A stretch of 64,000 nucleotides of DNA from Sphingopyxis macrogoltabida (GTDB lineage Bacteria; Pseudomonadota; Alphaproteobacteria; Sphingomonadales; Sphingomonadaceae), in assembly GCF_001307295.1 (NCBI RefSeq), contig NZ_CP012700.1, positions 3,909,001 through 3,973,000 on the forward strand. Reading direction: 5' to 3'. Position 1 is the stretch's first letter, and the number at the start of each line of letters is the position of its first letter. A program made the translations under genes and the position numbers. Below the pieces are notes generated by a model. It searched no databases, was not told the DNA's origin, and saw only the letters and a list, made by a program, of their open reading frames with translations. Positions 1 to 64,000 of this stretch are shown piece after piece.

Positions 1-2
1 TC

Positions 3-665
3 GAAGAGTGGCGGCAGGCAAACGCGCTCGACCATATCGTGACCGCGCATCATGCCGACGACCAGCTCGAAACGATCGTCATGCGGCTGAACCGCAGCAG
101 CGGGGTCGGCGGGCTCGCCGCGATCCGCGCGCGCAACGGCGTCGTGCTCCGTCCGCTCCTGCACTGGCGCCGCGCGCAGCTTGTCGAACTCGCGCTCGAA
201 AACGACCTGCCCTTCGTCGACGATCCGTCGAATTGCGACAATCGCTTCGACCGCGCCCGGCTCCGCCATGCATTGCGCTCGCAGACCGCTCTCGATCCCG
301 AAGCGGCGGCACGCTCGGCGGACTGGCTCGCCGAAGCCGACGACGCGATCGACTGGGCGGTCGAACGGCTGATCGCTTCCTGGCCCGACGCCTCGGACAT
401 CGCGGTGATCCGCGACGAGCGCTATCCGCCCGAAATTTTCCGCCGCATCGTCACCCAGCGGCTGCGTGCCAACGATCCCGGACTGGCGCTGCGCGGCGCA
501 TCGCTCGACGGCGTCATCGCGGCAATGAAAGACGGGCGTCGGGCAATGGTCGGCGCGCTGCTGATCGACGCGGTTCGCGGGCTCGAAGGTACGATTTGGA
601 GAGTTTCGCCTGCGCCGCGTCGACGCCCTTCCGGAGGTGGACAATCGCGAGGGAACGAAACCTAG
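3..665 (+). CDS. tilS: tRNA(Ile)-lysidine synthase, 3' part (5' end outside window)
   Basis: TilS makes lysidine at the wobble base of tRNA-Ile(CAU). The frame is open from base 3 and reads AHHADDQLETIVMRL followed by a Ser/Gly-rich turn and GGLAAI, which is the conserved stretch just after the PP-loop of TilS; the PP-loop (SGGxDS) itself lies off the left edge. About 220 codons remain. The end reads TIWRVSPAPRRR, close to the usual TilS terminus, then about 12 extra residues (PSGGGQSRGNET) up to a TAG at 663-665. That TAG sits inside CCTAGT, a motif repeated at 4252-4257 beyond the recombinase pair, so the stop may lie at the edge of an inserted element. The frame is intact, so the enzyme is probably functional. 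Confidence 0.88.
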   Translation, partial: EEWRQANALDHIVTAHHADDQLETIVMRLNRSSGVGGLAAIRARNGVVLRPLLHWRRAQLVELALENDLPFVDDPSNCDNRFDRARLRHALRSQTALDPEAAARSADWLAEADDAIDWAVERLIASWPDASDIAVIRDERYPPEIFRRIVTQRLRANDPGLALRGASLDGVIAAMKDGRRAMVGALLIDAVRGLEGTIWRVSPAPRRRPSGGGQSRGNET

Positions 666-730
666 TCACTTTCTGCTTTTCATCGCCCGTGCCGCCGCCG
701 GCAGCAATGTCGAGCAAAAGCCATTTCGGA

Positions 731-2410
731 TTATGACCCCCGAACTTTCCTTCTGGATGTCTTCAATTCGTGCGGCATGGTAATGCGAAACCGGTCACGA
801 CGACCGCTGCCACTCTCGCGAAAGACGCTAAGTCTCTTTTCGAGCGTATCGCGGTCTCCCGTAAGCGCTGCGAGCAATCTCGACCTTGATCCAATTATCG
901 CTATCTTTTCTTCGGTGACCTTGATCTCGTCGATCGCCAGTTTGGCGAAGCCGCGATATGGGACCGTGTGATCGAGCAAATCACTGCGCATCTGAAGTGC
1001 CATGCGCGCTAGATCATCGATGCCCATGACCCTACTCGGGAAGAGGTTCCGCTGTTGTCGGGCATGCTCTGCGGCGCGAAAATGTCCGTCGCGGGACGCT
1101 TGTAAGAAAGGGAGCTGTTTCCTGGCGGCAAGATCCTCACAGCTTCGCCTCCCATCCTCGATCGCGCCGAGGTGGCGCGCAATGTCGATGCCATCCTTTT
1201 CGGCAGCGGCGCGCAATTCACCAGCCTGCCGGTCGAACCTTTCAAACATCGCTTGATATCGAAGTAGCACGTCATCGAGAGTTTTGGCCAGAAACGCAGG
1301 TTGCAGCAGCCGTTCCTGGATGAAGTCTTTGATAAATCCGTCGAGACGCAACGCTGATAGTATCAGGCCGCTGCAGGCCGCAGCCCCATGGCGCGCACGA
1401 GCGGAGCAGACATAGGATTTATAGCCGCTGCCGCCCACGGCACCGTATAGCCTCGCCCCGCATTTTCCGCAGTAGACCAAACTTTTTAGCAGATACTGTG
1501 TGCGACGTCCCGGAACCCGCAGCGTAATACCCCCGCGACGATCCAGGAGCGCTTGGACAGCGTCAAATGTTTCATGATCGATAATGGGCGGCACGGCGGT
1601 ACGGATAATCTCATCCTGCGCCCCCGCTTGCCCCGCCTGGCCGCGCGCATCATACACCAGCTCGCCAGTATAAAGACGCCGACGCAAGACGCGGTAGACC
1701 GCTGCAAGGCCCCAATATCCGCCGCCGGAGGCTGGAACCTTCCGATCATTCAAATAAGCGGCGATGCGCGCGACACCTAGCGGGCCGGTGCCTTCCCTGC
1801 CCAAGGAGAGACGGTAGATGAGCCTGATCGTGTCTGCATGAAGCGGGTCAATCTCGAGCCGCCTCTTGGATGCCAGACCTCGCTTCTCAACAACGACGGC
1901 ACGATAGCCGACAGGCGGCACCGACCCATTCCAAAAGCCTTGCCGCGCATTCTCTCGTTGCGCCCTGCGCACATGCTTTCCGGTTTCCTTGGACTGATAT
2001 TCATCGAAAAGCCCGATGATATGCCGCATCATCTCCGCCAACGGGTCATCACCTATCATCTGGGTGATGGATACGAGTTTTACGCCATTTTTCGCTAATG
2101 CACGAATATTGGCTTCAAGCTCAAACTGGTCGCGGAAAAAACGAGAGTAGCTGTGCACGATGATGAGGTCGAACGGTGCGGGAGTCCAACTCGCCATTTC
2201 CATCATTCGGCGAAACTGTGGTCTGCGGTCCGTCACAGCCGACGCACCGCGCTCTTCGAATATTTCGACCACATGATATCCCTTCAAGACGCAAAAGGCC
2301 TCGGCCTGCTTCTTCTGATCAGGGATAGACAGCCGTGGCTCCACTTGGCGGGCGGTGGAAACACGAACATAGATCGCGGCGCGAGACGCGAGCCCAGCAA
2401 CTCTTTTCAC
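731..2410 (-). CDS. Large serine recombinase (second of an adjacent pair)
   Basis: 559 residues. The N-terminus has the serine-recombinase catalytic domain: IYVRVST with the nucleophile Ser18, then SIPDQ, FDLIIVHSYSRFFRD and FDEYQSKE. A recombinase (Pfam-type) DNA-binding domain follows (GYRAVVVEKRG...IDPLHAD, about 165-275), then a zinc ribbon (YCGKCGARL ... YVCSARARHGAAACSG, about 310-350) and a C-terminal region with helical character. It is closely similar over its length to the neighbour at 2464-4221 and follows it by 53 bp on the same strand, so the two are probably co-transcribed. Family members catalyse site-specific integration or excision of mobile DNA through a phosphoserine intermediate. 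No frameshift is visible. Its target is unknown. Confidence 0.9.
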   Translation of the reverse strand: MKRVAGLASRAAIYVRVSTARQVEPRLSIPDQKKQAEAFCVLKGYHVVEIFEERGASAVTDRRPQFRRMMEMASWTPAPFDLIIVHSYSRFFRDQFELEANIRALAKNGVKLVSITQMIGDDPLAEMMRHIIGLFDEYQSKETGKHVRRAQRENARQGFWNGSVPPVGYRAVVVEKRGLASKRRLEIDPLHADTIRLIYRLSLGREGTGPLGVARIAAYLNDRKVPASGGGYWGLAAVYRVLRRRLYTGELVYDARGQAGQAGAQDEIIRTAVPPIIDHETFDAVQALLDRRGGITLRVPGRRTQYLLKSLVYCGKCGARLYGAVGGSGYKSYVCSARARHGAAACSGLILSALRLDGFIKDFIQERLLQPAFLAKTLDDVLLRYQAMFERFDRQAGELRAAAEKDGIDIARHLGAIEDGRRSCEDLAARKQLPFLQASRDGHFRAAEHARQQRNLFPSRVMGIDDLARMALQMRSDLLDHTVPYRGFAKLAIDEIKVTEEKIAIIGSRSRLLAALTGDRDTLEKRLSVFRESGSGRRDRFRITMPHELKTSRRKVRGS

Positions 2411-2463
2411 ACTTCGCCTTCTTTCACTAGGTTGATGGCCCGAACATGCAATCGTCTAGGGCT

Positions 2464-4221
2464 TCATTTCCCGATGGCTGAAGCAGCGCGCGCTTTGGAT
2501 CGGGCGGTTGACGCAGTGGAGCGCGGCGTACCCGTGTCGCAGCCCTGCCCCGGGGCAGGTCTGCGGATGCGATATTGTGCACAATCACCTGTTTTGAGAC
2601 CTCCGCGGGAGCGCCAATTAACGTCAGCAATCTCGGTTCCGGCGCCGAGATGGAAGATCACATCGGCAACTCGGGAATTGGCGCAGGTCAGCCTGATCTC
2701 CGCCGAAGAAACATCCACGCGCTGGACCAATATTTTGAGGAGATGCTTGAGAATGGCAGGATTTTCTCTCAATCGGATGAGCGCCTTGCGGCTCACGCTC
2801 GCGGCAAATTCCGGCTTCGAGCGCGCCGCAGCCATTCGATCATTCAGCTTAGCTAACGCTTCCATGGATCGGAGATGATCGGATCGCCATTCGCGCAAGG
2901 TGCCGATCCTGTCGATCACCGCGACATCATCCGAATTGATCGCGCCGGCTTCAATGGCATCGTAAATTCGACAAAGCCTCAGATGGGCGTCGGCCGATGC
3001 CGCTTCTCTCGCCCCAGCCTCACGAGCGAGCTCGGATTGGGATTGGGACGCGGTCTCGGCAGCAAAATATTTGACGATTGATTTCGGACCGAGCAGTTGT
3101 TGCCGGATGAATTTTTCCACCATGCCGTCCAATTCAGGCGCCGGTATCGTGCGAACGGGGCAGCGGCTGCCGTTGGGCAGCAGTTTCGCCAAGCAAGTGT
3201 AATATCGAAAACCGCGGCCTTTCGCTGGCCTGACGGTCATGACGCGGCCACAGCCAGCGCAATATACCGCGCCTTTAAGAAGAGGATAGGGTCCATAGGC
3301 TTTGCTGGGCGTCGCATCGAATGCATGCCGCCTGAGCCGCGATTGGACTGTTTCAAAATCCACCCGACTAACGAGGGGTGGCACGGGCACGATTATGACT
3401 TCGCTTTGGCGATTGAGCGAGCCCGATTTGCAGCGGCGATTGTATGTGTGCTCTCCCATATAGGTGCGACGGGTCAGCATCCGGTGAATCTGAGTGGTAT
3501 GCCATCGCCCGCCGTGCGGAGTCGAAAGGCCCTGCCTGTTCAGATAGGCTGCGATTTTGTGTACGCCCATCGGACCTTCGGTGGAGCAACCCTTGAGAGC
3601 AAGGCGATAGACGAGCCGGACGAGATCGGCATATTCCGGATCAATGGCGAGCCGTTTCTTGAGCGTCGGGCCGCGCTGCTCGGCAGCGACAGTTCGGTAA
3701 CCGACTGGAGGCGTGGATCCGCACCAGAAGCCTTGACGCGCATTTTCCTTCAGCGCGCGCATGACATGCTTGGCGTTCTCTCTCGATTGATATTCGTCGA
3801 ATAGGGCGATTACCTTGCGCATCATGACCTGCGCCGGATCCGTACCGGTCTGCTGGGTCACCGACACCAGACTGACCCCGTTCTTCGCCAGCTTGCGGAC
3901 ATTAAGTTCGAATTCGAAATGGTCGCGAAAGAAGCGCGAGAAACTGTGCACGATGATCAGATCGAAAGGGCGGGTCGAGGCGAGCGCCGCTTCGATCATT
4001 CGGCGAAATTCCGGGCGGCGATCGGTCATCCCAGACGCGCCTTCCTCGATAAATGTCGCCGCGATGTCGTATCCGTTTGCCTGGCAATAAGCGATGCCAT
4101 GACGATGCTGATCCGGGAGCGAAACTTGCTGGTCAGCCTGACGCTGCGTCGATACGCGCAAATAGAGCGCTGCCCGCGCGCGGGCTGATCCAGGTCGAAG
4201 TGGTTCTTCAGGGAGGTGCAT
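2464..4221 (-). CDS. Large serine recombinase (first of an adjacent pair)
   Basis: 585 residues from the ATG at 4221 (MHLPEEPLRPG), chosen because the family homology begins just after it; the frame is open about 58 codons further upstream but that extension looks non-coding. Catalytic motif LYLRVST with Ser24, then SLPDQ, TRPFDLIIVHSFSRFFRD and FDEYQSREN. A recombinase domain and a zinc ribbon (YCAGCGRVM ... YYTCLAKL ... SRCPVR) follow, then a C-terminal helical segment. It shares long blocks with the 731-2410 protein (for example ENARQGFW-GS-PPVGYR), so the pair looks like an old tandem duplication that has diverged. Paired large serine recombinases are known to act together in staphylococcal cassette chromosomes (CcrA/CcrB); whether this pair does is inference. 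Confidence 0.9.
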   Translation of the reverse strand: MHLPEEPLRPGSARARAALYLRVSTQRQADQQVSLPDQHRHGIAYCQANGYDIAATFIEEGASGMTDRRPEFRRMIEAALASTRPFDLIIVHSFSRFFRDHFEFELNVRKLAKNGVSLVSVTQQTGTDPAQVMMRKVIALFDEYQSRENAKHVMRALKENARQGFWCGSTPPVGYRTVAAEQRGPTLKKRLAIDPEYADLVRLVYRLALKGCSTEGPMGVHKIAAYLNRQGLSTPHGGRWHTTQIHRMLTRRTYMGEHTYNRRCKSGSLNRQSEVIIVPVPPLVSRVDFETVQSRLRRHAFDATPSKAYGPYPLLKGAVYCAGCGRVMTVRPAKGRGFRYYTCLAKLLPNGSRCPVRTIPAPELDGMVEKFIRQQLLGPKSIVKYFAAETASQSQSELAREAGAREAASADAHLRLCRIYDAIEAGAINSDDVAVIDRIGTLREWRSDHLRSMEALAKLNDRMAAARSKPEFAASVSRKALIRLRENPAILKHLLKILVQRVDVSSAEIRLTCANSRVADVIFHLGAGTEIADVNWRSRGGLKTGDCAQYRIRRPAPGQGCDTGTPRSTASTARSKARAASAIGK

Positions 4222-4491
4222 AACCGGTTTGATGACCGAGGAAGGCAACACCCTAGTAATTTCTCGGAACGAATTGAGATGGGGCGATTGTGACAGCGCA
4301 AAAGCAGTTGGCGCTCGTGCCGCGCACCTACATCGAGCCGATCTCCGGAAAATCCCTGAGTCGGGGAAACGGTCCGGCAATGGGGCGAATGGCACCCCAG
4401 CCGAACGGCCTTGCGATTGCGATTCGGACCCGGCGCCTTATCTTGTCCGGGTAACGCCGTGCGCTCGCGCGGCGATTGGGAAAGATTCCGC

Positions 4492-6435
<1,944 letters not shown>

Positions 6436-7085
6436 CCGACGAGAGTTTTCAAACATTGGCTCTCGTCCGGGGCAAAATCAACGGTGGGATGGACGACAAT
6501 CGCGAACGGTACGGGTGCGCGCCCGGACGAGCGATCCGTGGCGGCGGTTACGGCCGCGCCAAAACGGCCCGTAACGCCGCCGTCTATTTTCCGGCCTACT
6601 GTGGCGTTCTTGCTTCGCTTGCGCTCCTACCTACAGCAGCCGCCCGCTTCTAAACTGGGTTCGACGAGAGCTGCGGGTGACGACAGCGTTCCCGACGGAT
6701 TTCGCGCAAGCGTGGCGAATCGTCCTTTAGGCCTCAGGCCTTGGGTACAGGACTCAAAGCCGCCGTCCCGACAACCGGTCAATTGATCCATCATGACCCC
6801 GGAATGGGAAGGTAGCGGCATTTTGCCCCGGTTCTTTTCGCTATATCGGCGCTTAAACAGCAGCGCGCTTCGCGATCGGTAGCAATCTGGCTGTAAAAAA
6901 TCGCCGCACACATGACCCGGCATGAAGGGAAATTCAGACCCATAGATAGCGGTAAAAGGCACTTGTCCGCAGCGGCCGCCAGGGCAGGCGGCATCGCAAT
7001 TTCTCCATATCGGATGTAAATGACGCAGAAACCATGTTAGAAACCGGACATAAAAGATGCGTCGCTTTTGGGGAAAGGGCAAAGC
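6436..7085. other. Gene-free stretch downstream of ftsH
   Basis: Apart from the hairpin at 6540-6581 I see no convincing gene. Open frames on both strands here have arginine/proline-rich or low-complexity translations without family motifs. The 7000-7085 part presumably holds the promoter of the following regulator gene. Confidence 0.4.
6540..6581 (+). terminator. Imperfect GC-rich hairpin, possible ftsH transcript end
   Basis: GGCGGCGGTTACGGCC and GGCCCGTAACGCCGCC form a stem of about 15 pairs with small bulges around the loop GCGCCAAAAC; GTCTATTTTCC follows. The T run is poor for a classical intrinsic terminator, so it may be a processing or decay-protecting hairpin. It is about 105 bp after the ftsH stop. 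Confidence 0.4.
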
Positions 7086-7643
7086 ATGGGGGAAGCTCTC
7101 GACACCGCTAACGCATCGAACGAAGAACTATACGCACGGGTCAGCCAAATCGAACAGCTCATACTTCGCATGATGGGCGACACCGCCAAGCCCGAAAGGC
7201 TTCCGGAAGACAGCCTTATCCCCGCACAACTTCCATTTGGCCCATCCTCTGCGCGGCTAGGCACGGGCACCCAAGCCGTGGAGCGCGCCGACGCTGCGCC
7301 GAGCGGATTTCCACTGGGCCGGGCGAAATTCGTGCGCCGCCTCATCCGTCACCGTCGCCGCCGTGAGCATCATTTTCCTGCAGATATCTTCGCCGATCCC
7401 GCTTGGGACATGATGCTCGATCTTTACGCTGCGCATTATGAACGCCGCGAAATCTCGGTTTCGAGCCTTTGCATCGCGGCGGCCGTGCCGGCAACGACGG
7501 CGCTGCGCTGGATCAAATTGATGGTCGATGAAGGCCGGTTCGTCCGCATTGCCGATCCTGATGACGGCCGGCGCATCATCGTAAGGCTCAGCGACGAGGC
7601 GCGATTGCAGCTTGACGAATATTTCGACGATTTCGACGACTGA
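7086..7643 (+). CDS. Winged-helix (MarR-like) regulator with N-terminal extension
   Basis: 185 residues from MGEALDTAN; an in-frame ATG six codons upstream is possible. The first ~40 residues include a probable short coiled coil (ELYARVSQIEQLILRMM). After a linker comes RRLIRHRRRREHHFPADIF, then FADPAWDMMLDLYAAHYERREISVSSLCIAAAVPATTALRWIKLM, which reads as a winged helix-turn-helix with a MarR-type wing (VRIADPDDGRRIIVRLS). It is a clear paralogue of the protein at 12636-13022, sharing the DPAWD, SSLC/GRLC and P-TTALRWI blocks. It probably binds DNA as a transcription factor; the target is unknown. I know this arrangement as common in sphingomonads. Confidence 0.75.
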   Translation: MGEALDTANASNEELYARVSQIEQLILRMMGDTAKPERLPEDSLIPAQLPFGPSSARLGTGTQAVERADAAPSGFPLGRAKFVRRLIRHRRRREHHFPADIFADPAWDMMLDLYAAHYERREISVSSLCIAAAVPATTALRWIKLMVDEGRFVRIADPDDGRRIIVRLSDEARLQLDEYFDDFDD

Positions 7644-7667
7644 GGCGGCGGGTGCCGGCAAACTGGC

Positions 7668-7871
7668 TCAGCTCAAGAAATAATTGCGCCGTAGCCGCTC
7701 GAACTCCTCTGCGCTCGGCGCTTCCCCCAGCAGCTGATTGAGTCGCTCTATCGCCGTGCTGAGATCGGTCGCGGTGCGTCCCTCCCCCAGCACCTCAAGA
7801 CGGATCAGCTGCTCGACCAGCACATCGCGGATCGCACGCAGTTCCGTCACCCGATCGAAGTCATTTGCCAT
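7668..7871 (-). CDS. Small conserved hypothetical protein
   Basis: 67 residues, MANDFDRVTELRAIRDVL..., ending NYFLS. Charged and almost wholly helical by inspection, with heptad-like Leu/Ile spacing; no signal or membrane segment. It is convergent with the winged-helix gene, 24 bp apart. No function recognised. It is listed because its composition is protein-like and the opposite-strand frame is not. Confidence 0.5.
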   Translation of the reverse strand: MANDFDRVTELRAIRDVLVEQLIRLEVLGEGRTATDLSTAIERLNQLLGEAPSAEEFERLRRNYFLS

Positions 7872-8255
7872 TGTGCCTCCGCCTCGTCAGCCGCCGGTCC
7901 GGTGCAGCCGATTGCTGGAGGCGGGGCGGGCGGCACATAGCAAACTAGCTGCGACGCGGAAACCTCTTCCGCACCGATATGGTTGCGAAGGTACAGGTCG
8001 GCATCACTACTCAAAGCTGCAAATTACCCACAATGATCGAAGCATGCCGTCAAGTCATTGCGCCGTCCCAGCCACCCGCACCCGCGGCAGTCCGTTCGTC
8101 GACGCCGCGCGGCGCCCACTCACCAGCTGCCACGCGAACGCGAACGCGCCGATGGCCAGATCCTACCGCTACGCAAATTAGCGAGCGTGGTAGGTTGAAC
8201 CTGCCAGCCTCAAAAATGGAATCTGCGGAAGCGGGTATCAAGCGAGGAGCGCCAC
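7872..8255. other. Gene-free stretch
   Basis: No supported gene. One minus-strand frame reads DLAIGAFAFAWQLVSGR and then a stop at about 8040, which may be a remnant of a membrane-protein gene, but it is too short to identify. Confidence 0.3.
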
Positions 8256-9050
8256 TCAGATCACGGGCTGCGGGCAGATCGGCCTGTCCAGCGGATAGTT
8301 TCCCAGACCAAACATCGCATTTCGTTGCAAAGTCAAATCATTGAGGTCAGCCGTCCAGTAGAGCTTTCCCGGCATATTCGTGTTGAAGCCACCTGACATG
8401 AACACTTGGCGAGAAATGGAGTTTGTGCTGCATTCGCCGATGAGGTTGGAGGAAATGCAGGGCATCAGGCATTGAACCGAGCGCAAAAAATCAGTGTACC
8501 GGGCGGCTTGTTGTGACCAGACAAATGTATCGTGTCCCTGAAAAACCGTCACATCTGTGGGAGCGCCATAGCGTTTCGCAAGGAATTGCCTAAAATCAGC
8601 GCGCTCGATTAAGGGGATTTCTTCCCATAGAACGATACGAGACACCCGCCTTTCGCCGTTCGCAAGCGCTGCATAAAAAAGTCCGACCTTGGTGTTTTGG
8701 GAAGGATGAATATAGTCCGCTTCCAGAACTTGTGCTTCACCAAGAATCCGTGCCGGAGTTTTGAATGGAGCGCGCCTCAAACCGTGTTTTTCTAATTCTG
8801 CTCGCGCATCTGCGAGCCGCATCGAAATTCGGGCTCCAAAAATCGAAACGTCACGAAGCTTAGACATGGAATAACCGGGACCTTGAGCATCACTAGCCTT
8901 CGTGGGCAGTACCAACGGCGTGGAGCCAGCGACAGGCCCGTCTCCTATCGAGACTGGCACAGCCAAGTCGCGCTTATCCCCAGTCTGAGCGAGCGAAGGC
9001 TGAACCATCAGTAGAATTGCTGATGCCGTCGAGTTCAAGGTCGTTCGCAT
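8256..9050 (-). CDS. Hypothetical exported protein
   Basis: 264 residues. The N-terminus MRTTLNSTASAILLMVQPSLAQTGDK has a plausible Sec signal peptide with cleavage after SLAQ or SLA. The mature part has no motif I recognise; it holds several aromatic, basic segments (YIHPSQNTKVGLFYAAL, RRVSRIVLWEE) and four cysteines, two of them close together (CLMPCISS), that may form disulfides in the periplasm. The gene stands alone between intergenic regions. Its translation is less GC-skewed than neighbouring shadow frames, which supports it as real. No function is proposed. Confidence 0.6.
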   Translation of the reverse strand: MRTTLNSTASAILLMVQPSLAQTGDKRDLAVPVSIGDGPVAGSTPLVLPTKASDAQGPGYSMSKLRDVSIFGARISMRLADARAELEKHGLRRAPFKTPARILGEAQVLEADYIHPSQNTKVGLFYAALANGERRVSRIVLWEEIPLIERADFRQFLAKRYGAPTDVTVFQGHDTFVWSQQAARYTDFLRSVQCLMPCISSNLIGECSTNSISRQVFMSGGFNTNMPGKLYWTADLNDLTLQRNAMFGLGNYPLDRPICPQPVI

Positions 9051-9455
9051 ATTTCCGCCTTTTCTTGTCGAGGCATTGCTAGACCCGAAGGGTTAAGTGC
9101 GAATAAAAATGGCCGTTTGGAGACCAGCCGGTTCTGGCGGTAAATCCTGAAAAGCAGCCCTTGGATCACAGTTCGGGCAGACCGCAATCAATCGGTTGTA
9201 GGTCGTTGCATCGGCCTCGCTCGCCTACGCGTAGTTATGAACTGCTTACGCGCCATCTGCCCGGCGCGCCTCCACCGCATTTCCGCGGCAGCCCAATCCG
9301 AGCCATTTGCGGGTATCGAGGTTTCGCGAACGTTGCGATCCGCTTTACGACCTGTGTGCAAGGACCGACGGAAATTGCTCCTGTTACGCGATGTGGCCGA
9401 CATACACAGCGCGTCGAAACTGGGCATTTACGGATTAGCGTCTAACGTCGGGATC
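9051..9455. other. Stretch without a supported gene upstream of the 9456 gene
   Basis: The frame of the following gene is open from 9237, but the residues before 9456 are arginine-rich and unlike a protein. Promoters for the divergent exported-protein gene and for 9456 should lie here. I see no repeat or RNA gene. Confidence 0.35.
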
Positions 9456-9992
9456 ATGATGCACGGCCCGACAGATATGTGGAATGACGACAACGCCATC
9501 TACGACGATGGTGAGTGGATCACATGGACGGAAATCAATTCGCATCTTGAACGGCTCGAGTTCCAAGCGCGCTTCCCGAACCTTGACGTCGATCTGGTAC
9601 CGATCTTCCAACGCCTGCTCAAAGCTGCTGCGGATTATCATGAACTCACCGGGCGCCATCTGCAGGTCTATGGTGACATTGGCGAACTTTATGGCGCGAT
9701 CACCTATGGCATAAAGCCGCACCGGATATACGCGCAGGGCTCCGACGGCAAACTCGGGAATGACTTTGTCGAGGTGAAGACGATCACACCGTTCAAGACG
9801 ACGGAGACCGTAACGCTCAACCTTAAGGGCAATTTCAGCAAGGTGCTGATCGTGAAGATCGACGCCAATTTCGAGGTCGAAGGCAAGCTTATTGATCGCA
9901 AAGCGCTGCCCAAGACAAACCGCGATATGCTGTGCCTCGAGTGGGCGGACTTTCCATCCTCGCCGCACCAAGCGCCGGCCGCGCGATCCTGA
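9456..9992 (+). CDS. Unknown protein with a possible PD-(D/E)XK nuclease-like core
   Basis: 178 residues from the tandem ATG at 9456/9459 (MMHGPTDMWNDDNAIYDDGEW); the frame extends to 9237 but the added part looks non-coding. The central block GDIGELYGAITYGIKPHRI, then GSDGKLGNDFVEVKTITP, contains an upstream Glu and the D-(x)-EVK pattern of PD-(D/E)XK folds; EVK is the classical third motif. The C-terminus FSKVLIVKIDANFEVEGKLIDR fits a beta-rich continuation. No methylase or toxin partner is adjacent. It could be a nuclease, a decayed restriction-like protein or a non-catalytic family member; I cannot choose. Confidence 0.6.
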   Translation: MMHGPTDMWNDDNAIYDDGEWITWTEINSHLERLEFQARFPNLDVDLVPIFQRLLKAAADYHELTGRHLQVYGDIGELYGAITYGIKPHRIYAQGSDGKLGNDFVEVKTITPFKTTETVTLNLKGNFSKVLIVKIDANFEVEGKLIDRKALPKTNRDMLCLEWADFPSSPHQAPAARS

Positions 9993-10155
9993 TCTCATTC
10001 ACAGAACGGCGCTCCATCCAGCAGACGAACGACCAGCCGCATCGACCAAAATCGAGGGAAAAAGGTCGATTGCATCAAACCGGAAATAAACGCCCTCGCC
10101 GCCCGGTTGCCCGTCACCGATAGCTGCCCATCATCTTCATCCGCGCGCCTCGCTG

Positions 10156-10281
10156 TCAAAACAGCGGCCGAACGATGCCCCACAGCCCGATCAGGACATG
10201 GCTGCCGACGATGAGGAAAGCGAACCACAATTCGATGGTGAACGCGAGCTTGCGCCATTTGCCCTGTTTGTCGCCTCTCAT
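10156..10281 (-). CDS. Small single-pass membrane protein (41 aa)
   Basis: Starts MRGDKQGKWRKLAFTIELWF and ends GLWGIVRPLF. A basic N-terminus precedes one hydrophobic segment (ELWFAFLIVGSHVLIGLWGIV), as in single-span small membrane proteins. The upstream ribosome site is weak. The reading depends on composition alone, and it could be the tail of a decayed gene. It stands by itself in a stretch otherwise empty from 9993 to 10633. Confidence 0.4.
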   Translation of the reverse strand: MRGDKQGKWRKLAFTIELWFAFLIVGSHVLIGLWGIVRPLF

Positions 10282-10633
10282 GCCAGGAATATGCCAGCTT
10301 CGAGTCGTGCAGAAAAGCCGGATGGCGAAAAGATTCGAGGCTGCTGACCGTAGGCGGCAAACGAACCGGATGCGGACCTAAATCATGAAAGCCCGATCCG
10401 CAGCGATCACCTCCATATTGGCAGCATATTGATGCCAAAACAGCGCAATTCGGCAGACCGAGCAGTCTCGCGACGCAAAGCTTCCACCGATAACCCAGAA
10501 AATGCATTGAAATTTGCGTCACGGTGCCCGCGAATCCTTTCGCGTAGCGCGTGCCGTCGAGCCTTTGGACGATGAGCAACAGAAAAAAAAGCCTTTTTGC
10601 CGCAACGACACTTATGGTTAATTGACCCTTGCG
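10282..10633. other. Gene-free stretch upstream of the LuxR-type gene
   Basis: No frame has protein-like composition. An A-rich tract (CAGAAAAAAAAGCC) near 10580 lies about 50 bp before the LuxR-type start and may be part of its promoter region. Nothing else is seen. Confidence 0.3.
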
Positions 10634-11173
10634 ATGCAGACGGACCAAGACTCGAAACCGAACGCCGGTGAATTCGAATTGCTGACCGCAAAGCAGACTG
10701 CCGTGTTACATTTGTTGGCTCAGGGCCGAACGAGCAAGGAGATTGCGGGGCTTCTCGACACGGGCGAGTCAGCTGTCAACCGCCATATCGAGATTATGAG
10801 ATCGCGTCTGGGTGGGATAACTCGCCTCGAGCTCGCCCGACGTTACCGTAACGCATGTCCGGATGCCCCGTCCGTGTTACGTGTAGATTCTTCTCAGCAA
10901 AAAATTGATCTCGTCGCGCCGCCGCCAACCGACGAAAGACCGGATCGGGACGACGCCGAAGCCGACCTCCTCTTTCAGGACTCGCTCACGATGAAAATCG
11001 AAGCGCCCTGGGCGGGACAGGAAGAACCGGTGGTCGTCCCCAGGGTGCTCGACGGCGCAAATGCCACGCTCACCCGTGGTGCGGCGATTACGATCATGGT
11101 GACATCGATCCTCGCCAGCCTGGTGCTCGCTATCACGGCGGCCTGGGCGATCACGGAAGCGCTTGGCGGCTAG
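10634..11173 (+). CDS. LuxR-type HTH protein with C-terminal transmembrane anchor
   Basis: 179 residues from MQTDQDSKPN. The N-terminal third is a LuxR/GerE helix-turn-helix: LLTAKQTAVLHLLAQGRTSKEI, then AGLLDTGESAVNRHIEIM and SRLGGITRLELARRYR. An acidic linker (about 75-145) leads to one hydrophobic helix, AAITIMVTSILASLVLAITAAWAI, near the C-terminus. The DNA-binding domain would therefore be tethered to the inner membrane. I infer a membrane-associated regulator; there is no receiver domain, so it is not a classical response regulator. It heads a same-strand run of five genes to 13022 (spaced by 64 bp or less, the last ones overlapping). Confidence 0.75.
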   Translation: MQTDQDSKPNAGEFELLTAKQTAVLHLLAQGRTSKEIAGLLDTGESAVNRHIEIMRSRLGGITRLELARRYRNACPDAPSVLRVDSSQQKIDLVAPPPTDERPDRDDAEADLLFQDSLTMKIEAPWAGQEEPVVVPRVLDGANATLTRGAAITIMVTSILASLVLAITAAWAITEALGG

Positions 11174-11237
11174 CCGCCCTGTCCACGAGTGATGATGGGC
11201 CGGCGATCAGGAGCAATCGGGGTCCGGGGGGTTTGCC

Positions 11238-11576
11238 ATGAATATTCCTGTTCCTGCCTATATGGCGCGCATCCGTAGTCAGATCCGCGACGCCGAAGCG
11301 AAAGCCGACGAAAGCCTGCTAGCAAAACTCACGGTCATGAGCGCGATCCTCCGGGCTCGGCAGGCGGAAGACCTGCCGGCACCGCATGTCGGCCAAGAGG
11401 CGATTATCCGCCTCGGGCGCGCCATCCAGTCGGATATCAGCGGCGCGAACGACGTTTTCCGATCGCACAATGCGCTCGTCGACGACAAGACGCTGATCAC
11501 CGGTATGCCGGGGCATGACGATACCCAGCGGTTCAGCCCCACGACGGGAGAAGGCGGCCGCCAGGCCACAGCCTGA
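11238..11576 (+). CDS. Hypothetical soluble protein
   Basis: 112 residues, MNIPVPAYMARIRSQIRDAEAKADESLL... A charged helical first half is followed by a Gly/Asp-rich C-terminus. No motif or signal recognised. The segment ARIRSQIRDAEAKADESLLA could form a coiled coil. It lies 64 bp after the LuxR-type gene and 38 bp before a membrane-protein gene on the same strand. Confidence 0.5.
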   Translation: MNIPVPAYMARIRSQIRDAEAKADESLLAKLTVMSAILRARQAEDLPAPHVGQEAIIRLGRAIQSDISGANDVFRSHNALVDDKTLITGMPGHDDTQRFSPTTGEGGRQATA

Positions 11577-11614
11577 CGGTTGACGATGCTGCCGCGCCGG
11601 TCCAGTCCGGCGGG

Positions 11615-12112
11615 GTGAGCATCTTATGGTCCTTCAATTTCATTTGGGTCCTCGCCCTTTGCGCAGCAGCGCTGCGCTGGGGCGCGGCTCCCGAGCGGAT
11701 TTGCGCGGCGACGCTTCTCGGGATGACCGTCGGCGACCGTCTCTATCATATCCTCGTCGGGCGGAACACGATCTACGGTTCGGTCGATATCGGCCACCTG
11801 ATCATCGATCTTCTCGTCGCGGCGATCTTCACCGGCGTCGCGCTCCGGGCGAACAGGATCTATCCGCTATGGCTCTCGGCATTTCAGCTCGTCTCGGTCG
11901 CCTCGCATTTCGCCCGCGAAGCGAGCGGCAAGATGTCGGTTATCGCTTATGTCCTGTTGAATTACGCGCCCTATTACTGCATCCTGCTGATCCTTACCGG
12001 CGGGATCTGGGCGCATGCGACCCGGACGAAGCGTTACGGGGCCTACCGGCCGTGGCGCGCCTCCTCGAACCCTTCGCGGGCAACCGAGCCGAGGCGGCGG
12101 CCGGCCAGCTGA
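11615..12112 (+). CDS. Multi-pass membrane protein of unknown function
   Basis: 165 residues from a GTG at 11615. About four hydrophobic segments are visible (FNFIWVLALCAAALRWG, a weak one around ICAATLLGMTVGD, HLIIDLLVAAIFTGVALRA, YCILLILTGGIWAHA). The C-terminus is basic and Pro/Arg-rich, and its end overlaps the start of the RadC gene. I recognise it only as a type often found beside RadC-like genes in sphingomonads, without a known role. Confidence 0.6.
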   Translation: MSILWSFNFIWVLALCAAALRWGAAPERICAATLLGMTVGDRLYHILVGRNTIYGSVDIGHLIIDLLVAAIFTGVALRANRIYPLWLSAFQLVSVASHFAREASGKMSVIAYVLLNYAPYYCILLILTGGIWAHATRTKRYGAYRPWRASSNPSRATEPRRRPAS

Positions 12113-12636
12113 TCGCACATTTCGGAAGTCTCGGCCGCGCGATCGCAGCGCCCCGCGAACAGCTCGACCTCGCCCTCGGGGGGAATAGCGACCTCGTCCA
12201 CGTCATCACCGCAGCTCGCGCCCTCGTCACCGGCGGGTTACTCGAGCAGATAAGTCGCACACCGGTTTCTGTCGGCGATCCCGCATTCGGCGCCTATCTG
12301 CGCGCGCGTATCGGAAAATCTCCCACCGAATGCCTGCACGCCACCTTCGTGACCTATGACTGGCGGTATCTTGGCGACGAAATATTGGCGGAAGGAACGA
12401 GCCGGCATGTCGAGGCCGATCTGCGGCGCCTGCTGAGCCGCGCCTTTGATCTTGCCGCGCAGGGCGTGATCCTTGCCCACAATCATCCATCGGGGTCCGC
12501 AGAGCCGAGCGCGGAGGATATCGTGTTGACCCTCCGCATTTCATCGATCGTCGGCTCGGTCGGCGTGAAGCTGCTCGATCATCTGGTGATCGGTGCCAAC
12601 GAGATCGCCAGCATGCGGGAAAGGGGGCTGCTGTGA
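12052..12636 (+). CDS. RadC-family protein (JAB/MPN domain)
   Basis: 194 residues from a GTG at 12052 (MARLLEPFAGN...), overlapping the upstream gene by 61 bp; the frame is open further upstream but that part is in the shadow of the membrane-protein gene. An N-terminal helix-hairpin-helix-like part (IAHFGSLGRAIAA) is followed by the JAB metal motif: a Glu within GDEILAEGTSRHVEAD, then AHNHPSGSAEPSAED (HxHP-x-G-x-x-P-S-x-x-D). The motif HNHPSG and the following Asp are intact. RadC proteins were once tied to DNA repair but their activity is unsettled; in accessory DNA they often mark mobile or stress islands. It overlaps the next gene by one base (TGATG). Confidence 0.85.
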   Translation: MARLLEPFAGNRAEAAAGQLIAHFGSLGRAIAAPREQLDLALGGNSDLVHVITAARALVTGGLLEQISRTPVSVGDPAFGAYLRARIGKSPTECLHATFVTYDWRYLGDEILAEGTSRHVEADLRRLLSRAFDLAAQGVILAHNHPSGSAEPSAEDIVLTLRISSIVGSVGVKLLDHLVIGANEIASMRERGLL

Positions 12637-13022
12637 TGCAGGAGAAGGAAGCCTTTGCCGCGATTGCGCAAAGCGAGTTTCACAGTCGCCGGCGCCGCAA
12701 CAGCCTCATCCGCCATGACCTCTTCGCGGAGCCGGCCTGGGACATTCTGCTTCTGCTTTACATTGCCCACCACCGCGATCAGACGATGGAGGTCGGGCGT
12801 CTCTGCACGGCGGTTTCGGTCGCGCCAACCACTGCACTTCGCTGGATCGGACAACTCCTCGACCGCGGGCTCGCTAAGCATCTCGCTCCCGACTCCGCGC
12901 AAGGTGACGTGCATATCCTCCTCAGCCCCTGCGGCATCGAAGAGATGGAGCGCTATTTGCGCGATTTCCTGCACCGGGAACGGCTCGGTGACGATCTGGA
13001 CCGCTACTTCCGCGAGCCCTGA
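12636..13022 (+). CDS. Winged-helix (MarR-like) regulator, paralogue of the 7086 gene
   Basis: 128 residues. RRRRNSLIRHDLFAEPAWD, then a helix pair and VGRLCTAVSVAPTTALRWIGQLLDRGLAKHLAP match the block order in the 7086-7643 protein but without its N-terminal coiled coil. The wing (GDVHILLSPCG) and a C-terminal helix (EEMERYLRDFL) complete a small MarR-like fold. It probably binds DNA. Its start overlaps the RadC stop, so it is translationally coupled to that gene. The two paralogues 5 kb apart suggest a local duplication or two related accessory modules. Confidence 0.7.
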   Translation: MQEKEAFAAIAQSEFHSRRRRNSLIRHDLFAEPAWDILLLLYIAHHRDQTMEVGRLCTAVSVAPTTALRWIGQLLDRGLAKHLAPDSAQGDVHILLSPCGIEEMERYLRDFLHRERLGDDLDRYFREP

Positions 13023-13053
13023 AGATAGCGGCGCGCCGAAGCAGCACGGCTGG

Positions 13054-13938
13054 TCAGCGGCGCGTCACCAAGATGGCAGCGCCTTCGCTCCCGTAGGTGC
13101 CGCGGCGTTCGACGATCGACAGCGTCACAGGAACAGGCAAACCTTCGCGCGAAAGCAGTTCCGACGCCTGTCGTAACGGCGCTCCGGTGCGAAAGAGTGT
13201 TCCGATAGCCTCGGCGAACTGATTGCGTGCGGCGAGTGGAAGCAGGGCTGAAAAACGCACGCGGCGTATCGCTTGCTCATTGGCCCCGATCATCTCCGCC
13301 AGCGCGGGATTGGCATATTCAATCGTCTCTCGAACCGAAAGCAACGCGTGTCCGATACCGCCATCGATGTCGAGGGCACGGATTACCGCATGCTGCGCAT
13401 CTGCAGCTTCACGCGCCAGAATCGTTTCGCTGATATCGCGCAGGACGATAGCACCGCCCACCGGCAAGGGGATCAGGTCGGCGCGGAGCCACTGACCAGG
13501 ACGCAGCAAAGACGGCAACTCTCCCGTAAAGCGCTCGCGATGATCGATCATCCTCAGGATATGAGGAAAAAGGACGCTTGTCTCGAGCGTCGGCAGAGCC
13601 GCCACCAGTGGCCGCCCGACGAGACTGCTCGCTGCGATTTCGAACATGTCACTTGCCGCGGGATTGAGCGCAGCGATGCGTTGCTCGCGATCAATCAGTA
13701 TCACGCAGTCGCGGACAGATTCCATAAGTAGTATCTGCGACTCTTGGAGACGTCCGTTTCCGGACTGGCAACCATCGCTGCCAAGTCGGCGATAGTCGTC
13801 GAGCGATATCAGCACATGCGCATCTTTGCCATGATGCGTCACGACCACAGGCCTGCGCGCCGATTGGAGGCGCCAGCTTGCGAAGCCGCGAATGAAGTCT
13901 GCCGCCGACACTCGGTCGGGAATCTGCCCGTGCCTCAT
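13054..13938 (-). CDS. PAS-domain protein with Phd/YefM-like N-terminus
   Basis: 294 residues from MRHGQIPDRVSAADF; the upstream in-frame extension is not protein-like. Residues 1-50 read VSAADFIRGFASWRLQSA, then RRPVVVTHHGKDAHVLISLDDYRRL, which matches the DNA-binding half of Phd/YefM-type antitoxins (S-x-A-x-x-F-x-x-x-x, P-V-x-V-T-x-x-G-x-x-x-x-V-L-x-x-x-D-Y). Two PAS-like domains follow (ESVRDCVILIDREQRIAALN and SVRETIEYANPALAEMIG) with an S-box-type segment (VLRDISE). No toxin, kinase or output enzyme is attached. It is divergent from the TonB receptor of the lasso locus, and I infer that it is a regulator of that promoter. Confidence 0.7.
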   Translation of the reverse strand: MRHGQIPDRVSAADFIRGFASWRLQSARRPVVVTHHGKDAHVLISLDDYRRLGSDGCQSGNGRLQESQILLMESVRDCVILIDREQRIAALNPAASDMFEIAASSLVGRPLVAALPTLETSVLFPHILRMIDHRERFTGELPSLLRPGQWLRADLIPLPVGGAIVLRDISETILAREAADAQHAVIRALDIDGGIGHALLSVRETIEYANPALAEMIGANEQAIRRVRFSALLPLAARNQFAEAIGTLFRTGAPLRQASELLSREGLPVPVTLSIVERRGTYGSEGAAILVTRR

Positions 13939-14309
13939 TATCCCTCCACACGTCCAGTTCCACGGTACTAGGCCGGAAAACAAGTGCCAGATACTATTGC
14001 ATCCATCCTGTTGTCGAATTGGACCAATCGTTCCGTCGCCAATGCTGCATTCTCCGCTCTGCCATTGGCTTCCGGATTTGCAGTCTGGGCTGAACATCGC
14101 TTGATCGCGCTCACAAAATGTTGCGGATATGTGCTGTCACACTGAGGCGCCCTGTTACGCTTCTCGACCAGGCAACCGAAAGTCGGCCCTCCCCTGGCCC
14201 ATCTGCAGCGAAAAAATCTTCGAAGCTCACTAGGGTTTCCGCTCTCTCGCCGTCTTTCCCCTTTGCCGGCCGTGCAACCCGCGCACGGCCCAACGATGAA
14301 GGGGGAAAT
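13939..14309. other. Divergent promoter region of the lasso receptor and PAS genes
   Basis: No supported gene. The frame of the TonB receptor is open from 14118 but the residues before 14310 are Arg/Ser-rich. A strong Shine-Dalgarno-like AAGGGGGAA ends a few bases before the receptor ATG. The Phd-like protein, if it binds DNA, would act here. Confidence 0.4.
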
Positions 14310-16847
14310 ATGTCCGGAAAATCTCAGTCGCTCGCGGCGCTGATGGCGGGCGCCGCGATGGCGCTGACGCCGGGGACGGCACACGCATTCCAGCAAGAGC
14401 AGCAAAGCTTCAACCTGCCGCGGCAGGATCTCGGCGATGCGCTACGTAGCGTCGCCGCCCAGGCGGGGATCGAACTCTATGTCTCGGCCCGCGATCTCGA
14501 GGGTCGCACGTCATCGTCGCTTGTCGGGAGAATGACTGCACGCGAAGCCATCGACGGGCTAATTCGCGGAACCGGCCTCGTAGCGCGTTACGAAAAGGGC
14601 GCGGTCATTATCGCAGGGCGATCCGCGGCCGAAACGCCGGACGAGACTCCTCCCGAGGAGATCATCGTGACCGGCACGCGGATCGCGGGCGCGCCCGCGG
14701 CGGTGCCAGTCACCCGCGTCTCGGCCGAGGACATCCGGAACGGCGGACAGACCGATCTTGGCGAGGTTGCGCGCAGCCTTCCGCAGAACTTCGGCGGCGG
14801 CCAGAATCCCGGCATCGGCAACAGCCAGGGCGCTCCCAACGAGAATGCCAATGCTAATGGAGCGTCGACCTTCAATCTGCGCGGCATCGGCTCCAACGCG
14901 ACGCTGACCCTGCTCAACGGCAATCGTTTCGCCTACACCGGCGTCTCCTCGGTCATCGACGTGAGCGCGATCCCGGTGTCGGCGGTCGAGCGAATCGAGA
15001 TCGTCGCCGACGGCGCCTCGGCAATCTACGGCGCCGATGCAGTCGCGGGTGTCGTCAATATCCTGCTAAAACGCGACTATGATGGTCTGTCGGCGATGGC
15101 GCGCGTCGGCGGCTCGACCGACGGCGGCAATGTCCAGCAACAATATGGCCTGCTCGGCGGCAAGAGCTGGGCGTCGGGCGGCCTGCTCGCCGCCTATGAC
15201 TATAGCCGCTCCACCGCGACCAAGGCCGGAGATCGCGATTATGCCGTTGCCGCCAATCCCGACACGACGCTCTTCCCGGCGATCTCGCGCCACTCGCTGC
15301 TGGTGAGCGGCCATCAGGCCATCGGACCCGACGTTACCCTTGCCGCCGATCTTCTCTATAAGAAGAGCCGGCTGCGCTCGGCGACGGGTTACAGCCTCAC
15401 AATCCCGCCCGACGAGTTCGGGCTCGACAATCTCAGCACGTCCGAGATTTTCGGGATCGCGCCGAGCCTGACCGCCGAACTCGGCGGCGACTGGCGCTTC
15501 AAGGCGAGCGGCTTCTTCGGCACCGACCGCACGGGCGGTTTCACCGATCTCTATTTCGGCGGCGACCTTCTGCAGCGCACTGACAAGCATTTCTTCAACC
15601 GCAACCTCGCGCTCGAAGCGGGCTTTCAGGGACCGCTGTTCGAACTTCCGGCGGGCGACATCCGAATCGCCTTCGGCGGCGGCGCGCGGCGCAATCATTT
15701 CTTCGCCACGTCGCCGACCGGCGACGTCGAGCGGCGGCGCGACAATATCTTCGCTTATGGCGAACTCCTCGTTCCCCTTACCTCCCCCTCACAGGACATC
15801 GCCGGACTGCACCGCCTGGCGCTGACCGGCGCGCTGCGTTTCGAGGATTATTCGGACGCCGAGAGCATCCTCACCCCGAAACTCGGGATGGTCTGGGAGC
15901 CTGTCGAGATGCTGCGTCTCGGCGCATCCTGGGGCCGCTCGTTCAAGATGCCGACGCTCTATCAGCAATATAGCGGCTATTCGGCGGTGCTCGCACGCGC
16001 TGCACGCTACGGCAGCGGTTATCCGGCAAGCGCTGATATCGTATTCGCTGCCGGCCCCGACAGCCGGATCGGGCCCGAGCGGTCAAAGAACCTGACCCTG
16101 AGCGCCATTCTCACGCCCGCGCGCGGCCTCGAACTGACCGCCGCCTGGTACCGGATCGATTACCGGGACCGGGTCGCGACACCGATCCCGTCGCTGTTCG
16201 GCGTGCTCGACAATCCCCTCTACGCCGATCTCGTGACATTGAGCCCCGGCGCCGCTGACCTCGAGGCGATTATCGACGGCGCCCTCCTCGGGCTCGAGAA
16301 TGGCGCGGGACGTCCCTACAATCCCGCCAATGTCGTCGCATTCATCGACGCGCGCGATCGCAATATCGCGCGTCAGCGCTACTCGGGGGTCGACCTCGCG
16401 ATGCGCTACAACATCAATCTCGCGAGCGGCAAGGAGCTGACGCTTTCGGCTGCGGGGAGCTTCCTCAAAAGCCGCCAGCAATTGCTTCCCGGAGCCGCGT
16501 GGACGCGTCTTGCCGGCACGCTCTTTCATCCGGCGCACTTTCGCGGGCGCGCGGGCGTGACCTACGGCAGCGAGCGCTTCTCGCTGTCGGGCTTCTTCAA
16601 TCATATGAGCGGGCTCGACGACGACCGGCAGGCGGTACCAGTGCGGATCCCCGCCTACACCACGGTCGACCTGACGGCCCGGGCGCGGATCGGGTCGGGC
16701 ACCGAAATCTCGTTCGCTACGCTCAACCTCTTCGACAGAAAACCGGCTGCGATCTCGACCGCGCTGCCCGCCGACACACCGTTCGACACGACCAATTATT
16801 CGGCGGCAGGACGCTTCGTCGGCATCACCGTCCGGCAGGAGTGGTGA
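14310..16847 (+). CDS. TonB-dependent receptor with STN domain (lasso-peptide locus)
   Basis: 845 residues from MSGKSQSLAALMAG, preceded by AAGGGGGAA. A signal peptide ends near PGTAHA. Residues 30-110 form a secretin/TonB short N-terminal (STN) domain (FNLPRQDLGDALRSVAAQAG, ... YEKGAVII), the type that signals through anti-sigma factors. A TonB box (EEIIVTGTRI) leads into the plug (LRGIGSNATLTLLNGNR and YGADAVAGVVNILLK) and a beta-barrel ending GITVRQEW. The isopeptidase gene starts 2 bp after its stop. In astexin/sphingopyxin clusters this pair takes up and opens lasso peptides. No FecI/FecR gene is adjacent, so the STN domain has no visible partner here. Confidence 0.88.
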   Translation: MSGKSQSLAALMAGAAMALTPGTAHAFQQEQQSFNLPRQDLGDALRSVAAQAGIELYVSARDLEGRTSSSLVGRMTAREAIDGLIRGTGLVARYEKGAVIIAGRSAAETPDETPPEEIIVTGTRIAGAPAAVPVTRVSAEDIRNGGQTDLGEVARSLPQNFGGGQNPGIGNSQGAPNENANANGASTFNLRGIGSNATLTLLNGNRFAYTGVSSVIDVSAIPVSAVERIEIVADGASAIYGADAVAGVVNILLKRDYDGLSAMARVGGSTDGGNVQQQYGLLGGKSWASGGLLAAYDYSRSTATKAGDRDYAVAANPDTTLFPAISRHSLLVSGHQAIGPDVTLAADLLYKKSRLRSATGYSLTIPPDEFGLDNLSTSEIFGIAPSLTAELGGDWRFKASGFFGTDRTGGFTDLYFGGDLLQRTDKHFFNRNLALEAGFQGPLFELPAGDIRIAFGGGARRNHFFATSPTGDVERRRDNIFAYGELLVPLTSPSQDIAGLHRLALTGALRFEDYSDAESILTPKLGMVWEPVEMLRLGASWGRSFKMPTLYQQYSGYSAVLARAARYGSGYPASADIVFAAGPDSRIGPERSKNLTLSAILTPARGLELTAAWYRIDYRDRVATPIPSLFGVLDNPLYADLVTLSPGAADLEAIIDGALLGLENGAGRPYNPANVVAFIDARDRNIARQRYSGVDLAMRYNINLASGKELTLSAAGSFLKSRQQLLPGAAWTRLAGTLFHPAHFRGRAGVTYGSERFSLSGFFNHMSGLDDDRQAVPVRIPAYTTVDLTARARIGSGTEISFATLNLFDRKPAAISTALPADTPFDTTNYSAAGRFVGITVRQEW

Positions 16848-16849
16848 TA

Positions 16850-19021
16850 ATGGCGAGGCCTATTCTCCTCGCCGGCGCGGCACTGATTTCTGGCGTGATG
16901 CTGACATCCCAAGCGCTCGGCAGCGAGCCAGAGCGCGTGTGGACGCTCGACGATCAACTGTCCATCCCCGAGGTTCGCGCGATCGCGATCGCCGCCAACG
17001 GCAAGAGCGCCGCCTATGTCGTGCGCATTGCCGACCGTGAGAGCGACCGCACCGATGCGATCCTGCGGCAGGTCGATCTGGCGAGCGGGGCGACGCGCGA
17101 CCTGCTTCGGGCGCGATGGATCGACCAGCTCAGCCGTATTCCCGGCACAGCGGACTGGAGCGCGCGGATCGACAAGGGCGACGGCGTGCAGCTCTACCGG
17201 ATCGAGCCGACAGGCACGGTGATGCCGCTCGTCGTTCACCCGGCAAGGGCGATCTTCGGCGACAGCGAAGGCGCCGTCTTTCCCGGCTATGGGCATGCGC
17301 CGCTCCCGACCGGCGTCCGCGCGCATAGCTGGTCGCCGGACGGGAAGCGCCTCTTCTACGTCACCGTCGATGCCGCGCCGCCCACCAAGTCCGTCCGCTA
17401 CGACAGCGACGTGACCGCCGAACGCGCGCGGCGGCGATCGCCGGGTCAGGCAACCGCATCGATCTATCTGCGCGAACCGGACGGGACAGATCTCTTGCTC
17501 GGGATGCGTCCGCAGAGCGATCTCACCACCTTCTTCGACCGGAACCATGTGCGCTGGGAGAAGGACGAAGTCCGATATGATGTCATGGAGGCAGGTGCCG
17601 ACGGCCAGCAGAAGGTCGTCACCATGGCCTGGGGCTTCGCCGACCGAAAGGCCCGCCTGCTCGATCCCAAGGTCGAACGCGTCTATTGGCTGCTCGCCGG
17701 ACCGAACGGCGGCAAGCTTTCTTCGCAAGGCAATGGCGATACGCGCGAGCTCGTCGAGACGCTGCCCGGCGACAAAACGCGAAGCTACGGAAATTTTGCC
17801 TTCGCGGTCGGCGATGGACGCGCGGTCGGCGGCTTCCGCTCGCGGGACGGCAAGCGCGCGATCACCGGCACCCGGACGATCGATGCCCCCCGCTTCGGCC
17901 TCGCGGTGGTGGAGAATGGGGCCGTGCGCAAGATCGGAGGCGAGCAAAGCCTGAACCTCTGCGATTTCGGGCCGACGCTTGAACATGGCGCATGCATCGC
18001 GCAAGGCCAGGCCGCACCGCCCGCGGTCGTCGCGGTCGATGTGAGCAGCGGCAAGATTAGGCGGGTCGCATCCGCGTCGCCGGCCCATGAGGCGATCACG
18101 CCGCTGACGATCGAGCCACGCACTTGGACCAACCGGCACGGCTACAAGGCGACCGGCTATATCGTCTGGCCGCGCGGATATGAGAAAGGCCAGCGCTATC
18201 CGGCAATTGTTGTGACCCACGGCACCGATGCCGACGATCGCTTCGCCAATCGCGAGAACCAATGGGAATATCCGGTCCAGCTCTTCGCGGAACGGGGATA
18301 TGTCGTGCTGCTCGTCAATGATCCCAGCTCGCGGCAAAATGCGGAAATCAGCGCGGCCTATGATGCGTGGATCAACGAAACCCGCGATCTGCCGCCCGAG
18401 ACGCTTCAGCAACTGATCTGGCTCAATGGCGTCGCGAGCTATGAGGATGCGGTGAAGGAACTGGTCGACGCAGGCGTCATCGATGCCGCGCGCGTTGGGA
18501 TCGCGGGTTACAGCCGCGGCTCGCAGATGGTCAATGTGACGATGACGAACTCGCATGTCTTCCGGGCGGCTTCGAGCGGTGACGGCGGCTATCTGGAGCC
18601 GGCCTTCTATGCCGACATCGCGGGATCCTATGACGCGGTGTTCGGGGGACCGCCGACCGATCCCGCAGCTCTCGTGTATTATCGCCGCCTCTCGCCATCG
18701 CTACGTGCGAGCGAGGTGTGCGGCGCCATCCTGCAGCAGGTCGCCGCGCCCTACGTGCCGTCGATCGACCTCTATACCGCACTCCGCAAGGCCGGCGTGC
18801 CGACGCAGCTCAGCCTCTATCCCGGCGAGGATAGCGCCTCCGACGAGACGCATATCTTCCACATCCCCTCGAACCGGATCGGCGCGATGCAGGAGAATAT
18901 CGCCTGGTTCGACTATTGGCTGCTCGGCAAACTTGACCCCGGATCACCCGTCGCCGAGCGCTACGCATTCTGGGACAAGATGCGCGCGGCATCGCCGCGC
19001 TGCGACGGTCCGGACGGATAG
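16850..19021 (+). CDS. Lasso peptide isopeptidase (S9 prolyl-oligopeptidase family)
   Basis: 723 residues. N-terminal signal (ILLAGAALISGVMLTSQALG), a beta-propeller-like region with repeated strand motifs, then an alpha/beta hydrolase domain. The nucleophile elbow is GYSRGSQ (Ser555) where ordinary S9 enzymes have GxSxGG; the catalytic His is likely H668 in SDETHIFH, and the acidic member is one of the nearby Asp/Glu. AtxE-type enzymes hydrolyse the macrolactam isopeptide bond of threaded lasso peptides in the periplasm. Assignment rests on family features, on the short gap (2 bp) after a TonB receptor and on the neighbouring precursor and cyclase. Its 3' end overlaps the 3' end of the cyclase gene by 61 bp. 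Confidence 0.85.
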   Translation: MARPILLAGAALISGVMLTSQALGSEPERVWTLDDQLSIPEVRAIAIAANGKSAAYVVRIADRESDRTDAILRQVDLASGATRDLLRARWIDQLSRIPGTADWSARIDKGDGVQLYRIEPTGTVMPLVVHPARAIFGDSEGAVFPGYGHAPLPTGVRAHSWSPDGKRLFYVTVDAAPPTKSVRYDSDVTAERARRRSPGQATASIYLREPDGTDLLLGMRPQSDLTTFFDRNHVRWEKDEVRYDVMEAGADGQQKVVTMAWGFADRKARLLDPKVERVYWLLAGPNGGKLSSQGNGDTRELVETLPGDKTRSYGNFAFAVGDGRAVGGFRSRDGKRAITGTRTIDAPRFGLAVVENGAVRKIGGEQSLNLCDFGPTLEHGACIAQGQAAPPAVVAVDVSSGKIRRVASASPAHEAITPLTIEPRTWTNRHGYKATGYIVWPRGYEKGQRYPAIVVTHGTDADDRFANRENQWEYPVQLFAERGYVVLLVNDPSSRQNAEISAAYDAWINETRDLPPETLQQLIWLNGVASYEDAVKELVDAGVIDAARVGIAGYSRGSQMVNVTMTNSHVFRAASSGDGGYLEPAFYADIAGSYDAVFGGPPTDPAALVYYRRLSPSLRASEVCGAILQQVAAPYVPSIDLYTALRKAGVPTQLSLYPGEDSASDETHIFHIPSNRIGAMQENIAWFDYWLLGKLDPGSPVAERYAFWDKMRAASPRCDGPDG

Positions 19022-20739
19022 CCCGCCTCCTCCCACCAGCGGACCCAAGCCTCGGCCGCCGCGAAGGTCAGTATCCGGTGATCGCGGCCGTCATCCCGCC
19101 ATGCTCCCTCGCCCGCGCGCGCCAGCGATTCGGGATCGATCAGCCCCGCCTCGACGAGCCGCCCGCCGCGCAGCATCGCGATGGCCGTCTCGCCCTGCGC
19201 GACGAACACGCGCCGGATGAAGCCGCTCGGACTGCCCTTCGTGCGGCGTTCGAGAATGAGGTCGGGGAGCAAGCCTTCGAAGGCCTTGCGCGCGACCGCA
19301 CGATCGCGGCCGCCGCGCACCCAATACCAGGTCGGGATCGACAGGCAGAGTTCGACAATCGGCTGCGACAATAAAGGCGAGATCTGTGGCGGCGCCGCGC
19401 TGCGCGGATAGAGTTCGATGCTTTTCTGCGCGCGGGCAAGCATCGCGACATGCGCCGCCTTGCCCGGCAGCGTTCCCGGCGGCGCCGTGAGCCAGGGATG
19501 GCGATCGCTCTCGTCCATCGCTGCCGCGCGTCCGACGGGGCCAAGGCCACTCAGGTCGCGACGGGCACGATGCCCCGCCCTCCTTCGGCGGACACGCTCC
19601 CAGCCTTTCGCCGCCACGGCGACCATTCCCGATCCGGTGAGGTCCGCAAGGTCGCGCGCGGTTTGCAGAAGGCCGGGCCGGAGACTGCGGGTGAGGAAGC
19701 GATCAGCGAGCGGAACTGCACTACGCAGACCACAGAAGATATTGTCGCCGCCATTGCCCGAGAAATAGGCATCGACCGGGCCGTCCAGCCTCGCGTGCTC
19801 CGCCTCGATCGCGTGAAAGAAATGCAGCGCGAAGGGCAACGGCAGATGCGGGAGCACCGGCTGCGTAACATCGACGGCGGCGATTTCATAGACTGGCGCA
19901 TCGAGCCGTACACCGAGTTTGCCGACAAGCGCCTCGGCATAGCGCCGTTCGTCGCCGTCGGTTCCGGGCTCGACCATCGACAGGCATCTAAGGCCCGGCG
20001 TGCGCGGGCCGAGCGCGGCGGCGACGATCGAACTGTCGAGCCCGCCCGATACGCCGACCAGAATCTTGTCGAAGCAGGTCGACCAAGCGCCGATGCTGTC
20101 CTTAAGCGTGACGCGCAGTGCGGCGGCCACTGTATCGAAATTCGATCCGGCAGGGGGCCCTACATGATCCCATGGGGACCAGGCCTGTTCGATACGACTT
20201 CCCGACGACGTAACGATCAGACGCTCGCCGGGGAAGAGTTCCTCGATCCCGGCGATACCCGTCTGGCGTCCGATCACGTCGATGCCAGCGAACATCCGTG
20301 CGAGCGCGGCATAGTCAACCGCGACGGCACCCGGCTTGGCAAGCGCCGTCATGTCGCTCGCGAGCGCGATGCCCGCAGCGCCGCGCCGCATATAGCAAGG
20401 CATCATCCCGGAAGGGTCGCGCAAGACCGAGAGTCCGCCATCCTCACCGATGAACAGCGCCACATATCCGCCCCAATAATCGGCAAGCAGTGCGTCGCCG
20501 TTCGTATCCAATATGCTCTGCCGCTCGGCGGGAGGGAGCTCGGTAACGCGCGTCGTGGGGACGTCCCGCCGAAACAGCGCCCCGACAATAAAGCCCCTCT
20601 CGCCAAGGTCGATCCGGGGGGCATCGCTCCATAGCCTCGCGGCGCGCACCTCATATGCCGATGAACCGGGTTCGGCATGATGGTCGGTGTGCGCCGCGAG
20701 GCCGGACGGCGCGATATCGAGGCGGAAGGCTAACCTCAT
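18961..20739 (-). CDS. Lasso peptide cyclase (asparagine-synthetase homologue, C protein)
   Basis: 592 residues from the ATG at 20739 (MRLAFRLDIAPSG); its first bases overlap the stop of the B gene (ATGA). The N-terminal half resembles the glutaminase-like domain of asparagine synthetases but lacks the catalytic Cys2, as expected for lasso C proteins that do not use glutamine. The synthetase half has the pyrophosphate loop VGVSGGLDSS (about 228-237), then YFSGNGGDNIFCG and further conserved asparagine-synthetase segments. Function: ATP-dependent activation of the ring Asp/Glu side chain and closure of the isopeptide bond with the N-terminal Gly of the processed precursor. The frame is intact. 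Confidence 0.88.
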   Translation of the reverse strand: MRLAFRLDIAPSGLAAHTDHHAEPGSSAYEVRAARLWSDAPRIDLGERGFIVGALFRRDVPTTRVTELPPAERQSILDTNGDALLADYWGGYVALFIGEDGGLSVLRDPSGMMPCYMRRGAAGIALASDMTALAKPGAVAVDYAALARMFAGIDVIGRQTGIAGIEELFPGERLIVTSSGSRIEQAWSPWDHVGPPAGSNFDTVAAALRVTLKDSIGAWSTCFDKILVGVSGGLDSSIVAAALGPRTPGLRCLSMVEPGTDGDERRYAEALVGKLGVRLDAPVYEIAAVDVTQPVLPHLPLPFALHFFHAIEAEHARLDGPVDAYFSGNGGDNIFCGLRSAVPLADRFLTRSLRPGLLQTARDLADLTGSGMVAVAAKGWERVRRRRAGHRARRDLSGLGPVGRAAAMDESDRHPWLTAPPGTLPGKAAHVAMLARAQKSIELYPRSAAPPQISPLLSQPIVELCLSIPTWYWVRGGRDRAVARKAFEGLLPDLILERRTKGSPSGFIRRVFVAQGETAIAMLRGGRLVEAGLIDPESLARAGEGAWRDDGRDHRILTFAAAEAWVRWWEEAGYPSGPSQRGDAARILSQNA

Positions 20740-21286
20740 CGCACCGTCAGCAAGGGCGTAAAATTGACGACCCGGTCGAGCGGGTCGCTGAGCACGGTCG
20801 TGCCCGACTGGAGCCAGCAATGGGCCGTGAAGGGAAGCATTACCCCGACCACGAGATCGGCGGCGAGACCCCGGCGCGCCAGCATGGCGCGCATAGCAAG
20901 GCCACGCGCGAGGCATTGGTCGGTTGCGTCGCGGTAGCGCGATACGCGCTCGATCGCTGCTGCGATGGGGCGGCACCGGTCGGGATCGGCGGCCGAGCCG
21001 GGAACGACTGAGGCTTCGAGAAGCGCGCCGAGCGAATGATGGGCGAGACGTCGGCGGGCGCGGGATTGCCCCGCGATCGCTTCGAGGAGCAGCCACGGCC
21101 GCGGCGTCCCCAGACGTCGGTCATGCAGACTGGCGACCGGCGATGGCGCGCTGGCGCGCCCCGCCTGCGAGGCGCCAGGTTCGATCAGCCCCTGCTCAAG
21201 GAGCCAGGCCAGATCATGCGCGCTCGCTGTGCCTTCGGCAAAGGCCGTAAGGCACGCCGCTCCCGCCCCTTCAAGGAGAAAGTAGC

Positions 21287-21295
21287 GGCTTGCCG
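21287..21295. repeat. Target-site duplication, left copy
   Basis: GGCTTGCCG directly before the IS left end; identical to 23819-23827. Both lie in the B reading frame, and one copy is lost in the reconstructed gene. Eight or nine bases fits the family's usual 4-8 bp duplication plus one possible chance base. Confidence 0.85.
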
Positions 21296-21355
21296 TGAGG
21301 ATCAGCGTGCAATAGGCACCCCCTTCGTGGGGTGATCGGCGTGCAAAAAGGACCC
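21296..21355. repeat. IS21 left terminal region with two repeat units
   Basis: Outer unit TG...AGCGTGCAATAGGCACCCCC (21296-21323), inner unit GATCGGCGTGCAAAAAGGAC then CCC (21333-21355). They match the right-end units in inverted orientation. Confidence 0.75.
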
Positions 21356-21410
21356 CTTCATCCCGGGGATTTAGTCGGCCGACTGGTTTTGATCAGTTGG
21401 CGAGAACGGG

Positions 21411-22925
21411 ATGTTGATCGTGGAGACAGTGGTTCGGATTCGGCGTGAGCATGCAGCGGGTAAGGCGATCAAGGCGATCGCTCGTGACCTTCGTTTGTCG
21501 CGGAAGGTCGTCCGCAAAGCGATCCGGTCGCCGGAGGCGGCGTTCAACTATCAGCGCAAAGTCCAGCCGCTGCCGCGGATCGGTCCTTATCAGGATCGTC
21601 TCGATGCGCTGCTTGAGGAGAACGAAGGTCGCGGCCGCCGCGATCGGCTACGGATGACGCGTATCCATGACCTGCTGGTGCGCGAGGGGTTCGATGGATC
21701 CTATGATGCGGTGCGCCGCTATGCGGCGCGCTGGCGTGCTGCGCGGCGGAAGGATGCTGGCGAAGGCGCACCGGCGTTCATCCCGATGACCTTCCAGCCG
21801 GGTGAGGCCTACCAGTTCGACTGGAGCCACGAGGATGTGGAGATCGCCGGCAAGCCGATGCGGGTGAAGGTGGCGCATATGCGTCTCTGCGACTCGCGCG
21901 CACCCTATGTCCGGGCCTATCCGCGCGAGGGCCAGGAGATGCTGTTCGATGCCCATGCCCGGGCGTTCGCGTTCTTCGGCGGTGTGCCGCGACGCGGTAT
22001 CTACGATAATATGAAGACGGCGGTGACGGCCGTGTTCACCGGCAAGGAGCGTGTGTTCAACCGCCGCTTCCTGATCATGACCGATCATTACATGGTCGAG
22101 CCGACCGCCTGCTCGCCGGCGGCGGGATGGGAGAAGGGCCAGGTCGAGCAGCAGGTCCAGACGATCCGAGGCCGCTTCTTCCAGCCGCGACTCCGGTTCG
22201 CCAGCCTGGCCGAGCTCAACGGGTGGCTGGAGGCCGAGTGCCGGCGCTGGGCCGAGCATCATGCCCATCCCGAACGCGGGGATATTACCGTCGCCGAGGC
22301 GCTGGATATGGAGCGACCGGCCCTGCAGCCGATCCTGGCACCGTTCGACGGCTTCCATGAGAGCGAGCATGCCGTCACCGGCACCTGCCTCATCAGCTTC
22401 GATCGCAACCGCTACTCGGTCATGTCGACGGCCGCACGCCGGACCGTTCAGGTGCGCTCCTATGCCGATCGCATCGTCATACGCTGCGGCGATGCGATCG
22501 TCGGGGAGCATGAGCGCCACTTCGGTCGGAACCGCACGATATACGATCCCTGGCATTATCTGCCGGTCCTCGCGCACAAGCCCGGCGCGCTGCGTAACGG
22601 CGCACCGTTCCAGGACTGGGATCTGCCGCCCGCCCTGCACCGATTACGGCGAAGGCTCGGCACCGGGGACGAGGCCGATCGCAGGTTCGTGCGGGTCCTC
22701 TCGGCGGTGCTCACCGATGGCCTGGAGCCGGTAGAGGCTGCCGTGCGCGAAGCGTTGGCGAACGGAACGGCCAGCGACGAGCTGATCCTCAACATCCTCT
22801 CCCGGCGCCGCGAGCCGGCGACACCCCACAGCATCGTCACTTCGGAAGACCGGATGCTGCAGCATCCTCCGCTCGCCGACTGTGCCCGCTATGATCTGCT
22901 GCGAGGCTATGATGCAGCGGCATGA
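21411..22925 (+). CDS. istA: IS21-family transposase IstA
   Basis: 504 residues ([14 protein letters not shown]...). The N-terminal helix-turn-helix ([20 protein letters not shown]) binds the element ends. The DDE catalytic core has Asp in [12 protein letters not shown], Asp in [12 protein letters not shown] and Glu in [14 protein letters not shown]-terminal beta-barrel-like region follows ([12 protein letters not shown]). Works with the IstB ATPase in cut-and-paste or circle-mediated transposition. Frame intact; the stop overlaps istB by 14 bp. Confidence 0.95.
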
Positions 22926-23640
22926 TATGATCGACACGATGCGCGGCCTCGGACTCAAGGGCATGGCGGCGGCGTTCGACGAGGCGGTCACCACCGGCCT
23001 CCAGCGCAAGCGCACCACCATGGAGATACTGACCGACCTGCTCCGTGCTGAGGCGACCCACCGGGATGCAGCCTCCATCCGCTATCGGATGACGGCTGCG
23101 AGGCTGCCCGTGGTGAAGGACCTGGAGCGGTTCAGCTTCGAGGGCACACCGATCAATGAGGAGATGATCCGCTCCCTTCACGATGGCTCCTTCCTCCCGC
23201 CTCGCCGCAATATCGTGCTGGTCGGCGGCACGGGGACAGGCAAGACCCACCTCGCCATCGCGATCACCGCCAATGTCGTGCGAAGGGGCGCTCGCGCCCG
23301 CTACTTCAACACCGTCGATCTGGTGACACGCCTCGAAGAGGAGACCCGGATCGGCAAAGGCGGGACCCTGGCGGCGCAGCTGTCGCGGCTCGACCTGATC
23401 GTGCTCGACGAGCTCGGTTATCTGCCGTTCGCCCGCTCGGGAGGGCAGTTGCTGTTCCACCTCATCAGCAAGCTTTATGAGCGGACCAGCGTCATCATCA
23501 CCACGAACCTCGCCTTCGGCGAATGGCCGACCGTGTTCGGCGATCCCAAGATGACCACGGCGCTGCTCGACCGCGTCACCCACCACTGCGATATCGTCGA
23601 GACGGGCAACGACAGCTGGCGCTTCAAAAACCGCAGCTGA
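22912..23640 (+). CDS. istB: IS21-family helper ATPase IstB
   Basis: 242 residues from [15 protein letters not shown]+ ATPase of the DnaC/IstB type: Walker [12 protein letters not shown], Walker [10 protein letters not shown], and the sensor region [29 protein letters not shown]. It overlaps the istA stop. It assists target capture for IstA. It is intact, so the element may still be mobile. Confidence 0.95.
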
Positions 23641-23766
23641 CAGCCACCTTCGGCGCCTTCAAAAATCTATCTTGCGCTGCGCGCGCCTCCGGTCGGGCTA
23701 CGCCCGCCCTCCGCCGCACGCAGCGCAAGGCCATCTTCAACAAACCAGCATCATATTATCCGAAAA

Positions 23767-23818
23767 GGGGGTCCCTCTTCGACGCCGATCGGGGGTCCCT
23801 TTTGAACGCCGTTTGACA
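23767..23818. repeat. IS21 right terminal region with two repeat units
   Basis: Read on the minus strand: TGTCAAACGGCGTTCAAA and AGGGACCCCC, then GATCGGCGTCGAAGAGGG and ACCCC. Inverted relative to the left end. Confidence 0.75.
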
Positions 23819-23827
23819 GGCTTGCCG
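23819..23827. repeat. Target-site duplication, right copy
   Basis: GGCTTGCCG directly after the IS right end, matching 21287-21295. Confidence 0.85.
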
Positions 23828-23925
23828 CTAGATCGAGGAAGATCGCGCGCGCGCCGATCAGGCAGTAGCTGAGGTCAGCGCGGAGGCGGTAGCCGGTCAT
23901 GCGGGATAGCTCTACGAGCGCGTGC

Positions 23926-23951
23926 GTGCGGCACCGCTGGCGGTGCCGCAC
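23926..23951 (-). promoter_or_regulatory. Perfect hairpin between lasso precursor and B gene
   Basis: GTGCGGCACCGC and GCGGTGCCGCAC are exact inverted repeats separated by TG, a 12-bp stem lying 11 bp after the precursor stop and 25 bp before the B start. Hairpins at this place are known in lasso operons, where they help keep precursor mRNA abundant relative to the enzymes. No T run follows, so attenuation or 3' protection is more likely than full termination. Confidence 0.7.
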
Positions 23952-23961
23952 GCCCATCGCG

Positions 23962-24096
23962 TCAATCGTCGGTCTGGATGCCGGCGTTGTACGTCCGCTG
24001 GAACGTCTGGATGTCCAGCGGGCCGAGTTCGCCGGTGCCGCGGGTTTCGACACGGGCATCGCCAAGATCGACGATGCTGTTTTCACTCTTGTTCAT
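23962..24096 (-). CDS. Lasso peptide precursor (A), 44 aa
   Basis: Leader MNKSENSIVDLGDARVETR (1-19) carries the Thr at position -2 required by lasso proteases (leader ends ETR). The core starts at Gly20; the ring segment GTGELGPLD gives Gly1 and Asp9, so a nine-residue macrolactam is predicted; the tail runs IQTFQRTYN and ends AGIQTDD (core 25 residues). The layout matches class II lasso peptides; from memory sphingopyxin I also has an LGP-x-D ring end and a GI...DD terminus. Phe13, Arg15 and Tyr17 are possible steric plugs. A GAGAGAG Shine-Dalgarno precedes the ATG. It lies directly before the hairpin and the B and C genes. Confidence 0.9.
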   Translation of the reverse strand: MNKSENSIVDLGDARVETRGTGELGPLDIQTFQRTYNAGIQTDD

Positions 24097-24486
24097 GTTT
24101 ACTCTCTCTACCATATCGCGACCCGGGATTGAGTCGCAATGAGAGCATATTACTGAAATTTTATATATTAATTTTATAATCTAATTATAATTGAAATATA
24201 TTCAGATTATTTTTATCTTTGGAATTACCTTAATTATTGCTTCCAAATATCTTTACCAACCCTGTCTGATCATTCGGGTTTTTTCATCCGGTCTCTCGAT
24301 CAGACTCAATCTACATTAGAGTCCGACCAAGGCTGCATCTGCATTTATCTCCGCGCAGACATCAGGCCGAATGGATGAATCTGCTCGCACCTCGCTCGTC
24401 GCGTTCATCAATGTCCTATGACGTTCGCCCAGAACTCACGCGCGACTCGAATTTGAAATCGAGCCTCTAGAGCATCTCTCAAATCC
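24097..24486. other. AT-rich intergenic region, probable lasso promoter
   Basis: About 24140-24245 is strongly AT-rich (runs of TATATTAATTTTATAAT type) in an otherwise GC-rich window. Read leftward, TAATAT about 45-50 bp before the precursor ATG could be a -10 element, but no single -35 stands out. Rightward of 24260 nothing gene-like is seen before the palindromes at 24487. Confidence 0.45.
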
Positions 24487-24529
24487 ATACCCCGCAGGGT
24501 GTATTTGGAAATTATACCCTGCGGGGTAT
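24487..24529. promoter_or_regulatory. Two palindromic operator-like sites
   Basis: ATACCCCGCAGGGTGTAT (24487-24504) and ATACCCTGCGGGGTAT (24514-24529). Each is an ATACCC...GGGTAT-type palindrome, and the two are also inverted to each other. Paired palindromes just before a short regulator frame suggest autoregulation by a dimeric HTH protein such as a HipB-type antitoxin. Confidence 0.5.
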
Positions 24530-24550
24530 ATCAGCGCGCGGAGACAAGGC

Positions 24551-24656
24551 ATGGGTCAGATGGTACGAACCGCTAAGCAGCTAGGCGCCTATCCGTGAAA
24601 GCGTCGAGGATGCTATAGCGAAGCGGCTGTCACGCCTTGAAGATGCGTATCGGTAA
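24551..24656 (+). pseudogene. Possible remnant of a HipB-like antitoxin operon
   Basis: After the palindromes an ATG reads MGQMVRTAKQLGA and stops at codon 16. RTAKQLGA is the usual beginning of HipB/Y4mF-type HTH antitoxins. A second frame directly after reads RESVEDAIAKRLSRLEDAYR and then a stop at 24654, like the end of another small antitoxin-like protein. The body of both genes is missing. The match is short and the identity uncertain. Confidence 0.3.
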
Positions 24657-24771
24657 TCGGATTGGCACGGAATATATTGCCAACTCGAAAAGGCCGCGCA
24701 CGAATGAGCGGCTCACAACTTCAGACCAAATCTGCTAAATTCAATTTCCCCCCAACATAAAAGGACGTTTT

Positions 24772-25281
24772 ATGCGGAAATTCGTAATCGCTGCGGGTCT
24801 CGCCGGAACCGCCTTGACCCTGTCCGCCTGCTCGGGCGGTGCCGATGACGCTTCGAAAACCGCCGAACAGACGCCAACGGCGGATGCCGGAACAGCGGCG
24901 CCCGCAGCGACCGCGACCGTACTGGATGCGAATACCGCAACCGCGGAACAGCTTGCTGGCGTGGAAGGGGTTACGCCCGAACTTGCCGCCGCAATCGTGG
25001 CCGGAAAGCCCTATGCCAATGCCTCGGCGCTGAACAAGAAACTCCTCGAAAAACTGAAAGCGGACGAAGCGGCGAAGGTTCTCGTCGGCGTGTTCGTTCC
25101 GGTCAATCTCAACACCGGCAGCGAAGCGGACATCAAGCTCATCCCCGGCATGACCGACAAGATGGTCCACGAATTCCTCGAATACCGTCCCTATGCGGAC
25201 ATGGGCGTGTTCGACCGCGAAATTGGCAAATATGTAGACAAAATCGAGGGGGCGCGATTCCGCAATTACGTCACTCTTTGA
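24772..25281 (+). CDS. Helix-hairpin-helix lipoprotein (ComEA-like domains)
   Basis: 169 residues with lipobox LSAC (Cys21 region) after a signal, then an Ala/Thr/Glu linker. Two helix-hairpin-helix units are visible: LDANTATAEQLAGVEGVTPE, followed by LAAAIVAGKPYAN (about 50-85), and VNLNTGSEADIKLIPGMTDK, followed by MVHEFLEYRPYADMGVFDRE (about 115-160). Such motifs bind DNA in ComEA, but in lipoproteins of this form the role is not established. It is convergent with the MsrQ-like gene, overlapping by 16 bp. Confidence 0.75.
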   Translation: MRKFVIAAGLAGTALTLSACSGGADDASKTAEQTPTADAGTAAPAATATVLDANTATAEQLAGVEGVTPELAAAIVAGKPYANASALNKKLLEKLKADEAAKVLVGVFVPVNLNTGSEADIKLIPGMTDKMVHEFLEYRPYADMGVFDREIGKYVDKIEGARFRNYVTL

Positions 25282-25850
25282 CGCCACTGCAGGCCGACCC
25301 TGACCAGTTCGATCACGGTCAGGATCGCTATGTGAATAAAGGCGGTGGTGGGATCGAATGCCAGCAGGACCCAATGAAGGAAGACCAGTATCGCCGCGGG
25401 ATAGACGAGCCTGTGAAGGCGTTTCCATGACCGCTTGAGGGCTCGGGTCGCGAAGTCGTTGGATGTGGCCGCAAGCGGGACGAACAACGCCAGCGCGAAC
25501 CACCCGATAAGGATATAAGGTGTGGAAAGCTCGGTCAGCAATATATCGAGCGAACCCTTTCGGATCAGATAGATTATGGTGTGGCTGGCGGCATACGCAA
25601 AGCTGGCCACACCCAAATCGCGCCGCCGCCGCATCAGCCACTGCGCCCAGTTTTGACGCCGGAACATGAGACGGATCGGCGTGACTGCCAGCGTCAGCAT
25701 AAGGAGCCACACCGCCCACTCGCCGGTGTCGCCGATGATGTGCCCGTAACCGTAAAGCTCCGGCGTCACCGCCCAGCGCCCAAGCATCCACAGACCTGGC
25801 ACAGCCAGTATCAGCCACAATAGCGGACGGGAGTGTGCGACGGTTTTCAT
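25266..25850 (-). CDS. Ferric-reductase-like membrane protein (MsrQ/YedZ-like)
   Basis: 194 residues with about five to six hydrophobic helices (LLWLILAVPGLWMLG, AVWLLMLTLAVTPIRL, and others). Haem-binding-type His residues occur in AASHTIIYLI, in RLHRLVYPAAIL and in FLHWVLLAF. The order RDLGVASFAYAASH ... RLHRL is the MsrQ pattern. MsrQ delivers electrons to the periplasmic methionine-sulfoxide reductase MsrP; no msrP is adjacent, so an alternative haem-membrane electron carrier is possible. Confidence 0.75.
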   Translation of the reverse strand: MKTVAHSRPLLWLILAVPGLWMLGRWAVTPELYGYGHIIGDTGEWAVWLLMLTLAVTPIRLMFRRQNWAQWLMRRRRDLGVASFAYAASHTIIYLIRKGSLDILLTELSTPYILIGWFALALFVPLAATSNDFATRALKRSWKRLHRLVYPAAILVFLHWVLLAFDPTTAFIHIAILTVIELVRVGLQWRQRVT

Positions 25851-26240
25851 AGTCTCTTTCGATCGGAGGCTAAGCGAGCAATGACGCAGCAGCTGCAGAA
25901 AACGTTATTGGCAAACAGAGGAGTCCTCGCAACCGATGGTTTCAAGTCAGCCCGATTTCGGTTCAAAGGGTCGACTAGCCCCGACTTCGGGCCTCCGGCA
26001 CGTTGCGATTTAAACATCAATACGTGCCGGCCCGTGCCGATCGACACTGATCGGGAGATGGTCTGCTGCCACTCCGGCGAACTTTTCCCGCCAACTTTCA
26101 CCCGTCGCCTGCCGCAATCAAGCTGTTCGTCTTTCGCGGCAAGCTCGCGCCTGATCGGAGCGTCCGGCTCTATCATTGCCGGTCCCTATTCTGCGCGAGA
26201 TGCCTTGTCGCAGCTCCCAAAATCTTTGCGTCGAAAATAT
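25851..26240. other. Gene-free stretch
   Basis: A plus-strand frame spans this but its composition is not protein-like and it runs through the downstream terminator. No RNA gene or repeat is seen. Confidence 0.3.
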
Positions 26241-26268
26241 GAAGGGCGCCGCAAAGGCGGCGCCCTTC
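26241..26268 (-). terminator. Intrinsic terminator of the small lipoprotein gene
   Basis: GAAGGGCGCCGC and GCGGCGCCCTTC form a perfect 12-bp stem with loop AAAG. On the minus strand it is followed by ATATTTTC, 27 bp after the lipoprotein stop at 26295. The other flank (AGGATGCCTTTT) is also T-rich, so it may work in both directions. Confidence 0.75.
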
Positions 26269-26294
26269 AGGATGCCTTTTAGGGGAAGGCAATC

Positions 26295-26570
26295 CTACTT
26301 CTTTTGCGTGTCGCCAACCCCGGTTTCGGATGGAGCGATTTCGCCATTATCATCCATGGCGTTCGCCTTTTCCTCACCCTGCTCCTCAACGATGTCGGCC
26401 TTCTTCTCCATCGCCTCCTTTGCGGGTCCTTCGGGCATCGCATCGGCCTGGTCGTCTATCGCTTCAGCCTTGGCTTCGGCTTGGTCCTCGACCTTGTCAG
26501 CGGCCGGGCTCTGACAAGCTCCAAGCAACAATGCGGACGTTGCACCAAGCGTTACGAACAACTTCTTCAT
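26295..26570 (-). CDS. Small acidic lipoprotein
   Basis: 91 residues from MKKLFVTLGATSALLL with lipobox GAC (ALLLGACQS); the ATG two codons earlier is also possible. The mature part is highly charged and helical, with repeated EDQAEAKAEAI / DDQADAMPE / EEQGEEKANAMDD units. It resembles small lipid-anchored coiled-coil proteins of sphingomonads; the role is unknown. It is terminated by the hairpin at 26241-26268. Confidence 0.65.
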   Translation of the reverse strand: MKKLFVTLGATSALLLGACQSPAADKVEDQAEAKAEAIDDQADAMPEGPAKEAMEKKADIVEEQGEEKANAMDDNGEIAPSETGVGDTQKK

Positions 26571-26698
26571 GATCATTCTCCCTCCGTTCGATCGAAGTGC
26601 TAACGCCGCAGCACAGATAGAGTTGCGTGCCCCAGATCAGCACCTCACCGGCATCAGCCGGGCGGCCCTGCGCTGATTATCACGGACCGCCGCAACTC

Positions 26699-26801
26699 TA
26701 ACGTTACTCTAGCGTTATCCGACCGCGTCCATCCTCCTGTCTTCGATTGGGCGCGGGCAAACCTGATCCCCGCCGGGCGAGCGCTGTCCGGCGGGGATTT
26801 T
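26699..26801 (+). ncRNA. Structured small-RNA candidate 1 of a tandem pair
   Basis: No gene lies nearby on this strand, yet the stretch ends in an intrinsic terminator: ATCCCCGCCGG (26766-26776) and CCGGCGGGGAT (26788-26798), 11 perfect pairs, then TTTCT. Upstream are a short stem TAACG/CGTTA (26699-26717) and an 8-bp stem (26723-26730 with 26749-26756) whose loop contains CCTCCTGTCTTCGA. Order and spacing match candidate 2, so they look like duplicated RNAs. The CCTCC in the loop could pair with a Shine-Dalgarno. Confidence 0.5.
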
Positions 26802-26823
26802 CTCTGCAACCGATCCCAAGACT

Positions 26824-26928
26824 GAGCGTTACGCGAACGCTTCTCCAAAGCATTGAGCGGATCGCTGTGACCGTCTTCTCGACAATCCGCTCGTGACCCC
26901 GCCGGGCCTGCGCCCGGCGGGGTTTTTA
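26824..26928 (+). ncRNA. Structured small-RNA candidate 2 of a tandem pair
   Basis: Stem 1 GAGCGTT/AACGCTT (26824-26842), stem 2 GAGCGGAT (26855-26862) with ATCCGCTC (26885-26892), then a perfect terminator ACCCCGCCGGGC/GCCCGGCGGGGT (26896-26923) with TTTT. The loop of stem 2 carries GTCTTC near CGA, as in candidate 1. Three successive stems in about 105 bases with no open reading frame favour an RNA gene. Confidence 0.55.
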
Positions 26929-27286
26929 ATGTACCCGAAGAGGGCGCGATGGGCCCCCGATCCCTCTCGGTTCAGGCGTGTTTTACGGAAGTAGATGCAC
27001 CCGTCGCGATCCGCAATGCCTCAACAGTTTTCTAAGAAGGGTGCTTGCCTGAGCCTGTCGGCATGGCCGTGATTTGAACCATGTCGAGGCGGTTGCTGCG
27101 TCCTAATGAAGATCTCGGGACGCTGCGCAATTTCTCCGATATACCGAGTTGTTGCCGCGGCTGGCGCCCGTCGTCAGAAGCTGGGACCATTTGGCCGCTT
27201 GGACAGGGTTCAGCGGGGACGGGAATGGCCGGAATGGGGTGGGAAGCTGTCATTGCTAAAGCGCTGAAGTCGTGCGAAGTTGGGCA

Positions 27287-27844
27287 ATGTATAACATCGT
27301 GTTCAGAGTGTTATTGCCGATTGTTGCTTTACAGGGATGCACGCCCTTAGCAGATGAGCATGTACTGCTCGACGATGCATGCGCTGTCGCAGTCGCGCAT
27401 GCCGCCAGCTTCAAGCGCGATGAATCCCGGCCGATAGCGATTCGGCCAAGCCCTGTCTTTGGCACACCGACAGTCGGAGAGCTTGATGCGATTTTAGCGA
27501 AGATGCCGGATGCTAGCGGAGACCTTGGCGTGCTCTTAATGCGAAAAGCGGCAAAAGAGCAGGACGCTGTGGTCGTCGACCGATGCCCTTCCCTTAAAAT
27601 CTGGCTTTCGAATAGCAACGTAATTTCTAGCAATTCAGAAATAGACCGCCTCACCCGGAAAGAACCTTGGCCGGTGGCCGTTCTGACAATGTCGCTGCCA
27701 GCAGTTTCGGACGACGCTTCTACAGCGCTGATTTATGTCAGCGAGGATTGGGGAGGCCTTGCTGGCGGGACCTATGCTGTAACCTACCGGAAAGAAGCGG
27801 GAAAATGGATAGAGCGGGAGCGGGAACAACTCTCGATTAGCTGA
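27287..27844 (+). CDS. Hypothetical lipoprotein
   Basis: 185 residues from MYNIVFRVLLPIVALQGCTPLADE; the lipobox is ALQGC. The frame starts five codons earlier but the hydrophobic signal fits the ATG at 27287. The mature part has no motif I know; a C-terminal segment GGLAGGTYAVTYRKEAGKW looks like the end of a small beta-sheet domain. Composition is lower in GC than the surroundings (many A/T-ending codons), which hints at acquired DNA. Confidence 0.55.
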   Translation: MYNIVFRVLLPIVALQGCTPLADEHVLLDDACAVAVAHAASFKRDESRPIAIRPSPVFGTPTVGELDAILAKMPDASGDLGVLLMRKAAKEQDAVVVDRCPSLKIWLSNSNVISSNSEIDRLTRKEPWPVAVLTMSLPAVSDDASTALIYVSEDWGGLAGGTYAVTYRKEAGKWIEREREQLSIS

Positions 27845-28104
27845 ATGACCGCAATCGGTCGTTTCCGGTCATGGTAGCCGAATCGGCAATGACTGGTAGA
27901 ATGGGGGCGGGAAGCGGGCCGACGCTTTGGCGGCGGCGTTGGCACGTAAGCCGGGTTTGGATTCTTCCCCCAACGCACAAATTGAAATCGCCGGCCTCGC
28001 GGTCGCGAAAACGCATCGGCCAGTCCATCTGAATAACGCAAATGGCGGCGCCTGTGTCGGCCATGGTTAACTGCATTCTAAACTTTCAATGTCATTAATC
28101 GTGA

Positions 28105-29871
28105 ATGTCATGGCTCGTCGACAAGATTGCGATTGCGTTAGCGGGCTTGATCACTCTGTTGACCGCTTGCTTTCCCGCAATGGCCGCCGCGCCGACGACG
28201 AACATCGGAAGTTCCTGCTGGGCAGCCACATCGCTGTCGGAAGACCCGGTGGCTGCGTACAAGGCAACCCGGCAATGGCATTGCGGAAAACATGAATATT
28301 CTATCGAGGCCGAGCGGGTGTTGCTCCGCTTCGATATCACTCAACATGACGCTCCTCCACGCTACCTTTTCTCGAGAAGGGCAGCTCTGGAAGCGGTCCA
28401 CATCTTGTCGGTGGAGACCGGCGGCGCGGTCCACCGGACAACGATCCATGCAGACGCGCTTCTCAACTCACGCTACGGCGGATTCTTTAAAGCGGGCTTG
28501 CCGAAATTATCGCAGCAAACGCGACAAATCATCGTGGCCTTCGATCGACCAACCCATCGCATGACACTCGAGCAAGCCTATCTGACCTCGAAAGATGATA
28601 GCCAAAGCCCCGGCCAGACGCGCTTCCTGATCTTGTTGGCCGGCCTGGTCGGGATGTTGCTTATGCCGCTCATCTTCAATGCGGCCTTTTATCGCATATT
28701 GCGCGAGCCGTTCGTCCTCTGGCATTCGGCGCTTGCCGTTTCGCTGGTACTCACCATCCTGATATCATCGGGTCTTTCCCCCATCCTCCTCGGCCTTCCG
28801 GTCATGACGCTCAGCTGGATGGCCACGATGACCTTCGGCCTCTCGGTTGCGGCAGGTGCGATGTTCACATACAGCTTTGTCGAGCCGGGTTGCCTCCACG
28901 CAAAGCTGCGACACTCCCTGCCCTATTGCGCCGGGGCTGCCATTTTCCTGAGTCTGTTTCACGCCGCCTTCCCGTTTGTCGCACGGCCGGTCCAGTCGAC
29001 CATATATACCGCCGGGTTCGCCCCCATTCTCGCAATTTTCATCTGGTCGATGATCGACGCCCTCCGGCGCGGCAGCCGCGCAGCGAAATATCAGATGGTC
29101 GGTTGGGCGCCGATGGTCGCGGTCGGCCTGACAAGGCTCGTAACAGGTCTCCTGCCCTCGCTGGAAAGCGAGGACGCGATGTTGCTCTTCTATTGTGGCT
29201 GCGTGTTCGAAGTCATGTCGACTGCGATGGGCGTTGCCGATCGGTTCATGACCCTCAAGAAACAACGCGACCGCGCGCGCACGGAAGCCGAATTGCTCGA
29301 ACGCCTCTCCGAACGCGATTCGTTGACTGGATTGTTGAATCGCCGGGCGCTTGAGGAGCGCTACGCCGAACATCGCGGCGAGGGCTTCGACACCTTGGCG
29401 GTCCTTGATCTGGATCATTTCAAGCAGATCAACGATACTCACGGGCATGCCGTTGGCGATGCGGTACTCAAGGCGGTCGCCACGGCACTTCAACCCACCG
29501 CCGATGTGCTCGCCTACCGCCTCGGAGGCGAGGAATTTGTCCTCCTGCTACGCAGTGACAATGGCTTCGATCTGGCGGAGCGCCGAAGACAGGCGATTCC
29601 CGCTATGGTAGCCAAGGCTGTGTCAGGCCTTTCAGGGCCGGTAACGGCCAGTATGGGCGTCAGCGCGTTGGCGAGTGCGACTTCGAGCGAACCCGGATTC
29701 CGGTCGCAATTCGAGCGCGCAGACAAAATGCTCTATCAAGCCAAGGCGGCGGGCCGCAATCGCGTCGAGTTCGAAGGCCTTGGGAAACGCAAGCCGTCGT
29801 CCGGACATCCAGAAAATCGTTCCGGCGAATGTACTACGCGACTTCAGGCGAAAGCAATGCGCAACCGGTGA
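28105..29871 (+). CDS. Membrane diguanylate cyclase (7TM sensor plus GGDEF)
   Basis: 588 residues. A signal-like N-terminal hydrophobic segment and a periplasmic region (about 28-170) precede about seven membrane helices (FLILLAGLVGMLLMPLIF onward), the 7TMR-DISM layout. A GGDEF domain occupies about 390-565: DSLTGLLNRRALE, VLDLDHFKQINDTHGHAVGD and signature GGEEF (474-478), all consistent with an active cyclase making c-di-GMP. The product-inhibition RxxD site upstream of the signature is not seen. No EAL domain. It stands alone between intergenic regions; a link to the polysaccharide locus is possible but not shown. Confidence 0.88.
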   Translation: MSWLVDKIAIALAGLITLLTACFPAMAAAPTTNIGSSCWAATSLSEDPVAAYKATRQWHCGKHEYSIEAERVLLRFDITQHDAPPRYLFSRRAALEAVHILSVETGGAVHRTTIHADALLNSRYGGFFKAGLPKLSQQTRQIIVAFDRPTHRMTLEQAYLTSKDDSQSPGQTRFLILLAGLVGMLLMPLIFNAAFYRILREPFVLWHSALAVSLVLTILISSGLSPILLGLPVMTLSWMATMTFGLSVAAGAMFTYSFVEPGCLHAKLRHSLPYCAGAAIFLSLFHAAFPFVARPVQSTIYTAGFAPILAIFIWSMIDALRRGSRAAKYQMVGWAPMVAVGLTRLVTGLLPSLESEDAMLLFYCGCVFEVMSTAMGVADRFMTLKKQRDRARTEAELLERLSERDSLTGLLNRRALEERYAEHRGEGFDTLAVLDLDHFKQINDTHGHAVGDAVLKAVATALQPTADVLAYRLGGEEFVLLLRSDNGFDLAERRRQAIPAMVAKAVSGLSGPVTASMGVSALASATSSEPGFRSQFERADKMLYQAKAAGRNRVEFEGLGKRKPSSGHPENRSGECTTRLQAKAMRNR

Positions 29872-30360
29872 ATTTGGTCGATCGCAAAGAGGCAACGGAT
29901 CATCCGCCTGCTCCGGCAGCAAACGCTTGCCCTCAAGCAGCAAAGCGCTCGAACGAGGACCGCCATTCGAAATGGTGCGAGTAGGATGATGCCGCCGATC
30001 ATGAAGCCGCCAGCGTCCTCGATCTCGCTAACAATTGGACCATCCAAACGATTAATCGCACCGAGCTTGAAAAGCGATAGGAAGCTCCCCAGAATGACCC
30101 GTCCTGTCGCTGCTTCTGCAGTGCGCCGACAGGATGGAGGCGCTGACAGCCAGTCGGCGCCTCCGAATTCCGCGGCTCGCGCGCTTCAGCGAGCGGATAT
30201 GGGAGGGAGATGGCCAGGCCCCGGCCTAGCGAGTTGGTACACCACCGCGCGCCAGCGATAGCCCAAGCAAATATTTGCGTCGCATTACCTCGCCATAGAT
30301 TTCCTTACTTTTCTAACAGCAGCCGTTGACCGGAATCCCGCGCCTGACCATGCAGATCTA
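29872..30360. other. Stretch without a supported gene
   Basis: A minus-strand frame at about 29940-30110 reads RVILGSFLSLFKLG, then DAGGFMIGGIILLAP, which could be a fragment of a membrane protein, but no start or clear family is visible. Nothing else is seen. Confidence 0.3.
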
Positions 30361-30693
30361 ATGAAATATATTATCGACTTTTACCGCCCACTCAGCGGCG
30401 AAATAGCGAGCATGACCGGAGCGTCAGACAGCCTCGCCCATGTTCACGGCGGCATGGCGATACTGATCCTTGCCAGGATCATCACCCGCCGGTCACTCGC
30501 AACCTGGGGACCCTTTCTTTTCGTTCTGACGGCAGCAGTGATGAAGGAAATTGCCGACAGAATTGCGCACGGGGCGTGGCGGATGCCAGATTCGGTGTTC
30601 GACATCATCAACACGATATTCTGGCAGTGGATATTGATGATGGGCCTTCGCTGGCGCCGCGCCCATCCCGATCGCGCGGCAAGCCAGGACTAG
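30361..30693 (+). CDS. Small membrane protein of unknown function
   Basis: 110 residues. Two to three hydrophobic segments (GGMAILILARIITRRS, WGPFLFVLTAAVMKEIADR, IFWQWILMMGLRW). The pattern HVHGGMAILILAR ... DSVFDIINTIFWQ occurs in small VanZ-like or uncharacterised sphingomonad membrane proteins, without known function. Start and stop are clear, and the flanks are gene-free. Confidence 0.6.
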   Translation: MKYIIDFYRPLSGEIASMTGASDSLAHVHGGMAILILARIITRRSLATWGPFLFVLTAAVMKEIADRIAHGAWRMPDSVFDIINTIFWQWILMMGLRWRRAHPDRAASQD

Positions 30694-30994
30694 GCGCGGT
30701 CTCCTCCAGCGTTTCGTGCTCCGCCATCGGTCAGATCAAGTGGTGAGCAAACCCCGGTTTGCAAGCGAACCGAAGACACGAATAGAGAAGATAGCTGCGG
30801 TTCGATGGAGTGATTGCTCCATTGCCACATAATCTGCTAGCGGGCCGCCGCGTGACCACGGGGAATCTGATCTGCATGGGCGATCAGAAGAGGCGAAAGT
30901 CCCCTTGAGACCTAGCGCCGTGGCGCTATTTCAACCGGACAAAATGAGGTTAGCCTGCTACCACAAGCTAATCACTCATTTGCTATGGACAGGA
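30694..30994. other. Gene-free stretch
   Basis: About 300 bp between convergent genes. No gene, tRNA or strong terminator is seen. Confidence 0.3.
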
Positions 30995-31231
30995 TCAGGC
31001 GCTCACCGGGTCGTCATTGTCGTCGAGCAAAAGCACAACGCCGATAACCGCAGCGAGTGCCAGCAATACATATAGCCACGTCGAGTCGCCGTTGAACTCA
31101 CTCTGGTCTTCCGTGGTCGAGGTGGCGCGAACACCTTCGACCATAGTCGCAGGTGCCGCCGAAGCAGCAATCGGCGCCGCCGCCAGCGACGTTGCGGCAA
31201 GGGCGATTACGGCCTTTGAGATAACATTCAT
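30995..31231 (-). CDS. Small exported protein with C-terminal membrane helix
   Basis: 78 residues from MNVISKAVIALAAT (an ATG four codons upstream is possible). A signal peptide ends near AASAAPA, a short Thr/Glu-rich part follows, and WLYVLLALAAVIGVVLLLDDNDDPVSA ends the protein with one helix and acidic residues. The VVLLLDD-N-DD ending is common in small sphingomonad surface proteins of unknown role. Confidence 0.6.
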   Translation of the reverse strand: MNVISKAVIALAATSLAAAPIAASAAPATMVEGVRATSTTEDQSEFNGDSTWLYVLLALAAVIGVVLLLDDNDDPVSA

Positions 31232-31459
31232 TAGAATCTCCATCCACAGCTTGCGGCGTCAATATATTCGTATCCCACAAGACAGCAATGTTTCTTTGCA
31301 CCCGAATCGCGGCTGTTTCTTTCGGCAAGACAGGGTTAGCCGCCGTACATACTGCCGTTTTCGCGATCGCAATCTGCAACCAAATCAACTTCGGCTTCAC
31401 CTCTGTCCATCTATAGATTCTCGATTGCAGCCAAGCCACGCTTTTGCTAGCGGCCCGCC

Positions 31460-31650
31460 CCGTGACCTCAGGTTCCCCGGCAACGGGGATGAAAAGGGAA
31501 GTCCGGTAAAGCCGGCGCTGCCCCCGCAACTGTCGTCGGTGAGGTGGATGCGAACATGCCACTGGAACATCGGTTCCGGGAAGGCCGCGTCCTCCGATGA
31601 TCCGGCAAGCCAGGAGACCTGCCCGAGCGTCGCCGTTATCTGTCGCGGGC
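31460..31650 (+). promoter_or_regulatory. Cobalamin (B12) riboswitch
   Basis: The conserved core is visible: GAAAAGGGAA, then GTAAAGCCGGCGCTGCCCCC and GCAACTGT, then GCCACTGG, then GGGAAGG and AAGCCAGGAGACCTGCC near 31606-31624. It sits about 65 bp before btuB. Binding of cobalamin normally lowers expression of the downstream uptake genes by hiding the ribosome site or ending transcription. Confidence 0.92.
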
Positions 31651-31716
31651 GGGGTGTACCGGCGGCAGGCGAGGTTCCTCGCGTGACGGCAAGGCCGTTA
31701 CGTTGGAGGGACTATA

Positions 31717-33669
31717 ATGCATATTGCTGTTTATCGTGCGAGCCTGTCGGCGCTCGCCATCGCCGCGGCATCGCCCGCATTCGCCCAGGCGAACCCCGAC
31801 CTCGCGACCACCGACGAAGCCGGCGACACGATCGTCGTCACCGCGTCGCGTTCGGGCGAAGGCGTCCGCGTCGATCAGCTCGGCTCGTCGGTCACCGTGC
31901 TCGACGCCAAGACAATCGAAAACCGTCAGACGCGGGTGCTGTCGGACGTCCTGCGCGACGTGCCGGGCGTCGCCGTCAGCCGGCTTGGCGCGATCGGCGG
32001 GCAGACGCAGCTTCGCATCCGCGGCACTGAGGGCAATCATGTCCTGACGCTGATCGACGGCATCGAGGTGTCCGATCCGTTCAACGGCGAATATGATTTC
32101 GGCACCCTGATCGCCTCGCCCGCCGCGCGGATCGAGGTACTGCGCGGCCAGCAATCTTCGCTTTACGGGTCGGATGCGATCGGCGGCGTCGTTCACTATA
32201 TCACGCTGACCGGCGCAGAAGCGCCCGGGATCAGCGCCCGCGCCGAAGGCGGCTCGTTCGAGACCTTCTCGGGCGATGTGCGCGTCGCGGGGGTCAGTGG
32301 CGATCTCGATTATGCCGTTTCGGGCACCTATCTCCACACCGGCGGTTCGCCGACCGCACGCTTCGGCACCCGCGACATCGGGTCGGACAATGTCGGCGTC
32401 AGCGGCAAGCTGATCTGGTCGCCGTCGGAGAGCCTCAAACTGACCGGCGTCGCGCGCTACGGCTATACCGATGCCGACAGCAACAACAGCGAGTTCGATG
32501 GCACCAGCCCGCGCTATGGCTTCATCGTCGACAGCCCCGGCACCTATTTCACCAGCCAGTCCTTCCACGGCCTGCTGCGCGCCGAGTTTACCGCGCTCGA
32601 CGGCCGCTGGACCAACGCGCTGACCGGCCAGGTCACCGACACGGTGCGCAAAAGCTATTCGGCGTTCGGCCGCGACGGCGGCAGCGAAGGGCGCCGTTAC
32701 AAGGGCTCGTTCGAATCGAGCCTGCGCTTCGGTACCGATACCGTCGTCCACCGGCTGACCGCGGCGGTCGACGTCGAACGCGAGGAATTCCGCAATACCA
32801 CCCCCTCGCCCTTCGTCTTCCAGGGCAAGCGCGACACCGACAATGTGGGCTTCGTCGGACAGTATGAGCTGCTCGCGGGCGACGCCTTCGCGCTCGGCGC
32901 CTCGGTGCGTCACGACGAGAACGACCGGTTCGACGACGCAACGACCTTCCGCATCCAGTCGAGCTACAAGCTGCCCACCGGCACGCGGATCCGCGGCGCC
33001 TATGGCACCGGGGTAAAGAACCCGGGCTATTACGAGCTTTACGGTTATTCGGACGGCGTGTTCATCGGCAATCCCGACCTCCGGCCCGAAAAGTCGAAGG
33101 GCTGGGAAGCCGGCATCGAACAGACGATCGACGACAATCAGGCGACGATCGGCGTCACCTATTTCGACAACAAGCTGAAGGGCGAGATCTACACGACCTA
33201 CCCCGCCCCCGATTTCACCGCGACCCCTGCGAACCGCACGACGACGTCGAAGCAGCGCGGCGTCGAAGTGTTCGCGTCGGCGCGCCCGATCCCGCAGATC
33301 GAACTCGACCTAGCCTACACCTGGCTGAAGGCGCGCGAGAACGGTGCGGTCGAGGTCCGCCGGCCGAAGCATGTCGCCAGCTTCAACGCGACGATCTTCA
33401 GCAAGGACGAGCGCTTTTCGACGACGCTGACGCTGCGCTATAACGGTCGCCAGACCGATGTCGCCTTCCTCGACCCGATCTTCTTCGCGCCGACCACCGT
33501 GTCGCTGAAGGAATATGTGCTGGTGAACCTCAACGCCAACTACAAGCTGACCGACGCCATCTCGGTCTTCGCCCGCGTCGAAAATCTCGCGGACGAGGAT
33601 TATGAGGAAGTCTTCAGCTACCGCACGCAGGGCCGCGCGGCCTATGGCGGCGTGCGCGTCAGCTTCTGA
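31717..33669 (+). CDS. btuB: TonB-dependent vitamin B12 receptor BtuB
   Basis: 650 residues with signal peptide (ALAIAAASPAFA). A TonB-box-like segment (GDTIVVTASR) is followed by a plug (VLSDVLRDVPGVAVS, LRIRGTEGNHVLTLIDGIE, YGSDAIGGVVHYIT) and a barrel ending YGGVRVSF with the terminal Phe. Its placement after a cobalamin riboswitch and before periplasmic-binding, permease and ATPase genes fixes the role: outer-membrane uptake of cobalamin or cobinamide. Its stop overlaps the btuF start by one base. Confidence 0.93.
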   Translation: MHIAVYRASLSALAIAAASPAFAQANPDLATTDEAGDTIVVTASRSGEGVRVDQLGSSVTVLDAKTIENRQTRVLSDVLRDVPGVAVSRLGAIGGQTQLRIRGTEGNHVLTLIDGIEVSDPFNGEYDFGTLIASPAARIEVLRGQQSSLYGSDAIGGVVHYITLTGAEAPGISARAEGGSFETFSGDVRVAGVSGDLDYAVSGTYLHTGGSPTARFGTRDIGSDNVGVSGKLIWSPSESLKLTGVARYGYTDADSNNSEFDGTSPRYGFIVDSPGTYFTSQSFHGLLRAEFTALDGRWTNALTGQVTDTVRKSYSAFGRDGGSEGRRYKGSFESSLRFGTDTVVHRLTAAVDVEREEFRNTTPSPFVFQGKRDTDNVGFVGQYELLAGDAFALGASVRHDENDRFDDATTFRIQSSYKLPTGTRIRGAYGTGVKNPGYYELYGYSDGVFIGNPDLRPEKSKGWEAGIEQTIDDNQATIGVTYFDNKLKGEIYTTYPAPDFTATPANRTTTSKQRGVEVFASARPIPQIELDLAYTWLKARENGAVEVRRPKHVASFNATIFSKDERFSTTLTLRYNGRQTDVAFLDPIFFAPTTVSLKEYVLVNLNANYKLTDAISVFARVENLADEDYEEVFSYRTQGRAAYGGVRVSF

Positions 33670-34487
33670 TGCGATCGGCGGCGGCTCTCGCAATGCTGGC
33701 GGTCCTGACGGGCTGCCAGCAGCGCGCGCCGCTGCCCGAACGCCGCGGCGTCGTCAGCATCGATTTCTGCGCCGACCAGATGGTGCTGGGATTGCTGCCG
33801 CGCGAGCGGGTGCGCGCCGTGTCGTTCGAGGCGGAAAGCGACGCCGGCTTCGCGGCGCCTCGCGCTCGCGGTCTCTCGCGGCTGCGCCCGCAAATCGAGG
33901 ATATCGCCGCACTTCGCCCCGCAATCGTCGTTCGTTCCTTCCGCGGCGACGCCCGGCTCGACCGGCAGCTACGCGCGATGGGAATCCGCGTCGTCCAGCT
34001 CGGCTATGCCGGAACGCTCGGCGACGTCGCAGGCGACATGCGGCGCGTCGCCGCCGAACTGGATGCGGAAACAAAGGCGGCGGCGTTGCTTGCCGGCTAT
34101 GATGCAGAACTGGCGGCGGCGCGCGGCACGGCGGCACCGACACAGAGCGCGCTCTATGTGACGCCCGGCGATGTCACCACCGGCCCGGGTTCGTTCGTCG
34201 CGGATGTCATCGCCGCTGCGGGACTGAAGTCCTATCGCGAACAGCCGGGGTGGGGCACGCTGCCGCTCGAGGAGATGGTTCGCCGTCCGCCCGATGTGGT
34301 CTTCCGCGCCTTCTACGACAGCGCCCGTTACCGGCAGGATCGCTGGTCATCGTCCCTCCATCCCGTCGTCGCCCAAGCGTCGCGTCGGGCAGAAGAGGTC
34401 GAAGTGCCGGGAAGCTGGCTCGCCTGCGGCAATTGGCTTGCGGGTCATGCCGTCGCAAGGCTTGCGAAGGCGCGAAAGGAAGGCTGA
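33669..34487 (+). CDS. btuF: Cobalamin ABC transporter, substrate-binding protein
   Basis: 272 residues with lipobox LTGCQQ. Periplasmic-binding fold of the BtuF/FecB class: VVSIDFCADQMVLGLLPRER, then a helical backbone and PGSFVADVIAAAGLKSY in the second lobe. It delivers the corrinoid from the periplasm to BtuC. The stop overlaps the btuC start (TGATG), so translation is coupled. Confidence 0.88.
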   Translation: MRSAAALAMLAVLTGCQQRAPLPERRGVVSIDFCADQMVLGLLPRERVRAVSFEAESDAGFAAPRARGLSRLRPQIEDIAALRPAIVVRSFRGDARLDRQLRAMGIRVVQLGYAGTLGDVAGDMRRVAAELDAETKAAALLAGYDAELAAARGTAAPTQSALYVTPGDVTTGPGSFVADVIAAAGLKSYREQPGWGTLPLEEMVRRPPDVVFRAFYDSARYRQDRWSSSLHPVVAQASRRAEEVEVPGSWLACGNWLAGHAVARLAKARKEG

Positions 34488-35470
34488 TGCGGCGCACCAA
34501 CATCCTGCTCGCGGCGCTGCTCGTATTCATCGCCATGGCGGCGCTGATGACCGGCCCCGATGGCGTTACGCCGCACCTGCTGTTCGACTGGGCGACGGGA
34601 AGCGACCCGGCAGCAGCGACCATCGTCGCCGACATCCGCCTGCCGCGCGTGCTGAGCGCGGCGATCGTCGGAGCGGCGCTGGCGGTTTGCGGCGCCGCGC
34701 TGCAAGCACTGACGCGCAATCCGCTCGCCGAACCCGGCATCCTCGGCGTATCATCGGGCGCGACGCTCGGCGCGACGCTGACGCTCTATTTCGGCCTGTC
34801 GGCACTCTGGTCGTGGGCGCTGCCGGTTGGCGCGATCGTCGGCGCCGGGCTGGTCACCGCGCTGCTCGCTTCGGCGGCGGTGCGAACGCGCGGCATGGCG
34901 ACACTGATCCTGATCGGCGTCGGCCTGTCGAGCCTGACCGGGGCACTGATGGCGCTGATCCTCAATTTCGCACCCAACCCTTTTTCGCTGTCCGACCTCG
35001 TCACCTGGACGCTCGGGTCGGTCGCCAACCGCTCGCTGTCCGATCTCGGGCTGACGGTGCCGTTCATGGCGGCCGGGATGGCGCTGCTGCTGACCCAGCG
35101 CCGGCAGCTTTCGCTGCTTTCGATCGGCGAGGAGGCCGCGATCGCGCACGGTCTCGACTATCGCCGCACGCAGCTCATCGTCGTCATCGCCACCGGCCTC
35201 GCGACGGGAGCGTCGGTCGCGCTTGCCGGATCGGTCGGCTTCGTCGGGATCGTCGCCCCACATCTCGTGCGGCCATGGGCCGGACACGATCCCGGCCGGA
35301 CGCTGGTACCGGCGGCGCTGGCCGGCGCAATCATGCTGATCGCCGCCGACATGCTCGTCCGGCTGCTCCCGACCGACACCGAATTGCGGCTCGGCGTGGT
35401 TGCCGCGCTGGCCGGCGCGCCGATCTTCCTGCTCATCGTGCTGCGACGGGGAAATGTGCGCCATGACTGA
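34487..35470 (+). CDS. btuC: Cobalamin ABC transporter, permease
   Basis: 327 residues from MRRTNILLAALLVF. FecCD-type permease with about ten helices and the family hallmarks ADIRLPRVLSAAIVGAALAV, NPLAEPGILGVSSGA, GLDYRRTQ and GSVGFVGIVAPHLVR. An upstream in-frame extension is btuF shadow. It overlaps btuD by 8 bp. Confidence 0.93.
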   Translation: MRRTNILLAALLVFIAMAALMTGPDGVTPHLLFDWATGSDPAAATIVADIRLPRVLSAAIVGAALAVCGAALQALTRNPLAEPGILGVSSGATLGATLTLYFGLSALWSWALPVGAIVGAGLVTALLASAAVRTRGMATLILIGVGLSSLTGALMALILNFAPNPFSLSDLVTWTLGSVANRSLSDLGLTVPFMAAGMALLLTQRRQLSLLSIGEEAAIAHGLDYRRTQLIVVIATGLATGASVALAGSVGFVGIVAPHLVRPWAGHDPGRTLVPAALAGAIMLIAADMLVRLLPTDTELRLGVVAALAGAPIFLLIVLRRGNVRHD

Positions 35471-36227
35471 TCTTGCCGCACGCAACGTCGCGATCGCCGG
35501 GCGGCTCGGCAGCACCGACTTCACCCTGTCGCCAGGGGAACTGGTCGCCATCGTTGGCCCCAATGGTTCGGGAAAGAGCAGCCTGCTTCGCATTCTCGCG
35601 GGCCTGCTGCGCCCGGACAGCGGGACGGTTTCGCTCGACAATCTGGCCCTCGACAGCCTCGATCTGCTCACACGCGCACGCGCGCTTGCCTATCTGCCCC
35701 AGCGCGCCGAGGTGGCGTGGCCGATCCTCGTCGCCGACATGGTCGCACTCGGCCGTTATGCCTTCGGCGCGGAAGACATGAAGCGAAATATTGCGCCGGG
35801 GCACTGGCTGGAGGAGGTCGGCTGCGAAGCCTTGGCAAGCCGCTCGACCGCGACGCTTTCGGGGGGCGAACTGGCGCTGGTCGCGCTCGCCCGTACATTC
35901 GCTGCCGAAACGCCGCTGTTGCTGCTGGACGAGCCGACCGCCGCACTCGACCCAAAACGCCAGATCGACACGATGGCGCGGCTTGCGAAGCGGAGGCGCG
36001 ACGGCCGCGGAATCGCCGTTGTGCTCCACGATCTCAACCTCGCCGCGCAGTTTGCCGATCGGATCGTCTGGATGATGGGCGGGCGCATCGAGGCCGAAAC
36101 GCCCCCCGAGCCCGCGGCGCTGACGGCCAATGCGGCAGCTATATTCGGCGCCGAAGTGCACGTCGAAGTCGACGACGACGAACGCGTCCGCTCCGTCGCG
36201 ATCTGCGGCGGTTCCCAGAACAACTGA
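35463..36227 (+). CDS. btuD: Cobalamin ABC transporter, ATPase
   Basis: 254 residues. Walker A GPNGSGKSS (about 36-44), ABC signature LSGGE, Walker B LLLLDEP with TAALDPKRQ, and H-loop VLHDLN. Completes the BtuCD-F importer of the riboswitch-controlled operon. No cobalamin salvage gene follows. Confidence 0.92.
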   Translation: MTDLAARNVAIAGRLGSTDFTLSPGELVAIVGPNGSGKSSLLRILAGLLRPDSGTVSLDNLALDSLDLLTRARALAYLPQRAEVAWPILVADMVALGRYAFGAEDMKRNIAPGHWLEEVGCEALASRSTATLSGGELALVALARTFAAETPLLLLDEPTAALDPKRQIDTMARLAKRRRDGRGIAVVLHDLNLAAQFADRIVWMMGGRIEAETPPEPAALTANAAAIFGAEVHVEVDDDERVRSVAICGGSQNN

Positions 36228-36590
36228 GCTCATAGCCCTTTCAAATGAACCGGTCAGCTGTGCGCGAGATCACAGCATGGCAGTAATCCCCATCTCATGA
36301 CGATTCGACGAAACGAGGATCGGGCAGGAATTGTTCGCGGCAACACATCGGGAGCGGGATCGTTTTTCCCCGTCGCGAGTTGTAAGCGCCGCAGAAGGCG
36401 ATCGGGATGCGGGGGCAAGGTTTACCGTTACATATTGAGTTATGTTGCCGTCCCGTTTATGGGACGGGCATTGTTCGTCGTGAACTTGTCTCGATTGAAC
36501 GCAGGGTCGCCGCAGGGAAATATTCCTGCAATCTGCTATACTCTATCCCGCGCCTTCCGGCAGGGATCCATAGAAAGCGGTTGGCGATAG
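36228..36590. other. Intergenic region with probable promoter of the polysaccharide locus
   Basis: No supported gene. TATACT at 36537-36542 could be a -10 element, about 50 bp before the first polysaccharide gene; the -35 is not clear. An imperfect palindrome lies just upstream (see 36512-36529). Confidence 0.4.
36512..36529. promoter_or_regulatory. Operator-like palindrome before the polysaccharide locus
   Basis: GCAGGGAAATATTCCTGC is an 18-bp inverted repeat with seven of nine positions matching. It ends 7 bp before the candidate -10, where a bound regulator could block or aid RNA polymerase. It may be chance. Confidence 0.3.
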
Positions 36591-38537
36591 ATGATTTCGG
36601 CAAAAGATGATCGGTGGCGCGACTGGCGCGCGAAGATGCTGGCCTTCGTGGTCGACCGGCCGCGTATCCAGCGCCAGATGGCCGCCGTCGCCATCGACGG
36701 ATCGCTTTGCATCGCGGCCGTATGGATCGCCTTTTCGCTCCGTCTCGGCGTCTGGGAGCTGTTTTCCCAACCGATCCTGACCTTCGCCGCGATCGCATTG
36801 CTATTCTGGTATCCCATTGCCTGGAAAACAGGCGTCTACCGCTCGCTGATCCGTTTTTCCGGCGCGCGAACGATCACCGACCTGGCAATCGCCTGCGCGG
36901 CGCTGGCGGTGCCGCTGTTCATCGTCTGCGTCGTCTTCCGCCTTCCTTCCGTGCCGCGCACGCTCTCGATGCTGCACCCCATCATTTTCCTGCTCCTGCT
37001 GGGTGCCAGCCGCATCGCCATACGTTTCATGCTTCTTGACCTTTTCAAGGTCGTGTCGGTCAATGCCCGCCGCGTGCTCGTTTACGGAGCGGGCCGGGCT
37101 GGACAGCAATTGGCGCTTTCGCTTCGCCATGAATCGCAGGTCCATCTCGTCGGCTTCGTCGACGACGACCTGCGGCTCGACGGCCAGCGCCTCGACGGCG
37201 TGCCGGTATTTGGCGCCAACCGTCTGAAAGAACTGCTCGAAGATACCGATATCGACGAGGTGCTGCTCGCCATCCCCAGCGCGTCGCGCACACGCCGCCG
37301 CGAGATCATCGACACGCTGAAGAATGAGGAGGTCTATGTCCGCTCGCTTCCCAATCTGACCGGCGTCATCGAGGGGTCGGTGACGGTCAATGATTTGCGC
37401 GAAATCCAGATCGAGGAGCTTCTCGGCCGTGAGACAGTCGCGGCGAACCAGTTGCTGATGAGCCGCACGACCGCCGGAAAGATCGTTCTCGTGTCGGGTG
37501 CCGGCGGCTCGATCGGCAGCGAGCTATGCCGCCAGATCCTGCGGTGCCGCCCGGCCCGCCTCGTCCTGCTCGAGCAATCCGAATATGCACTTTATGCGAT
37601 CGAGCAGGAGTTGATCGAACTGATGCGCGAACTGGCGATAGACGTGCCGCTCGTGCTCGAACTCGCGAGCGCCTCGGAACGCTCGTCGATGTTCCGTATC
37701 TACAACTATCATAAGCCCGAAACCGTGTTTCACGCCGCCGCCTACAAGCATGTCCCGCTGGTCGAGGCGAACCCGATCTCCGGGCTGCGCAACAATATCA
37801 TGGGGACGTTGCACAGCGTGGCTGCCGCCGAGGCGGTCGGTGTCGCCAACTTCATCCTGATCAGCACCGACAAGGCGGTGCGGCCGACCAACATCATGGG
37901 CGCGTCGAAGCGCGTCTGCGAACTGATCCTGCAGGCGCGGGCCGACCGGCCCGACGTCAAGACTGTGTTCAGCATGGTCCGCTTCGGCAATGTGCTGGGA
38001 TCGAGCGGTTCGGTCGTCCCGCGCTTCAAGGCCCAGATCGAGGCTGGCGGCCCCGTCACGCTGACGCACAGGGAAATCACGCGCTATTTCATGACCATCC
38101 CCGAAGCCGCGCAACTTGTCGTGCAGGCAAGCGCGATGGCCAAGGGCGGCGAGGTGTTCGTGCTCGACATGGGCGAGCCGATCCAGATCATCGAGCTTGC
38201 CCACGCCATGGTCCATCTTTCGGGCCTGAGTGTCCGCGATTCCGACCATCCCGATGGCGATATCGAAATCGTCGAGACAGGGCTGCGGCCCGGGGAAAAA
38301 TTATACGAGGAATTGCTCCTAGGGAATAATCCAGAAGCGACAAAACATCCGCGGATTCATCGCGCGCATGAGGTGTTTTGGCCGTGGGAAGAGCTGGAAC
38401 GCGAACTGCAATTACTCGATACGATGATCCGCCAGAGCGGTGAAGCGGTCAGCGCAGTATCGATCGTCAGAAAGCTAGTGCCGGAATATATACCCGATCC
38501 GTCTTGGGCGAAGCGTCTGATGTCGAACCCGGGGTGA
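36591..38537 (+). CDS. Membrane-bound nucleotide-sugar 4,6-dehydratase (WbpM/FlaA1/CapD type)
   Basis: 648 residues. Four N-terminal membrane helices (about 25-135), then a CoA-binding-like Rossmann region (VLVYGAGRAGQQLALSLRHE) and a C-terminal dehydratase domain with VLVSGAGGSIGSELCRQIL. The catalytic Lys is in ISTDKAVRPTNIMGASKR. The TDK form, with Met/Lys in place of the classical Tyr, is typical of this family. It converts UDP-GlcNAc to the 4-keto-6-deoxy sugar, a precursor of QuiNAc, FucNAc or bacillosamine. It leads the plus-strand polysaccharide block. Confidence 0.9.
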   Translation: MISAKDDRWRDWRAKMLAFVVDRPRIQRQMAAVAIDGSLCIAAVWIAFSLRLGVWELFSQPILTFAAIALLFWYPIAWKTGVYRSLIRFSGARTITDLAIACAALAVPLFIVCVVFRLPSVPRTLSMLHPIIFLLLLGASRIAIRFMLLDLFKVVSVNARRVLVYGAGRAGQQLALSLRHESQVHLVGFVDDDLRLDGQRLDGVPVFGANRLKELLEDTDIDEVLLAIPSASRTRRREIIDTLKNEEVYVRSLPNLTGVIEGSVTVNDLREIQIEELLGRETVAANQLLMSRTTAGKIVLVSGAGGSIGSELCRQILRCRPARLVLLEQSEYALYAIEQELIELMRELAIDVPLVLELASASERSSMFRIYNYHKPETVFHAAAYKHVPLVEANPISGLRNNIMGTLHSVAAAEAVGVANFILISTDKAVRPTNIMGASKRVCELILQARADRPDVKTVFSMVRFGNVLGSSGSVVPRFKAQIEAGGPVTLTHREITRYFMTIPEAAQLVVQASAMAKGGEVFVLDMGEPIQIIELAHAMVHLSGLSVRDSDHPDGDIEIVETGLRPGEKLYEELLLGNNPEATKHPRIHRAHEVFWPWEELERELQLLDTMIRQSGEAVSAVSIVRKLVPEYIPDPSWAKRLMSNPG

Positions 38538-38793
38538 CGAAAGGCCTATCGGGATCGAAATGCCATTGATGGCAGCGACCGCCATCCATTCCCGCCGGAA
38601 GCCGATTTCGGAAGTATGCCGGCTGCCATCAGGCCGAAGAAAGCCTTTGCTAATAGCCAACGCCGCCGATCATCTTTTCCGCTGAAGGGAGTTTCAGCCG
38701 CCGAACCTCGACATTAAAGCTGGAACCAATCCAAACTACTTGCCACAGAAACTCTCCACGCGGCCGGATGAAGGCCGCCAGCACAGGATTTTT

Positions 38794-39807
38794 ATGACCA
38801 GAATATACGTGACCGGAACCGCGGGGTTCATCGGCTTTCACTTGGCCCGTCTACTGTTGGCCGAAGGGTTCGAGGTCCATGGCTATGACGGCATGACCGA
38901 TTATTATGATGTGCGGCTCAAACAGACGCGCCATCGCCAATTGATGGAGTCAGGACGATTCGCCGCGACCGAAGCAATGCTGGAAGACCGGGAGGTGCTC
39001 GATGCAAGCATCGACGCCTCTCGGCCCGATGTCATCGTCCATCTCGCGGCGCAAGCCGGCGTAAGATACAGCCTCGAAAATCCGCGAGCCTATCTCGACA
39101 GTAATGTCATCGGCACCTTCAACGTGATGGAGGCGGCGCGCCGCAACGGTGTGCAGCATCTGCTGATGGCTTCCACTTCGTCGGTTTATGGCGCGAATGA
39201 AGACATGCCATTCATCGAGACGGAAAAGGCCGATACCCAGCTGACGATCTATGCGGCCACGAAAAAGGCCAATGAATCGATGGCGCATGCCTATGCCCAT
39301 CTGTGGAATCTGCCGACAACAATGTTCCGCTTCTTTACCGTCTATGGCTCATGGGGTCGCCCCGATCTCGCGCTCTACAAATTTGTCGACGCGATGCTCG
39401 ATGGCCGTCCGATCGACATCTATAACCATGGCGACATGTATCGCGACTTCACCTATGTCGACGATCTGGTGCGCGGCATTCGGCTGCTGATCGACGCAGC
39501 GCCGGTACGCCCGTCATCGCGTGATGATATCGAACCAGGCGATTCGCTCAGTCCAGTCGCACCCTTTCGAATCGTCAACATCGGCAACAGTGACAAGGTT
39601 CGCTTGCTCGATTTCGTCGATGCGATCGAAAAGGAACTGGGGATCAAAGCGAAGCGAAACTACATGCCGATGCAGACCGGAGATGTTCCTGCTACCTGGG
39701 CGAACGCATCGCTGCTCGAACGGTTGACGGGTTATCGCCCGGCAACTGATTTTCGCGACGGCATCAAGGAGTTCGTTCGCTGGTACAGGGAGTATTCGGG
39801 AAAATGA
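38794..39807 (+). CDS. UDP-glucuronate 4-epimerase-like SDR enzyme
   Basis: 337 residues from [20 protein letters not shown]; the longer frame upstream of 38794 lacks protein character. Rossmann GxxGxxG is GTAGFIG, then [11 protein letters not shown] (LpsL-type), the Ser/Tyr/Lys triad in [10 protein letters not shown] and [10 protein letters not shown], and [16 protein letters not shown]. This pattern is that of bacterial UDP-GlcA 4-epimerases; it would supply UDP-GalA or a related uronic acid. The stop overlaps the next start (ATGA). Confidence 0.88.
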
Positions 39808-41105
39808 CGTCGTCGCAAACGGCAGAAGTGCCGACGCTGGAAGAATTGAAGGTCGCGGTCATCGGCCTCGGTTATGTCGGCCTTCCCCTCGCGGTCGAAT
39901 TCGGCCGGATCCGACCCGTTGTCGGTTTCGATATCGACCGCGGGCGTATCGACGCGCTGAGCAAGGGCATCGACGCGACGCTCGAAACCAATGCAGAGGA
40001 GCTGGTGGCGGCAAAACAACTCCGCTTCTCGAGCGACCCGGCTGATCTTGGCGCGTGCAACCTCTTCATCGTCACGGTGCCGACCCCCATCGACGCGCAT
40101 CGACGTCCCGACCTGACGCCGCTACTGAGGGCGTCTGAAACGCTGGGACGGATATTGAAGCGCGGCGACATCGTCATCTATGAATCGACCGTCTATCCCG
40201 GCGCGACCGAAGAGGATTGCGTCCCGGTCCTCGAACGCCTCTCGGGCCTGACCTACAACGTCGATTTCTTTTGCGGATACAGTCCCGAACGGATCAATCC
40301 CGGCGACAAGGAACATCGACTGCCCTCGATCCGCAAGGTGACCTCGGGCTCGAATCCGGAGGTCGCCGACCTTGTCGATGCACTTTATTCATCGATCATC
40401 ACGGCCGGCACCCACAAGGCGCCGTCAATCCGGGTCGCGGAAGCATCGAAAGTCATCGAAAACACCCAACGCGACCTCAACATCGCCTTGATCAACGAAC
40501 TCGCGATCATCTTCAACCGGATGGGAATCGACACGCAAGCGGTGCTCGAGGCCGCAGGGACGAAATGGAATTTCCTGCCTTTCCGCCCCGGCCTGGTCGG
40601 CGGACATTGCATCGGCGTCGACCCCTATTATTTGACCCACAAGGCGCAGTCGATCGGCTATCATCCGGAGATCATTCTGGCCGGCCGTCGCCTGAACGAC
40701 GGCATGGGCGCCTATGTCGCCGAACAGCTGGTCAAGACGATGCTGAAAAGGCGGGTGCAGGTGAACGGCGCGCGCGTTCTGGTCATGGGATTGACCTTCA
40801 AGGAAAACTGTCCCGATCTTCGCAACACGCGTGTCGTCGATGTGGTCGAGGAACTGCGAACCTATGGGGTCGATGTCGATGTTCACGATCCGTGGGCGGA
40901 CCCCACGGAAGCGTCGCACGAATATGGGCTGACGCTTACCGACAAACCGCAGCCGAATAGCTATGATGCGATCCTGGTCGCGGTCGCCCACCAGAAATTC
41001 CGCGATCTCGGCCCGGACGCCATTCGCAAATGGGGGCGCCGCGACCATGTCCTTTATGACATAAAATATGCCTTCGAGGCCGAGAGGGTCGATCTGCGAC
41101 TGTAA
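39804..41105 (+). CDS. tviB: Nucleotide-sugar 6-dehydrogenase, TviB/WbpO type
   Basis: 433 residues. NAD site [16 protein letters not shown], family segment [17 protein letters not shown], central domain with [20 protein letters not shown], and active-site Cys in [17 protein letters not shown]. The protein is of the VipA/TviB group that oxidises UDP-GlcNAc or UDP-GalNAc to the uronic acid. With the epimerase before it, UDP-GalNAcA or a similar acid sugar is likely. Confidence 0.87.
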
Positions 41106-41214
41106 TGAGAATCGATCGATGGCGCGTTCACGAAGCAATTCGCGGACGGCCGGGATGACAAAGCCACAGCGACGCCCTAAGGGCGCTCCAAACAGGAATG
41201 GACCGAAGCAACCC

Positions 41215-42240
41215 ATGCAAAAACTTTTGATAACCGGCGGCACGGGATCTTTTGGCAAGACCATGCTGCGCGACATGCTTTCACGCGATATCGACGAGGT
41301 TCGCGTGCTGAGCCGGGACGAGGAAAAGCAGGACGCGCTGCGCAACGAACTGCGCGATCCGCGCGTGCGCTTCTATGTCGGCGATATTCGCGATCGCGAA
41401 AGCGTCGATCGAGCGGTTGCCGGCGTGGACTGCGTTTTTCACGCCGCCGCGCTCAAGCAGGTTCCCTCGTGCGAATTCTTCCCGATGGAAGCGGTGCGCA
41501 CCAATATCGTGGGATCGGAAAATGTCGTCCGTTCCGCGGTGGCGCACGACGTCCGCAGCGTGGTCTGCCTGTCAACGGACAAGGCCGTTTTCCCTGTCAA
41601 CGCCATGGGAATGTCAAAGGCGATGATGGAAAAGCTGGCACAGTCGGTCGCGCGCTCGCTTCCCGACGATGCCGCCACGACCATCTCGATGGTGCGCTAT
41701 GGCAATGTCATGTGTTCGCGCGGTTCGGCAATCCCGCTTTTCATGCGGCAAATTCGCACCGGCCGGCCGATCAGCGTCACCGAACCGACGATGACGCGGT
41801 TCCTGATGCCGCTGCGCGATTCGGTCGCGCTGGTCCACCATGCGTTCGAACATGCCAATCAGGGCGATCTGTTCATTCGCAAGGCGCCCGCATCGACGAT
41901 TGCCGACCTGGTGTCCGCGATCAAGGAGTTGTTCGGCGTCCCCGATCATCCGGTGGAAGTCATCGGCTGGCGCCACGCCGAAAAGCTCTATGAAACGCTG
42001 GCGAGCGGCCAGGAACTGGCGAGCGGCGACGATATGGGCGATTATTACCGCATCCGCATGGACGCCCGCGATCTCAACTATCAGGCCTATTTCAGCGAAG
42101 GCGACAGCGAGACGAGCCATTTCGACGATTATCATTCGCACAATACGAACCAGCTGACCGTGCCGCAGGTGAAGGATCTGCTGCTGACGCTTGCCGAGGT
42201 GCGGGGTGAAATCGACATTTGGGAAAGCGAGCGCAAATGA
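41215..42240 (+). CDS. capE: UDP-GlcNAc 4,6-dehydratase, inverting (CapE-like)
   Basis: 341 residues from MQKLLITGGTGSFGKTMLRD; the frame is open upstream but that part is not protein-like. GGTGSFG binds NADP; FHAAALKQVPSCEFFPMEA and CLSTDKAVFPVNAMGMSKAM carry the family's catalytic residues. CapE/WbjB is the first enzyme of UDP-L-FucNAc synthesis. The two next genes are CapF- and CapG-like in the classical order, which makes this assignment strong. Confidence 0.9.
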   Translation: MQKLLITGGTGSFGKTMLRDMLSRDIDEVRVLSRDEEKQDALRNELRDPRVRFYVGDIRDRESVDRAVAGVDCVFHAAALKQVPSCEFFPMEAVRTNIVGSENVVRSAVAHDVRSVVCLSTDKAVFPVNAMGMSKAMMEKLAQSVARSLPDDAATTISMVRYGNVMCSRGSAIPLFMRQIRTGRPISVTEPTMTRFLMPLRDSVALVHHAFEHANQGDLFIRKAPASTIADLVSAIKELFGVPDHPVEVIGWRHAEKLYETLASGQELASGDDMGDYYRIRMDARDLNYQAYFSEGDSETSHFDDYHSHNTNQLTVPQVKDLLLTLAEVRGEIDIWESERK

Positions 42241-43361
42241 AGATCGTCGTCACAGGCGGCGGCGGGTTGATCGGCCATCACGCGGCGGTGCGGCTGCACG
42301 CGGCCAATTGCGCCGCGCGCTTCAAGAAGCAGAGCGAGCCTTATGGGCTCGTGCGCCTCGACCATGGCGCCTTCGCCGATGATGCGCGGCTCGCCGACGC
42401 GCTGGACGGCGCCGATGCCGTGCTGCACTTCGCGGGCGTCAATCGCGCCAGCGACGCCGATCTGGCGAGCGGCAATCCCGATATCGCGCGCCGGCTGGCC
42501 GACGCATGCCGCGCCGCCGGTTCGGCGCCGCACATCGTCTATGCCAATTCGACCCATGCCGCGAACGACACCGTCTATGGCAACAGCAAGCGGATCGCCG
42601 GCGAAATCCTGGCCGCGGCGGGCGGGCGCTACACCAACCTCGTGCTGCCGCATATATTCGGCGAAGGGGCGCGGCCGCATTATAACAATGTCACCGCGAC
42701 GTTCATCGCGCAGGTCATCGCCGGCGAGACGCCGGATGTGAACCCCGACGGACGCGTCACACTGCTCCATGCAGGCGAAGCGGCGCAGATCGCGATCGAT
42801 GCCGCCATCGAGGGAACGACGGGGACGATCGAACCCGCGGCGCGGCCGACATCGGTTGTCGACCTGCTCGCCAAAATTCAGCAATTCCACACCGATTACA
42901 GCGCCAACCTTTTTCCCGACCTCACCGATCCCTTCGACCTTGCGCTGTTCAACAGCTATCGCGCCGCGCTCTATCCCGGCCAATATCCAAAGATGCTCAA
43001 GCTCAACGGCGATGCCCGCGGGACCTTGTTCGAAGCTTCGCGCGGCGGTGGCGGCGGCCAGACCTTTCTCAGCTGGACGCATCCCGGCATCACGCGGGGC
43101 GACCATTTCCACCTCGACAAGGTCGAGCGCTTTCTGGTCGTCGAAGGCGAAGCGATCATCCGCATCCGCCCGGTCCTGGGCGAAACCATATGGGAATGCC
43201 GCGTCAGCGGCGATGCCCCGGCCGCCATCGACATGCCGACGCTGCACACCCACAATATCGTCAATGTCGGCGACAAGCCGTTGCTGACCCTGTTCTGGAC
43301 CAATGCCGTGTTCGATCCGGCCGCGCCCGACACCTATGCCGATCCTGTTTCCGGAGCCTGA
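42237..43361 (+). CDS. capF: CapF-like reductase with C-terminal cupin
   Basis: 374 residues starting at the ATGA overlap with capE. N-terminal SDR reductase (VVTGGGGLIGHHAAVRL, YANSTHAANDTVYGNSKRIA) and a C-terminal cupin (TFLSWTHPGITRGDHFHLDK, ERFLVVEGEAIIRI) that supplies the C-3 epimerase activity. CapF yields UDP-2-acetamido-2,6-dideoxy-L-talose from the CapE product. Confidence 0.93.
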   Translation: MKIVVTGGGGLIGHHAAVRLHAANCAARFKKQSEPYGLVRLDHGAFADDARLADALDGADAVLHFAGVNRASDADLASGNPDIARRLADACRAAGSAPHIVYANSTHAANDTVYGNSKRIAGEILAAAGGRYTNLVLPHIFGEGARPHYNNVTATFIAQVIAGETPDVNPDGRVTLLHAGEAAQIAIDAAIEGTTGTIEPAARPTSVVDLLAKIQQFHTDYSANLFPDLTDPFDLALFNSYRAALYPGQYPKMLKLNGDARGTLFEASRGGGGGQTFLSWTHPGITRGDHFHLDKVERFLVVEGEAIIRIRPVLGETIWECRVSGDAPAAIDMPTLHTHNIVNVGDKPLLTLFWTNAVFDPAAPDTYADPVSGA

Positions 43362-43362
43362 C

Positions 43363-44517
43363 ATGTCCCGCCTTAAAGTCATGACCATTTTGGGCACGCG
43401 CCCCGAGATCATCCGCCTTTCGCGCGTGATGGCGCGGCTCGACGATTATGCCGAGCATGTCATCGTCCACACGGGGCAGAATTGGGATTTCGAGCTCAAC
43501 GAAGTCTTTTTCGAGGATCTCGGCGTCCGCAAGCCCGACCATTTCCTGGGGACGGGCGGTGGCACACTGGGCGAAACGCTCGGCAAGATCCTGACCGAAA
43601 GCGAGCGCGTCATCGCCGCCGAACGTCCCGATGCGGTGCTCGTGCTCGGCGACACCAATTCGGCGATTTCGGCGATCATGGCGCGGCGCATGAAGGTGCC
43701 CGTCTATCATATGGAAGCCGGCAACCGGTCGTTCGACCGCAATGTGCCGGAGGAAACGAACCGCAAGCTGGTCGACCATATCGCCGACTTCAACCTCGTC
43801 TATACCGAGCATGCGCGGCGTCATCTGCTCTCCGAAGGGGTGCAGCACCGGCGCATCTACCTGACCGGCTCGCCGATCCGCGAGGTGCTCGACCATTATC
43901 GCACCCAAATCGACGCGTCGGACGTGCTGGATCGCCTCGAACTGACGCCGCAGGGCTATTTCATCGTCTCGCTCCACCGCGAGGAAAATGTCGACAGCGC
44001 CGCGCGGCTGCGCTCGCTTCTGGAAACGCTCAACGCGCTGGCCGAGCGCTATGCCATGCCGGTGATCGTCTCGACCCATCCGCGCACGCGCAAGCGGCTC
44101 GAGGCGCTGGCGGACATCGCGCTCGATCCCCGCGTTCAATATATGAAGCCCTTTGGCTTTCACGATTACAACGCGCTGCAAAAGCAATGTTTCTGCGCGA
44201 TCTCGGACAGCGGCACGATCGCCGAGGAAAGCTCGATGCTCGGCTTCCCCGCGATCACGCCGCGCGACGCGATCGAGCGGCCCGAGGGCCTCGACGTCGG
44301 CTGCCTGATCATGACCGGCCTTCACCGCGACACGATGCTGGACGGCATCGACGCGGTAACCCGCATGTTCGCCGAGCGCACCGCCGCCGGCACGCCACAC
44401 CCCGTCCCCACCGATTATACGATCACCAACACGTCGGAACGCGTCGTCAGCCTGATCCTCGGGACGGCACGGCTTTCGAACAGCTGGGACGGGATTCGCA
44501 CGCATGATCTTGCTTAG
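43363..44517 (+). CDS. capG: CapG-like UDP-GlcNAc 2-epimerase family enzyme
   Basis: 384 residues, one base after the capF stop. WecB-type fold: TILGTRPEIIRLSRVM, VLVLGDTNSAISAI, YHMEAGNRSFDRNVPEETNR, SLHREENVD and ISDSGTIAEESSMLGFP. In this order it should be the 2-epimerase that finishes UDP-L-FucNAc, rather than WecB itself; a second, true WecB-like gene is at 61983. Confidence 0.9.
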   Translation: MSRLKVMTILGTRPEIIRLSRVMARLDDYAEHVIVHTGQNWDFELNEVFFEDLGVRKPDHFLGTGGGTLGETLGKILTESERVIAAERPDAVLVLGDTNSAISAIMARRMKVPVYHMEAGNRSFDRNVPEETNRKLVDHIADFNLVYTEHARRHLLSEGVQHRRIYLTGSPIREVLDHYRTQIDASDVLDRLELTPQGYFIVSLHREENVDSAARLRSLLETLNALAERYAMPVIVSTHPRTRKRLEALADIALDPRVQYMKPFGFHDYNALQKQCFCAISDSGTIAEESSMLGFPAITPRDAIERPEGLDVGCLIMTGLHRDTMLDGIDAVTRMFAERTAAGTPHPVPTDYTITNTSERVVSLILGTARLSNSWDGIRTHDLA

Positions 44518-44581
44518 CCGATCGCGTCCTCACGCTTCCCGCGCCGTCGAAGGCGACCCTTCTCGGTCGGTTTGATCTTCG

Positions 44582-45928
44582 ATGGCGCAGGCCAATGCCG
44601 ATGATCTGGCGACGCCGATGTCGACCATAGACCACGCCCTGGATCGGACGCGGCGGCTGATACTGGCGGTTATCGGAGGGGCATTGGGCCGCTCGGTCAC
44701 CCTGATCGCCCCATTTCTCGTCATGCCCGTCATGTTGCGCTATCTCGGCGACGCGCATTTCGGCATCTGGATGACCGCAGTATCGATCACCAGCATGGCG
44801 CAGTTCAGCGATCTCGGCATCGGCAACGGGCTGCTCACCAGATTATCGGCGGCGCTGGGCCGCGACGACACCGCCGCCGCCCGGGCAGACATATCCAGCG
44901 CCTATGCCATGCTGACTTGGGTCGCGCTGCTGCTCGCTACCGTCGTCGGCGGCGTGCTCCTCGCCCTTGGCAGCTTTCCGATCGCAAGCGTGTCCGATTC
45001 CGCCTCGATCGCTATCATCGCCGCGGCGCTCGGCACGTTTTTTGCCGGAATTCCGGCAACCATCATCCAGCGTGTAATGTACGCGCGGCAACAGGTCATG
45101 CTGAGCAACTTGTGGCAGATCGCCGGAGCGGCTCTGGCCGTCGTGTCGTGCTGGGGAGCGATCGGGCTGCGGTTGCCGCCCTGGGCCGTCGTTCTCGCTT
45201 ATGGGCTTCCGATGGTTGTGACCCTGCTCATCTCGGCGCTGTGGTATTTCCTTCGCCATCCCGAACTGCGGCCGCGCTTTGCTGATATAGGCAGGGAATC
45301 GAGCGGAAAATTGCTGATGCTTGGTCTCCGCTTCCTCCTGCTCGGCGTTTTGACGTCGATCGCGCTGAATGCCGACAATGTGATCATTGCTGCGAATGCA
45401 GGCCCCCATGCGGTGACGCAATATTCGGTGCCGGCAAAAATCGGATCCCTGCTCGGCCTGGCGATCACGACCATCTATCTACCGCTGTGGTCGGCCAACG
45501 GCGAGGCCCTGGCGCGCGGCGACCGGCAATGGGTGCGTCAAAACACCCGGCGAATGGTCTGGATCGGCGGCGCCGGCGTAGCAGCGGCCGCGATCGCGCT
45601 GACCGCCGCCGGCAACTGGATCATTCATCTGTGGATGGGGCGCAGCTTTGCCGATCAGCAGTTGATCCTGGGGCTTCTCGGCGGCTTTTCGGTGGTGATG
45701 GCGATCACTGCTCCATTCAATATGATTTTGAACGCTAGTGGACGCATCAGGGTTCAGATCATAGCTTGGTCTCTTTTCGCCTTATCGACCATTTGCTTGA
45801 AGATGATCTTTGTGACGGCAGAACGTCTGTGGGTCGTCCCGATGATCTCTTTAGTTATGTACGCCGTCTGCATAACGCCGCCGATGTGGAAGACTGCGAA
45901 CGACGCGTTGCGATCACAGACCGGTTGA
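44582..45928 (+). CDS. wzx: Polysaccharide flippase (Wzx-like)
   Basis: 448 residues with about twelve to fourteen hydrophobic helices. The N-terminal pattern GGALGRSVTLIAPFLVMPVM, LRYLGDAHFGIWMT and FSDLGIGNGLLTRLSAALGR is that of O-antigen/teichoic-acid flippases. It should move the lipid-linked repeat unit across the inner membrane. Confidence 0.87.
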   Translation: MAQANADDLATPMSTIDHALDRTRRLILAVIGGALGRSVTLIAPFLVMPVMLRYLGDAHFGIWMTAVSITSMAQFSDLGIGNGLLTRLSAALGRDDTAAARADISSAYAMLTWVALLLATVVGGVLLALGSFPIASVSDSASIAIIAAALGTFFAGIPATIIQRVMYARQQVMLSNLWQIAGAALAVVSCWGAIGLRLPPWAVVLAYGLPMVVTLLISALWYFLRHPELRPRFADIGRESSGKLLMLGLRFLLLGVLTSIALNADNVIIAANAGPHAVTQYSVPAKIGSLLGLAITTIYLPLWSANGEALARGDRQWVRQNTRRMVWIGGAGVAAAAIALTAAGNWIIHLWMGRSFADQQLILGLLGGFSVVMAITAPFNMILNASGRIRVQIIAWSLFALSTICLKMIFVTAERLWVVPMISLVMYAVCITPPMWKTANDALRSQTG

Positions 45929-45935
45929 TCGTCCC

Positions 45936-47129
45936 ATGCGCATCTGGATCATCGGCCATTTCGATACGCGCGAAAGCGCGGCGGCGAGTCTGCGTGTGCG
46001 CGGGACGGCGCAAGCTTTGCGCATCGCCGGGCACGATGTGCATATCTACGATGTCCGCCGCGGCGTCCCGTCCGGCGGCGAAAACTGGTCGATCACCGTG
46101 CCGGACGGCCAGGCGGACCTGTCCGGCATTTCGATCGACGAATATGCCGAAGGGTTTTTATCGTCATCCTCGCCCGGAATCAGGGGCCTGTTTCTTGGCG
46201 ATGCGATCACGGAGCAGCTTTGTCGTTCGGATGCGCGGCCGGACCTCATAATCCTTTATGGCACACATCTGGGCTATGTCCGGCGACTGCGCAGGCTTTG
46301 CGACGAATGGCGTATTCCGTTCGTCCTTGACGTGGTGGAATGGTATGCGGCGGAGGATCTGCCGGGAGGACGCTTCGGTCCTTATGCCTTTTCCAACATG
46401 CTGAGCATGCGATGGGCATCGCTTGGGGCCGATGGTTTCTTCGTCATCAGCGAACGCCTGGCCGATCATTACGGGCGTACGGGCAAGCCCGTCGTCACCG
46501 TCCCGCCCCTCTTTGCCGAAGCCGCCGCAACCGAAAGCAAATGGTCTGCCGGCGACGGGCGCCTGCACCTCGTTTACGCCGGCTCGCCAGGCAACAAGGA
46601 GGCGTTCGGGACGCTGATTGGCGGACTGGGCATCGCGGCGGCGCGCGGCACGGCGATCACCCTGCATGTCGTCGGCATTACCGAGGCCGATCTGCGGGCC
46701 GTGCCGGGCGGCCCGGGCTGGCTGGATCGACCCGATGCCGCCAAAACGATTTGTTATGGCCGCGTGGCCAATGCCCGGGCGCAAGAGATTGTATCGCGAT
46801 CGGATTTCAGCCTGCTGCTACGCCCGCTACGCCGATCCAATCAATTCGGTTTCCCATCGAAGCTTGCTGAGAGCATGATGCTGGGCACACCGGTGATCGC
46901 CAACCTGTTCAGCGACCTGTCGCGCTTCCTGCGTGACGGCGAAAATGCATTGCTGCTCCCCGAACTATCGGAAGAGGCGCTCGCCGCGGCGGTGATGCGC
47001 GCCGCGGACGAGACACCCGAAGTCCGGAATTTGCGGCGCGCCAACGCACAGACCCTTGCCCGAACGCAATTTTCCCCCCAAGGCCATGCGCAGCCAATGA
47101 GCGAGATGCTAGAGAGATTGCACAGGTGA
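45936..47129 (+). CDS. Glycosyltransferase (GT4-like)
   Basis: 397 residues, eight bases after the wzx stop. N-terminal MRIWIIGHFDTRESAAASLR, the interdomain strand YAGSPGNKEAFGTLIGGL, and C-terminal LLLRPLRRSNQFGFPSKLAE, TPVIANLFSDLSRFLRDGE and NALLLPE, the retaining GT-B donor site with Glu. It transfers a sugar to the growing lipid-linked unit; donor and acceptor are unknown. Confidence 0.82.
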   Translation: MRIWIIGHFDTRESAAASLRVRGTAQALRIAGHDVHIYDVRRGVPSGGENWSITVPDGQADLSGISIDEYAEGFLSSSSPGIRGLFLGDAITEQLCRSDARPDLIILYGTHLGYVRRLRRLCDEWRIPFVLDVVEWYAAEDLPGGRFGPYAFSNMLSMRWASLGADGFFVISERLADHYGRTGKPVVTVPPLFAEAAATESKWSAGDGRLHLVYAGSPGNKEAFGTLIGGLGIAAARGTAITLHVVGITEADLRAVPGGPGWLDRPDAAKTICYGRVANARAQEIVSRSDFSLLLRPLRRSNQFGFPSKLAESMMLGTPVIANLFSDLSRFLRDGENALLLPELSEEALAAAVMRAADETPEVRNLRRANAQTLARTQFSPQGHAQPMSEMLERLHR

Positions 47130-48526
47130 CCCTTCCCGTCTCTTCCGTTAGCGCGGCCGATGACCTGAGACGCCGCGAGACAAAGTCCGTCACCGATCGC
47201 CTGGCGATCCAATCGCGCACGCGCCGGACCCTCTTTGCCCCGATCCGCTTCTCGCTGATTTATCTCCTGGCGACCTTTGGCCTGTTCCTGATCAGCAACC
47301 TCGTCAGCGATGTGACCAACCTGATGACGCTTATCGCATTCATCAGCCTGTCTTTCGCCGCTCTGTATCTGGGTTATTATATGGGAATCGGTCGCCCGTC
47401 GGCTCATTACATCCGCTCACGCGGACCGCAGTTCGGCGACAAGCCCTATCACAGGCTGCTCATAATTGCCGGCGCAATCTATTTCGTCATTTGGGGTATC
47501 AACCAGTTCTACGATTTTGGCGCAACCAGCCTCGCTAGCATTCTCGAGGCCATTCTGTCGCCGGGCGAAGCCTATAAGGCAAAGTTCGACGTCTTCTCCG
47601 AACGAATGGACACCGAACAGGTAAGCCGCGTTGTCCAGCTGCTCATCCTGCTCAGCATCCTTTACGCGGTTTTCCTGCCGCTGGCGGTGGTGTCCTGGCC
47701 GCGGATCAATCGCTATATCAAGGCGCTCGTCGTTTTCAGCGTGGTAATATATATCGCAAGCTTTCTGTTCATCGGTACGCTGAAGGGTATTGGCGATATC
47801 GTCTTGTTCCTCGCCACGGGCGTCGCGGTGATCCTCGCGCGGCAGAGCATCTCCAGCGTCCGGCGCATCGACCGGACGCGCGCCTATGTTCTGATCGGCC
47901 TCGCGGGCTTTACCTTCTTCACCTATATGGCGGTCAACCAGGTCCAGCGCGCCGAGCAGTTCGGCATTTCGGAATCGGGAATCGTCGGCGACATCTCCGA
48001 TACGCTGCTGGTCCGGGCAATCGGGCAAGATGCCGCTTTCGGCGTTTACCAGACGCTCGCCTATCCCAGCCACGGCTACCGCGGCCTTGCCTACAGCCTT
48101 GAACAGCCTTTCGAATTTTCCCACGGCGCCGGGCTTTCCCAAGCTTATGAATCCTACCGTCTGCAGTTTCTCGGCGGCGAAGACAATCGCTATCTGACCT
48201 ACCCGTTTCGGTCCGAACAGCGCACGGGCTGGCCGGCCGGCATGTATTGGTCGACGATCTTTCCCTGGCTGGCATCTGATATGAGCTTTTATGGCGTGCC
48301 AATCTTCATGATGCTGATGGGCTTCATATTCGCCCGGCTGTGGATTGCGTGCCTCTACGGCAACAATCCTTTCGCGCTGGCAGCGCTGGGGCAGATGCTG
48401 ATCTTCATCGCCTTCATCCCCGCGAACAACCAGGTGCTGATGCAGCGGCAGGGATTATGGGCTGTGATCAGTTTGGTCGCCATCGGACTGGGCCATTTCC
48501 TGACGCACCGTCCTCATATCCGCTGA
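47126..48526 (+). CDS. Polysaccharide polymerase-like membrane protein (Wzy)
   Basis: 466 residues; start overlaps the previous stop. About ten to twelve hydrophobic helices with a long loop around 290-370 (GQDAAFGVYQTLAYPSHGYR) as in O-antigen polymerases. Wzy proteins have little sequence identity, so the call rests on topology and on the position among flippase and glycosyltransferases. Confidence 0.65.
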   Translation: MTLPVSSVSAADDLRRRETKSVTDRLAIQSRTRRTLFAPIRFSLIYLLATFGLFLISNLVSDVTNLMTLIAFISLSFAALYLGYYMGIGRPSAHYIRSRGPQFGDKPYHRLLIIAGAIYFVIWGINQFYDFGATSLASILEAILSPGEAYKAKFDVFSERMDTEQVSRVVQLLILLSILYAVFLPLAVVSWPRINRYIKALVVFSVVIYIASFLFIGTLKGIGDIVLFLATGVAVILARQSISSVRRIDRTRAYVLIGLAGFTFFTYMAVNQVQRAEQFGISESGIVGDISDTLLVRAIGQDAAFGVYQTLAYPSHGYRGLAYSLEQPFEFSHGAGLSQAYESYRLQFLGGEDNRYLTYPFRSEQRTGWPAGMYWSTIFPWLASDMSFYGVPIFMMLMGFIFARLWIACLYGNNPFALAALGQMLIFIAFIPANNQVLMQRQGLWAVISLVAIGLGHFLTHRPHIR

Positions 48527-48530
48527 CGCA

Positions 48531-49613
48531 ATGGAGCCCTTGGTCGTCCAGCATTGCTTCGGTGCGCCCCACGCGGGCGGCCCTCCGACGGCGCTCATGC
48601 GCCTGCAATCAACGCGCGCAGAGCCCTATCCCGAAATCTGGCAGCGCGAAGCTGCCGGAGGATTATCGCTTCCACTTGTTCGCCATTTCATCGGCGAGCT
48701 CCGCCGACTGCGCCCCGATTTGCTACACGTGCGCGGGCTCGGCAATGAAGGCTTTCACGCGGCCCTCGCAGGCCGCATCGCACGCGTCCCGCGCATTCTG
48801 GTGTCGGTGCACGGCACCCAGCGCGATCTCGTCGGCGATGGCGGGCTCAGGCGCTCGGTGGTGGTCAACCTGCTCGAGCCCGCGACGCTGCGGATGGCCG
48901 ACGCGATCGTCACCATGTGCCGTTCGGCGGCAGAGCGCGATTTCCTCGATCCCTTTCGCCACAAGCTGTTGTCTCCCGTTCCCAACGGCGTGTCGCTGCC
49001 CTCGCCCGACCCCGCCGCGGCGCTGGCGGTCCGCGCGCGGCTGGGTATCGCGTCTGAGCGCGTCGTCGCAGTGATCGTGTCGCGGGTTACCGAACAGAAG
49101 GGCTATGGCGACCTCGCGGCCGCGCTGCATTGGATCGAGCGAAATGCCGACGACGCGGAACTCGACCTGATCGTCGTGGGCGGCGGTGACGACGACGGCT
49201 TGATCGCGCGGCAATTTGCGGGCCTCGCCCGGTCGCGAACGCATTTCGTCGGCCAGCAGGCGAACGTCGGCCCCTATCTTGACGCCGCCGACATATTCCT
49301 TTTCCCCTCATGGCACGAAAATTTGTCGAACGCCCTGCTCGAAGCCATGTCCCATGGCCTCCCGGTGATCGCCACCGCGGTCGGCGGCAATATCGAGGTT
49401 CTAGATCATGGTGGCGGGCTTCTTGTTCCGCCGCACGATCCGACGGCGCTCGCCAATGCGATCCGGCGAATGGCCGGCAGCGAGGCGTTGCGCGCCGAAA
49501 CTGGACAAGCCGCGCGCCAAACAATCGTAGACCATTACAGCCTCGACCGGATGGCGCGGTCGTGGACGGCGCATTATCATACGGTAACAGCGAAAGGTGG
49601 GCGACCGCGATGA
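48531..49613 (+). CDS. Glycosyltransferase family 4
   Basis: 360 residues. N-terminal HCFGAPHAGGPPTALMRL, acceptor domain HVRGLGNEGFHAALAGR, donor domain VIVSRVTEQKGYGDLAAAL, and the donor signature LFPSWHENLSNALLEAMSHG, then PVIATAVGGNIEVLDHGGGL. These are canonical GT4 features (Glu-x7-Glu class). Overlaps the next gene (ATGA). Confidence 0.9.
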   Translation: MEPLVVQHCFGAPHAGGPPTALMRLQSTRAEPYPEIWQREAAGGLSLPLVRHFIGELRRLRPDLLHVRGLGNEGFHAALAGRIARVPRILVSVHGTQRDLVGDGGLRRSVVVNLLEPATLRMADAIVTMCRSAAERDFLDPFRHKLLSPVPNGVSLPSPDPAAALAVRARLGIASERVVAVIVSRVTEQKGYGDLAAALHWIERNADDAELDLIVVGGGDDDGLIARQFAGLARSRTHFVGQQANVGPYLDAADIFLFPSWHENLSNALLEAMSHGLPVIATAVGGNIEVLDHGGGLLVPPHDPTALANAIRRMAGSEALRAETGQAARQTIVDHYSLDRMARSWTAHYHTVTAKGGRPR

Positions 49614-50809
49614 CAGCGCAGCCTGCCCTTTTGCTGGGCTTCACCATTCCCGACGTGATCGCACAGGAGGTTTTTGCCGCCGACCCGCTTCCCGCAGCGC
49701 AGACGCATAATTTCGCGTGGAGCCTCGTCCGCGCGATCCGCGCAGCCCATGATACGGTATTTCTGCTGTCAGCGGTTCCTGTTCAGAATTATCCGCTCGT
49801 GCCGCGCAAATGGTTCGGCGGCCGCCAATTTGTGGAAAATGGCACAGATGGACGCATGCTAGCCTTCGCCAACCTGATAATATTGAAGCATCTGACGCGC
49901 TTCTTCTCGTGCTTGGTCGCGCTGCCCCAGCTTCGGCGCTGGCGGGTGCAGACCGTCTATATTCATGGGGTTCACAGTCCCTTTCTGCTCTTCGGCGTCC
50001 TGCTGCGCCTGCTCGGGTATCGGGTCATCCCGATCCTGACCGATCCGCCGGGCGTCATCCTGCCGACCGACGGCACGTTCGCGGCAATGCTGAAACGGAT
50101 CGATGCGGCAATCATCCGCGCCCTGATCCGGCCGTCCACTGCGGTCGTCGCGCTGGCGCCCGAACTTGTGCGTCCCTATGCGGCGAAGCTACCGACGCTG
50201 GTGCTTCCCGGCATTCTCAATGGCCATTGGCTCGATCGGGTGCGCGGCTTCGCGCCGGCAGCCGACAATCGCAAGACGGGAGGGCGGCCTATCGTCCTTT
50301 ACGCAGGCGGCCTTGCCGCGGCCTATGGGGCCGACCGTTTGATCGACGCGGCGCTGTTGCTTCCTGATGTGGACTTCGTCTTTTATGGCAAGGGGGACCA
50401 AGTCGCGAGGCTGGAGAACAGCACGGCCGCAAATGTCCTGTATAAGGGCTTTGCCGACGCCAGCACGCTGGCCGATGCGATGCGCGGGGCGTCGATCCTG
50501 ATCAATCCACGCCCGTCCGGGACGGATTTCGCGGTCCAGTCCTTCCCGTCCAAGCTCATAGAATATCTTGCCACGGGTCGTCCCGTGCTGACGACCCGGA
50601 TTCAAAGCATCCCGGCCGACATCGCCGATCATTTCGCCTATATCGATGACGAGACGCCAGCGGGAATCGCCGAGGCCGTCCGGAAAACGCTCGCGCGTGA
50701 ACCCGGGGGCGCCAATGCCGCCGCCAATGTCGAAACGCTTTATGGGGAAAAGGCGGTCGGTCGGCGTCTCGCGGCGCTGGTCCGTCCCATGCCGGCCGTG
50801 GAACGATGA
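49610..50809 (+). CDS. Glycosyltransferase (GT4-like)
   Basis: 399 residues from MTAQPALLLGFTIPDV. The frame is open upstream to 49310, but that part is the shadow of the preceding gene. GT-B protein: YIHGVHSPFLLFGVLL, IPILTDPPGVILP, VLYAGGLAAAYGADRLIDAAL, LINPRPSGTDFAVQSFPSKL and IEYLATGRPVLTTRI. Donor unknown. Confidence 0.85.
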   Translation: MTAQPALLLGFTIPDVIAQEVFAADPLPAAQTHNFAWSLVRAIRAAHDTVFLLSAVPVQNYPLVPRKWFGGRQFVENGTDGRMLAFANLIILKHLTRFFSCLVALPQLRRWRVQTVYIHGVHSPFLLFGVLLRLLGYRVIPILTDPPGVILPTDGTFAAMLKRIDAAIIRALIRPSTAVVALAPELVRPYAAKLPTLVLPGILNGHWLDRVRGFAPAADNRKTGGRPIVLYAGGLAAAYGADRLIDAALLLPDVDFVFYGKGDQVARLENSTAANVLYKGFADASTLADAMRGASILINPRPSGTDFAVQSFPSKLIEYLATGRPVLTTRIQSIPADIADHFAYIDDETPAGIAEAVRKTLAREPGGANAAANVETLYGEKAVGRRLAALVRPMPAVER

Positions 50810-51972
50810 TGGATTGCGCGCATTCGCTCTCGCCCCGGCCCGGCGCAAAGGTCGTCGCGGTATCCGAATATACCGAGCGGGCGCAGAACTCGACCGGCTA
50901 TTTCTGGTATCAGGCGACCGAATATCTGCGCGCGGCGGGCATCTCTGTCCACCTCGCGTCCTACACCCGGGAGATGACGCCGCGAGTGCGGTCGAGCGTC
51001 CTGCTGCGTCTATGCCTGAAACTCTTGATTTCGCTCAGATTGGCAATGAAAGTGGCCCGATCCGCGCGCCGCGGCGATGTCGTCTTTTCGGGCACCAACC
51101 CAGAGATACTGCTGCCGATGCTAGTGATGTTGAAGCCGCTTCTGGGCTTCCGACTTTGCGTTCTGGTGCACGATGTCTTTCCTGAAAATCTCGGACCCGC
51201 GGGGGTGCTGAAATCGTCGGACCGGGCCTATGCCTTGCTATCCGCGCTCTATCGCTGGATCTACGGGCGCTTCGACGCCACTATCGTAATCGGGCGCGAC
51301 ATGCAGAAGCTCGTCGATCTGAAGGCTGGAAACAATCGCTCGACATTCGTGCATAACTGGGTCGATCAGGGCGATGTCCAACCGCTCGACCGGCTCGCAT
51401 CCGGGCTGATCGCCTCGCTCGGTTGGCAGGACCATGTGGTTTTTCAATTCTACGGCAACATGGGTCGGCTTCAGGGAATCGACGGCCTGTTACGAGGGAT
51501 CGAGCGCGTGCAGGCGCACAATGCTGCTTTTCTATTCGTCGGCTCGGGGGTGATGCAGGGCGACATCGAGCAATTCTGTGCCGCGCATCCCCGCAGCCAT
51601 TATGTCCGCTCGCAAGCGGGGCTCGATCGCAGTACGCTTCTCGCGACCTGCGACGTGGCGCTGGTATGCCTGCAGCCTGGGATGTTCGGTCTCGGCGTCC
51701 CGAGCAAGGCCTATTTCAGCCTCGCGGCCGATCGCCCCTTGCTCGCGATCATGGACGAAGGATCGGAGATCGCGCTGATGGTGCAGGAACATCGCCTGGG
51801 CTGGACCTGTATTGCCAATGATCCTGACGGCATTGCGGCAACGATCGACGCCATCTGCGGCGCACCGCTGCCGATTCCCCGCGGACGTTGCCGTGCGCTG
51901 ATGGAAACCAGCTTTTCGGCCGAAACGGCGCTGGACCGTTTGACGCGACGCATCGAGGAAATGCTCGCATGA
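50806..51972 (+). CDS. Glycosyltransferase (WbuB-like)
   Basis: 388 residues starting at an ATGA overlap. VVFSGTNPEILLPMLVML, LVLVHDVFPENLGPAGVL-type block (HDVFPENLGPAG), VIGRDMQKLV and VFQFYGNMGRLQGIDGLL match the WbuB family, which often transfers L-FucNAc to a lipid-linked amino sugar. That fits the CapEFG genes in the same locus. The stop overlaps the next start. Confidence 0.82.
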   Translation: MMDCAHSLSPRPGAKVVAVSEYTERAQNSTGYFWYQATEYLRAAGISVHLASYTREMTPRVRSSVLLRLCLKLLISLRLAMKVARSARRGDVVFSGTNPEILLPMLVMLKPLLGFRLCVLVHDVFPENLGPAGVLKSSDRAYALLSALYRWIYGRFDATIVIGRDMQKLVDLKAGNNRSTFVHNWVDQGDVQPLDRLASGLIASLGWQDHVVFQFYGNMGRLQGIDGLLRGIERVQAHNAAFLFVGSGVMQGDIEQFCAAHPRSHYVRSQAGLDRSTLLATCDVALVCLQPGMFGLGVPSKAYFSLAADRPLLAIMDEGSEIALMVQEHRLGWTCIANDPDGIAATIDAICGAPLPIPRGRCRALMETSFSAETALDRLTRRIEEMLA

Positions 51973-52913
51973 GGACAATCGCCATCACCGGCGCTGCCGG
52001 CTTCATCGGGCGGTCACTCGTCACCGACTGGCAGGCGAAGGCAAATCTACGACCGATCGTGCGGCACGCGGCAGGCGAAACAGGCCGGGTTGCGATCGGC
52101 GACATCGGCCCACAAACCGATTGGGCCGCCGCGCTCGAAGGCGTTGACGCCGTCGTTCATTGCGCGGGCCGGGCGCATGTCCTCGACGAAAGCGAGGCCG
52201 ATCCGCTCGCGCGCTATCGACAGGTCAATCGCGATGGAACGCTGCATCTCGCCCATTCGGCGGCGAAGGCAGGGGTTCGGCGTATCGTCTTTCTGAGCTC
52301 GGTGGGGGTGATGGGCAAGCAGAAGCCCACGGATCGCCCCTTCTCCGCTTTCGATACGCCCGCCCCTGTTCAGGATTATGCCCGGTCGAAATGGGAAGCC
52401 GAACAGGGCCTTGCGGAACTGTCGCAGCAATCGGGTCTCGAGACCGTCATCGTCCGTCCGCCGTTGGTCTACGGCCCCGGCGCGCCGGCCAATTTCCAGC
52501 GCTTGCTGCGCGTCGTCGATCGCGGAATACCGTTGCCCCTCGGACTCGTGCACGCTAAGCGATCCTTTGTCGGGATATCCAATCTTTCCGAGATGCTTTG
52601 GGCGTGCGTGGAATCCCCGAATGCCAAATCCGGAACATTCATGGTTTCAGACGGCGAGGATCTGTCGACCGCAAACCTCATCCGGCGCATCGCGCATTAT
52701 ATGGGAAAGCGCCCTCTCCTGCTGCCGGTGCCGCTATGGACGCTCAGGCTCGGAGGACGGTTGCTGGCCCGGACGGACGATGTCGAACGTTTGCTCAGTC
52801 CGCTGCGGGTCGCGATCGACCATAGCTGCGACACGCTGGGCTGGTCGCCCCGCACCTCGGTCGACCGCGAAATCGAAAATTGCGTCGCGGCGTTCGCAGG
52901 CGGATACCAATGA
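51969..52913 (+). CDS. NAD-dependent epimerase/reductase (WbpV/Gne-like)
   Basis: 314 residues from MRTIAITGAAGFIGRSLV. NAD site GAAGFIG, VVHCAGRAHVLDESEADPLA, catalytic residues SSVGVMGKQK and YARSKWEAE, and PPLVYGPGAPANFQRLL. This WbpV/WreQ-type protein reduces the 4-keto intermediate from the first gene of the locus, before or after transfer to lipid, giving QuiNAc. That role is inferred from family and gene context. Confidence 0.82.
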   Translation: MRTIAITGAAGFIGRSLVTDWQAKANLRPIVRHAAGETGRVAIGDIGPQTDWAAALEGVDAVVHCAGRAHVLDESEADPLARYRQVNRDGTLHLAHSAAKAGVRRIVFLSSVGVMGKQKPTDRPFSAFDTPAPVQDYARSKWEAEQGLAELSQQSGLETVIVRPPLVYGPGAPANFQRLLRVVDRGIPLPLGLVHAKRSFVGISNLSEMLWACVESPNAKSGTFMVSDGEDLSTANLIRRIAHYMGKRPLLLPVPLWTLRLGGRLLARTDDVERLLSPLRVAIDHSCDTLGWSPRTSVDREIENCVAAFAGGYQ

Positions 52914-52931
52914 ACAGGAAGATATGTCGTT

Positions 52932-53624
52932 ATGGCTGAGGACATGATGACCACGCTCGTGGTCGTGGCGCATCCCGATGACGAAGTGCTTGGCTTCGGC
53001 GCCACGGGCGCGAAGCTCGTGACGGCGGGCGAACGCGTGCAGCCGATCATCCTTTGCGGCAACGTCGATGCGCGCGGCGCGCGCCCGGGCGATGCCGATC
53101 TGGAAAGTGACATGCTGGCCGCCAACCGGCGGCTGGGCTTCGACACGCCCGTCTTGGGATCGATGCCCAACATCCGTATGAACACCGTGGCGCATATCGA
53201 GATCGTGCAATTCATCGAAGAGCAGATCCGGCGATTTTCGCCGTCGCGAATCGTTACGCACCATCCCAGCGACGTGAACGACGACCATGTCCATGTCGCA
53301 CGCGCCTGCGCCGCCGCGGCAAGGCTGTTTCAGCGCCAGCCGGGCCTTCGGCGACTGCAATCTTTTTCCTACATGGAAATCTTGTCCTCGACCGACTGGG
53401 CGTTGCCGGGACAGTCTGAACTCTTCCAGCCGAACAGTTTCGTCGAGATCGCGGAAACGATCGATGCAAAGCTCGAAGCGCTCGCGATGTACCGCGGCGT
53501 CATGCGCCCCTATCCTCATCCACGTTCGGCCGCAGCGGTGCGCGGCCTCGCCGCCTATCGCGGTGGCCAGTCGGGGCTCGACCTCGCAGAATCCTTCCAG
53601 ACGGTGTTTCGCAGTTCGATATGA
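52932..53624 (+). CDS. PIG-L (LmbE) family deacetylase
   Basis: 230 residues (an ATG at 52944/52947 is also possible). Zinc motif AHPDDEVLGFG with the His-Pro-Asp-Asp, and the second metal His in HHPSDVNDDHVHVA. The family removes acetyl from N-acetylglucosamine-type groups. Its position next to the initiating transferase and a formyltransferase suggests it acts on an N-acetyl sugar of this glycan. Confidence 0.9.
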   Translation: MAEDMMTTLVVVAHPDDEVLGFGATGAKLVTAGERVQPIILCGNVDARGARPGDADLESDMLAANRRLGFDTPVLGSMPNIRMNTVAHIEIVQFIEEQIRRFSPSRIVTHHPSDVNDDHVHVARACAAAARLFQRQPGLRRLQSFSYMEILSSTDWALPGQSELFQPNSFVEIAETIDAKLEALAMYRGVMRPYPHPRSAAAVRGLAAYRGGQSGLDLAESFQTVFRSSI

Positions 53625-54190
53625 TCTATTCCCGGTTCGGCAAACGCGCGCTCGACATTCTTGTATCAGCATCGGCCATATTGGTGCTGACGCCGCTCCT
53701 TGTCGCGGTTGCGCTGGCCATAAAGTTCACCGACCCTGGGCCGGCGATCTTTCGCCAGCGTCGCGCCGGGCGCGATGGCGAACCCTTCATGTTCTACAAG
53801 TTTCGCAGCATGCCGGTCGATACGCGGAACCTGCCGTCGGACAAGCTCGGCGACGTCCAGCTGACACCGGTCGGCAGCTTCATTCGGCGCACGAACCTCG
53901 ACGAATTGCCGCAGCTCTTCAATATTCTTCGCGGCGAGATGAGCCTGATCGGCCCGCGCCCGTCGCTCTGCACGCAGGAGGAACTTATTGCAGCGCGCGG
54001 GGCGAATGGCGCGCTTCGGCTGCGCCCCGGCCTCACCGGATGGGCCCAGGTCAATTCGTTCGACTTCATGACGATCGATCAGAAGGCAGCGCTCGATGGC
54101 GATTACGCCGCCCGAATCTCGGCGCGTCTCGATTTCAAAATCCTGCTGCGGACGTTCGCCTATCTGCGAAAACCTCCGCCGGTCTATTGA
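53621..54190 (+). CDS. Initiating phosphosugar transferase (WcaJ/PglC type)
   Basis: 189 residues, only the catalytic core of the polyprenyl-phosphate phosphosugar transferase family; no N-terminal multi-helix domain. One re-entrant membrane helix (LDILVSASAILVLTPLLVAV) and the signatures DPGPAIFRQRRAGRDGEPF, YKFRSM, RRTNLDELPQLFNILRGEMS and LIGPRP. It links the first sugar phosphate to undecaprenyl phosphate. Overlaps the deacetylase stop. Confidence 0.93.
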   Translation: MIYSRFGKRALDILVSASAILVLTPLLVAVALAIKFTDPGPAIFRQRRAGRDGEPFMFYKFRSMPVDTRNLPSDKLGDVQLTPVGSFIRRTNLDELPQLFNILRGEMSLIGPRPSLCTQEELIAARGANGALRLRPGLTGWAQVNSFDFMTIDQKAALDGDYAARISARLDFKILLRTFAYLRKPPPVY

Positions 54191-54197
54191 GGTGCCC

Positions 54198-55040
54198 ATG
54201 AAATTTGGTTTCGTAACCTGCGTCCAGCTCGGACTGAGTTGCATGGAAGCGATTTACGAGGCTGGCGCCACGCTCGATCTCGTTATCACACTTCCGGACG
54301 ACAAAGCGGTCGGCAAATCCGGACGGGTCTATGTCGACGACTTCTGTCGCAATAACCGCGTTCCGTTGTTGAAGGCCGGGCATATCAACGACCAGGCCGT
54401 TCGGGATCGGATCGAGCATGATGCCATCGACTGGCTCTTCATCATCGGCTGGTCGCAGATTGCCGGCAACGAGTTGCTCGCGGCACCGACGCTGGGCGTG
54501 CTTGGCATCCACCCGACGCTGCTCCCGGTGGGGCGCGGCCGGGCAGCGATTCCCTGGGCGATCCTGAAGCAGCTCGACAGGACGGGTGTCACCTTGTTCA
54601 AGCTGGATAGTGGCGTCGATACCGGCCCGGTCGTGGCGCAGCACGAAATTCCTCTTTCGCCCGACGTCGATGCGGCGAAGCTCTATAATTTGGTGAATGA
54701 CGCGCATGTGCTGCTCATCCGCGATGCCATTCCCCGGCTCGTCCGCGGCGAACTGCCGCTCGTCGAACAGGACGAGGCGCAGGCCACGTTTTGGCCGGGG
54801 CGCAAGCCCGAAGACGGCGAGATTGCGCTCGACGGATCGGTCCACGAAGCGGAACGACTCGTACGCGCCGTGACGCGTCCTTATCCTGGGGCATTTTTCG
54901 TCCAGGACGGGACGAGAACGGTCGTTTGGCGCGCCCGCGTCGCAAACGGCCTGCCGCAGGGCGGAGAGCCTATGCTGCATTTCCACGACGGTATTCTCAT
55001 CCTCGATGACGTCGAGATATCAACGATCGACAAAGGCTGA
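54198..55040 (+). CDS. Sugar N-formyltransferase (formyl-THF dependent)
   Basis: 280 residues from MKFGFVTCVQLGLSCMEA. Formyltransferase fold: DWLFIIGWSQIAGNELL, GVLGIHPTLLPVGRGRAAIP, TLFKLDSGVDTGPVVAQ. The His and Asp of the family are kept, but the Asn normally two residues before the His is Gly here (LGIH). A C-terminal OB-like domain follows (WPGRKPEDGEIAL). It would formylate a free amine on a sugar nucleotide or lipid-linked sugar. Confidence 0.82.
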   Translation: MKFGFVTCVQLGLSCMEAIYEAGATLDLVITLPDDKAVGKSGRVYVDDFCRNNRVPLLKAGHINDQAVRDRIEHDAIDWLFIIGWSQIAGNELLAAPTLGVLGIHPTLLPVGRGRAAIPWAILKQLDRTGVTLFKLDSGVDTGPVVAQHEIPLSPDVDAAKLYNLVNDAHVLLIRDAIPRLVRGELPLVEQDEAQATFWPGRKPEDGEIALDGSVHEAERLVRAVTRPYPGAFFVQDGTRTVVWRARVANGLPQGGEPMLHFHDGILILDDVEISTIDKG

Positions 55041-55085
55041 CCGCTGAAAGGGCTGGCGGCTGCAGCGCAGGCCGCGCACTGGCAG

Positions 55086-56309
55086 TCAGGAGCCGGGCGT
55101 ATTTCCGGCTACGGGCGATATCGAGACATTATCTATATAGGCGTCCAGCCCGAGCGCATCGTCGGGAACGTCCATCTCCATCGATAACCAAAACCACCGG
55201 CAGTTGTTATTCTCGATCACAAAGTCACGCCGTTGCTTGCCGGCGACGAGCGGAACCGAAAGCGGTGCCATCGCGCCGACATTCAATTCGGCGCAGCGGA
55301 TGCCAATCGAAAGTCCGCCATTCTGGTTGGGAATGTTTCCAGAAAGCGACCAGCTAAGCTGGAAATGTCCGGGTGGAAGGCGCAGCAACTGCTGGGCTGC
55401 TAGCCCTTTCGCGCCACCGATCGCCGAAATCGCCAATTTTTTGTCATTCGGATTGATCGAAGCGCCCAGATTGCCAAGCGTTGCGAGTTCCCAGTCAAAG
55501 GGGGCGAACAAAGGAGATCGCGCAAAGTCGCCATTGCGCACCAATTGGGTGTTGCTGTGGCCGAGTCCCAGCGACAGCGCCAATCGTTCTGCCGTGTTGA
55601 ACTGGCGCTGGTTCACAAGTCGCGCGATCAACGTCTGATCCGTCGGAGTTAATGCGCCTTGGCTCCAAGGCCCGCGCGCGAGCTTCATGCGCAACGCGGC
55701 CGCATTGGCGAGGCTGGCTGGTCGCGTAACTACCGACCGCCAATAATCATCGGCCCAGCGGGGCTTGGCGCCGAGCACCGACAGAAGCGCCTCGACCGCA
55801 TCGGGGCGGGCGGTCGCATCGGCCATCGCGAGAATATAGGTCTTCCGCGCTTGCTCATTTGTCAGCACTGATCGGGAAAGCCAAGTAAAGAAACCGCGCG
55901 AATCGTTGCGCTCCGCCGATGCCGCGATCAGTTCCCTGCTGATCAGCAGGTTTCGCCGCGTAAGCTTTCCCGCCAGCGTGAGCAGCGCCACGCCCTTTTC
56001 ACGTGCGCCTTCGGCCATCATCGCCTTGGCTAAAATGGCAAGCGCGGGAGCCGATAGCGGCTCTGTACGATAGGCCCGATCAGCCAAGGTCCGCTCGATC
56101 CGGGTTACGCGCGTGCCGCGCTTTTGCTCCTCACGAGTGGCAAAAGAGGCAAAGGCAAAATTGCCGCCTGCTTGCGGGTTAAGCGAGTATCCGAACAGCG
56201 GTGCCGGAGTGGGCATCCGGATCTCGTTCCCGATCGCATGACTCCACAGGCCCACGCCTCCAGCGAGGACAATGGTCACGAACCAGCCCAATATACGCCG
56301 AATGTTCAT
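55086..56309 (-). CDS. Hypothetical polysaccharide-associated exported protein
   Basis: 407 residues. One N-terminal membrane segment (ILGWFVTIVLAGGVGLWS), an alpha-helical repeat-like region (about 60-240) and a C-terminal beta-rich domain (FDWELATLGNLGASIN ... AYIDNVSISPV) resembling carbohydrate-binding modules. It precedes wza/wzc-type genes in the same direction (start 26 bp after wzc stop). No function recognised. Confidence 0.6.
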   Translation of the reverse strand: MNIRRILGWFVTIVLAGGVGLWSHAIGNEIRMPTPAPLFGYSLNPQAGGNFAFASFATREEQKRGTRVTRIERTLADRAYRTEPLSAPALAILAKAMMAEGAREKGVALLTLAGKLTRRNLLISRELIAASAERNDSRGFFTWLSRSVLTNEQARKTYILAMADATARPDAVEALLSVLGAKPRWADDYWRSVVTRPASLANAAALRMKLARGPWSQGALTPTDQTLIARLVNQRQFNTAERLALSLGLGHSNTQLVRNGDFARSPLFAPFDWELATLGNLGASINPNDKKLAISAIGGAKGLAAQQLLRLPPGHFQLSWSLSGNIPNQNGGLSIGIRCAELNVGAMAPLSVPLVAGKQRRDFVIENNNCRWFWLSMEMDVPDDALGLDAYIDNVSISPVAGNTPGS

Positions 56310-56335
56310 GCTGTGATCAAGTCGCCATCCATGCT

Positions 56336-58522
56336 TCAGTTCTTTTCAGCACTGGAACCATAGCCATAACCGTAGCCGTAGCCGTAGCCGTAGCCGTAGC
56401 CATAAGCGCTATTCTTGGCCCCAACCTTGGTGACGATCGCCCCGAATATTTTGGCTCCGCCCATCCGAAGTCGCGCAAGCGCGGTCGCCAACGCGCGGGT
56501 CTTCGTCGAATTGGCTTCGATGGTGAAAAGCACGCCTTCCACACGACGGGCGATGAGCGGCGCATCGGCCAACCCCAGCAATGGTGGCGCATCGACGATT
56601 ACATGGTCGTAACGCCGTGTGAGAAGAGCGATCAAATTATCGAGCCGGTCGCTGTCCAACAGTTCCGCAGCGTTCGGGGGCAACTTGCCGGCCGTTATCA
56701 ACGAGAAACCATGGCTCGGCATTTTCATGATAATGCCATCCAGATCGTCGTCGCCGGCCAAGTAATGGCTAAGGCCCCGCTTGTTCTCCACGTTCAGATA
56801 TTTATCCTGAGACGGATTGCGGACGTCCGCATCGACGAGCACCACCGATTTTCCCGTCGCCGCGAGAGTCGTCGCCAAGCATAGCGACGAACTGCTCTTT
56901 CCTTCGCGGGGGCGTGAGGATGTCAGCATGATTGATCGCGGTGCGCCATGACTCGTCAAGAACGTCAAGTTGGTCCGTAGCGAGAAATAGGCTTCGTAGG
57001 CCAATGACTTCTTGTCTGTGATCGCCTCTGCGAGCGTTTGATCCTGAATCTCCGGGATCGTGCCCAGCAGCGGCAACCCGAACCGTTTCGTGACATCTTG
57101 TGGATCGCGAATGGAGCTGTCCATCTTTTCAAGGATGAAGATCAGCACCGCAGCCGCCACAATCCCGAGAAACAGAGCTAGGATCAAGTTCAGCAACAGA
57201 TTGGGGCTAGACGGAGATTCTCCCGGTCTGGCTACATCGACCATCGAAACATTGTTCGTGCCCACGCCGGACACGCCGATTTCCTTATAGCGCTGCAATA
57301 GCCCTTCATACAGTTGGCGGTTCGAATCGACCTCACGCTGCAGGATCGCCATCTCGATCGAGTCGCGCTGCTGCACATTATATTTCTGGGTCAGGCCATC
57401 GAGTTCCGCCTGCAGGTCGTTCTCGCGCTTTAGCGCAGCATTATAGGCTTCGCGATTTCCCTGCGACGAACGCGTGCTTTCCTTTGCGATGCTGCGATCA
57501 AGATTTTCAAGCTCGGCGCGAAGGGAGATGACCGTGGGATAACCATCGGCGAATATGGTCTGCTGTTGCGCCAGTTCGGCGGCAACTTCAGCACGCTTCT
57601 GACGCAAGCTGCTGATCGTCGTAGCGTTGGTCGCCGCATTCCCCGTCAACGTATTCGAAAGTTCAGCTTCCGTTGCGATTCGCAGCTCCCGCGCTTTCGC
57701 AAGCGCCTCGCTAATGGCTTCGATGTCGGAGGCGACCAGCGTCTGCGTCTGCGTCCGCCCATTGACGTCCGTCTGCGAGGAAATCGTGACGATCCCCTTG
57801 CCGGTGCCGTAATTGATCAAAGCGCGCTCGGACGCCTCTAGATTCTGGCGCAACGATGCGAGGCGCGCCTCCAGATATTTGCGGGCATCCGAAGTTGCAG
57901 CGAAACGGCGGTCGATGCTCGCAAGCAGGAACTGCTTCGCCCAGAGGTTGGCAAGCCTGGCAGACAGCGTGGGAGACGGCGTCGAGAAGCTCACGTCGAC
58001 GAGACTGGAATTACGCACCGGCGAAACGGCCTGCTGCGCCAGCAGGATTTTCGCTATCTGCCGCGTCCGGTTTTGACGCTGCGCGCTAGTCATCGAGGCA
58101 TCAGGATCGTCAAGCTTGAAAGCCCCGAGAAATTCTCGGTCGGCCGTCAGATTGCCTGCGCGTACGACGCGTTCGGCAAGCGATTCTGACTGCAACAACG
58201 AGTACTGCGTGTTGTAAAAGGCGACTTCGTTCACCAGCGCCTTGTCGCGTTGTCCCTCGACCGACGTTGCGACGGGAACGTCCGGCAAGATTTCGAGCCG
58301 CGTCGTCGAAGTATATTGCGGGGTCGCAAGAAAGGTCGCCAGAAAACCAAGCACCAAGAACGCCGCGACGATGGCGAGCGCCAAGTTGCGATGATTGAGG
58401 GCAGCGGTCCATATTTGCTCAATGATCGGCAACTCTTGCCGGAGCGCGTCATCGCTGGCGTCACCCTGAAAGGGTTGCGCATCGCCCAAGGGGGTCTCGC
58501 GAGTTTCGGTCAATTGGTTCAT
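56336..58522 (-). CDS. wzc: Wzc-like chain-length regulator with BY-kinase
   Basis: 728 residues. Two membrane helices (LALAIVAAFLVLGFLATFL near residues 48-66 and LLLNLILALFLGIVAAAVLIF near 430) enclose a Wzz domain with long coiled coils. The cytoplasmic bacterial tyrosine kinase has Walker A SSRPREGKSSSS, Walker A' VVLVDADVRNPS and Walker B HVIVDAPPLLG. The C-terminal tail is an alternating Tyr-Gly run of eight Tyr before SSAEKN, the autophosphorylation cluster. It controls polymer length and export. Confidence 0.93.
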   Translation of the reverse strand: MNQLTETRETPLGDAQPFQGDASDDALRQELPIIEQIWTAALNHRNLALAIVAAFLVLGFLATFLATPQYTSTTRLEILPDVPVATSVEGQRDKALVNEVAFYNTQYSLLQSESLAERVVRAGNLTADREFLGAFKLDDPDASMTSAQRQNRTRQIAKILLAQQAVSPVRNSSLVDVSFSTPSPTLSARLANLWAKQFLLASIDRRFAATSDARKYLEARLASLRQNLEASERALINYGTGKGIVTISSQTDVNGRTQTQTLVASDIEAISEALAKARELRIATEAELSNTLTGNAATNATTISSLRQKRAEVAAELAQQQTIFADGYPTVISLRAELENLDRSIAKESTRSSQGNREAYNAALKRENDLQAELDGLTQKYNVQQRDSIEMAILQREVDSNRQLYEGLLQRYKEIGVSGVGTNNVSMVDVARPGESPSSPNLLLNLILALFLGIVAAAVLIFILEKMDSSIRDPQDVTKRFGLPLLGTIPEIQDQTLAEAITDKKSLAYEAYFSLRTNLTFLTSHGAPRSIMLTSSRPREGKSSSSLCLATTLAATGKSVVLVDADVRNPSQDKYLNVENKRGLSHYLAGDDDLDGIIMKMPSHGFSLITAGKLPPNAAELLDSDRLDNLIALLTRRYDHVIVDAPPLLGLADAPLIARRVEGVLFTIEANSTKTRALATALARLRMGGAKIFGAIVTKVGAKNSAYGYGYGYGYGYGYGYGSSAEKN
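56358..56404. repeat. Hexanucleotide tandem repeat in the wzc Tyr tail
   Basis: Five exact copies of CCGTAG at 56370-56399 flanked by degenerate copies (CCATAG, CCATAA). Each codes Tyr-Gly on the minus strand. Slippage would add or remove Tyr-Gly pairs without a frameshift. Confidence 0.9.
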
Positions 58523-58540
58523 TTGCGGAGCCAGTCCTAT

Positions 58541-59281
58541 TTACAGTTCGCGAGCCAATAGAATGATCGGCGATAGCAACGCCGGCCCAATCTGAAGAAT
58601 ATCCTTAAACTGTCTCCGCGCCGGAGAATCGCCTACGATGACAACATCGTTGGGGAAAATTTCTGGGTCAGAGTAATTTCCGCGGCGGATCGCCTCAAGG
58701 TTATAGATGCCGACATATTTCCTGCTTCCGACATCACGAAAAACGACCACATCCTCGAGCTTTGCATATTCATTGACGCCCCCGGCAAGTGCGACGGCGC
58801 GCATCAAGGTGACACGGCCGACGACAGGATAGGAGCCGGCTCGGTTCACCTGTCCGTCGACAGTGACCGACATCGATTGCACCGATAGCGGATTGACGGA
58901 GGATTTGAAATTAACAGTCACCTGCGGATCGCGAACATACTTCCCGGCCAGCCTGTTTCTGATTTCTTCTGCGACGACACTCGGGGTTTTCCCTGCCGCG
59001 GCCACCGCTCCCACCAGCGGAAAGGAGAAATTCCCTTCGCCGTCGGTCATGATATCGCGCTGCATGTCAGGGATGCCAAAGACCTCGACACGCAATTCGC
59101 TAAACGGACCGACGTAGGCGAGCCGCGTCGACCGGACGACATCGCCAGCTTCGGGTTCGGGCAACGAGGCCAAAACCGTCACAGGTGCGTTGGGCACGCT
59201 CGCGACGGGCGGAGCGTCCTTCGCACAGGCGGAGAGCAAGACCGTTGTCCCGGCCGCGATGCTGAGGGCGAATTTTCTCAT
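58541..59281 (-). CDS. wza: Outer-membrane polysaccharide export lipoprotein (Wza/OPX)
   Basis: 246 residues from MRKFALSIAAGTTVLLSAC with lipobox LSAC. PES-type export domain: YVGPFSELRVEVFGIPDMQR, FSFPLVGAVAAAGKTPSVVA, and SLBB domain MSVTVDGQVNRAGSYPVVGR. It lacks the C-terminal barrel helix of long Wza forms. 18 bp before wzc on the same strand. Confidence 0.9.
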   Translation of the reverse strand: MRKFALSIAAGTTVLLSACAKDAPPVASVPNAPVTVLASLPEPEAGDVVRSTRLAYVGPFSELRVEVFGIPDMQRDIMTDGEGNFSFPLVGAVAAAGKTPSVVAEEIRNRLAGKYVRDPQVTVNFKSSVNPLSVQSMSVTVDGQVNRAGSYPVVGRVTLMRAVALAGGVNEYAKLEDVVVFRDVGSRKYVGIYNLEAIRRGNYSDPEIFPNDVVIVGDSPARRQFKDILQIGPALLSPIILLAREL

Positions 59282-59353
59282 AGAATCATGGTTCCAGCAA
59301 TGGTTGGAGTTCGGCCTATAGGCGCAACAGATACGCCGCAACCCGCTTCACGT

Positions 59354-60775
59354 CTAATCCCCGGCTATTCCGGCCTTCTTTGGGCAACAGAGAAGCACGA
59401 CGAAAAAGACCGCCATCACCTGGATCGACGGCACGCGAAGCGGATAGTCGAAGATGCTAGCGATCGCTAGGAACAAAATCACCATCAGCGCGCACAGCCG
59501 AACGTCTCCGCGATATCCCTTGATAAGATTGCGAGTCCCTGTCGCCGCGACGCTTCGCCCGATCCAGATGATTGCACCCAGCAGGATCAGCGCGAACGGC
59601 ACGCCTCCCGTCATCACTACTTCGGCCCAATCATTGTGGGCATGGTTGAAATAGCTGGGCTGCAAGAGTTTGTCGGGCTCAAACATCTCGTAAACGTCTG
59701 GAAATGAACCGAAACCGCTACCGAAGACCCAATATTTTGCGATCATGGCCTCCACCGTCGGCCACGCCGTGACACGCAGATCCGATGCAATGTCGCCATC
59801 GACCAGTCGGCTGAATCCGGTCGTTCGGCTGGAGAGCCACAGCGCCAATCCAAGCAAAATCGCCATCAGGACAGGAGGAACGTACGTCAGAAAGCGACGC
59901 TCCGGGCGGCGCGCGACTTGCGAACGTCCCGCATGGTCAGGCCGAAGGCGCCAAGCGGAAAGGACAACGATATAGCTTACCATAAATGCCAGAATCCCCG
60001 CACCTAGCCCCGCCCGCGACCCGATGAGGGCCGTCATTGCCACCAGCACAAACCCCACGATCAAAAGTCCGTTCTGGTGCAGTCCGCGCCGGCGCTTACG
60101 CATCATTTCATCGCGTATCAGCGTCGCTACAATCGGCACGCAGCAGGCAATGAATACGGCGTGATGATTTCGATTGGCAAAAAGACCAACCATCGCGTCG
60201 GCACTCGTTATACGATAAAGGTATGCGACGCTCGACGAACCCGAAAATATCTGAACAATGCCAAGAACCACGCTAAGACACGCGATTGCGACGAAGGCGA
60301 GAAGCAATTCGGCGTAATCGTCCCGGTCGGTCGCCGCGATGACCAGCAGTGCCGAGATGGGCACGGACATCGCCAGTAAACTATTGGCCGTCTGGGACGG
60401 AGTCAGCGAAATCGGACGCCAGACGTCGGATTGATCCAATAGCCGGTCGATAGTGACGATGGTGTCGCGCCCACGCAAACTATGCCATAATTCCGGCGGC
60501 AACGGAATGAGTTGCACCGCCATCCATATCGTCAACGCGACCAAGAGAAGCAGTGGCATGCGAATTCTGCGCCAGTCTTCCGGCTGCAGTTCGAGGGCCG
60601 TCCAGAAAGCAAAAAGCAAACATCCGGCGCGCAAAACAGGAAGCGACGCGACGTCGCTACGCGACGCCCCACCCAAAATGAACACAAAAACCAGAAAAAA
60701 TATCGGCAGCGAAAGCCAATATTTTTTTGTCTCCGTTTTGGACTGAGAAATGGTGCGTCCTGATTCTACATTCAT
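59354..60775 (-). CDS. O-antigen ligase/polymerase-like membrane protein
   Basis: 473 residues with about eleven helices. The Wzy_C-type loop SGFGSFPDVYEMFEPDKLLQ, ... YFNHAHNDWAEVVMTGG carries the NHAHND-type motif of O-antigen ligases and polymerases. With a separate Wzy-like gene at 47126 it may be the ligase or an alternative polymerase. It begins the minus-strand run with wza and wzc. Confidence 0.85.
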   Translation of the reverse strand: MNVESGRTISQSKTETKKYWLSLPIFFLVFVFILGGASRSDVASLPVLRAGCLLFAFWTALELQPEDWRRIRMPLLLLVALTIWMAVQLIPLPPELWHSLRGRDTIVTIDRLLDQSDVWRPISLTPSQTANSLLAMSVPISALLVIAATDRDDYAELLLAFVAIACLSVVLGIVQIFSGSSSVAYLYRITSADAMVGLFANRNHHAVFIACCVPIVATLIRDEMMRKRRRGLHQNGLLIVGFVLVAMTALIGSRAGLGAGILAFMVSYIVVLSAWRLRPDHAGRSQVARRPERRFLTYVPPVLMAILLGLALWLSSRTTGFSRLVDGDIASDLRVTAWPTVEAMIAKYWVFGSGFGSFPDVYEMFEPDKLLQPSYFNHAHNDWAEVVMTGGVPFALILLGAIIWIGRSVAATGTRNLIKGYRGDVRLCALMVILFLAIASIFDYPLRVPSIQVMAVFFVVLLCCPKKAGIAGD

Positions 60776-60946
60776 GCAATTTGATTTCTAATTCTCGAAA
60801 AAGCATCCAATTTTGGCGACATTCGGGCGCTTAGCCTGCTGAATTAGCGTGCCAAACATAATAAGACAAGCGCGCGCCGGGCCGACGCCATAAATCAGCT
60901 CTGAACCGCTGCTGGTGGGGTGCAAAACCGGTCGCGCCGTCGTGGT

Positions 60947-61732
60947 TTAAGCTGCCTTGCGGATCGCACCTTCGCGCGCGAACAGATACCATCGCTTTCT
61001 CCCCTCCAAGCCGATCGCTGCCAAAGTTCCGCTGCGGAAAGCGCCTGTGTCGATCCCAATTCGATTGGCTTGCTCGTCCGGCTCCGCCGTAATGCTATGT
61101 CCGTGGACGATCATCTTTCCATGTTCGTCGAGAGCATCCAGGAAATCATCACGAATCCATCGCAAATCGGCCAGCGATTGCTTGTCAAGCGGCACCCCCG
61201 GCCGAATGCCGGCGTGTACGAAAACATAGTCGCCAATTTCGATGACGTCCTCGCCCATTCCCAAAAAATGGACGTGGTCGGCCGGAACAAGGTGCGGCAG
61301 CCGATCGGCCACATCCTGGAAGCTGGCGCCATCGAGATCCATGTCGTCATTCCAGTAGCTGCGCACCGTCGCATCGCCACCGATTCGCATAAAGTAGCGC
61401 ACCCGGCGCACATCACCAGTCAGCGCGGCAAGGAAGCATTCCTCATGGTTTCCGATGAGTAAGCGTGTATCCGCAAATTCCTTGTGGAGTTGCATTGCGC
61501 GGTCGACCACCGAGGCGGAGTCGGGGCCGCGGTCGACAAGGTCTCCAAGCAGTACAAGCGTGATATCGGCAGGACCTCGCGCGGCATGGTCGGCGCGGAT
61601 AAGATCGATCATCTCGGCGAAAAGGTCATCGCGTCCGTGGATATCCCCGATCGCATATACGCGCTGTCCTTCGGGGATCGCATAGCCGCGAGGTGTCGCC
61701 TCGATGGGCTCGCTTTTGCGCTTCCAGAACAT
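60947..61732 (-). CDS. Serine/threonine-type metallophosphoesterase
   Basis: 261 residues (an ATG five codons upstream is possible). Metallophosphatase motifs YAIGDIHGRDDLF, LLGDLVDRGPDS and LIGNHEE are complete, as are the later His blocks (VHAGIRP, VHGHSI). PPP family, like the protein phosphatases found beside capsule loci. A role in reversing Wzc phosphorylation is possible but inferred. Confidence 0.9.
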   Translation of the reverse strand: MFWKRKSEPIEATPRGYAIPEGQRVYAIGDIHGRDDLFAEMIDLIRADHAARGPADITLVLLGDLVDRGPDSASVVDRAMQLHKEFADTRLLIGNHEECFLAALTGDVRRVRYFMRIGGDATVRSYWNDDMDLDGASFQDVADRLPHLVPADHVHFLGMGEDVIEIGDYVFVHAGIRPGVPLDKQSLADLRWIRDDFLDALDEHGKMIVHGHSITAEPDEQANRIGIDTGAFRSGTLAAIGLEGRKRWYLFAREGAIRKAA

Positions 61733-61982
61733 GAAAATATTTACCAATCCGCTTCTAGATCAAAACTCTAATCGCCCAAAAAAGGCCCAGCCAACCACGG
61801 CCCCTACCGCTGCAATCGCGCGGTGACAATATACGCCACAAGGGCGCATTTGTTGCAATGCAGGCTGCCGCATAGCATAGCCTTAAAAAAAGCCTCATGC
61901 TCAAGGGCGTTGCTGCCTATTTTTCGTTTAACAATTTGCCCGGCCGTTCCTGCCTCTTCCTAGCTTCACGGGAGCCTTTTAA

Positions 61983-63098
61983 ATGAAAGTCATGACGGTT
62001 TTCGGGACGCGCCCGGAGGCAATCAAGATGTTTCCCGTCGTGCATGCACTGCGCGACCGATCCGATATCGATGTTCGCGTCTGCGTGACTGCGCAGCACC
62101 GTGAAATGCTCGATCAGGTACTCCACATCGCGCGCATCGTGCCCGACATCGACCTTGACGTGATGCAAGCGAATCAGACCCTAGACGGTCTTCTCGCGCG
62201 GCTGGTGATCGGGCTCGGCGAGGCCTTCGACGCCGAAAAGCCCGACCGCATCCTTGTGCATGGCGACACGCTGACAACGATGGCGGCGACATTATCGGCC
62301 TATTTCCGCAAGATACCGGTCGGACATGTCGAGGCCGGGCTGCGCAGCGGCAATATTTATCATCCTTGGCCCGAAGAGGTGAACCGCAAGGTCGCTGGCG
62401 CGGTCGCCGACATGCATTTCGCGCCGACCGAAACCGCATCCGCTGCGCTGCGCGCTGAAAATGTCGCCGCTGACCGTATCCATGTGACGGGCAATACGGT
62501 GATCGATGCGCTGCTCGCGACCAAGGCGCGGATCGACGAGGAGCCCGCGCTCGCCGCGGGGCTAGATCCGATCGCTGCACGGTTCACCGGCAAGCGCATC
62601 ATCGCGGTTACGTCGCACCGCCGCGAGAATTTCGGCGATGGGATGAGGGCAATTGCGGAGGCGATTGCCGCGCTTGCCGCGCGCCCCGACGTCGCGGTGG
62701 TTTTCCCCGTCCACCCCAATCCGCATGTCCGCAGCGCAATGGAGCCGATTCTCGGCAATCTCCCGAACGTCGCGCTGATCGATCCGCTCGACTATCCGCA
62801 TTTCGTTCGTCTCCTTTGTCTCAGCGAACTCGTGCTCACCGACAGCGGCGGATTGCAGGAGGAAGCGCCTTCGCTCGGCAAGCCGGTGCTCGTGATGCGG
62901 GAGACGACTGAGCGTCCAGAAGGCATCGCCGCAGGCACTGCACGGCTGGTAGGTACCGACCGCGACCGGATCGTTTCCGAAATTTTCAGCCTTTTGGACG
63001 ATGAAGGCGCCTATGCCGCCATGGCCCGCGCCCATAATCCCTTTGGTGACGGTACAGCGGGGACCCAGATTGCGGAGATTGTCGCGCGTGCCAGTTGA
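61983..63098 (+). CDS. wecB: UDP-N-acetylglucosamine 2-epimerase
   Basis: 371 residues. VMTVFGTRPEAIKMFPVVHA, CVTAQHREMLDQVL, ILVHGDTLTTMAATL, GHVEAGLRSGNIYHPWPEEVN, TSHRRENFGDGMRAI and LTDSGGLQEEAPSLGKPVLV are the full WecB signature set. Makes UDP-ManNAc, to be oxidised by the following gene. The stop overlaps the wecC start by 11 bp. Confidence 0.95.
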   Translation: MKVMTVFGTRPEAIKMFPVVHALRDRSDIDVRVCVTAQHREMLDQVLHIARIVPDIDLDVMQANQTLDGLLARLVIGLGEAFDAEKPDRILVHGDTLTTMAATLSAYFRKIPVGHVEAGLRSGNIYHPWPEEVNRKVAGAVADMHFAPTETASAALRAENVAADRIHVTGNTVIDALLATKARIDEEPALAAGLDPIAARFTGKRIIAVTSHRRENFGDGMRAIAEAIAALAARPDVAVVFPVHPNPHVRSAMEPILGNLPNVALIDPLDYPHFVRLLCLSELVLTDSGGLQEEAPSLGKPVLVMRETTERPEGIAAGTARLVGTDRDRIVSEIFSLLDDEGAYAAMARAHNPFGDGTAGTQIAEIVARAS

Positions 63099-64000
63099 TA
63101 TCGAACAGAAAGTTACCGTGGTCGGCCTGGGGTATATTGGCCTTCCGACCGCGGCACTCATCGCCCGTTCGGGTTGCAAGGTCACCGGCATAGACGTCAG
63201 CGCGCATGTGGTCGGAACGGTCAACAGCGGCCGCGTCCATATCGAGGAAGTCGATCTCGACGGCCTCGTCCAGGGCGTCGTATCGCGCGGCGCGCTGGTC
63301 GCCTCGACCGAAACCGCCGCCGCCGACACGTTCGTCATCGCCGTTCCGACACCGCACGATGAGGCGCATCGTCCCGACATCACCTATGTGCTTGATGCCG
63401 CGCGCAAGATTGCAAAAGTGCTCGAAGCCGGCAATCTGGTTATCCTCGAATCGACCTCTCCCGTCGGCACGACCGAGAAAGTTGCAGAATTGCTCGCCGC
63501 CGAGCGTCCCGATCTCAAGATTCCGGGACGCTGCTCCGGCACGCCCGACATCTTCATCGCCTATTGTCCCGAACGCGTGCTGCCAGGCCGGATTCTCGTC
63601 GAACTGGTCGATAACGACCGTTGCATCGGCGGCATCACTCCGCGCTGTGCGCGCCGTGCGATGACCTTTTACCGCCAGTTCGTCCGCGGCGCCTGCGTTA
63701 CCACGACGGCACGCGCCGCCGAAATGGTCAAGCTGGTCGAAAACAGCTACCGCGACGTCAACATCGCCTTCGCCAATGAGTTGTCGATGATCGCCGACAA
63801 GATGGGCGTCGATGTATGGGACGTGATCCGTCTCGCGAACCGCCATCCGCGCGTCAACATCCTCCAGCCCGGCCCTGGCGTCGGCGGCCATTGCATCGCA
63901 GTCGATCCGTGGTTCCTCGTTCACGGCGCTCCCGACGAAAGCCGCCTGATCCGTACCGCGCGCGAAGTGAATCTGGCAAAGACCTCGCATGTTATTGCCG
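63088..64000 (+). CDS. wecC: UDP-N-acetyl-mannosamine dehydrogenase, 3' end outside window
   Basis: Starts at a GTG at 63088 (VPVDIEQKVTVVGLGYIGLP). 304 residues are inside the window. NAD site VVGLGYIGLPTAALIA, LESTSPVGTTEKVAELLA, YCPERVLPG, KLVENSYRDVNIAFANELSM and the active-site Cys in GPGVGGHCIAVDPWF. With wecB it gives UDP-ManNAcA, an acid sugar for the surface glycan. Confidence 0.93.
   Translation, partial: MPVDIEQKVTVVGLGYIGLPTAALIARSGCKVTGIDVSAHVVGTVNSGRVHIEEVDLDGLVQGVVSRGALVASTETAAADTFVIAVPTPHDEAHRPDITYVLDAARKIAKVLEAGNLVILESTSPVGTTEKVAELLAAERPDLKIPGRCSGTPDIFIAYCPERVLPGRILVELVDNDRCIGGITPRCARRAMTFYRQFVRGACVTTTARAAEMVKLVENSYRDVNIAFANELSMIADKMGVDVWDVIRLANRHPRVNILQPGPGVGGHCIAVDPWFLVHGAPDESRLIRTAREVNLAKTSHVIA

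Follow-up and report, generated by a model that had tools for sequence, protein, structure and literature searches.

Isopeptidase-type lasso peptide clusters, among which that of sphingopyxin I is the closest described to the locus considered here, are recognised by a dedicated isopeptidase and an adjacent TonB-dependent receptor. A 2022 review (PMC9266682) calls the biological role of such peptides enigmatic, and a part of it also describes a GntR-type regulator before the precursor gene A and a sigma/anti-sigma pair near the receptor. The sphingocin cluster of Sphingomonas BPH, as presented in part of one study (PMC11006600), has the order A-B-C, with an isopeptidase and a TonB receptor nearby and no transporter, as does the locus analysed here, though its core differs; the same part of that study reports that a laboratory transposon in sphingocin B accompanied loss of phenanthrene use. 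Benenodin-1, whose family model also bears upon this locus, is given a ring of eight residues in an excerpted account (PMC13352647).

Here the window (i.e., the whole 64,000-nucleotide stretch of Sphingopyxis macrogoltabida DNA that was analysed) is compared with these systems. It carries the following features, in which aa denotes the length of the encoded product and a dot the absence of a strand:

14310..16847, +, TonB-dependent receptor, 845 aa, intact frame (STN match just below Pfam's cut-off)
16850..19021, +, isopeptidase E, 723 aa, intact frame (aligns with solved chain 5jrk over residues 10-718)
18961..20739, -, lasso cyclase C (asparagine-synthase-like), intact frame
20736..21295, -, C-terminal piece of maturation gene B, with the Transglut_core3 / lasso B2 domain
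21287..21295,., left copy of the 9-bp flanking repeat GGCTTGCCG
21296..23818, +, IS21-type element, 2,523 bp (istA 21411-22925, istB 22882-23640)
23819..23827,., right copy of the 9-bp flanking repeat GGCTTGCCG
23819..23900, -, N-terminal piece of B, about 27 codons
23962..24096, -, lasso precursor gene A, 44 aa (leader 24040-24096, core 23965-24039, stop 23962-23964)

The minus-strand translation of gene A, which runs through 44 codons as MNKSENSIVDLGDARVETR followed by GTGELGPLDIQTFQRTYNAGIQTDD and the stop, agrees in each particular with what an earlier note on this DNA had read there: a 19-residue leader ending in ETR, with Thr at position -2, and a 25-residue core, GTGELGPLD-IQTFQRTYNAGIQTDD, in which Gly1 and Asp9 are followed by a 16-residue tail. 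The core contains no cysteine, and the predicted monoisotopic mass of the mature peptide is 2691.2776. An alternative in-frame ATG at 24114, 18 nt upstream of the A start, would yield a 50-aa product. Upstream of A a promoter scan found none on the minus strand; between A and B lies a perfect 14-bp inverted repeat (23924..23953, minus strand), and folding of ten relatives predicts a hairpin there in every one (two of the ten being identical, and the hairpin of region L037 being weaker).

Precursor A is real and correctly read, and is more than a chance open frame, given its matches to eight database proteins and in 26 of 80 Sphingopyxis genomes. The eight were returned at E ≤ 1 by a search of about 5.8 billion proteins, with identities of 70-95% and a best match at 6.5e-19 (95% identity); the 26 Sphingopyxis genomes have a contig match at E ≤ 0.01, the weakest of these being sphingopyxin-I-type precursors at E ~0.001-0.004. 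When one pattern from alignment A2 (22 precursors) was scanned across genome contigs, nine loci were found, seven from Sphingopyxis and two from Proteobacteria/Alphaproteobacteria MAGs. In draws across the whole family, 2 of 249 genomes (the source genome and one other) matched the precursor and 3 of 248 matched the isopeptidase (at most four candidates being scored per genome); five genomes of the genus are among those named in the rows shown for these draws, the rest being unlisted. A search for plasmid-borne relatives of A gave no match, nor did A alone as a query against solved chains, and the window core, the P0002 core, three core pieces and one leader piece are absent from the text of the open papers searched. 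Regions L037 (6185-6535), L040 and L041 each hold two tandem precursor genes.

Against Pfam's Subterisin family (PF24178) gene A scores 25.1 bits (E 1.8e-5), below the curated cut-off of 27, and against NCBIfam's benenodin model (NF033522) it matches over residues 5-43 with 32 bits (E 8.4e-08), below the cut-off of 33; because both scores fall just short, A would likely have escaped listing on this account. Its kinship with the Subterisin family is nonetheless evident from alignment A1, all nine members of which match that model at E ≤ 0.01, and from the precomputed Pfam label Subterisin on six of the eight database relatives. The description of the gene as previously unlisted thus applies at most to its exact sequence, since close relatives are known, and this peptide is an additional member of a known lasso type that is common in Sphingopyxis.

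The cyclase, isopeptidase and TonB receptor that had been placed beside A are all present, the latter two being encoded on the opposite strand, convergent with A-B-C. The presence of a dedicated isopeptidase and an adjacent TonB-dependent receptor assigns the locus to the isopeptidase (sphingopyxin I) type of cluster. E aligns with solved chain 5jrk, which we take to be the sphingopyxin I isopeptidase, at 665 bits over residues 10-718 and retains the GYSRGS and DETH motifs; against the NCBIfam Atxe2 model it scores 172.7 bits, far under the cut-off of 400. An open reading frame at 16796-18556 on the minus strand was considered as the isopeptidase and ruled out, for it has no Pfam match and the gene sits on the plus strand. 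The 3' ends of the convergent C and isopeptidase genes share 61 bp (18961-19021). Among the neighbouring frames scanned, which were not every frame, there is neither a GntR-type regulator before A nor a sigma/anti-sigma pair near the receptor; a LuxR-type regulator occurs among them at 10622-11173. Two serine recombinase genes adjoin at 731-4395.

When pieces of the window were compared by tblastn with 18 regions fetched from relatives, A, B, C, E and the receptor were found in the same convergent order in 16 of them; the regions giving no match to E or the receptor are L036, which is eroded and reaches a contig end, and L048, in which A, B and only residues 1-194 of C are matched. In 13 of the 18, the start of B adjoins the rest of B in frame, while in L039 and L046-L049 the 27-residue B start is unmatched.

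What the earlier note had taken for a split leader peptidase is instead one B gene interrupted by an IS21-type element. The assignment of the element is based upon its istA/istB pair, its sharp ends and its target repeat; the Mu-transpos_C_2 and IstB_IS21 scores lie above the Pfam cut-offs, and the rve score of istA lies below. Collinearity with the nearest relative, G014, extends over 11555-21295 of the window and resumes at 23821; the element is absent from that relative, and the break points map to adjoining G014 positions (L032 9750 and 9744). The element was inserted near codon 27 of B, a gene of about 210 codons in G014. A natural B1/B2 split was ruled out, inasmuch as B is interrupted precisely at the termini of a repeated IS21-type element and is contiguous in relatives, for example in Sphingopyxis sp. 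H050, LC81 and S. witflariensis DSM 14551. In the source genome 40 of 183 candidates were scored, which revealed at least nine element copies fully identical along a 1,001-bp probe and one more with 83% identity. Seven other copies that were fetched share the same element ends (one extending by one base on each side), and a flanking repeat is evident, within the 12 bases printed, in only one of them (8 bp, L056). Because the element copies are identical the break looks recent, and the insertion into B probably is so.

The interruption falls in the N-terminal part of B, presumably the leader-binding region, though a Pfam match for a leader-binding domain was found neither here nor in B of three relatives. 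Within the distal B frame no ATG, GTG or TTG occurs before 20894, and this first such codon comes after the Cys that we presume, as in other lasso B proteins, to be catalytic; a CTG is available at the beginning of that frame. B is probably not functional in this strain.

Divergence from G014 is unevenly distributed along the window. Two flanking genes have dS values of 0.027 and 0.056, whereas the corresponding values are 0.68 for the C-terminal part of the receptor, 0.85 for the isopeptidase, 0.69 for C and 0.55 for the B piece; for A, dN is 0.020 and dS 0.187, with only 44 codons compared. Measured per 500 bp, identity to G014 (L032) declines within the receptor gene, near 16,000, from 93% to 83%; values of 77-89% persist across the lasso block, and between 24.5 and 30 kb identity is 92-98%. 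Because it is reduced at 30-31 kb and past 38 kb as well, the lasso block is not the sole variable stretch. Such a distribution suggests that the lasso block was likely exchanged by recombination. The dN/dS ratios of 0.09-0.15 for the receptor, E, C, the B piece and A indicate that purifying selection acted on all of these before the break.

The observed gene order, homology, conservation and element site point to the following reading, to which a probability of roughly 0.8 is assigned: the locus would be an isopeptidase-type (sphingopyxin-I-like) cluster in which A encodes a lasso peptide with a nine-residue ring and in which B has been broken by an IS21-type element, the strain probably being a non-producer. 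From this perspective A would give the 44-aa precursor; B would bind the 19-residue leader and remove it; C would link the amine of Gly1 to the side chain of Asp9, forming a nine-residue ring threaded by the tail; and the TonB receptor would import the peptide, after which E would open the isopeptide bond. Ring closure, threading and uptake are predicted steps of this scheme, as is the lack of product in this strain, where the element breaks B within its presumed leader-binding part, so that A and C would probably be idle, while the receptor and isopeptidase frames are intact. With B broken, production by this strain is improbable unless the B of a second lasso cluster helps in trans.

Such a cluster, sphingopyxin-like in type, does exist in the same genome: an uninterrupted second B domain lies at C1:438683-439006 (L050; about 438.7 kb, on the same contig as the window), beside its own C, isopeptidase and receptor and a precursor with the core GIEPVGPRDEDTNEHFLLVGGITAED. 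Conceivably, the B of this cluster cuts the window leader in trans and the local C closes the ring, in which case the peptide would still be made, and the leader of the second-cluster precursor does share a DLG...VETR pattern with the window leader. Yet the second B is only 36.7% identical to the window B piece, and lasso enzymes can be cluster-specific, the precedent concerning E rather than B: as reported in part of the review, of 24 lasso peptides tested the sphingopyxin I isopeptidase cleaved its own and no other (PMC9266682). Processing in trans is therefore judged unlikely.

Somewhat less probable still is that the strain is a natural non-producing user, i.e., that the peptide is a shared good or signal that is taken up and opened without being synthesised. 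What points that way is the broken B together with intact receptor and isopeptidase frames, along with a FecR-receptor-isopeptidase set in genome G035 (L068 292-6070, G035:C4), which is 69-70% identical to the window's and has no A-B-C of its own. Isopeptidase places number 44, in 33 of 80 Sphingopyxis genomes, and 43 of these have a B within 5 kb, the G035 set being the exception; orphan receptor-isopeptidase sets as a common pattern of the genus thus find no support. No convincing A, B or C match was seen in the sequence following the G035 set. About 2.5 kb separate this set from gene A of another lasso cluster, which has its own receptor and isopeptidase; this position counts against the user interpretation, because the set might serve the neighbouring complete cluster. 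On its other side the set is bordered by an autoinducer-synthase gene, and conjugation genes lie farther along.

Loss of production recurs elsewhere. At L036 (Sphingopyxis sp. JAI128) 10086-10970, an apparent deletion has brought B into frame with the final portion of C, the join being at a contig end and hence possibly an assembly effect; L048 (G027:C3) has, at 8683-10094, a sphingopyxin-I-like A and B with the shortened C mentioned above; and P0008 is an A-B fusion. Where C is damaged or shortened (L036 and L048), the receptor and isopeptidase are also unmatched in the fetched regions, and none of L036, L048, P0008 and G035 shows a receptor and isopeptidase kept after production was lost. 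Selective retention of the receptor and isopeptidase in this strain was likewise considered, and no conclusion is drawn, since C and the C-terminal B piece have open frames too and the break looks recent. The preferred reading remains that of a probable non-producer in which B has been interrupted.

The nature of the predicted ring may be judged from alignment A2, in which Thr(-2), Gly1 and Gly6 are invariant, Pro7 is nearly so, and core position 9 is Asp in 21 of the 22 precursors and Glu in the other; an Asp/Glu exchange there is what a ring-closing residue would allow. The second precursor of L037 has Glu in place of Asp at this position. Because Thr(-2), Gly1 and Asp/Glu9 are kept in all 22, a nine-residue Gly1-Asp9 ring is well supported by comparison of sequences. 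Gly1 together with Thr(-2), an Asp within positions 7-9, the lack of a core cysteine and adjacent B and C genes (B being interrupted in this strain) place A among class II lasso precursors, as had been proposed, and relatives lacking Gly1 or an Asp/Glu at positions 7-9, which the earlier note had named as damaging to its claim, are absent from the alignment. Another ring size, or an unthreaded branched cycle, is very improbable: topology is not readable from a sequence and a precursor among the relatives (L039) carries Asp at both 7 and 9, but in the window core Asp9 is the sole acidic residue among positions 7-9.

That both halves of B cooperate as an accidental split B1/B2 enzyme is barely credible, for although the distal frame is open with a CTG at its beginning, and artificially split B proteins retained low activity in a laboratory study known here in part (PMC5067487), the cut lies near residue 27 of about 210, where a domain border is unlikely, the first usual start codon of the distal piece comes too late to include the presumed catalytic residue, and a 2.5-kb element separates the pieces.

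Returning to sphingopyxin I (5jqf), the precursor of region L047, the core of which begins with the 5jqf chain sequence, aligns with A at 19 of 43 residues (44%) and shares Gly1, Leu5, Gly6, Pro7 and Asp9 with the window core. L047 is from the same genus and has the same convergent A-B-C / receptor-isopeptidase order as the window, and the C and E proteins of the two share 45-46% identity, B being broken in the window only; the leaders differ (GAIS in the sphingopyxin-I type, GDAR in the window), as do the tails. Profile A2 recovers 5jqf, the sphingopyxin I chain, at E 0.0024, which is not an independent test since A2 includes a row identical to 5jqf over that chain. With the three sphingopyxin-I-type rows removed, the resulting profile A3 (19 precursors) did not find sphingopyxin I among solved chains; because of this, it is the pairwise match, together with the shared cluster and the isopeptidase, that links A to sphingopyxin I. 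The earlier suggestion of a new class II lasso peptide related to sphingopyxin I is thus borne out as to the relationship but not as to novelty, given that the locus belongs with the sphingopyxin-I type of isopeptidase cluster and represents no new kind. What it adds beside sphingopyxin I is a conserved branch of predicted nine-residue-ring lassos, so far mainly from Sphingopyxis, with several intact clusters; and the naturally broken B with intact receptor and isopeptidase frames, set against these intact relatives, offers a comparison for exploring whether the peptide is exchanged between cells.
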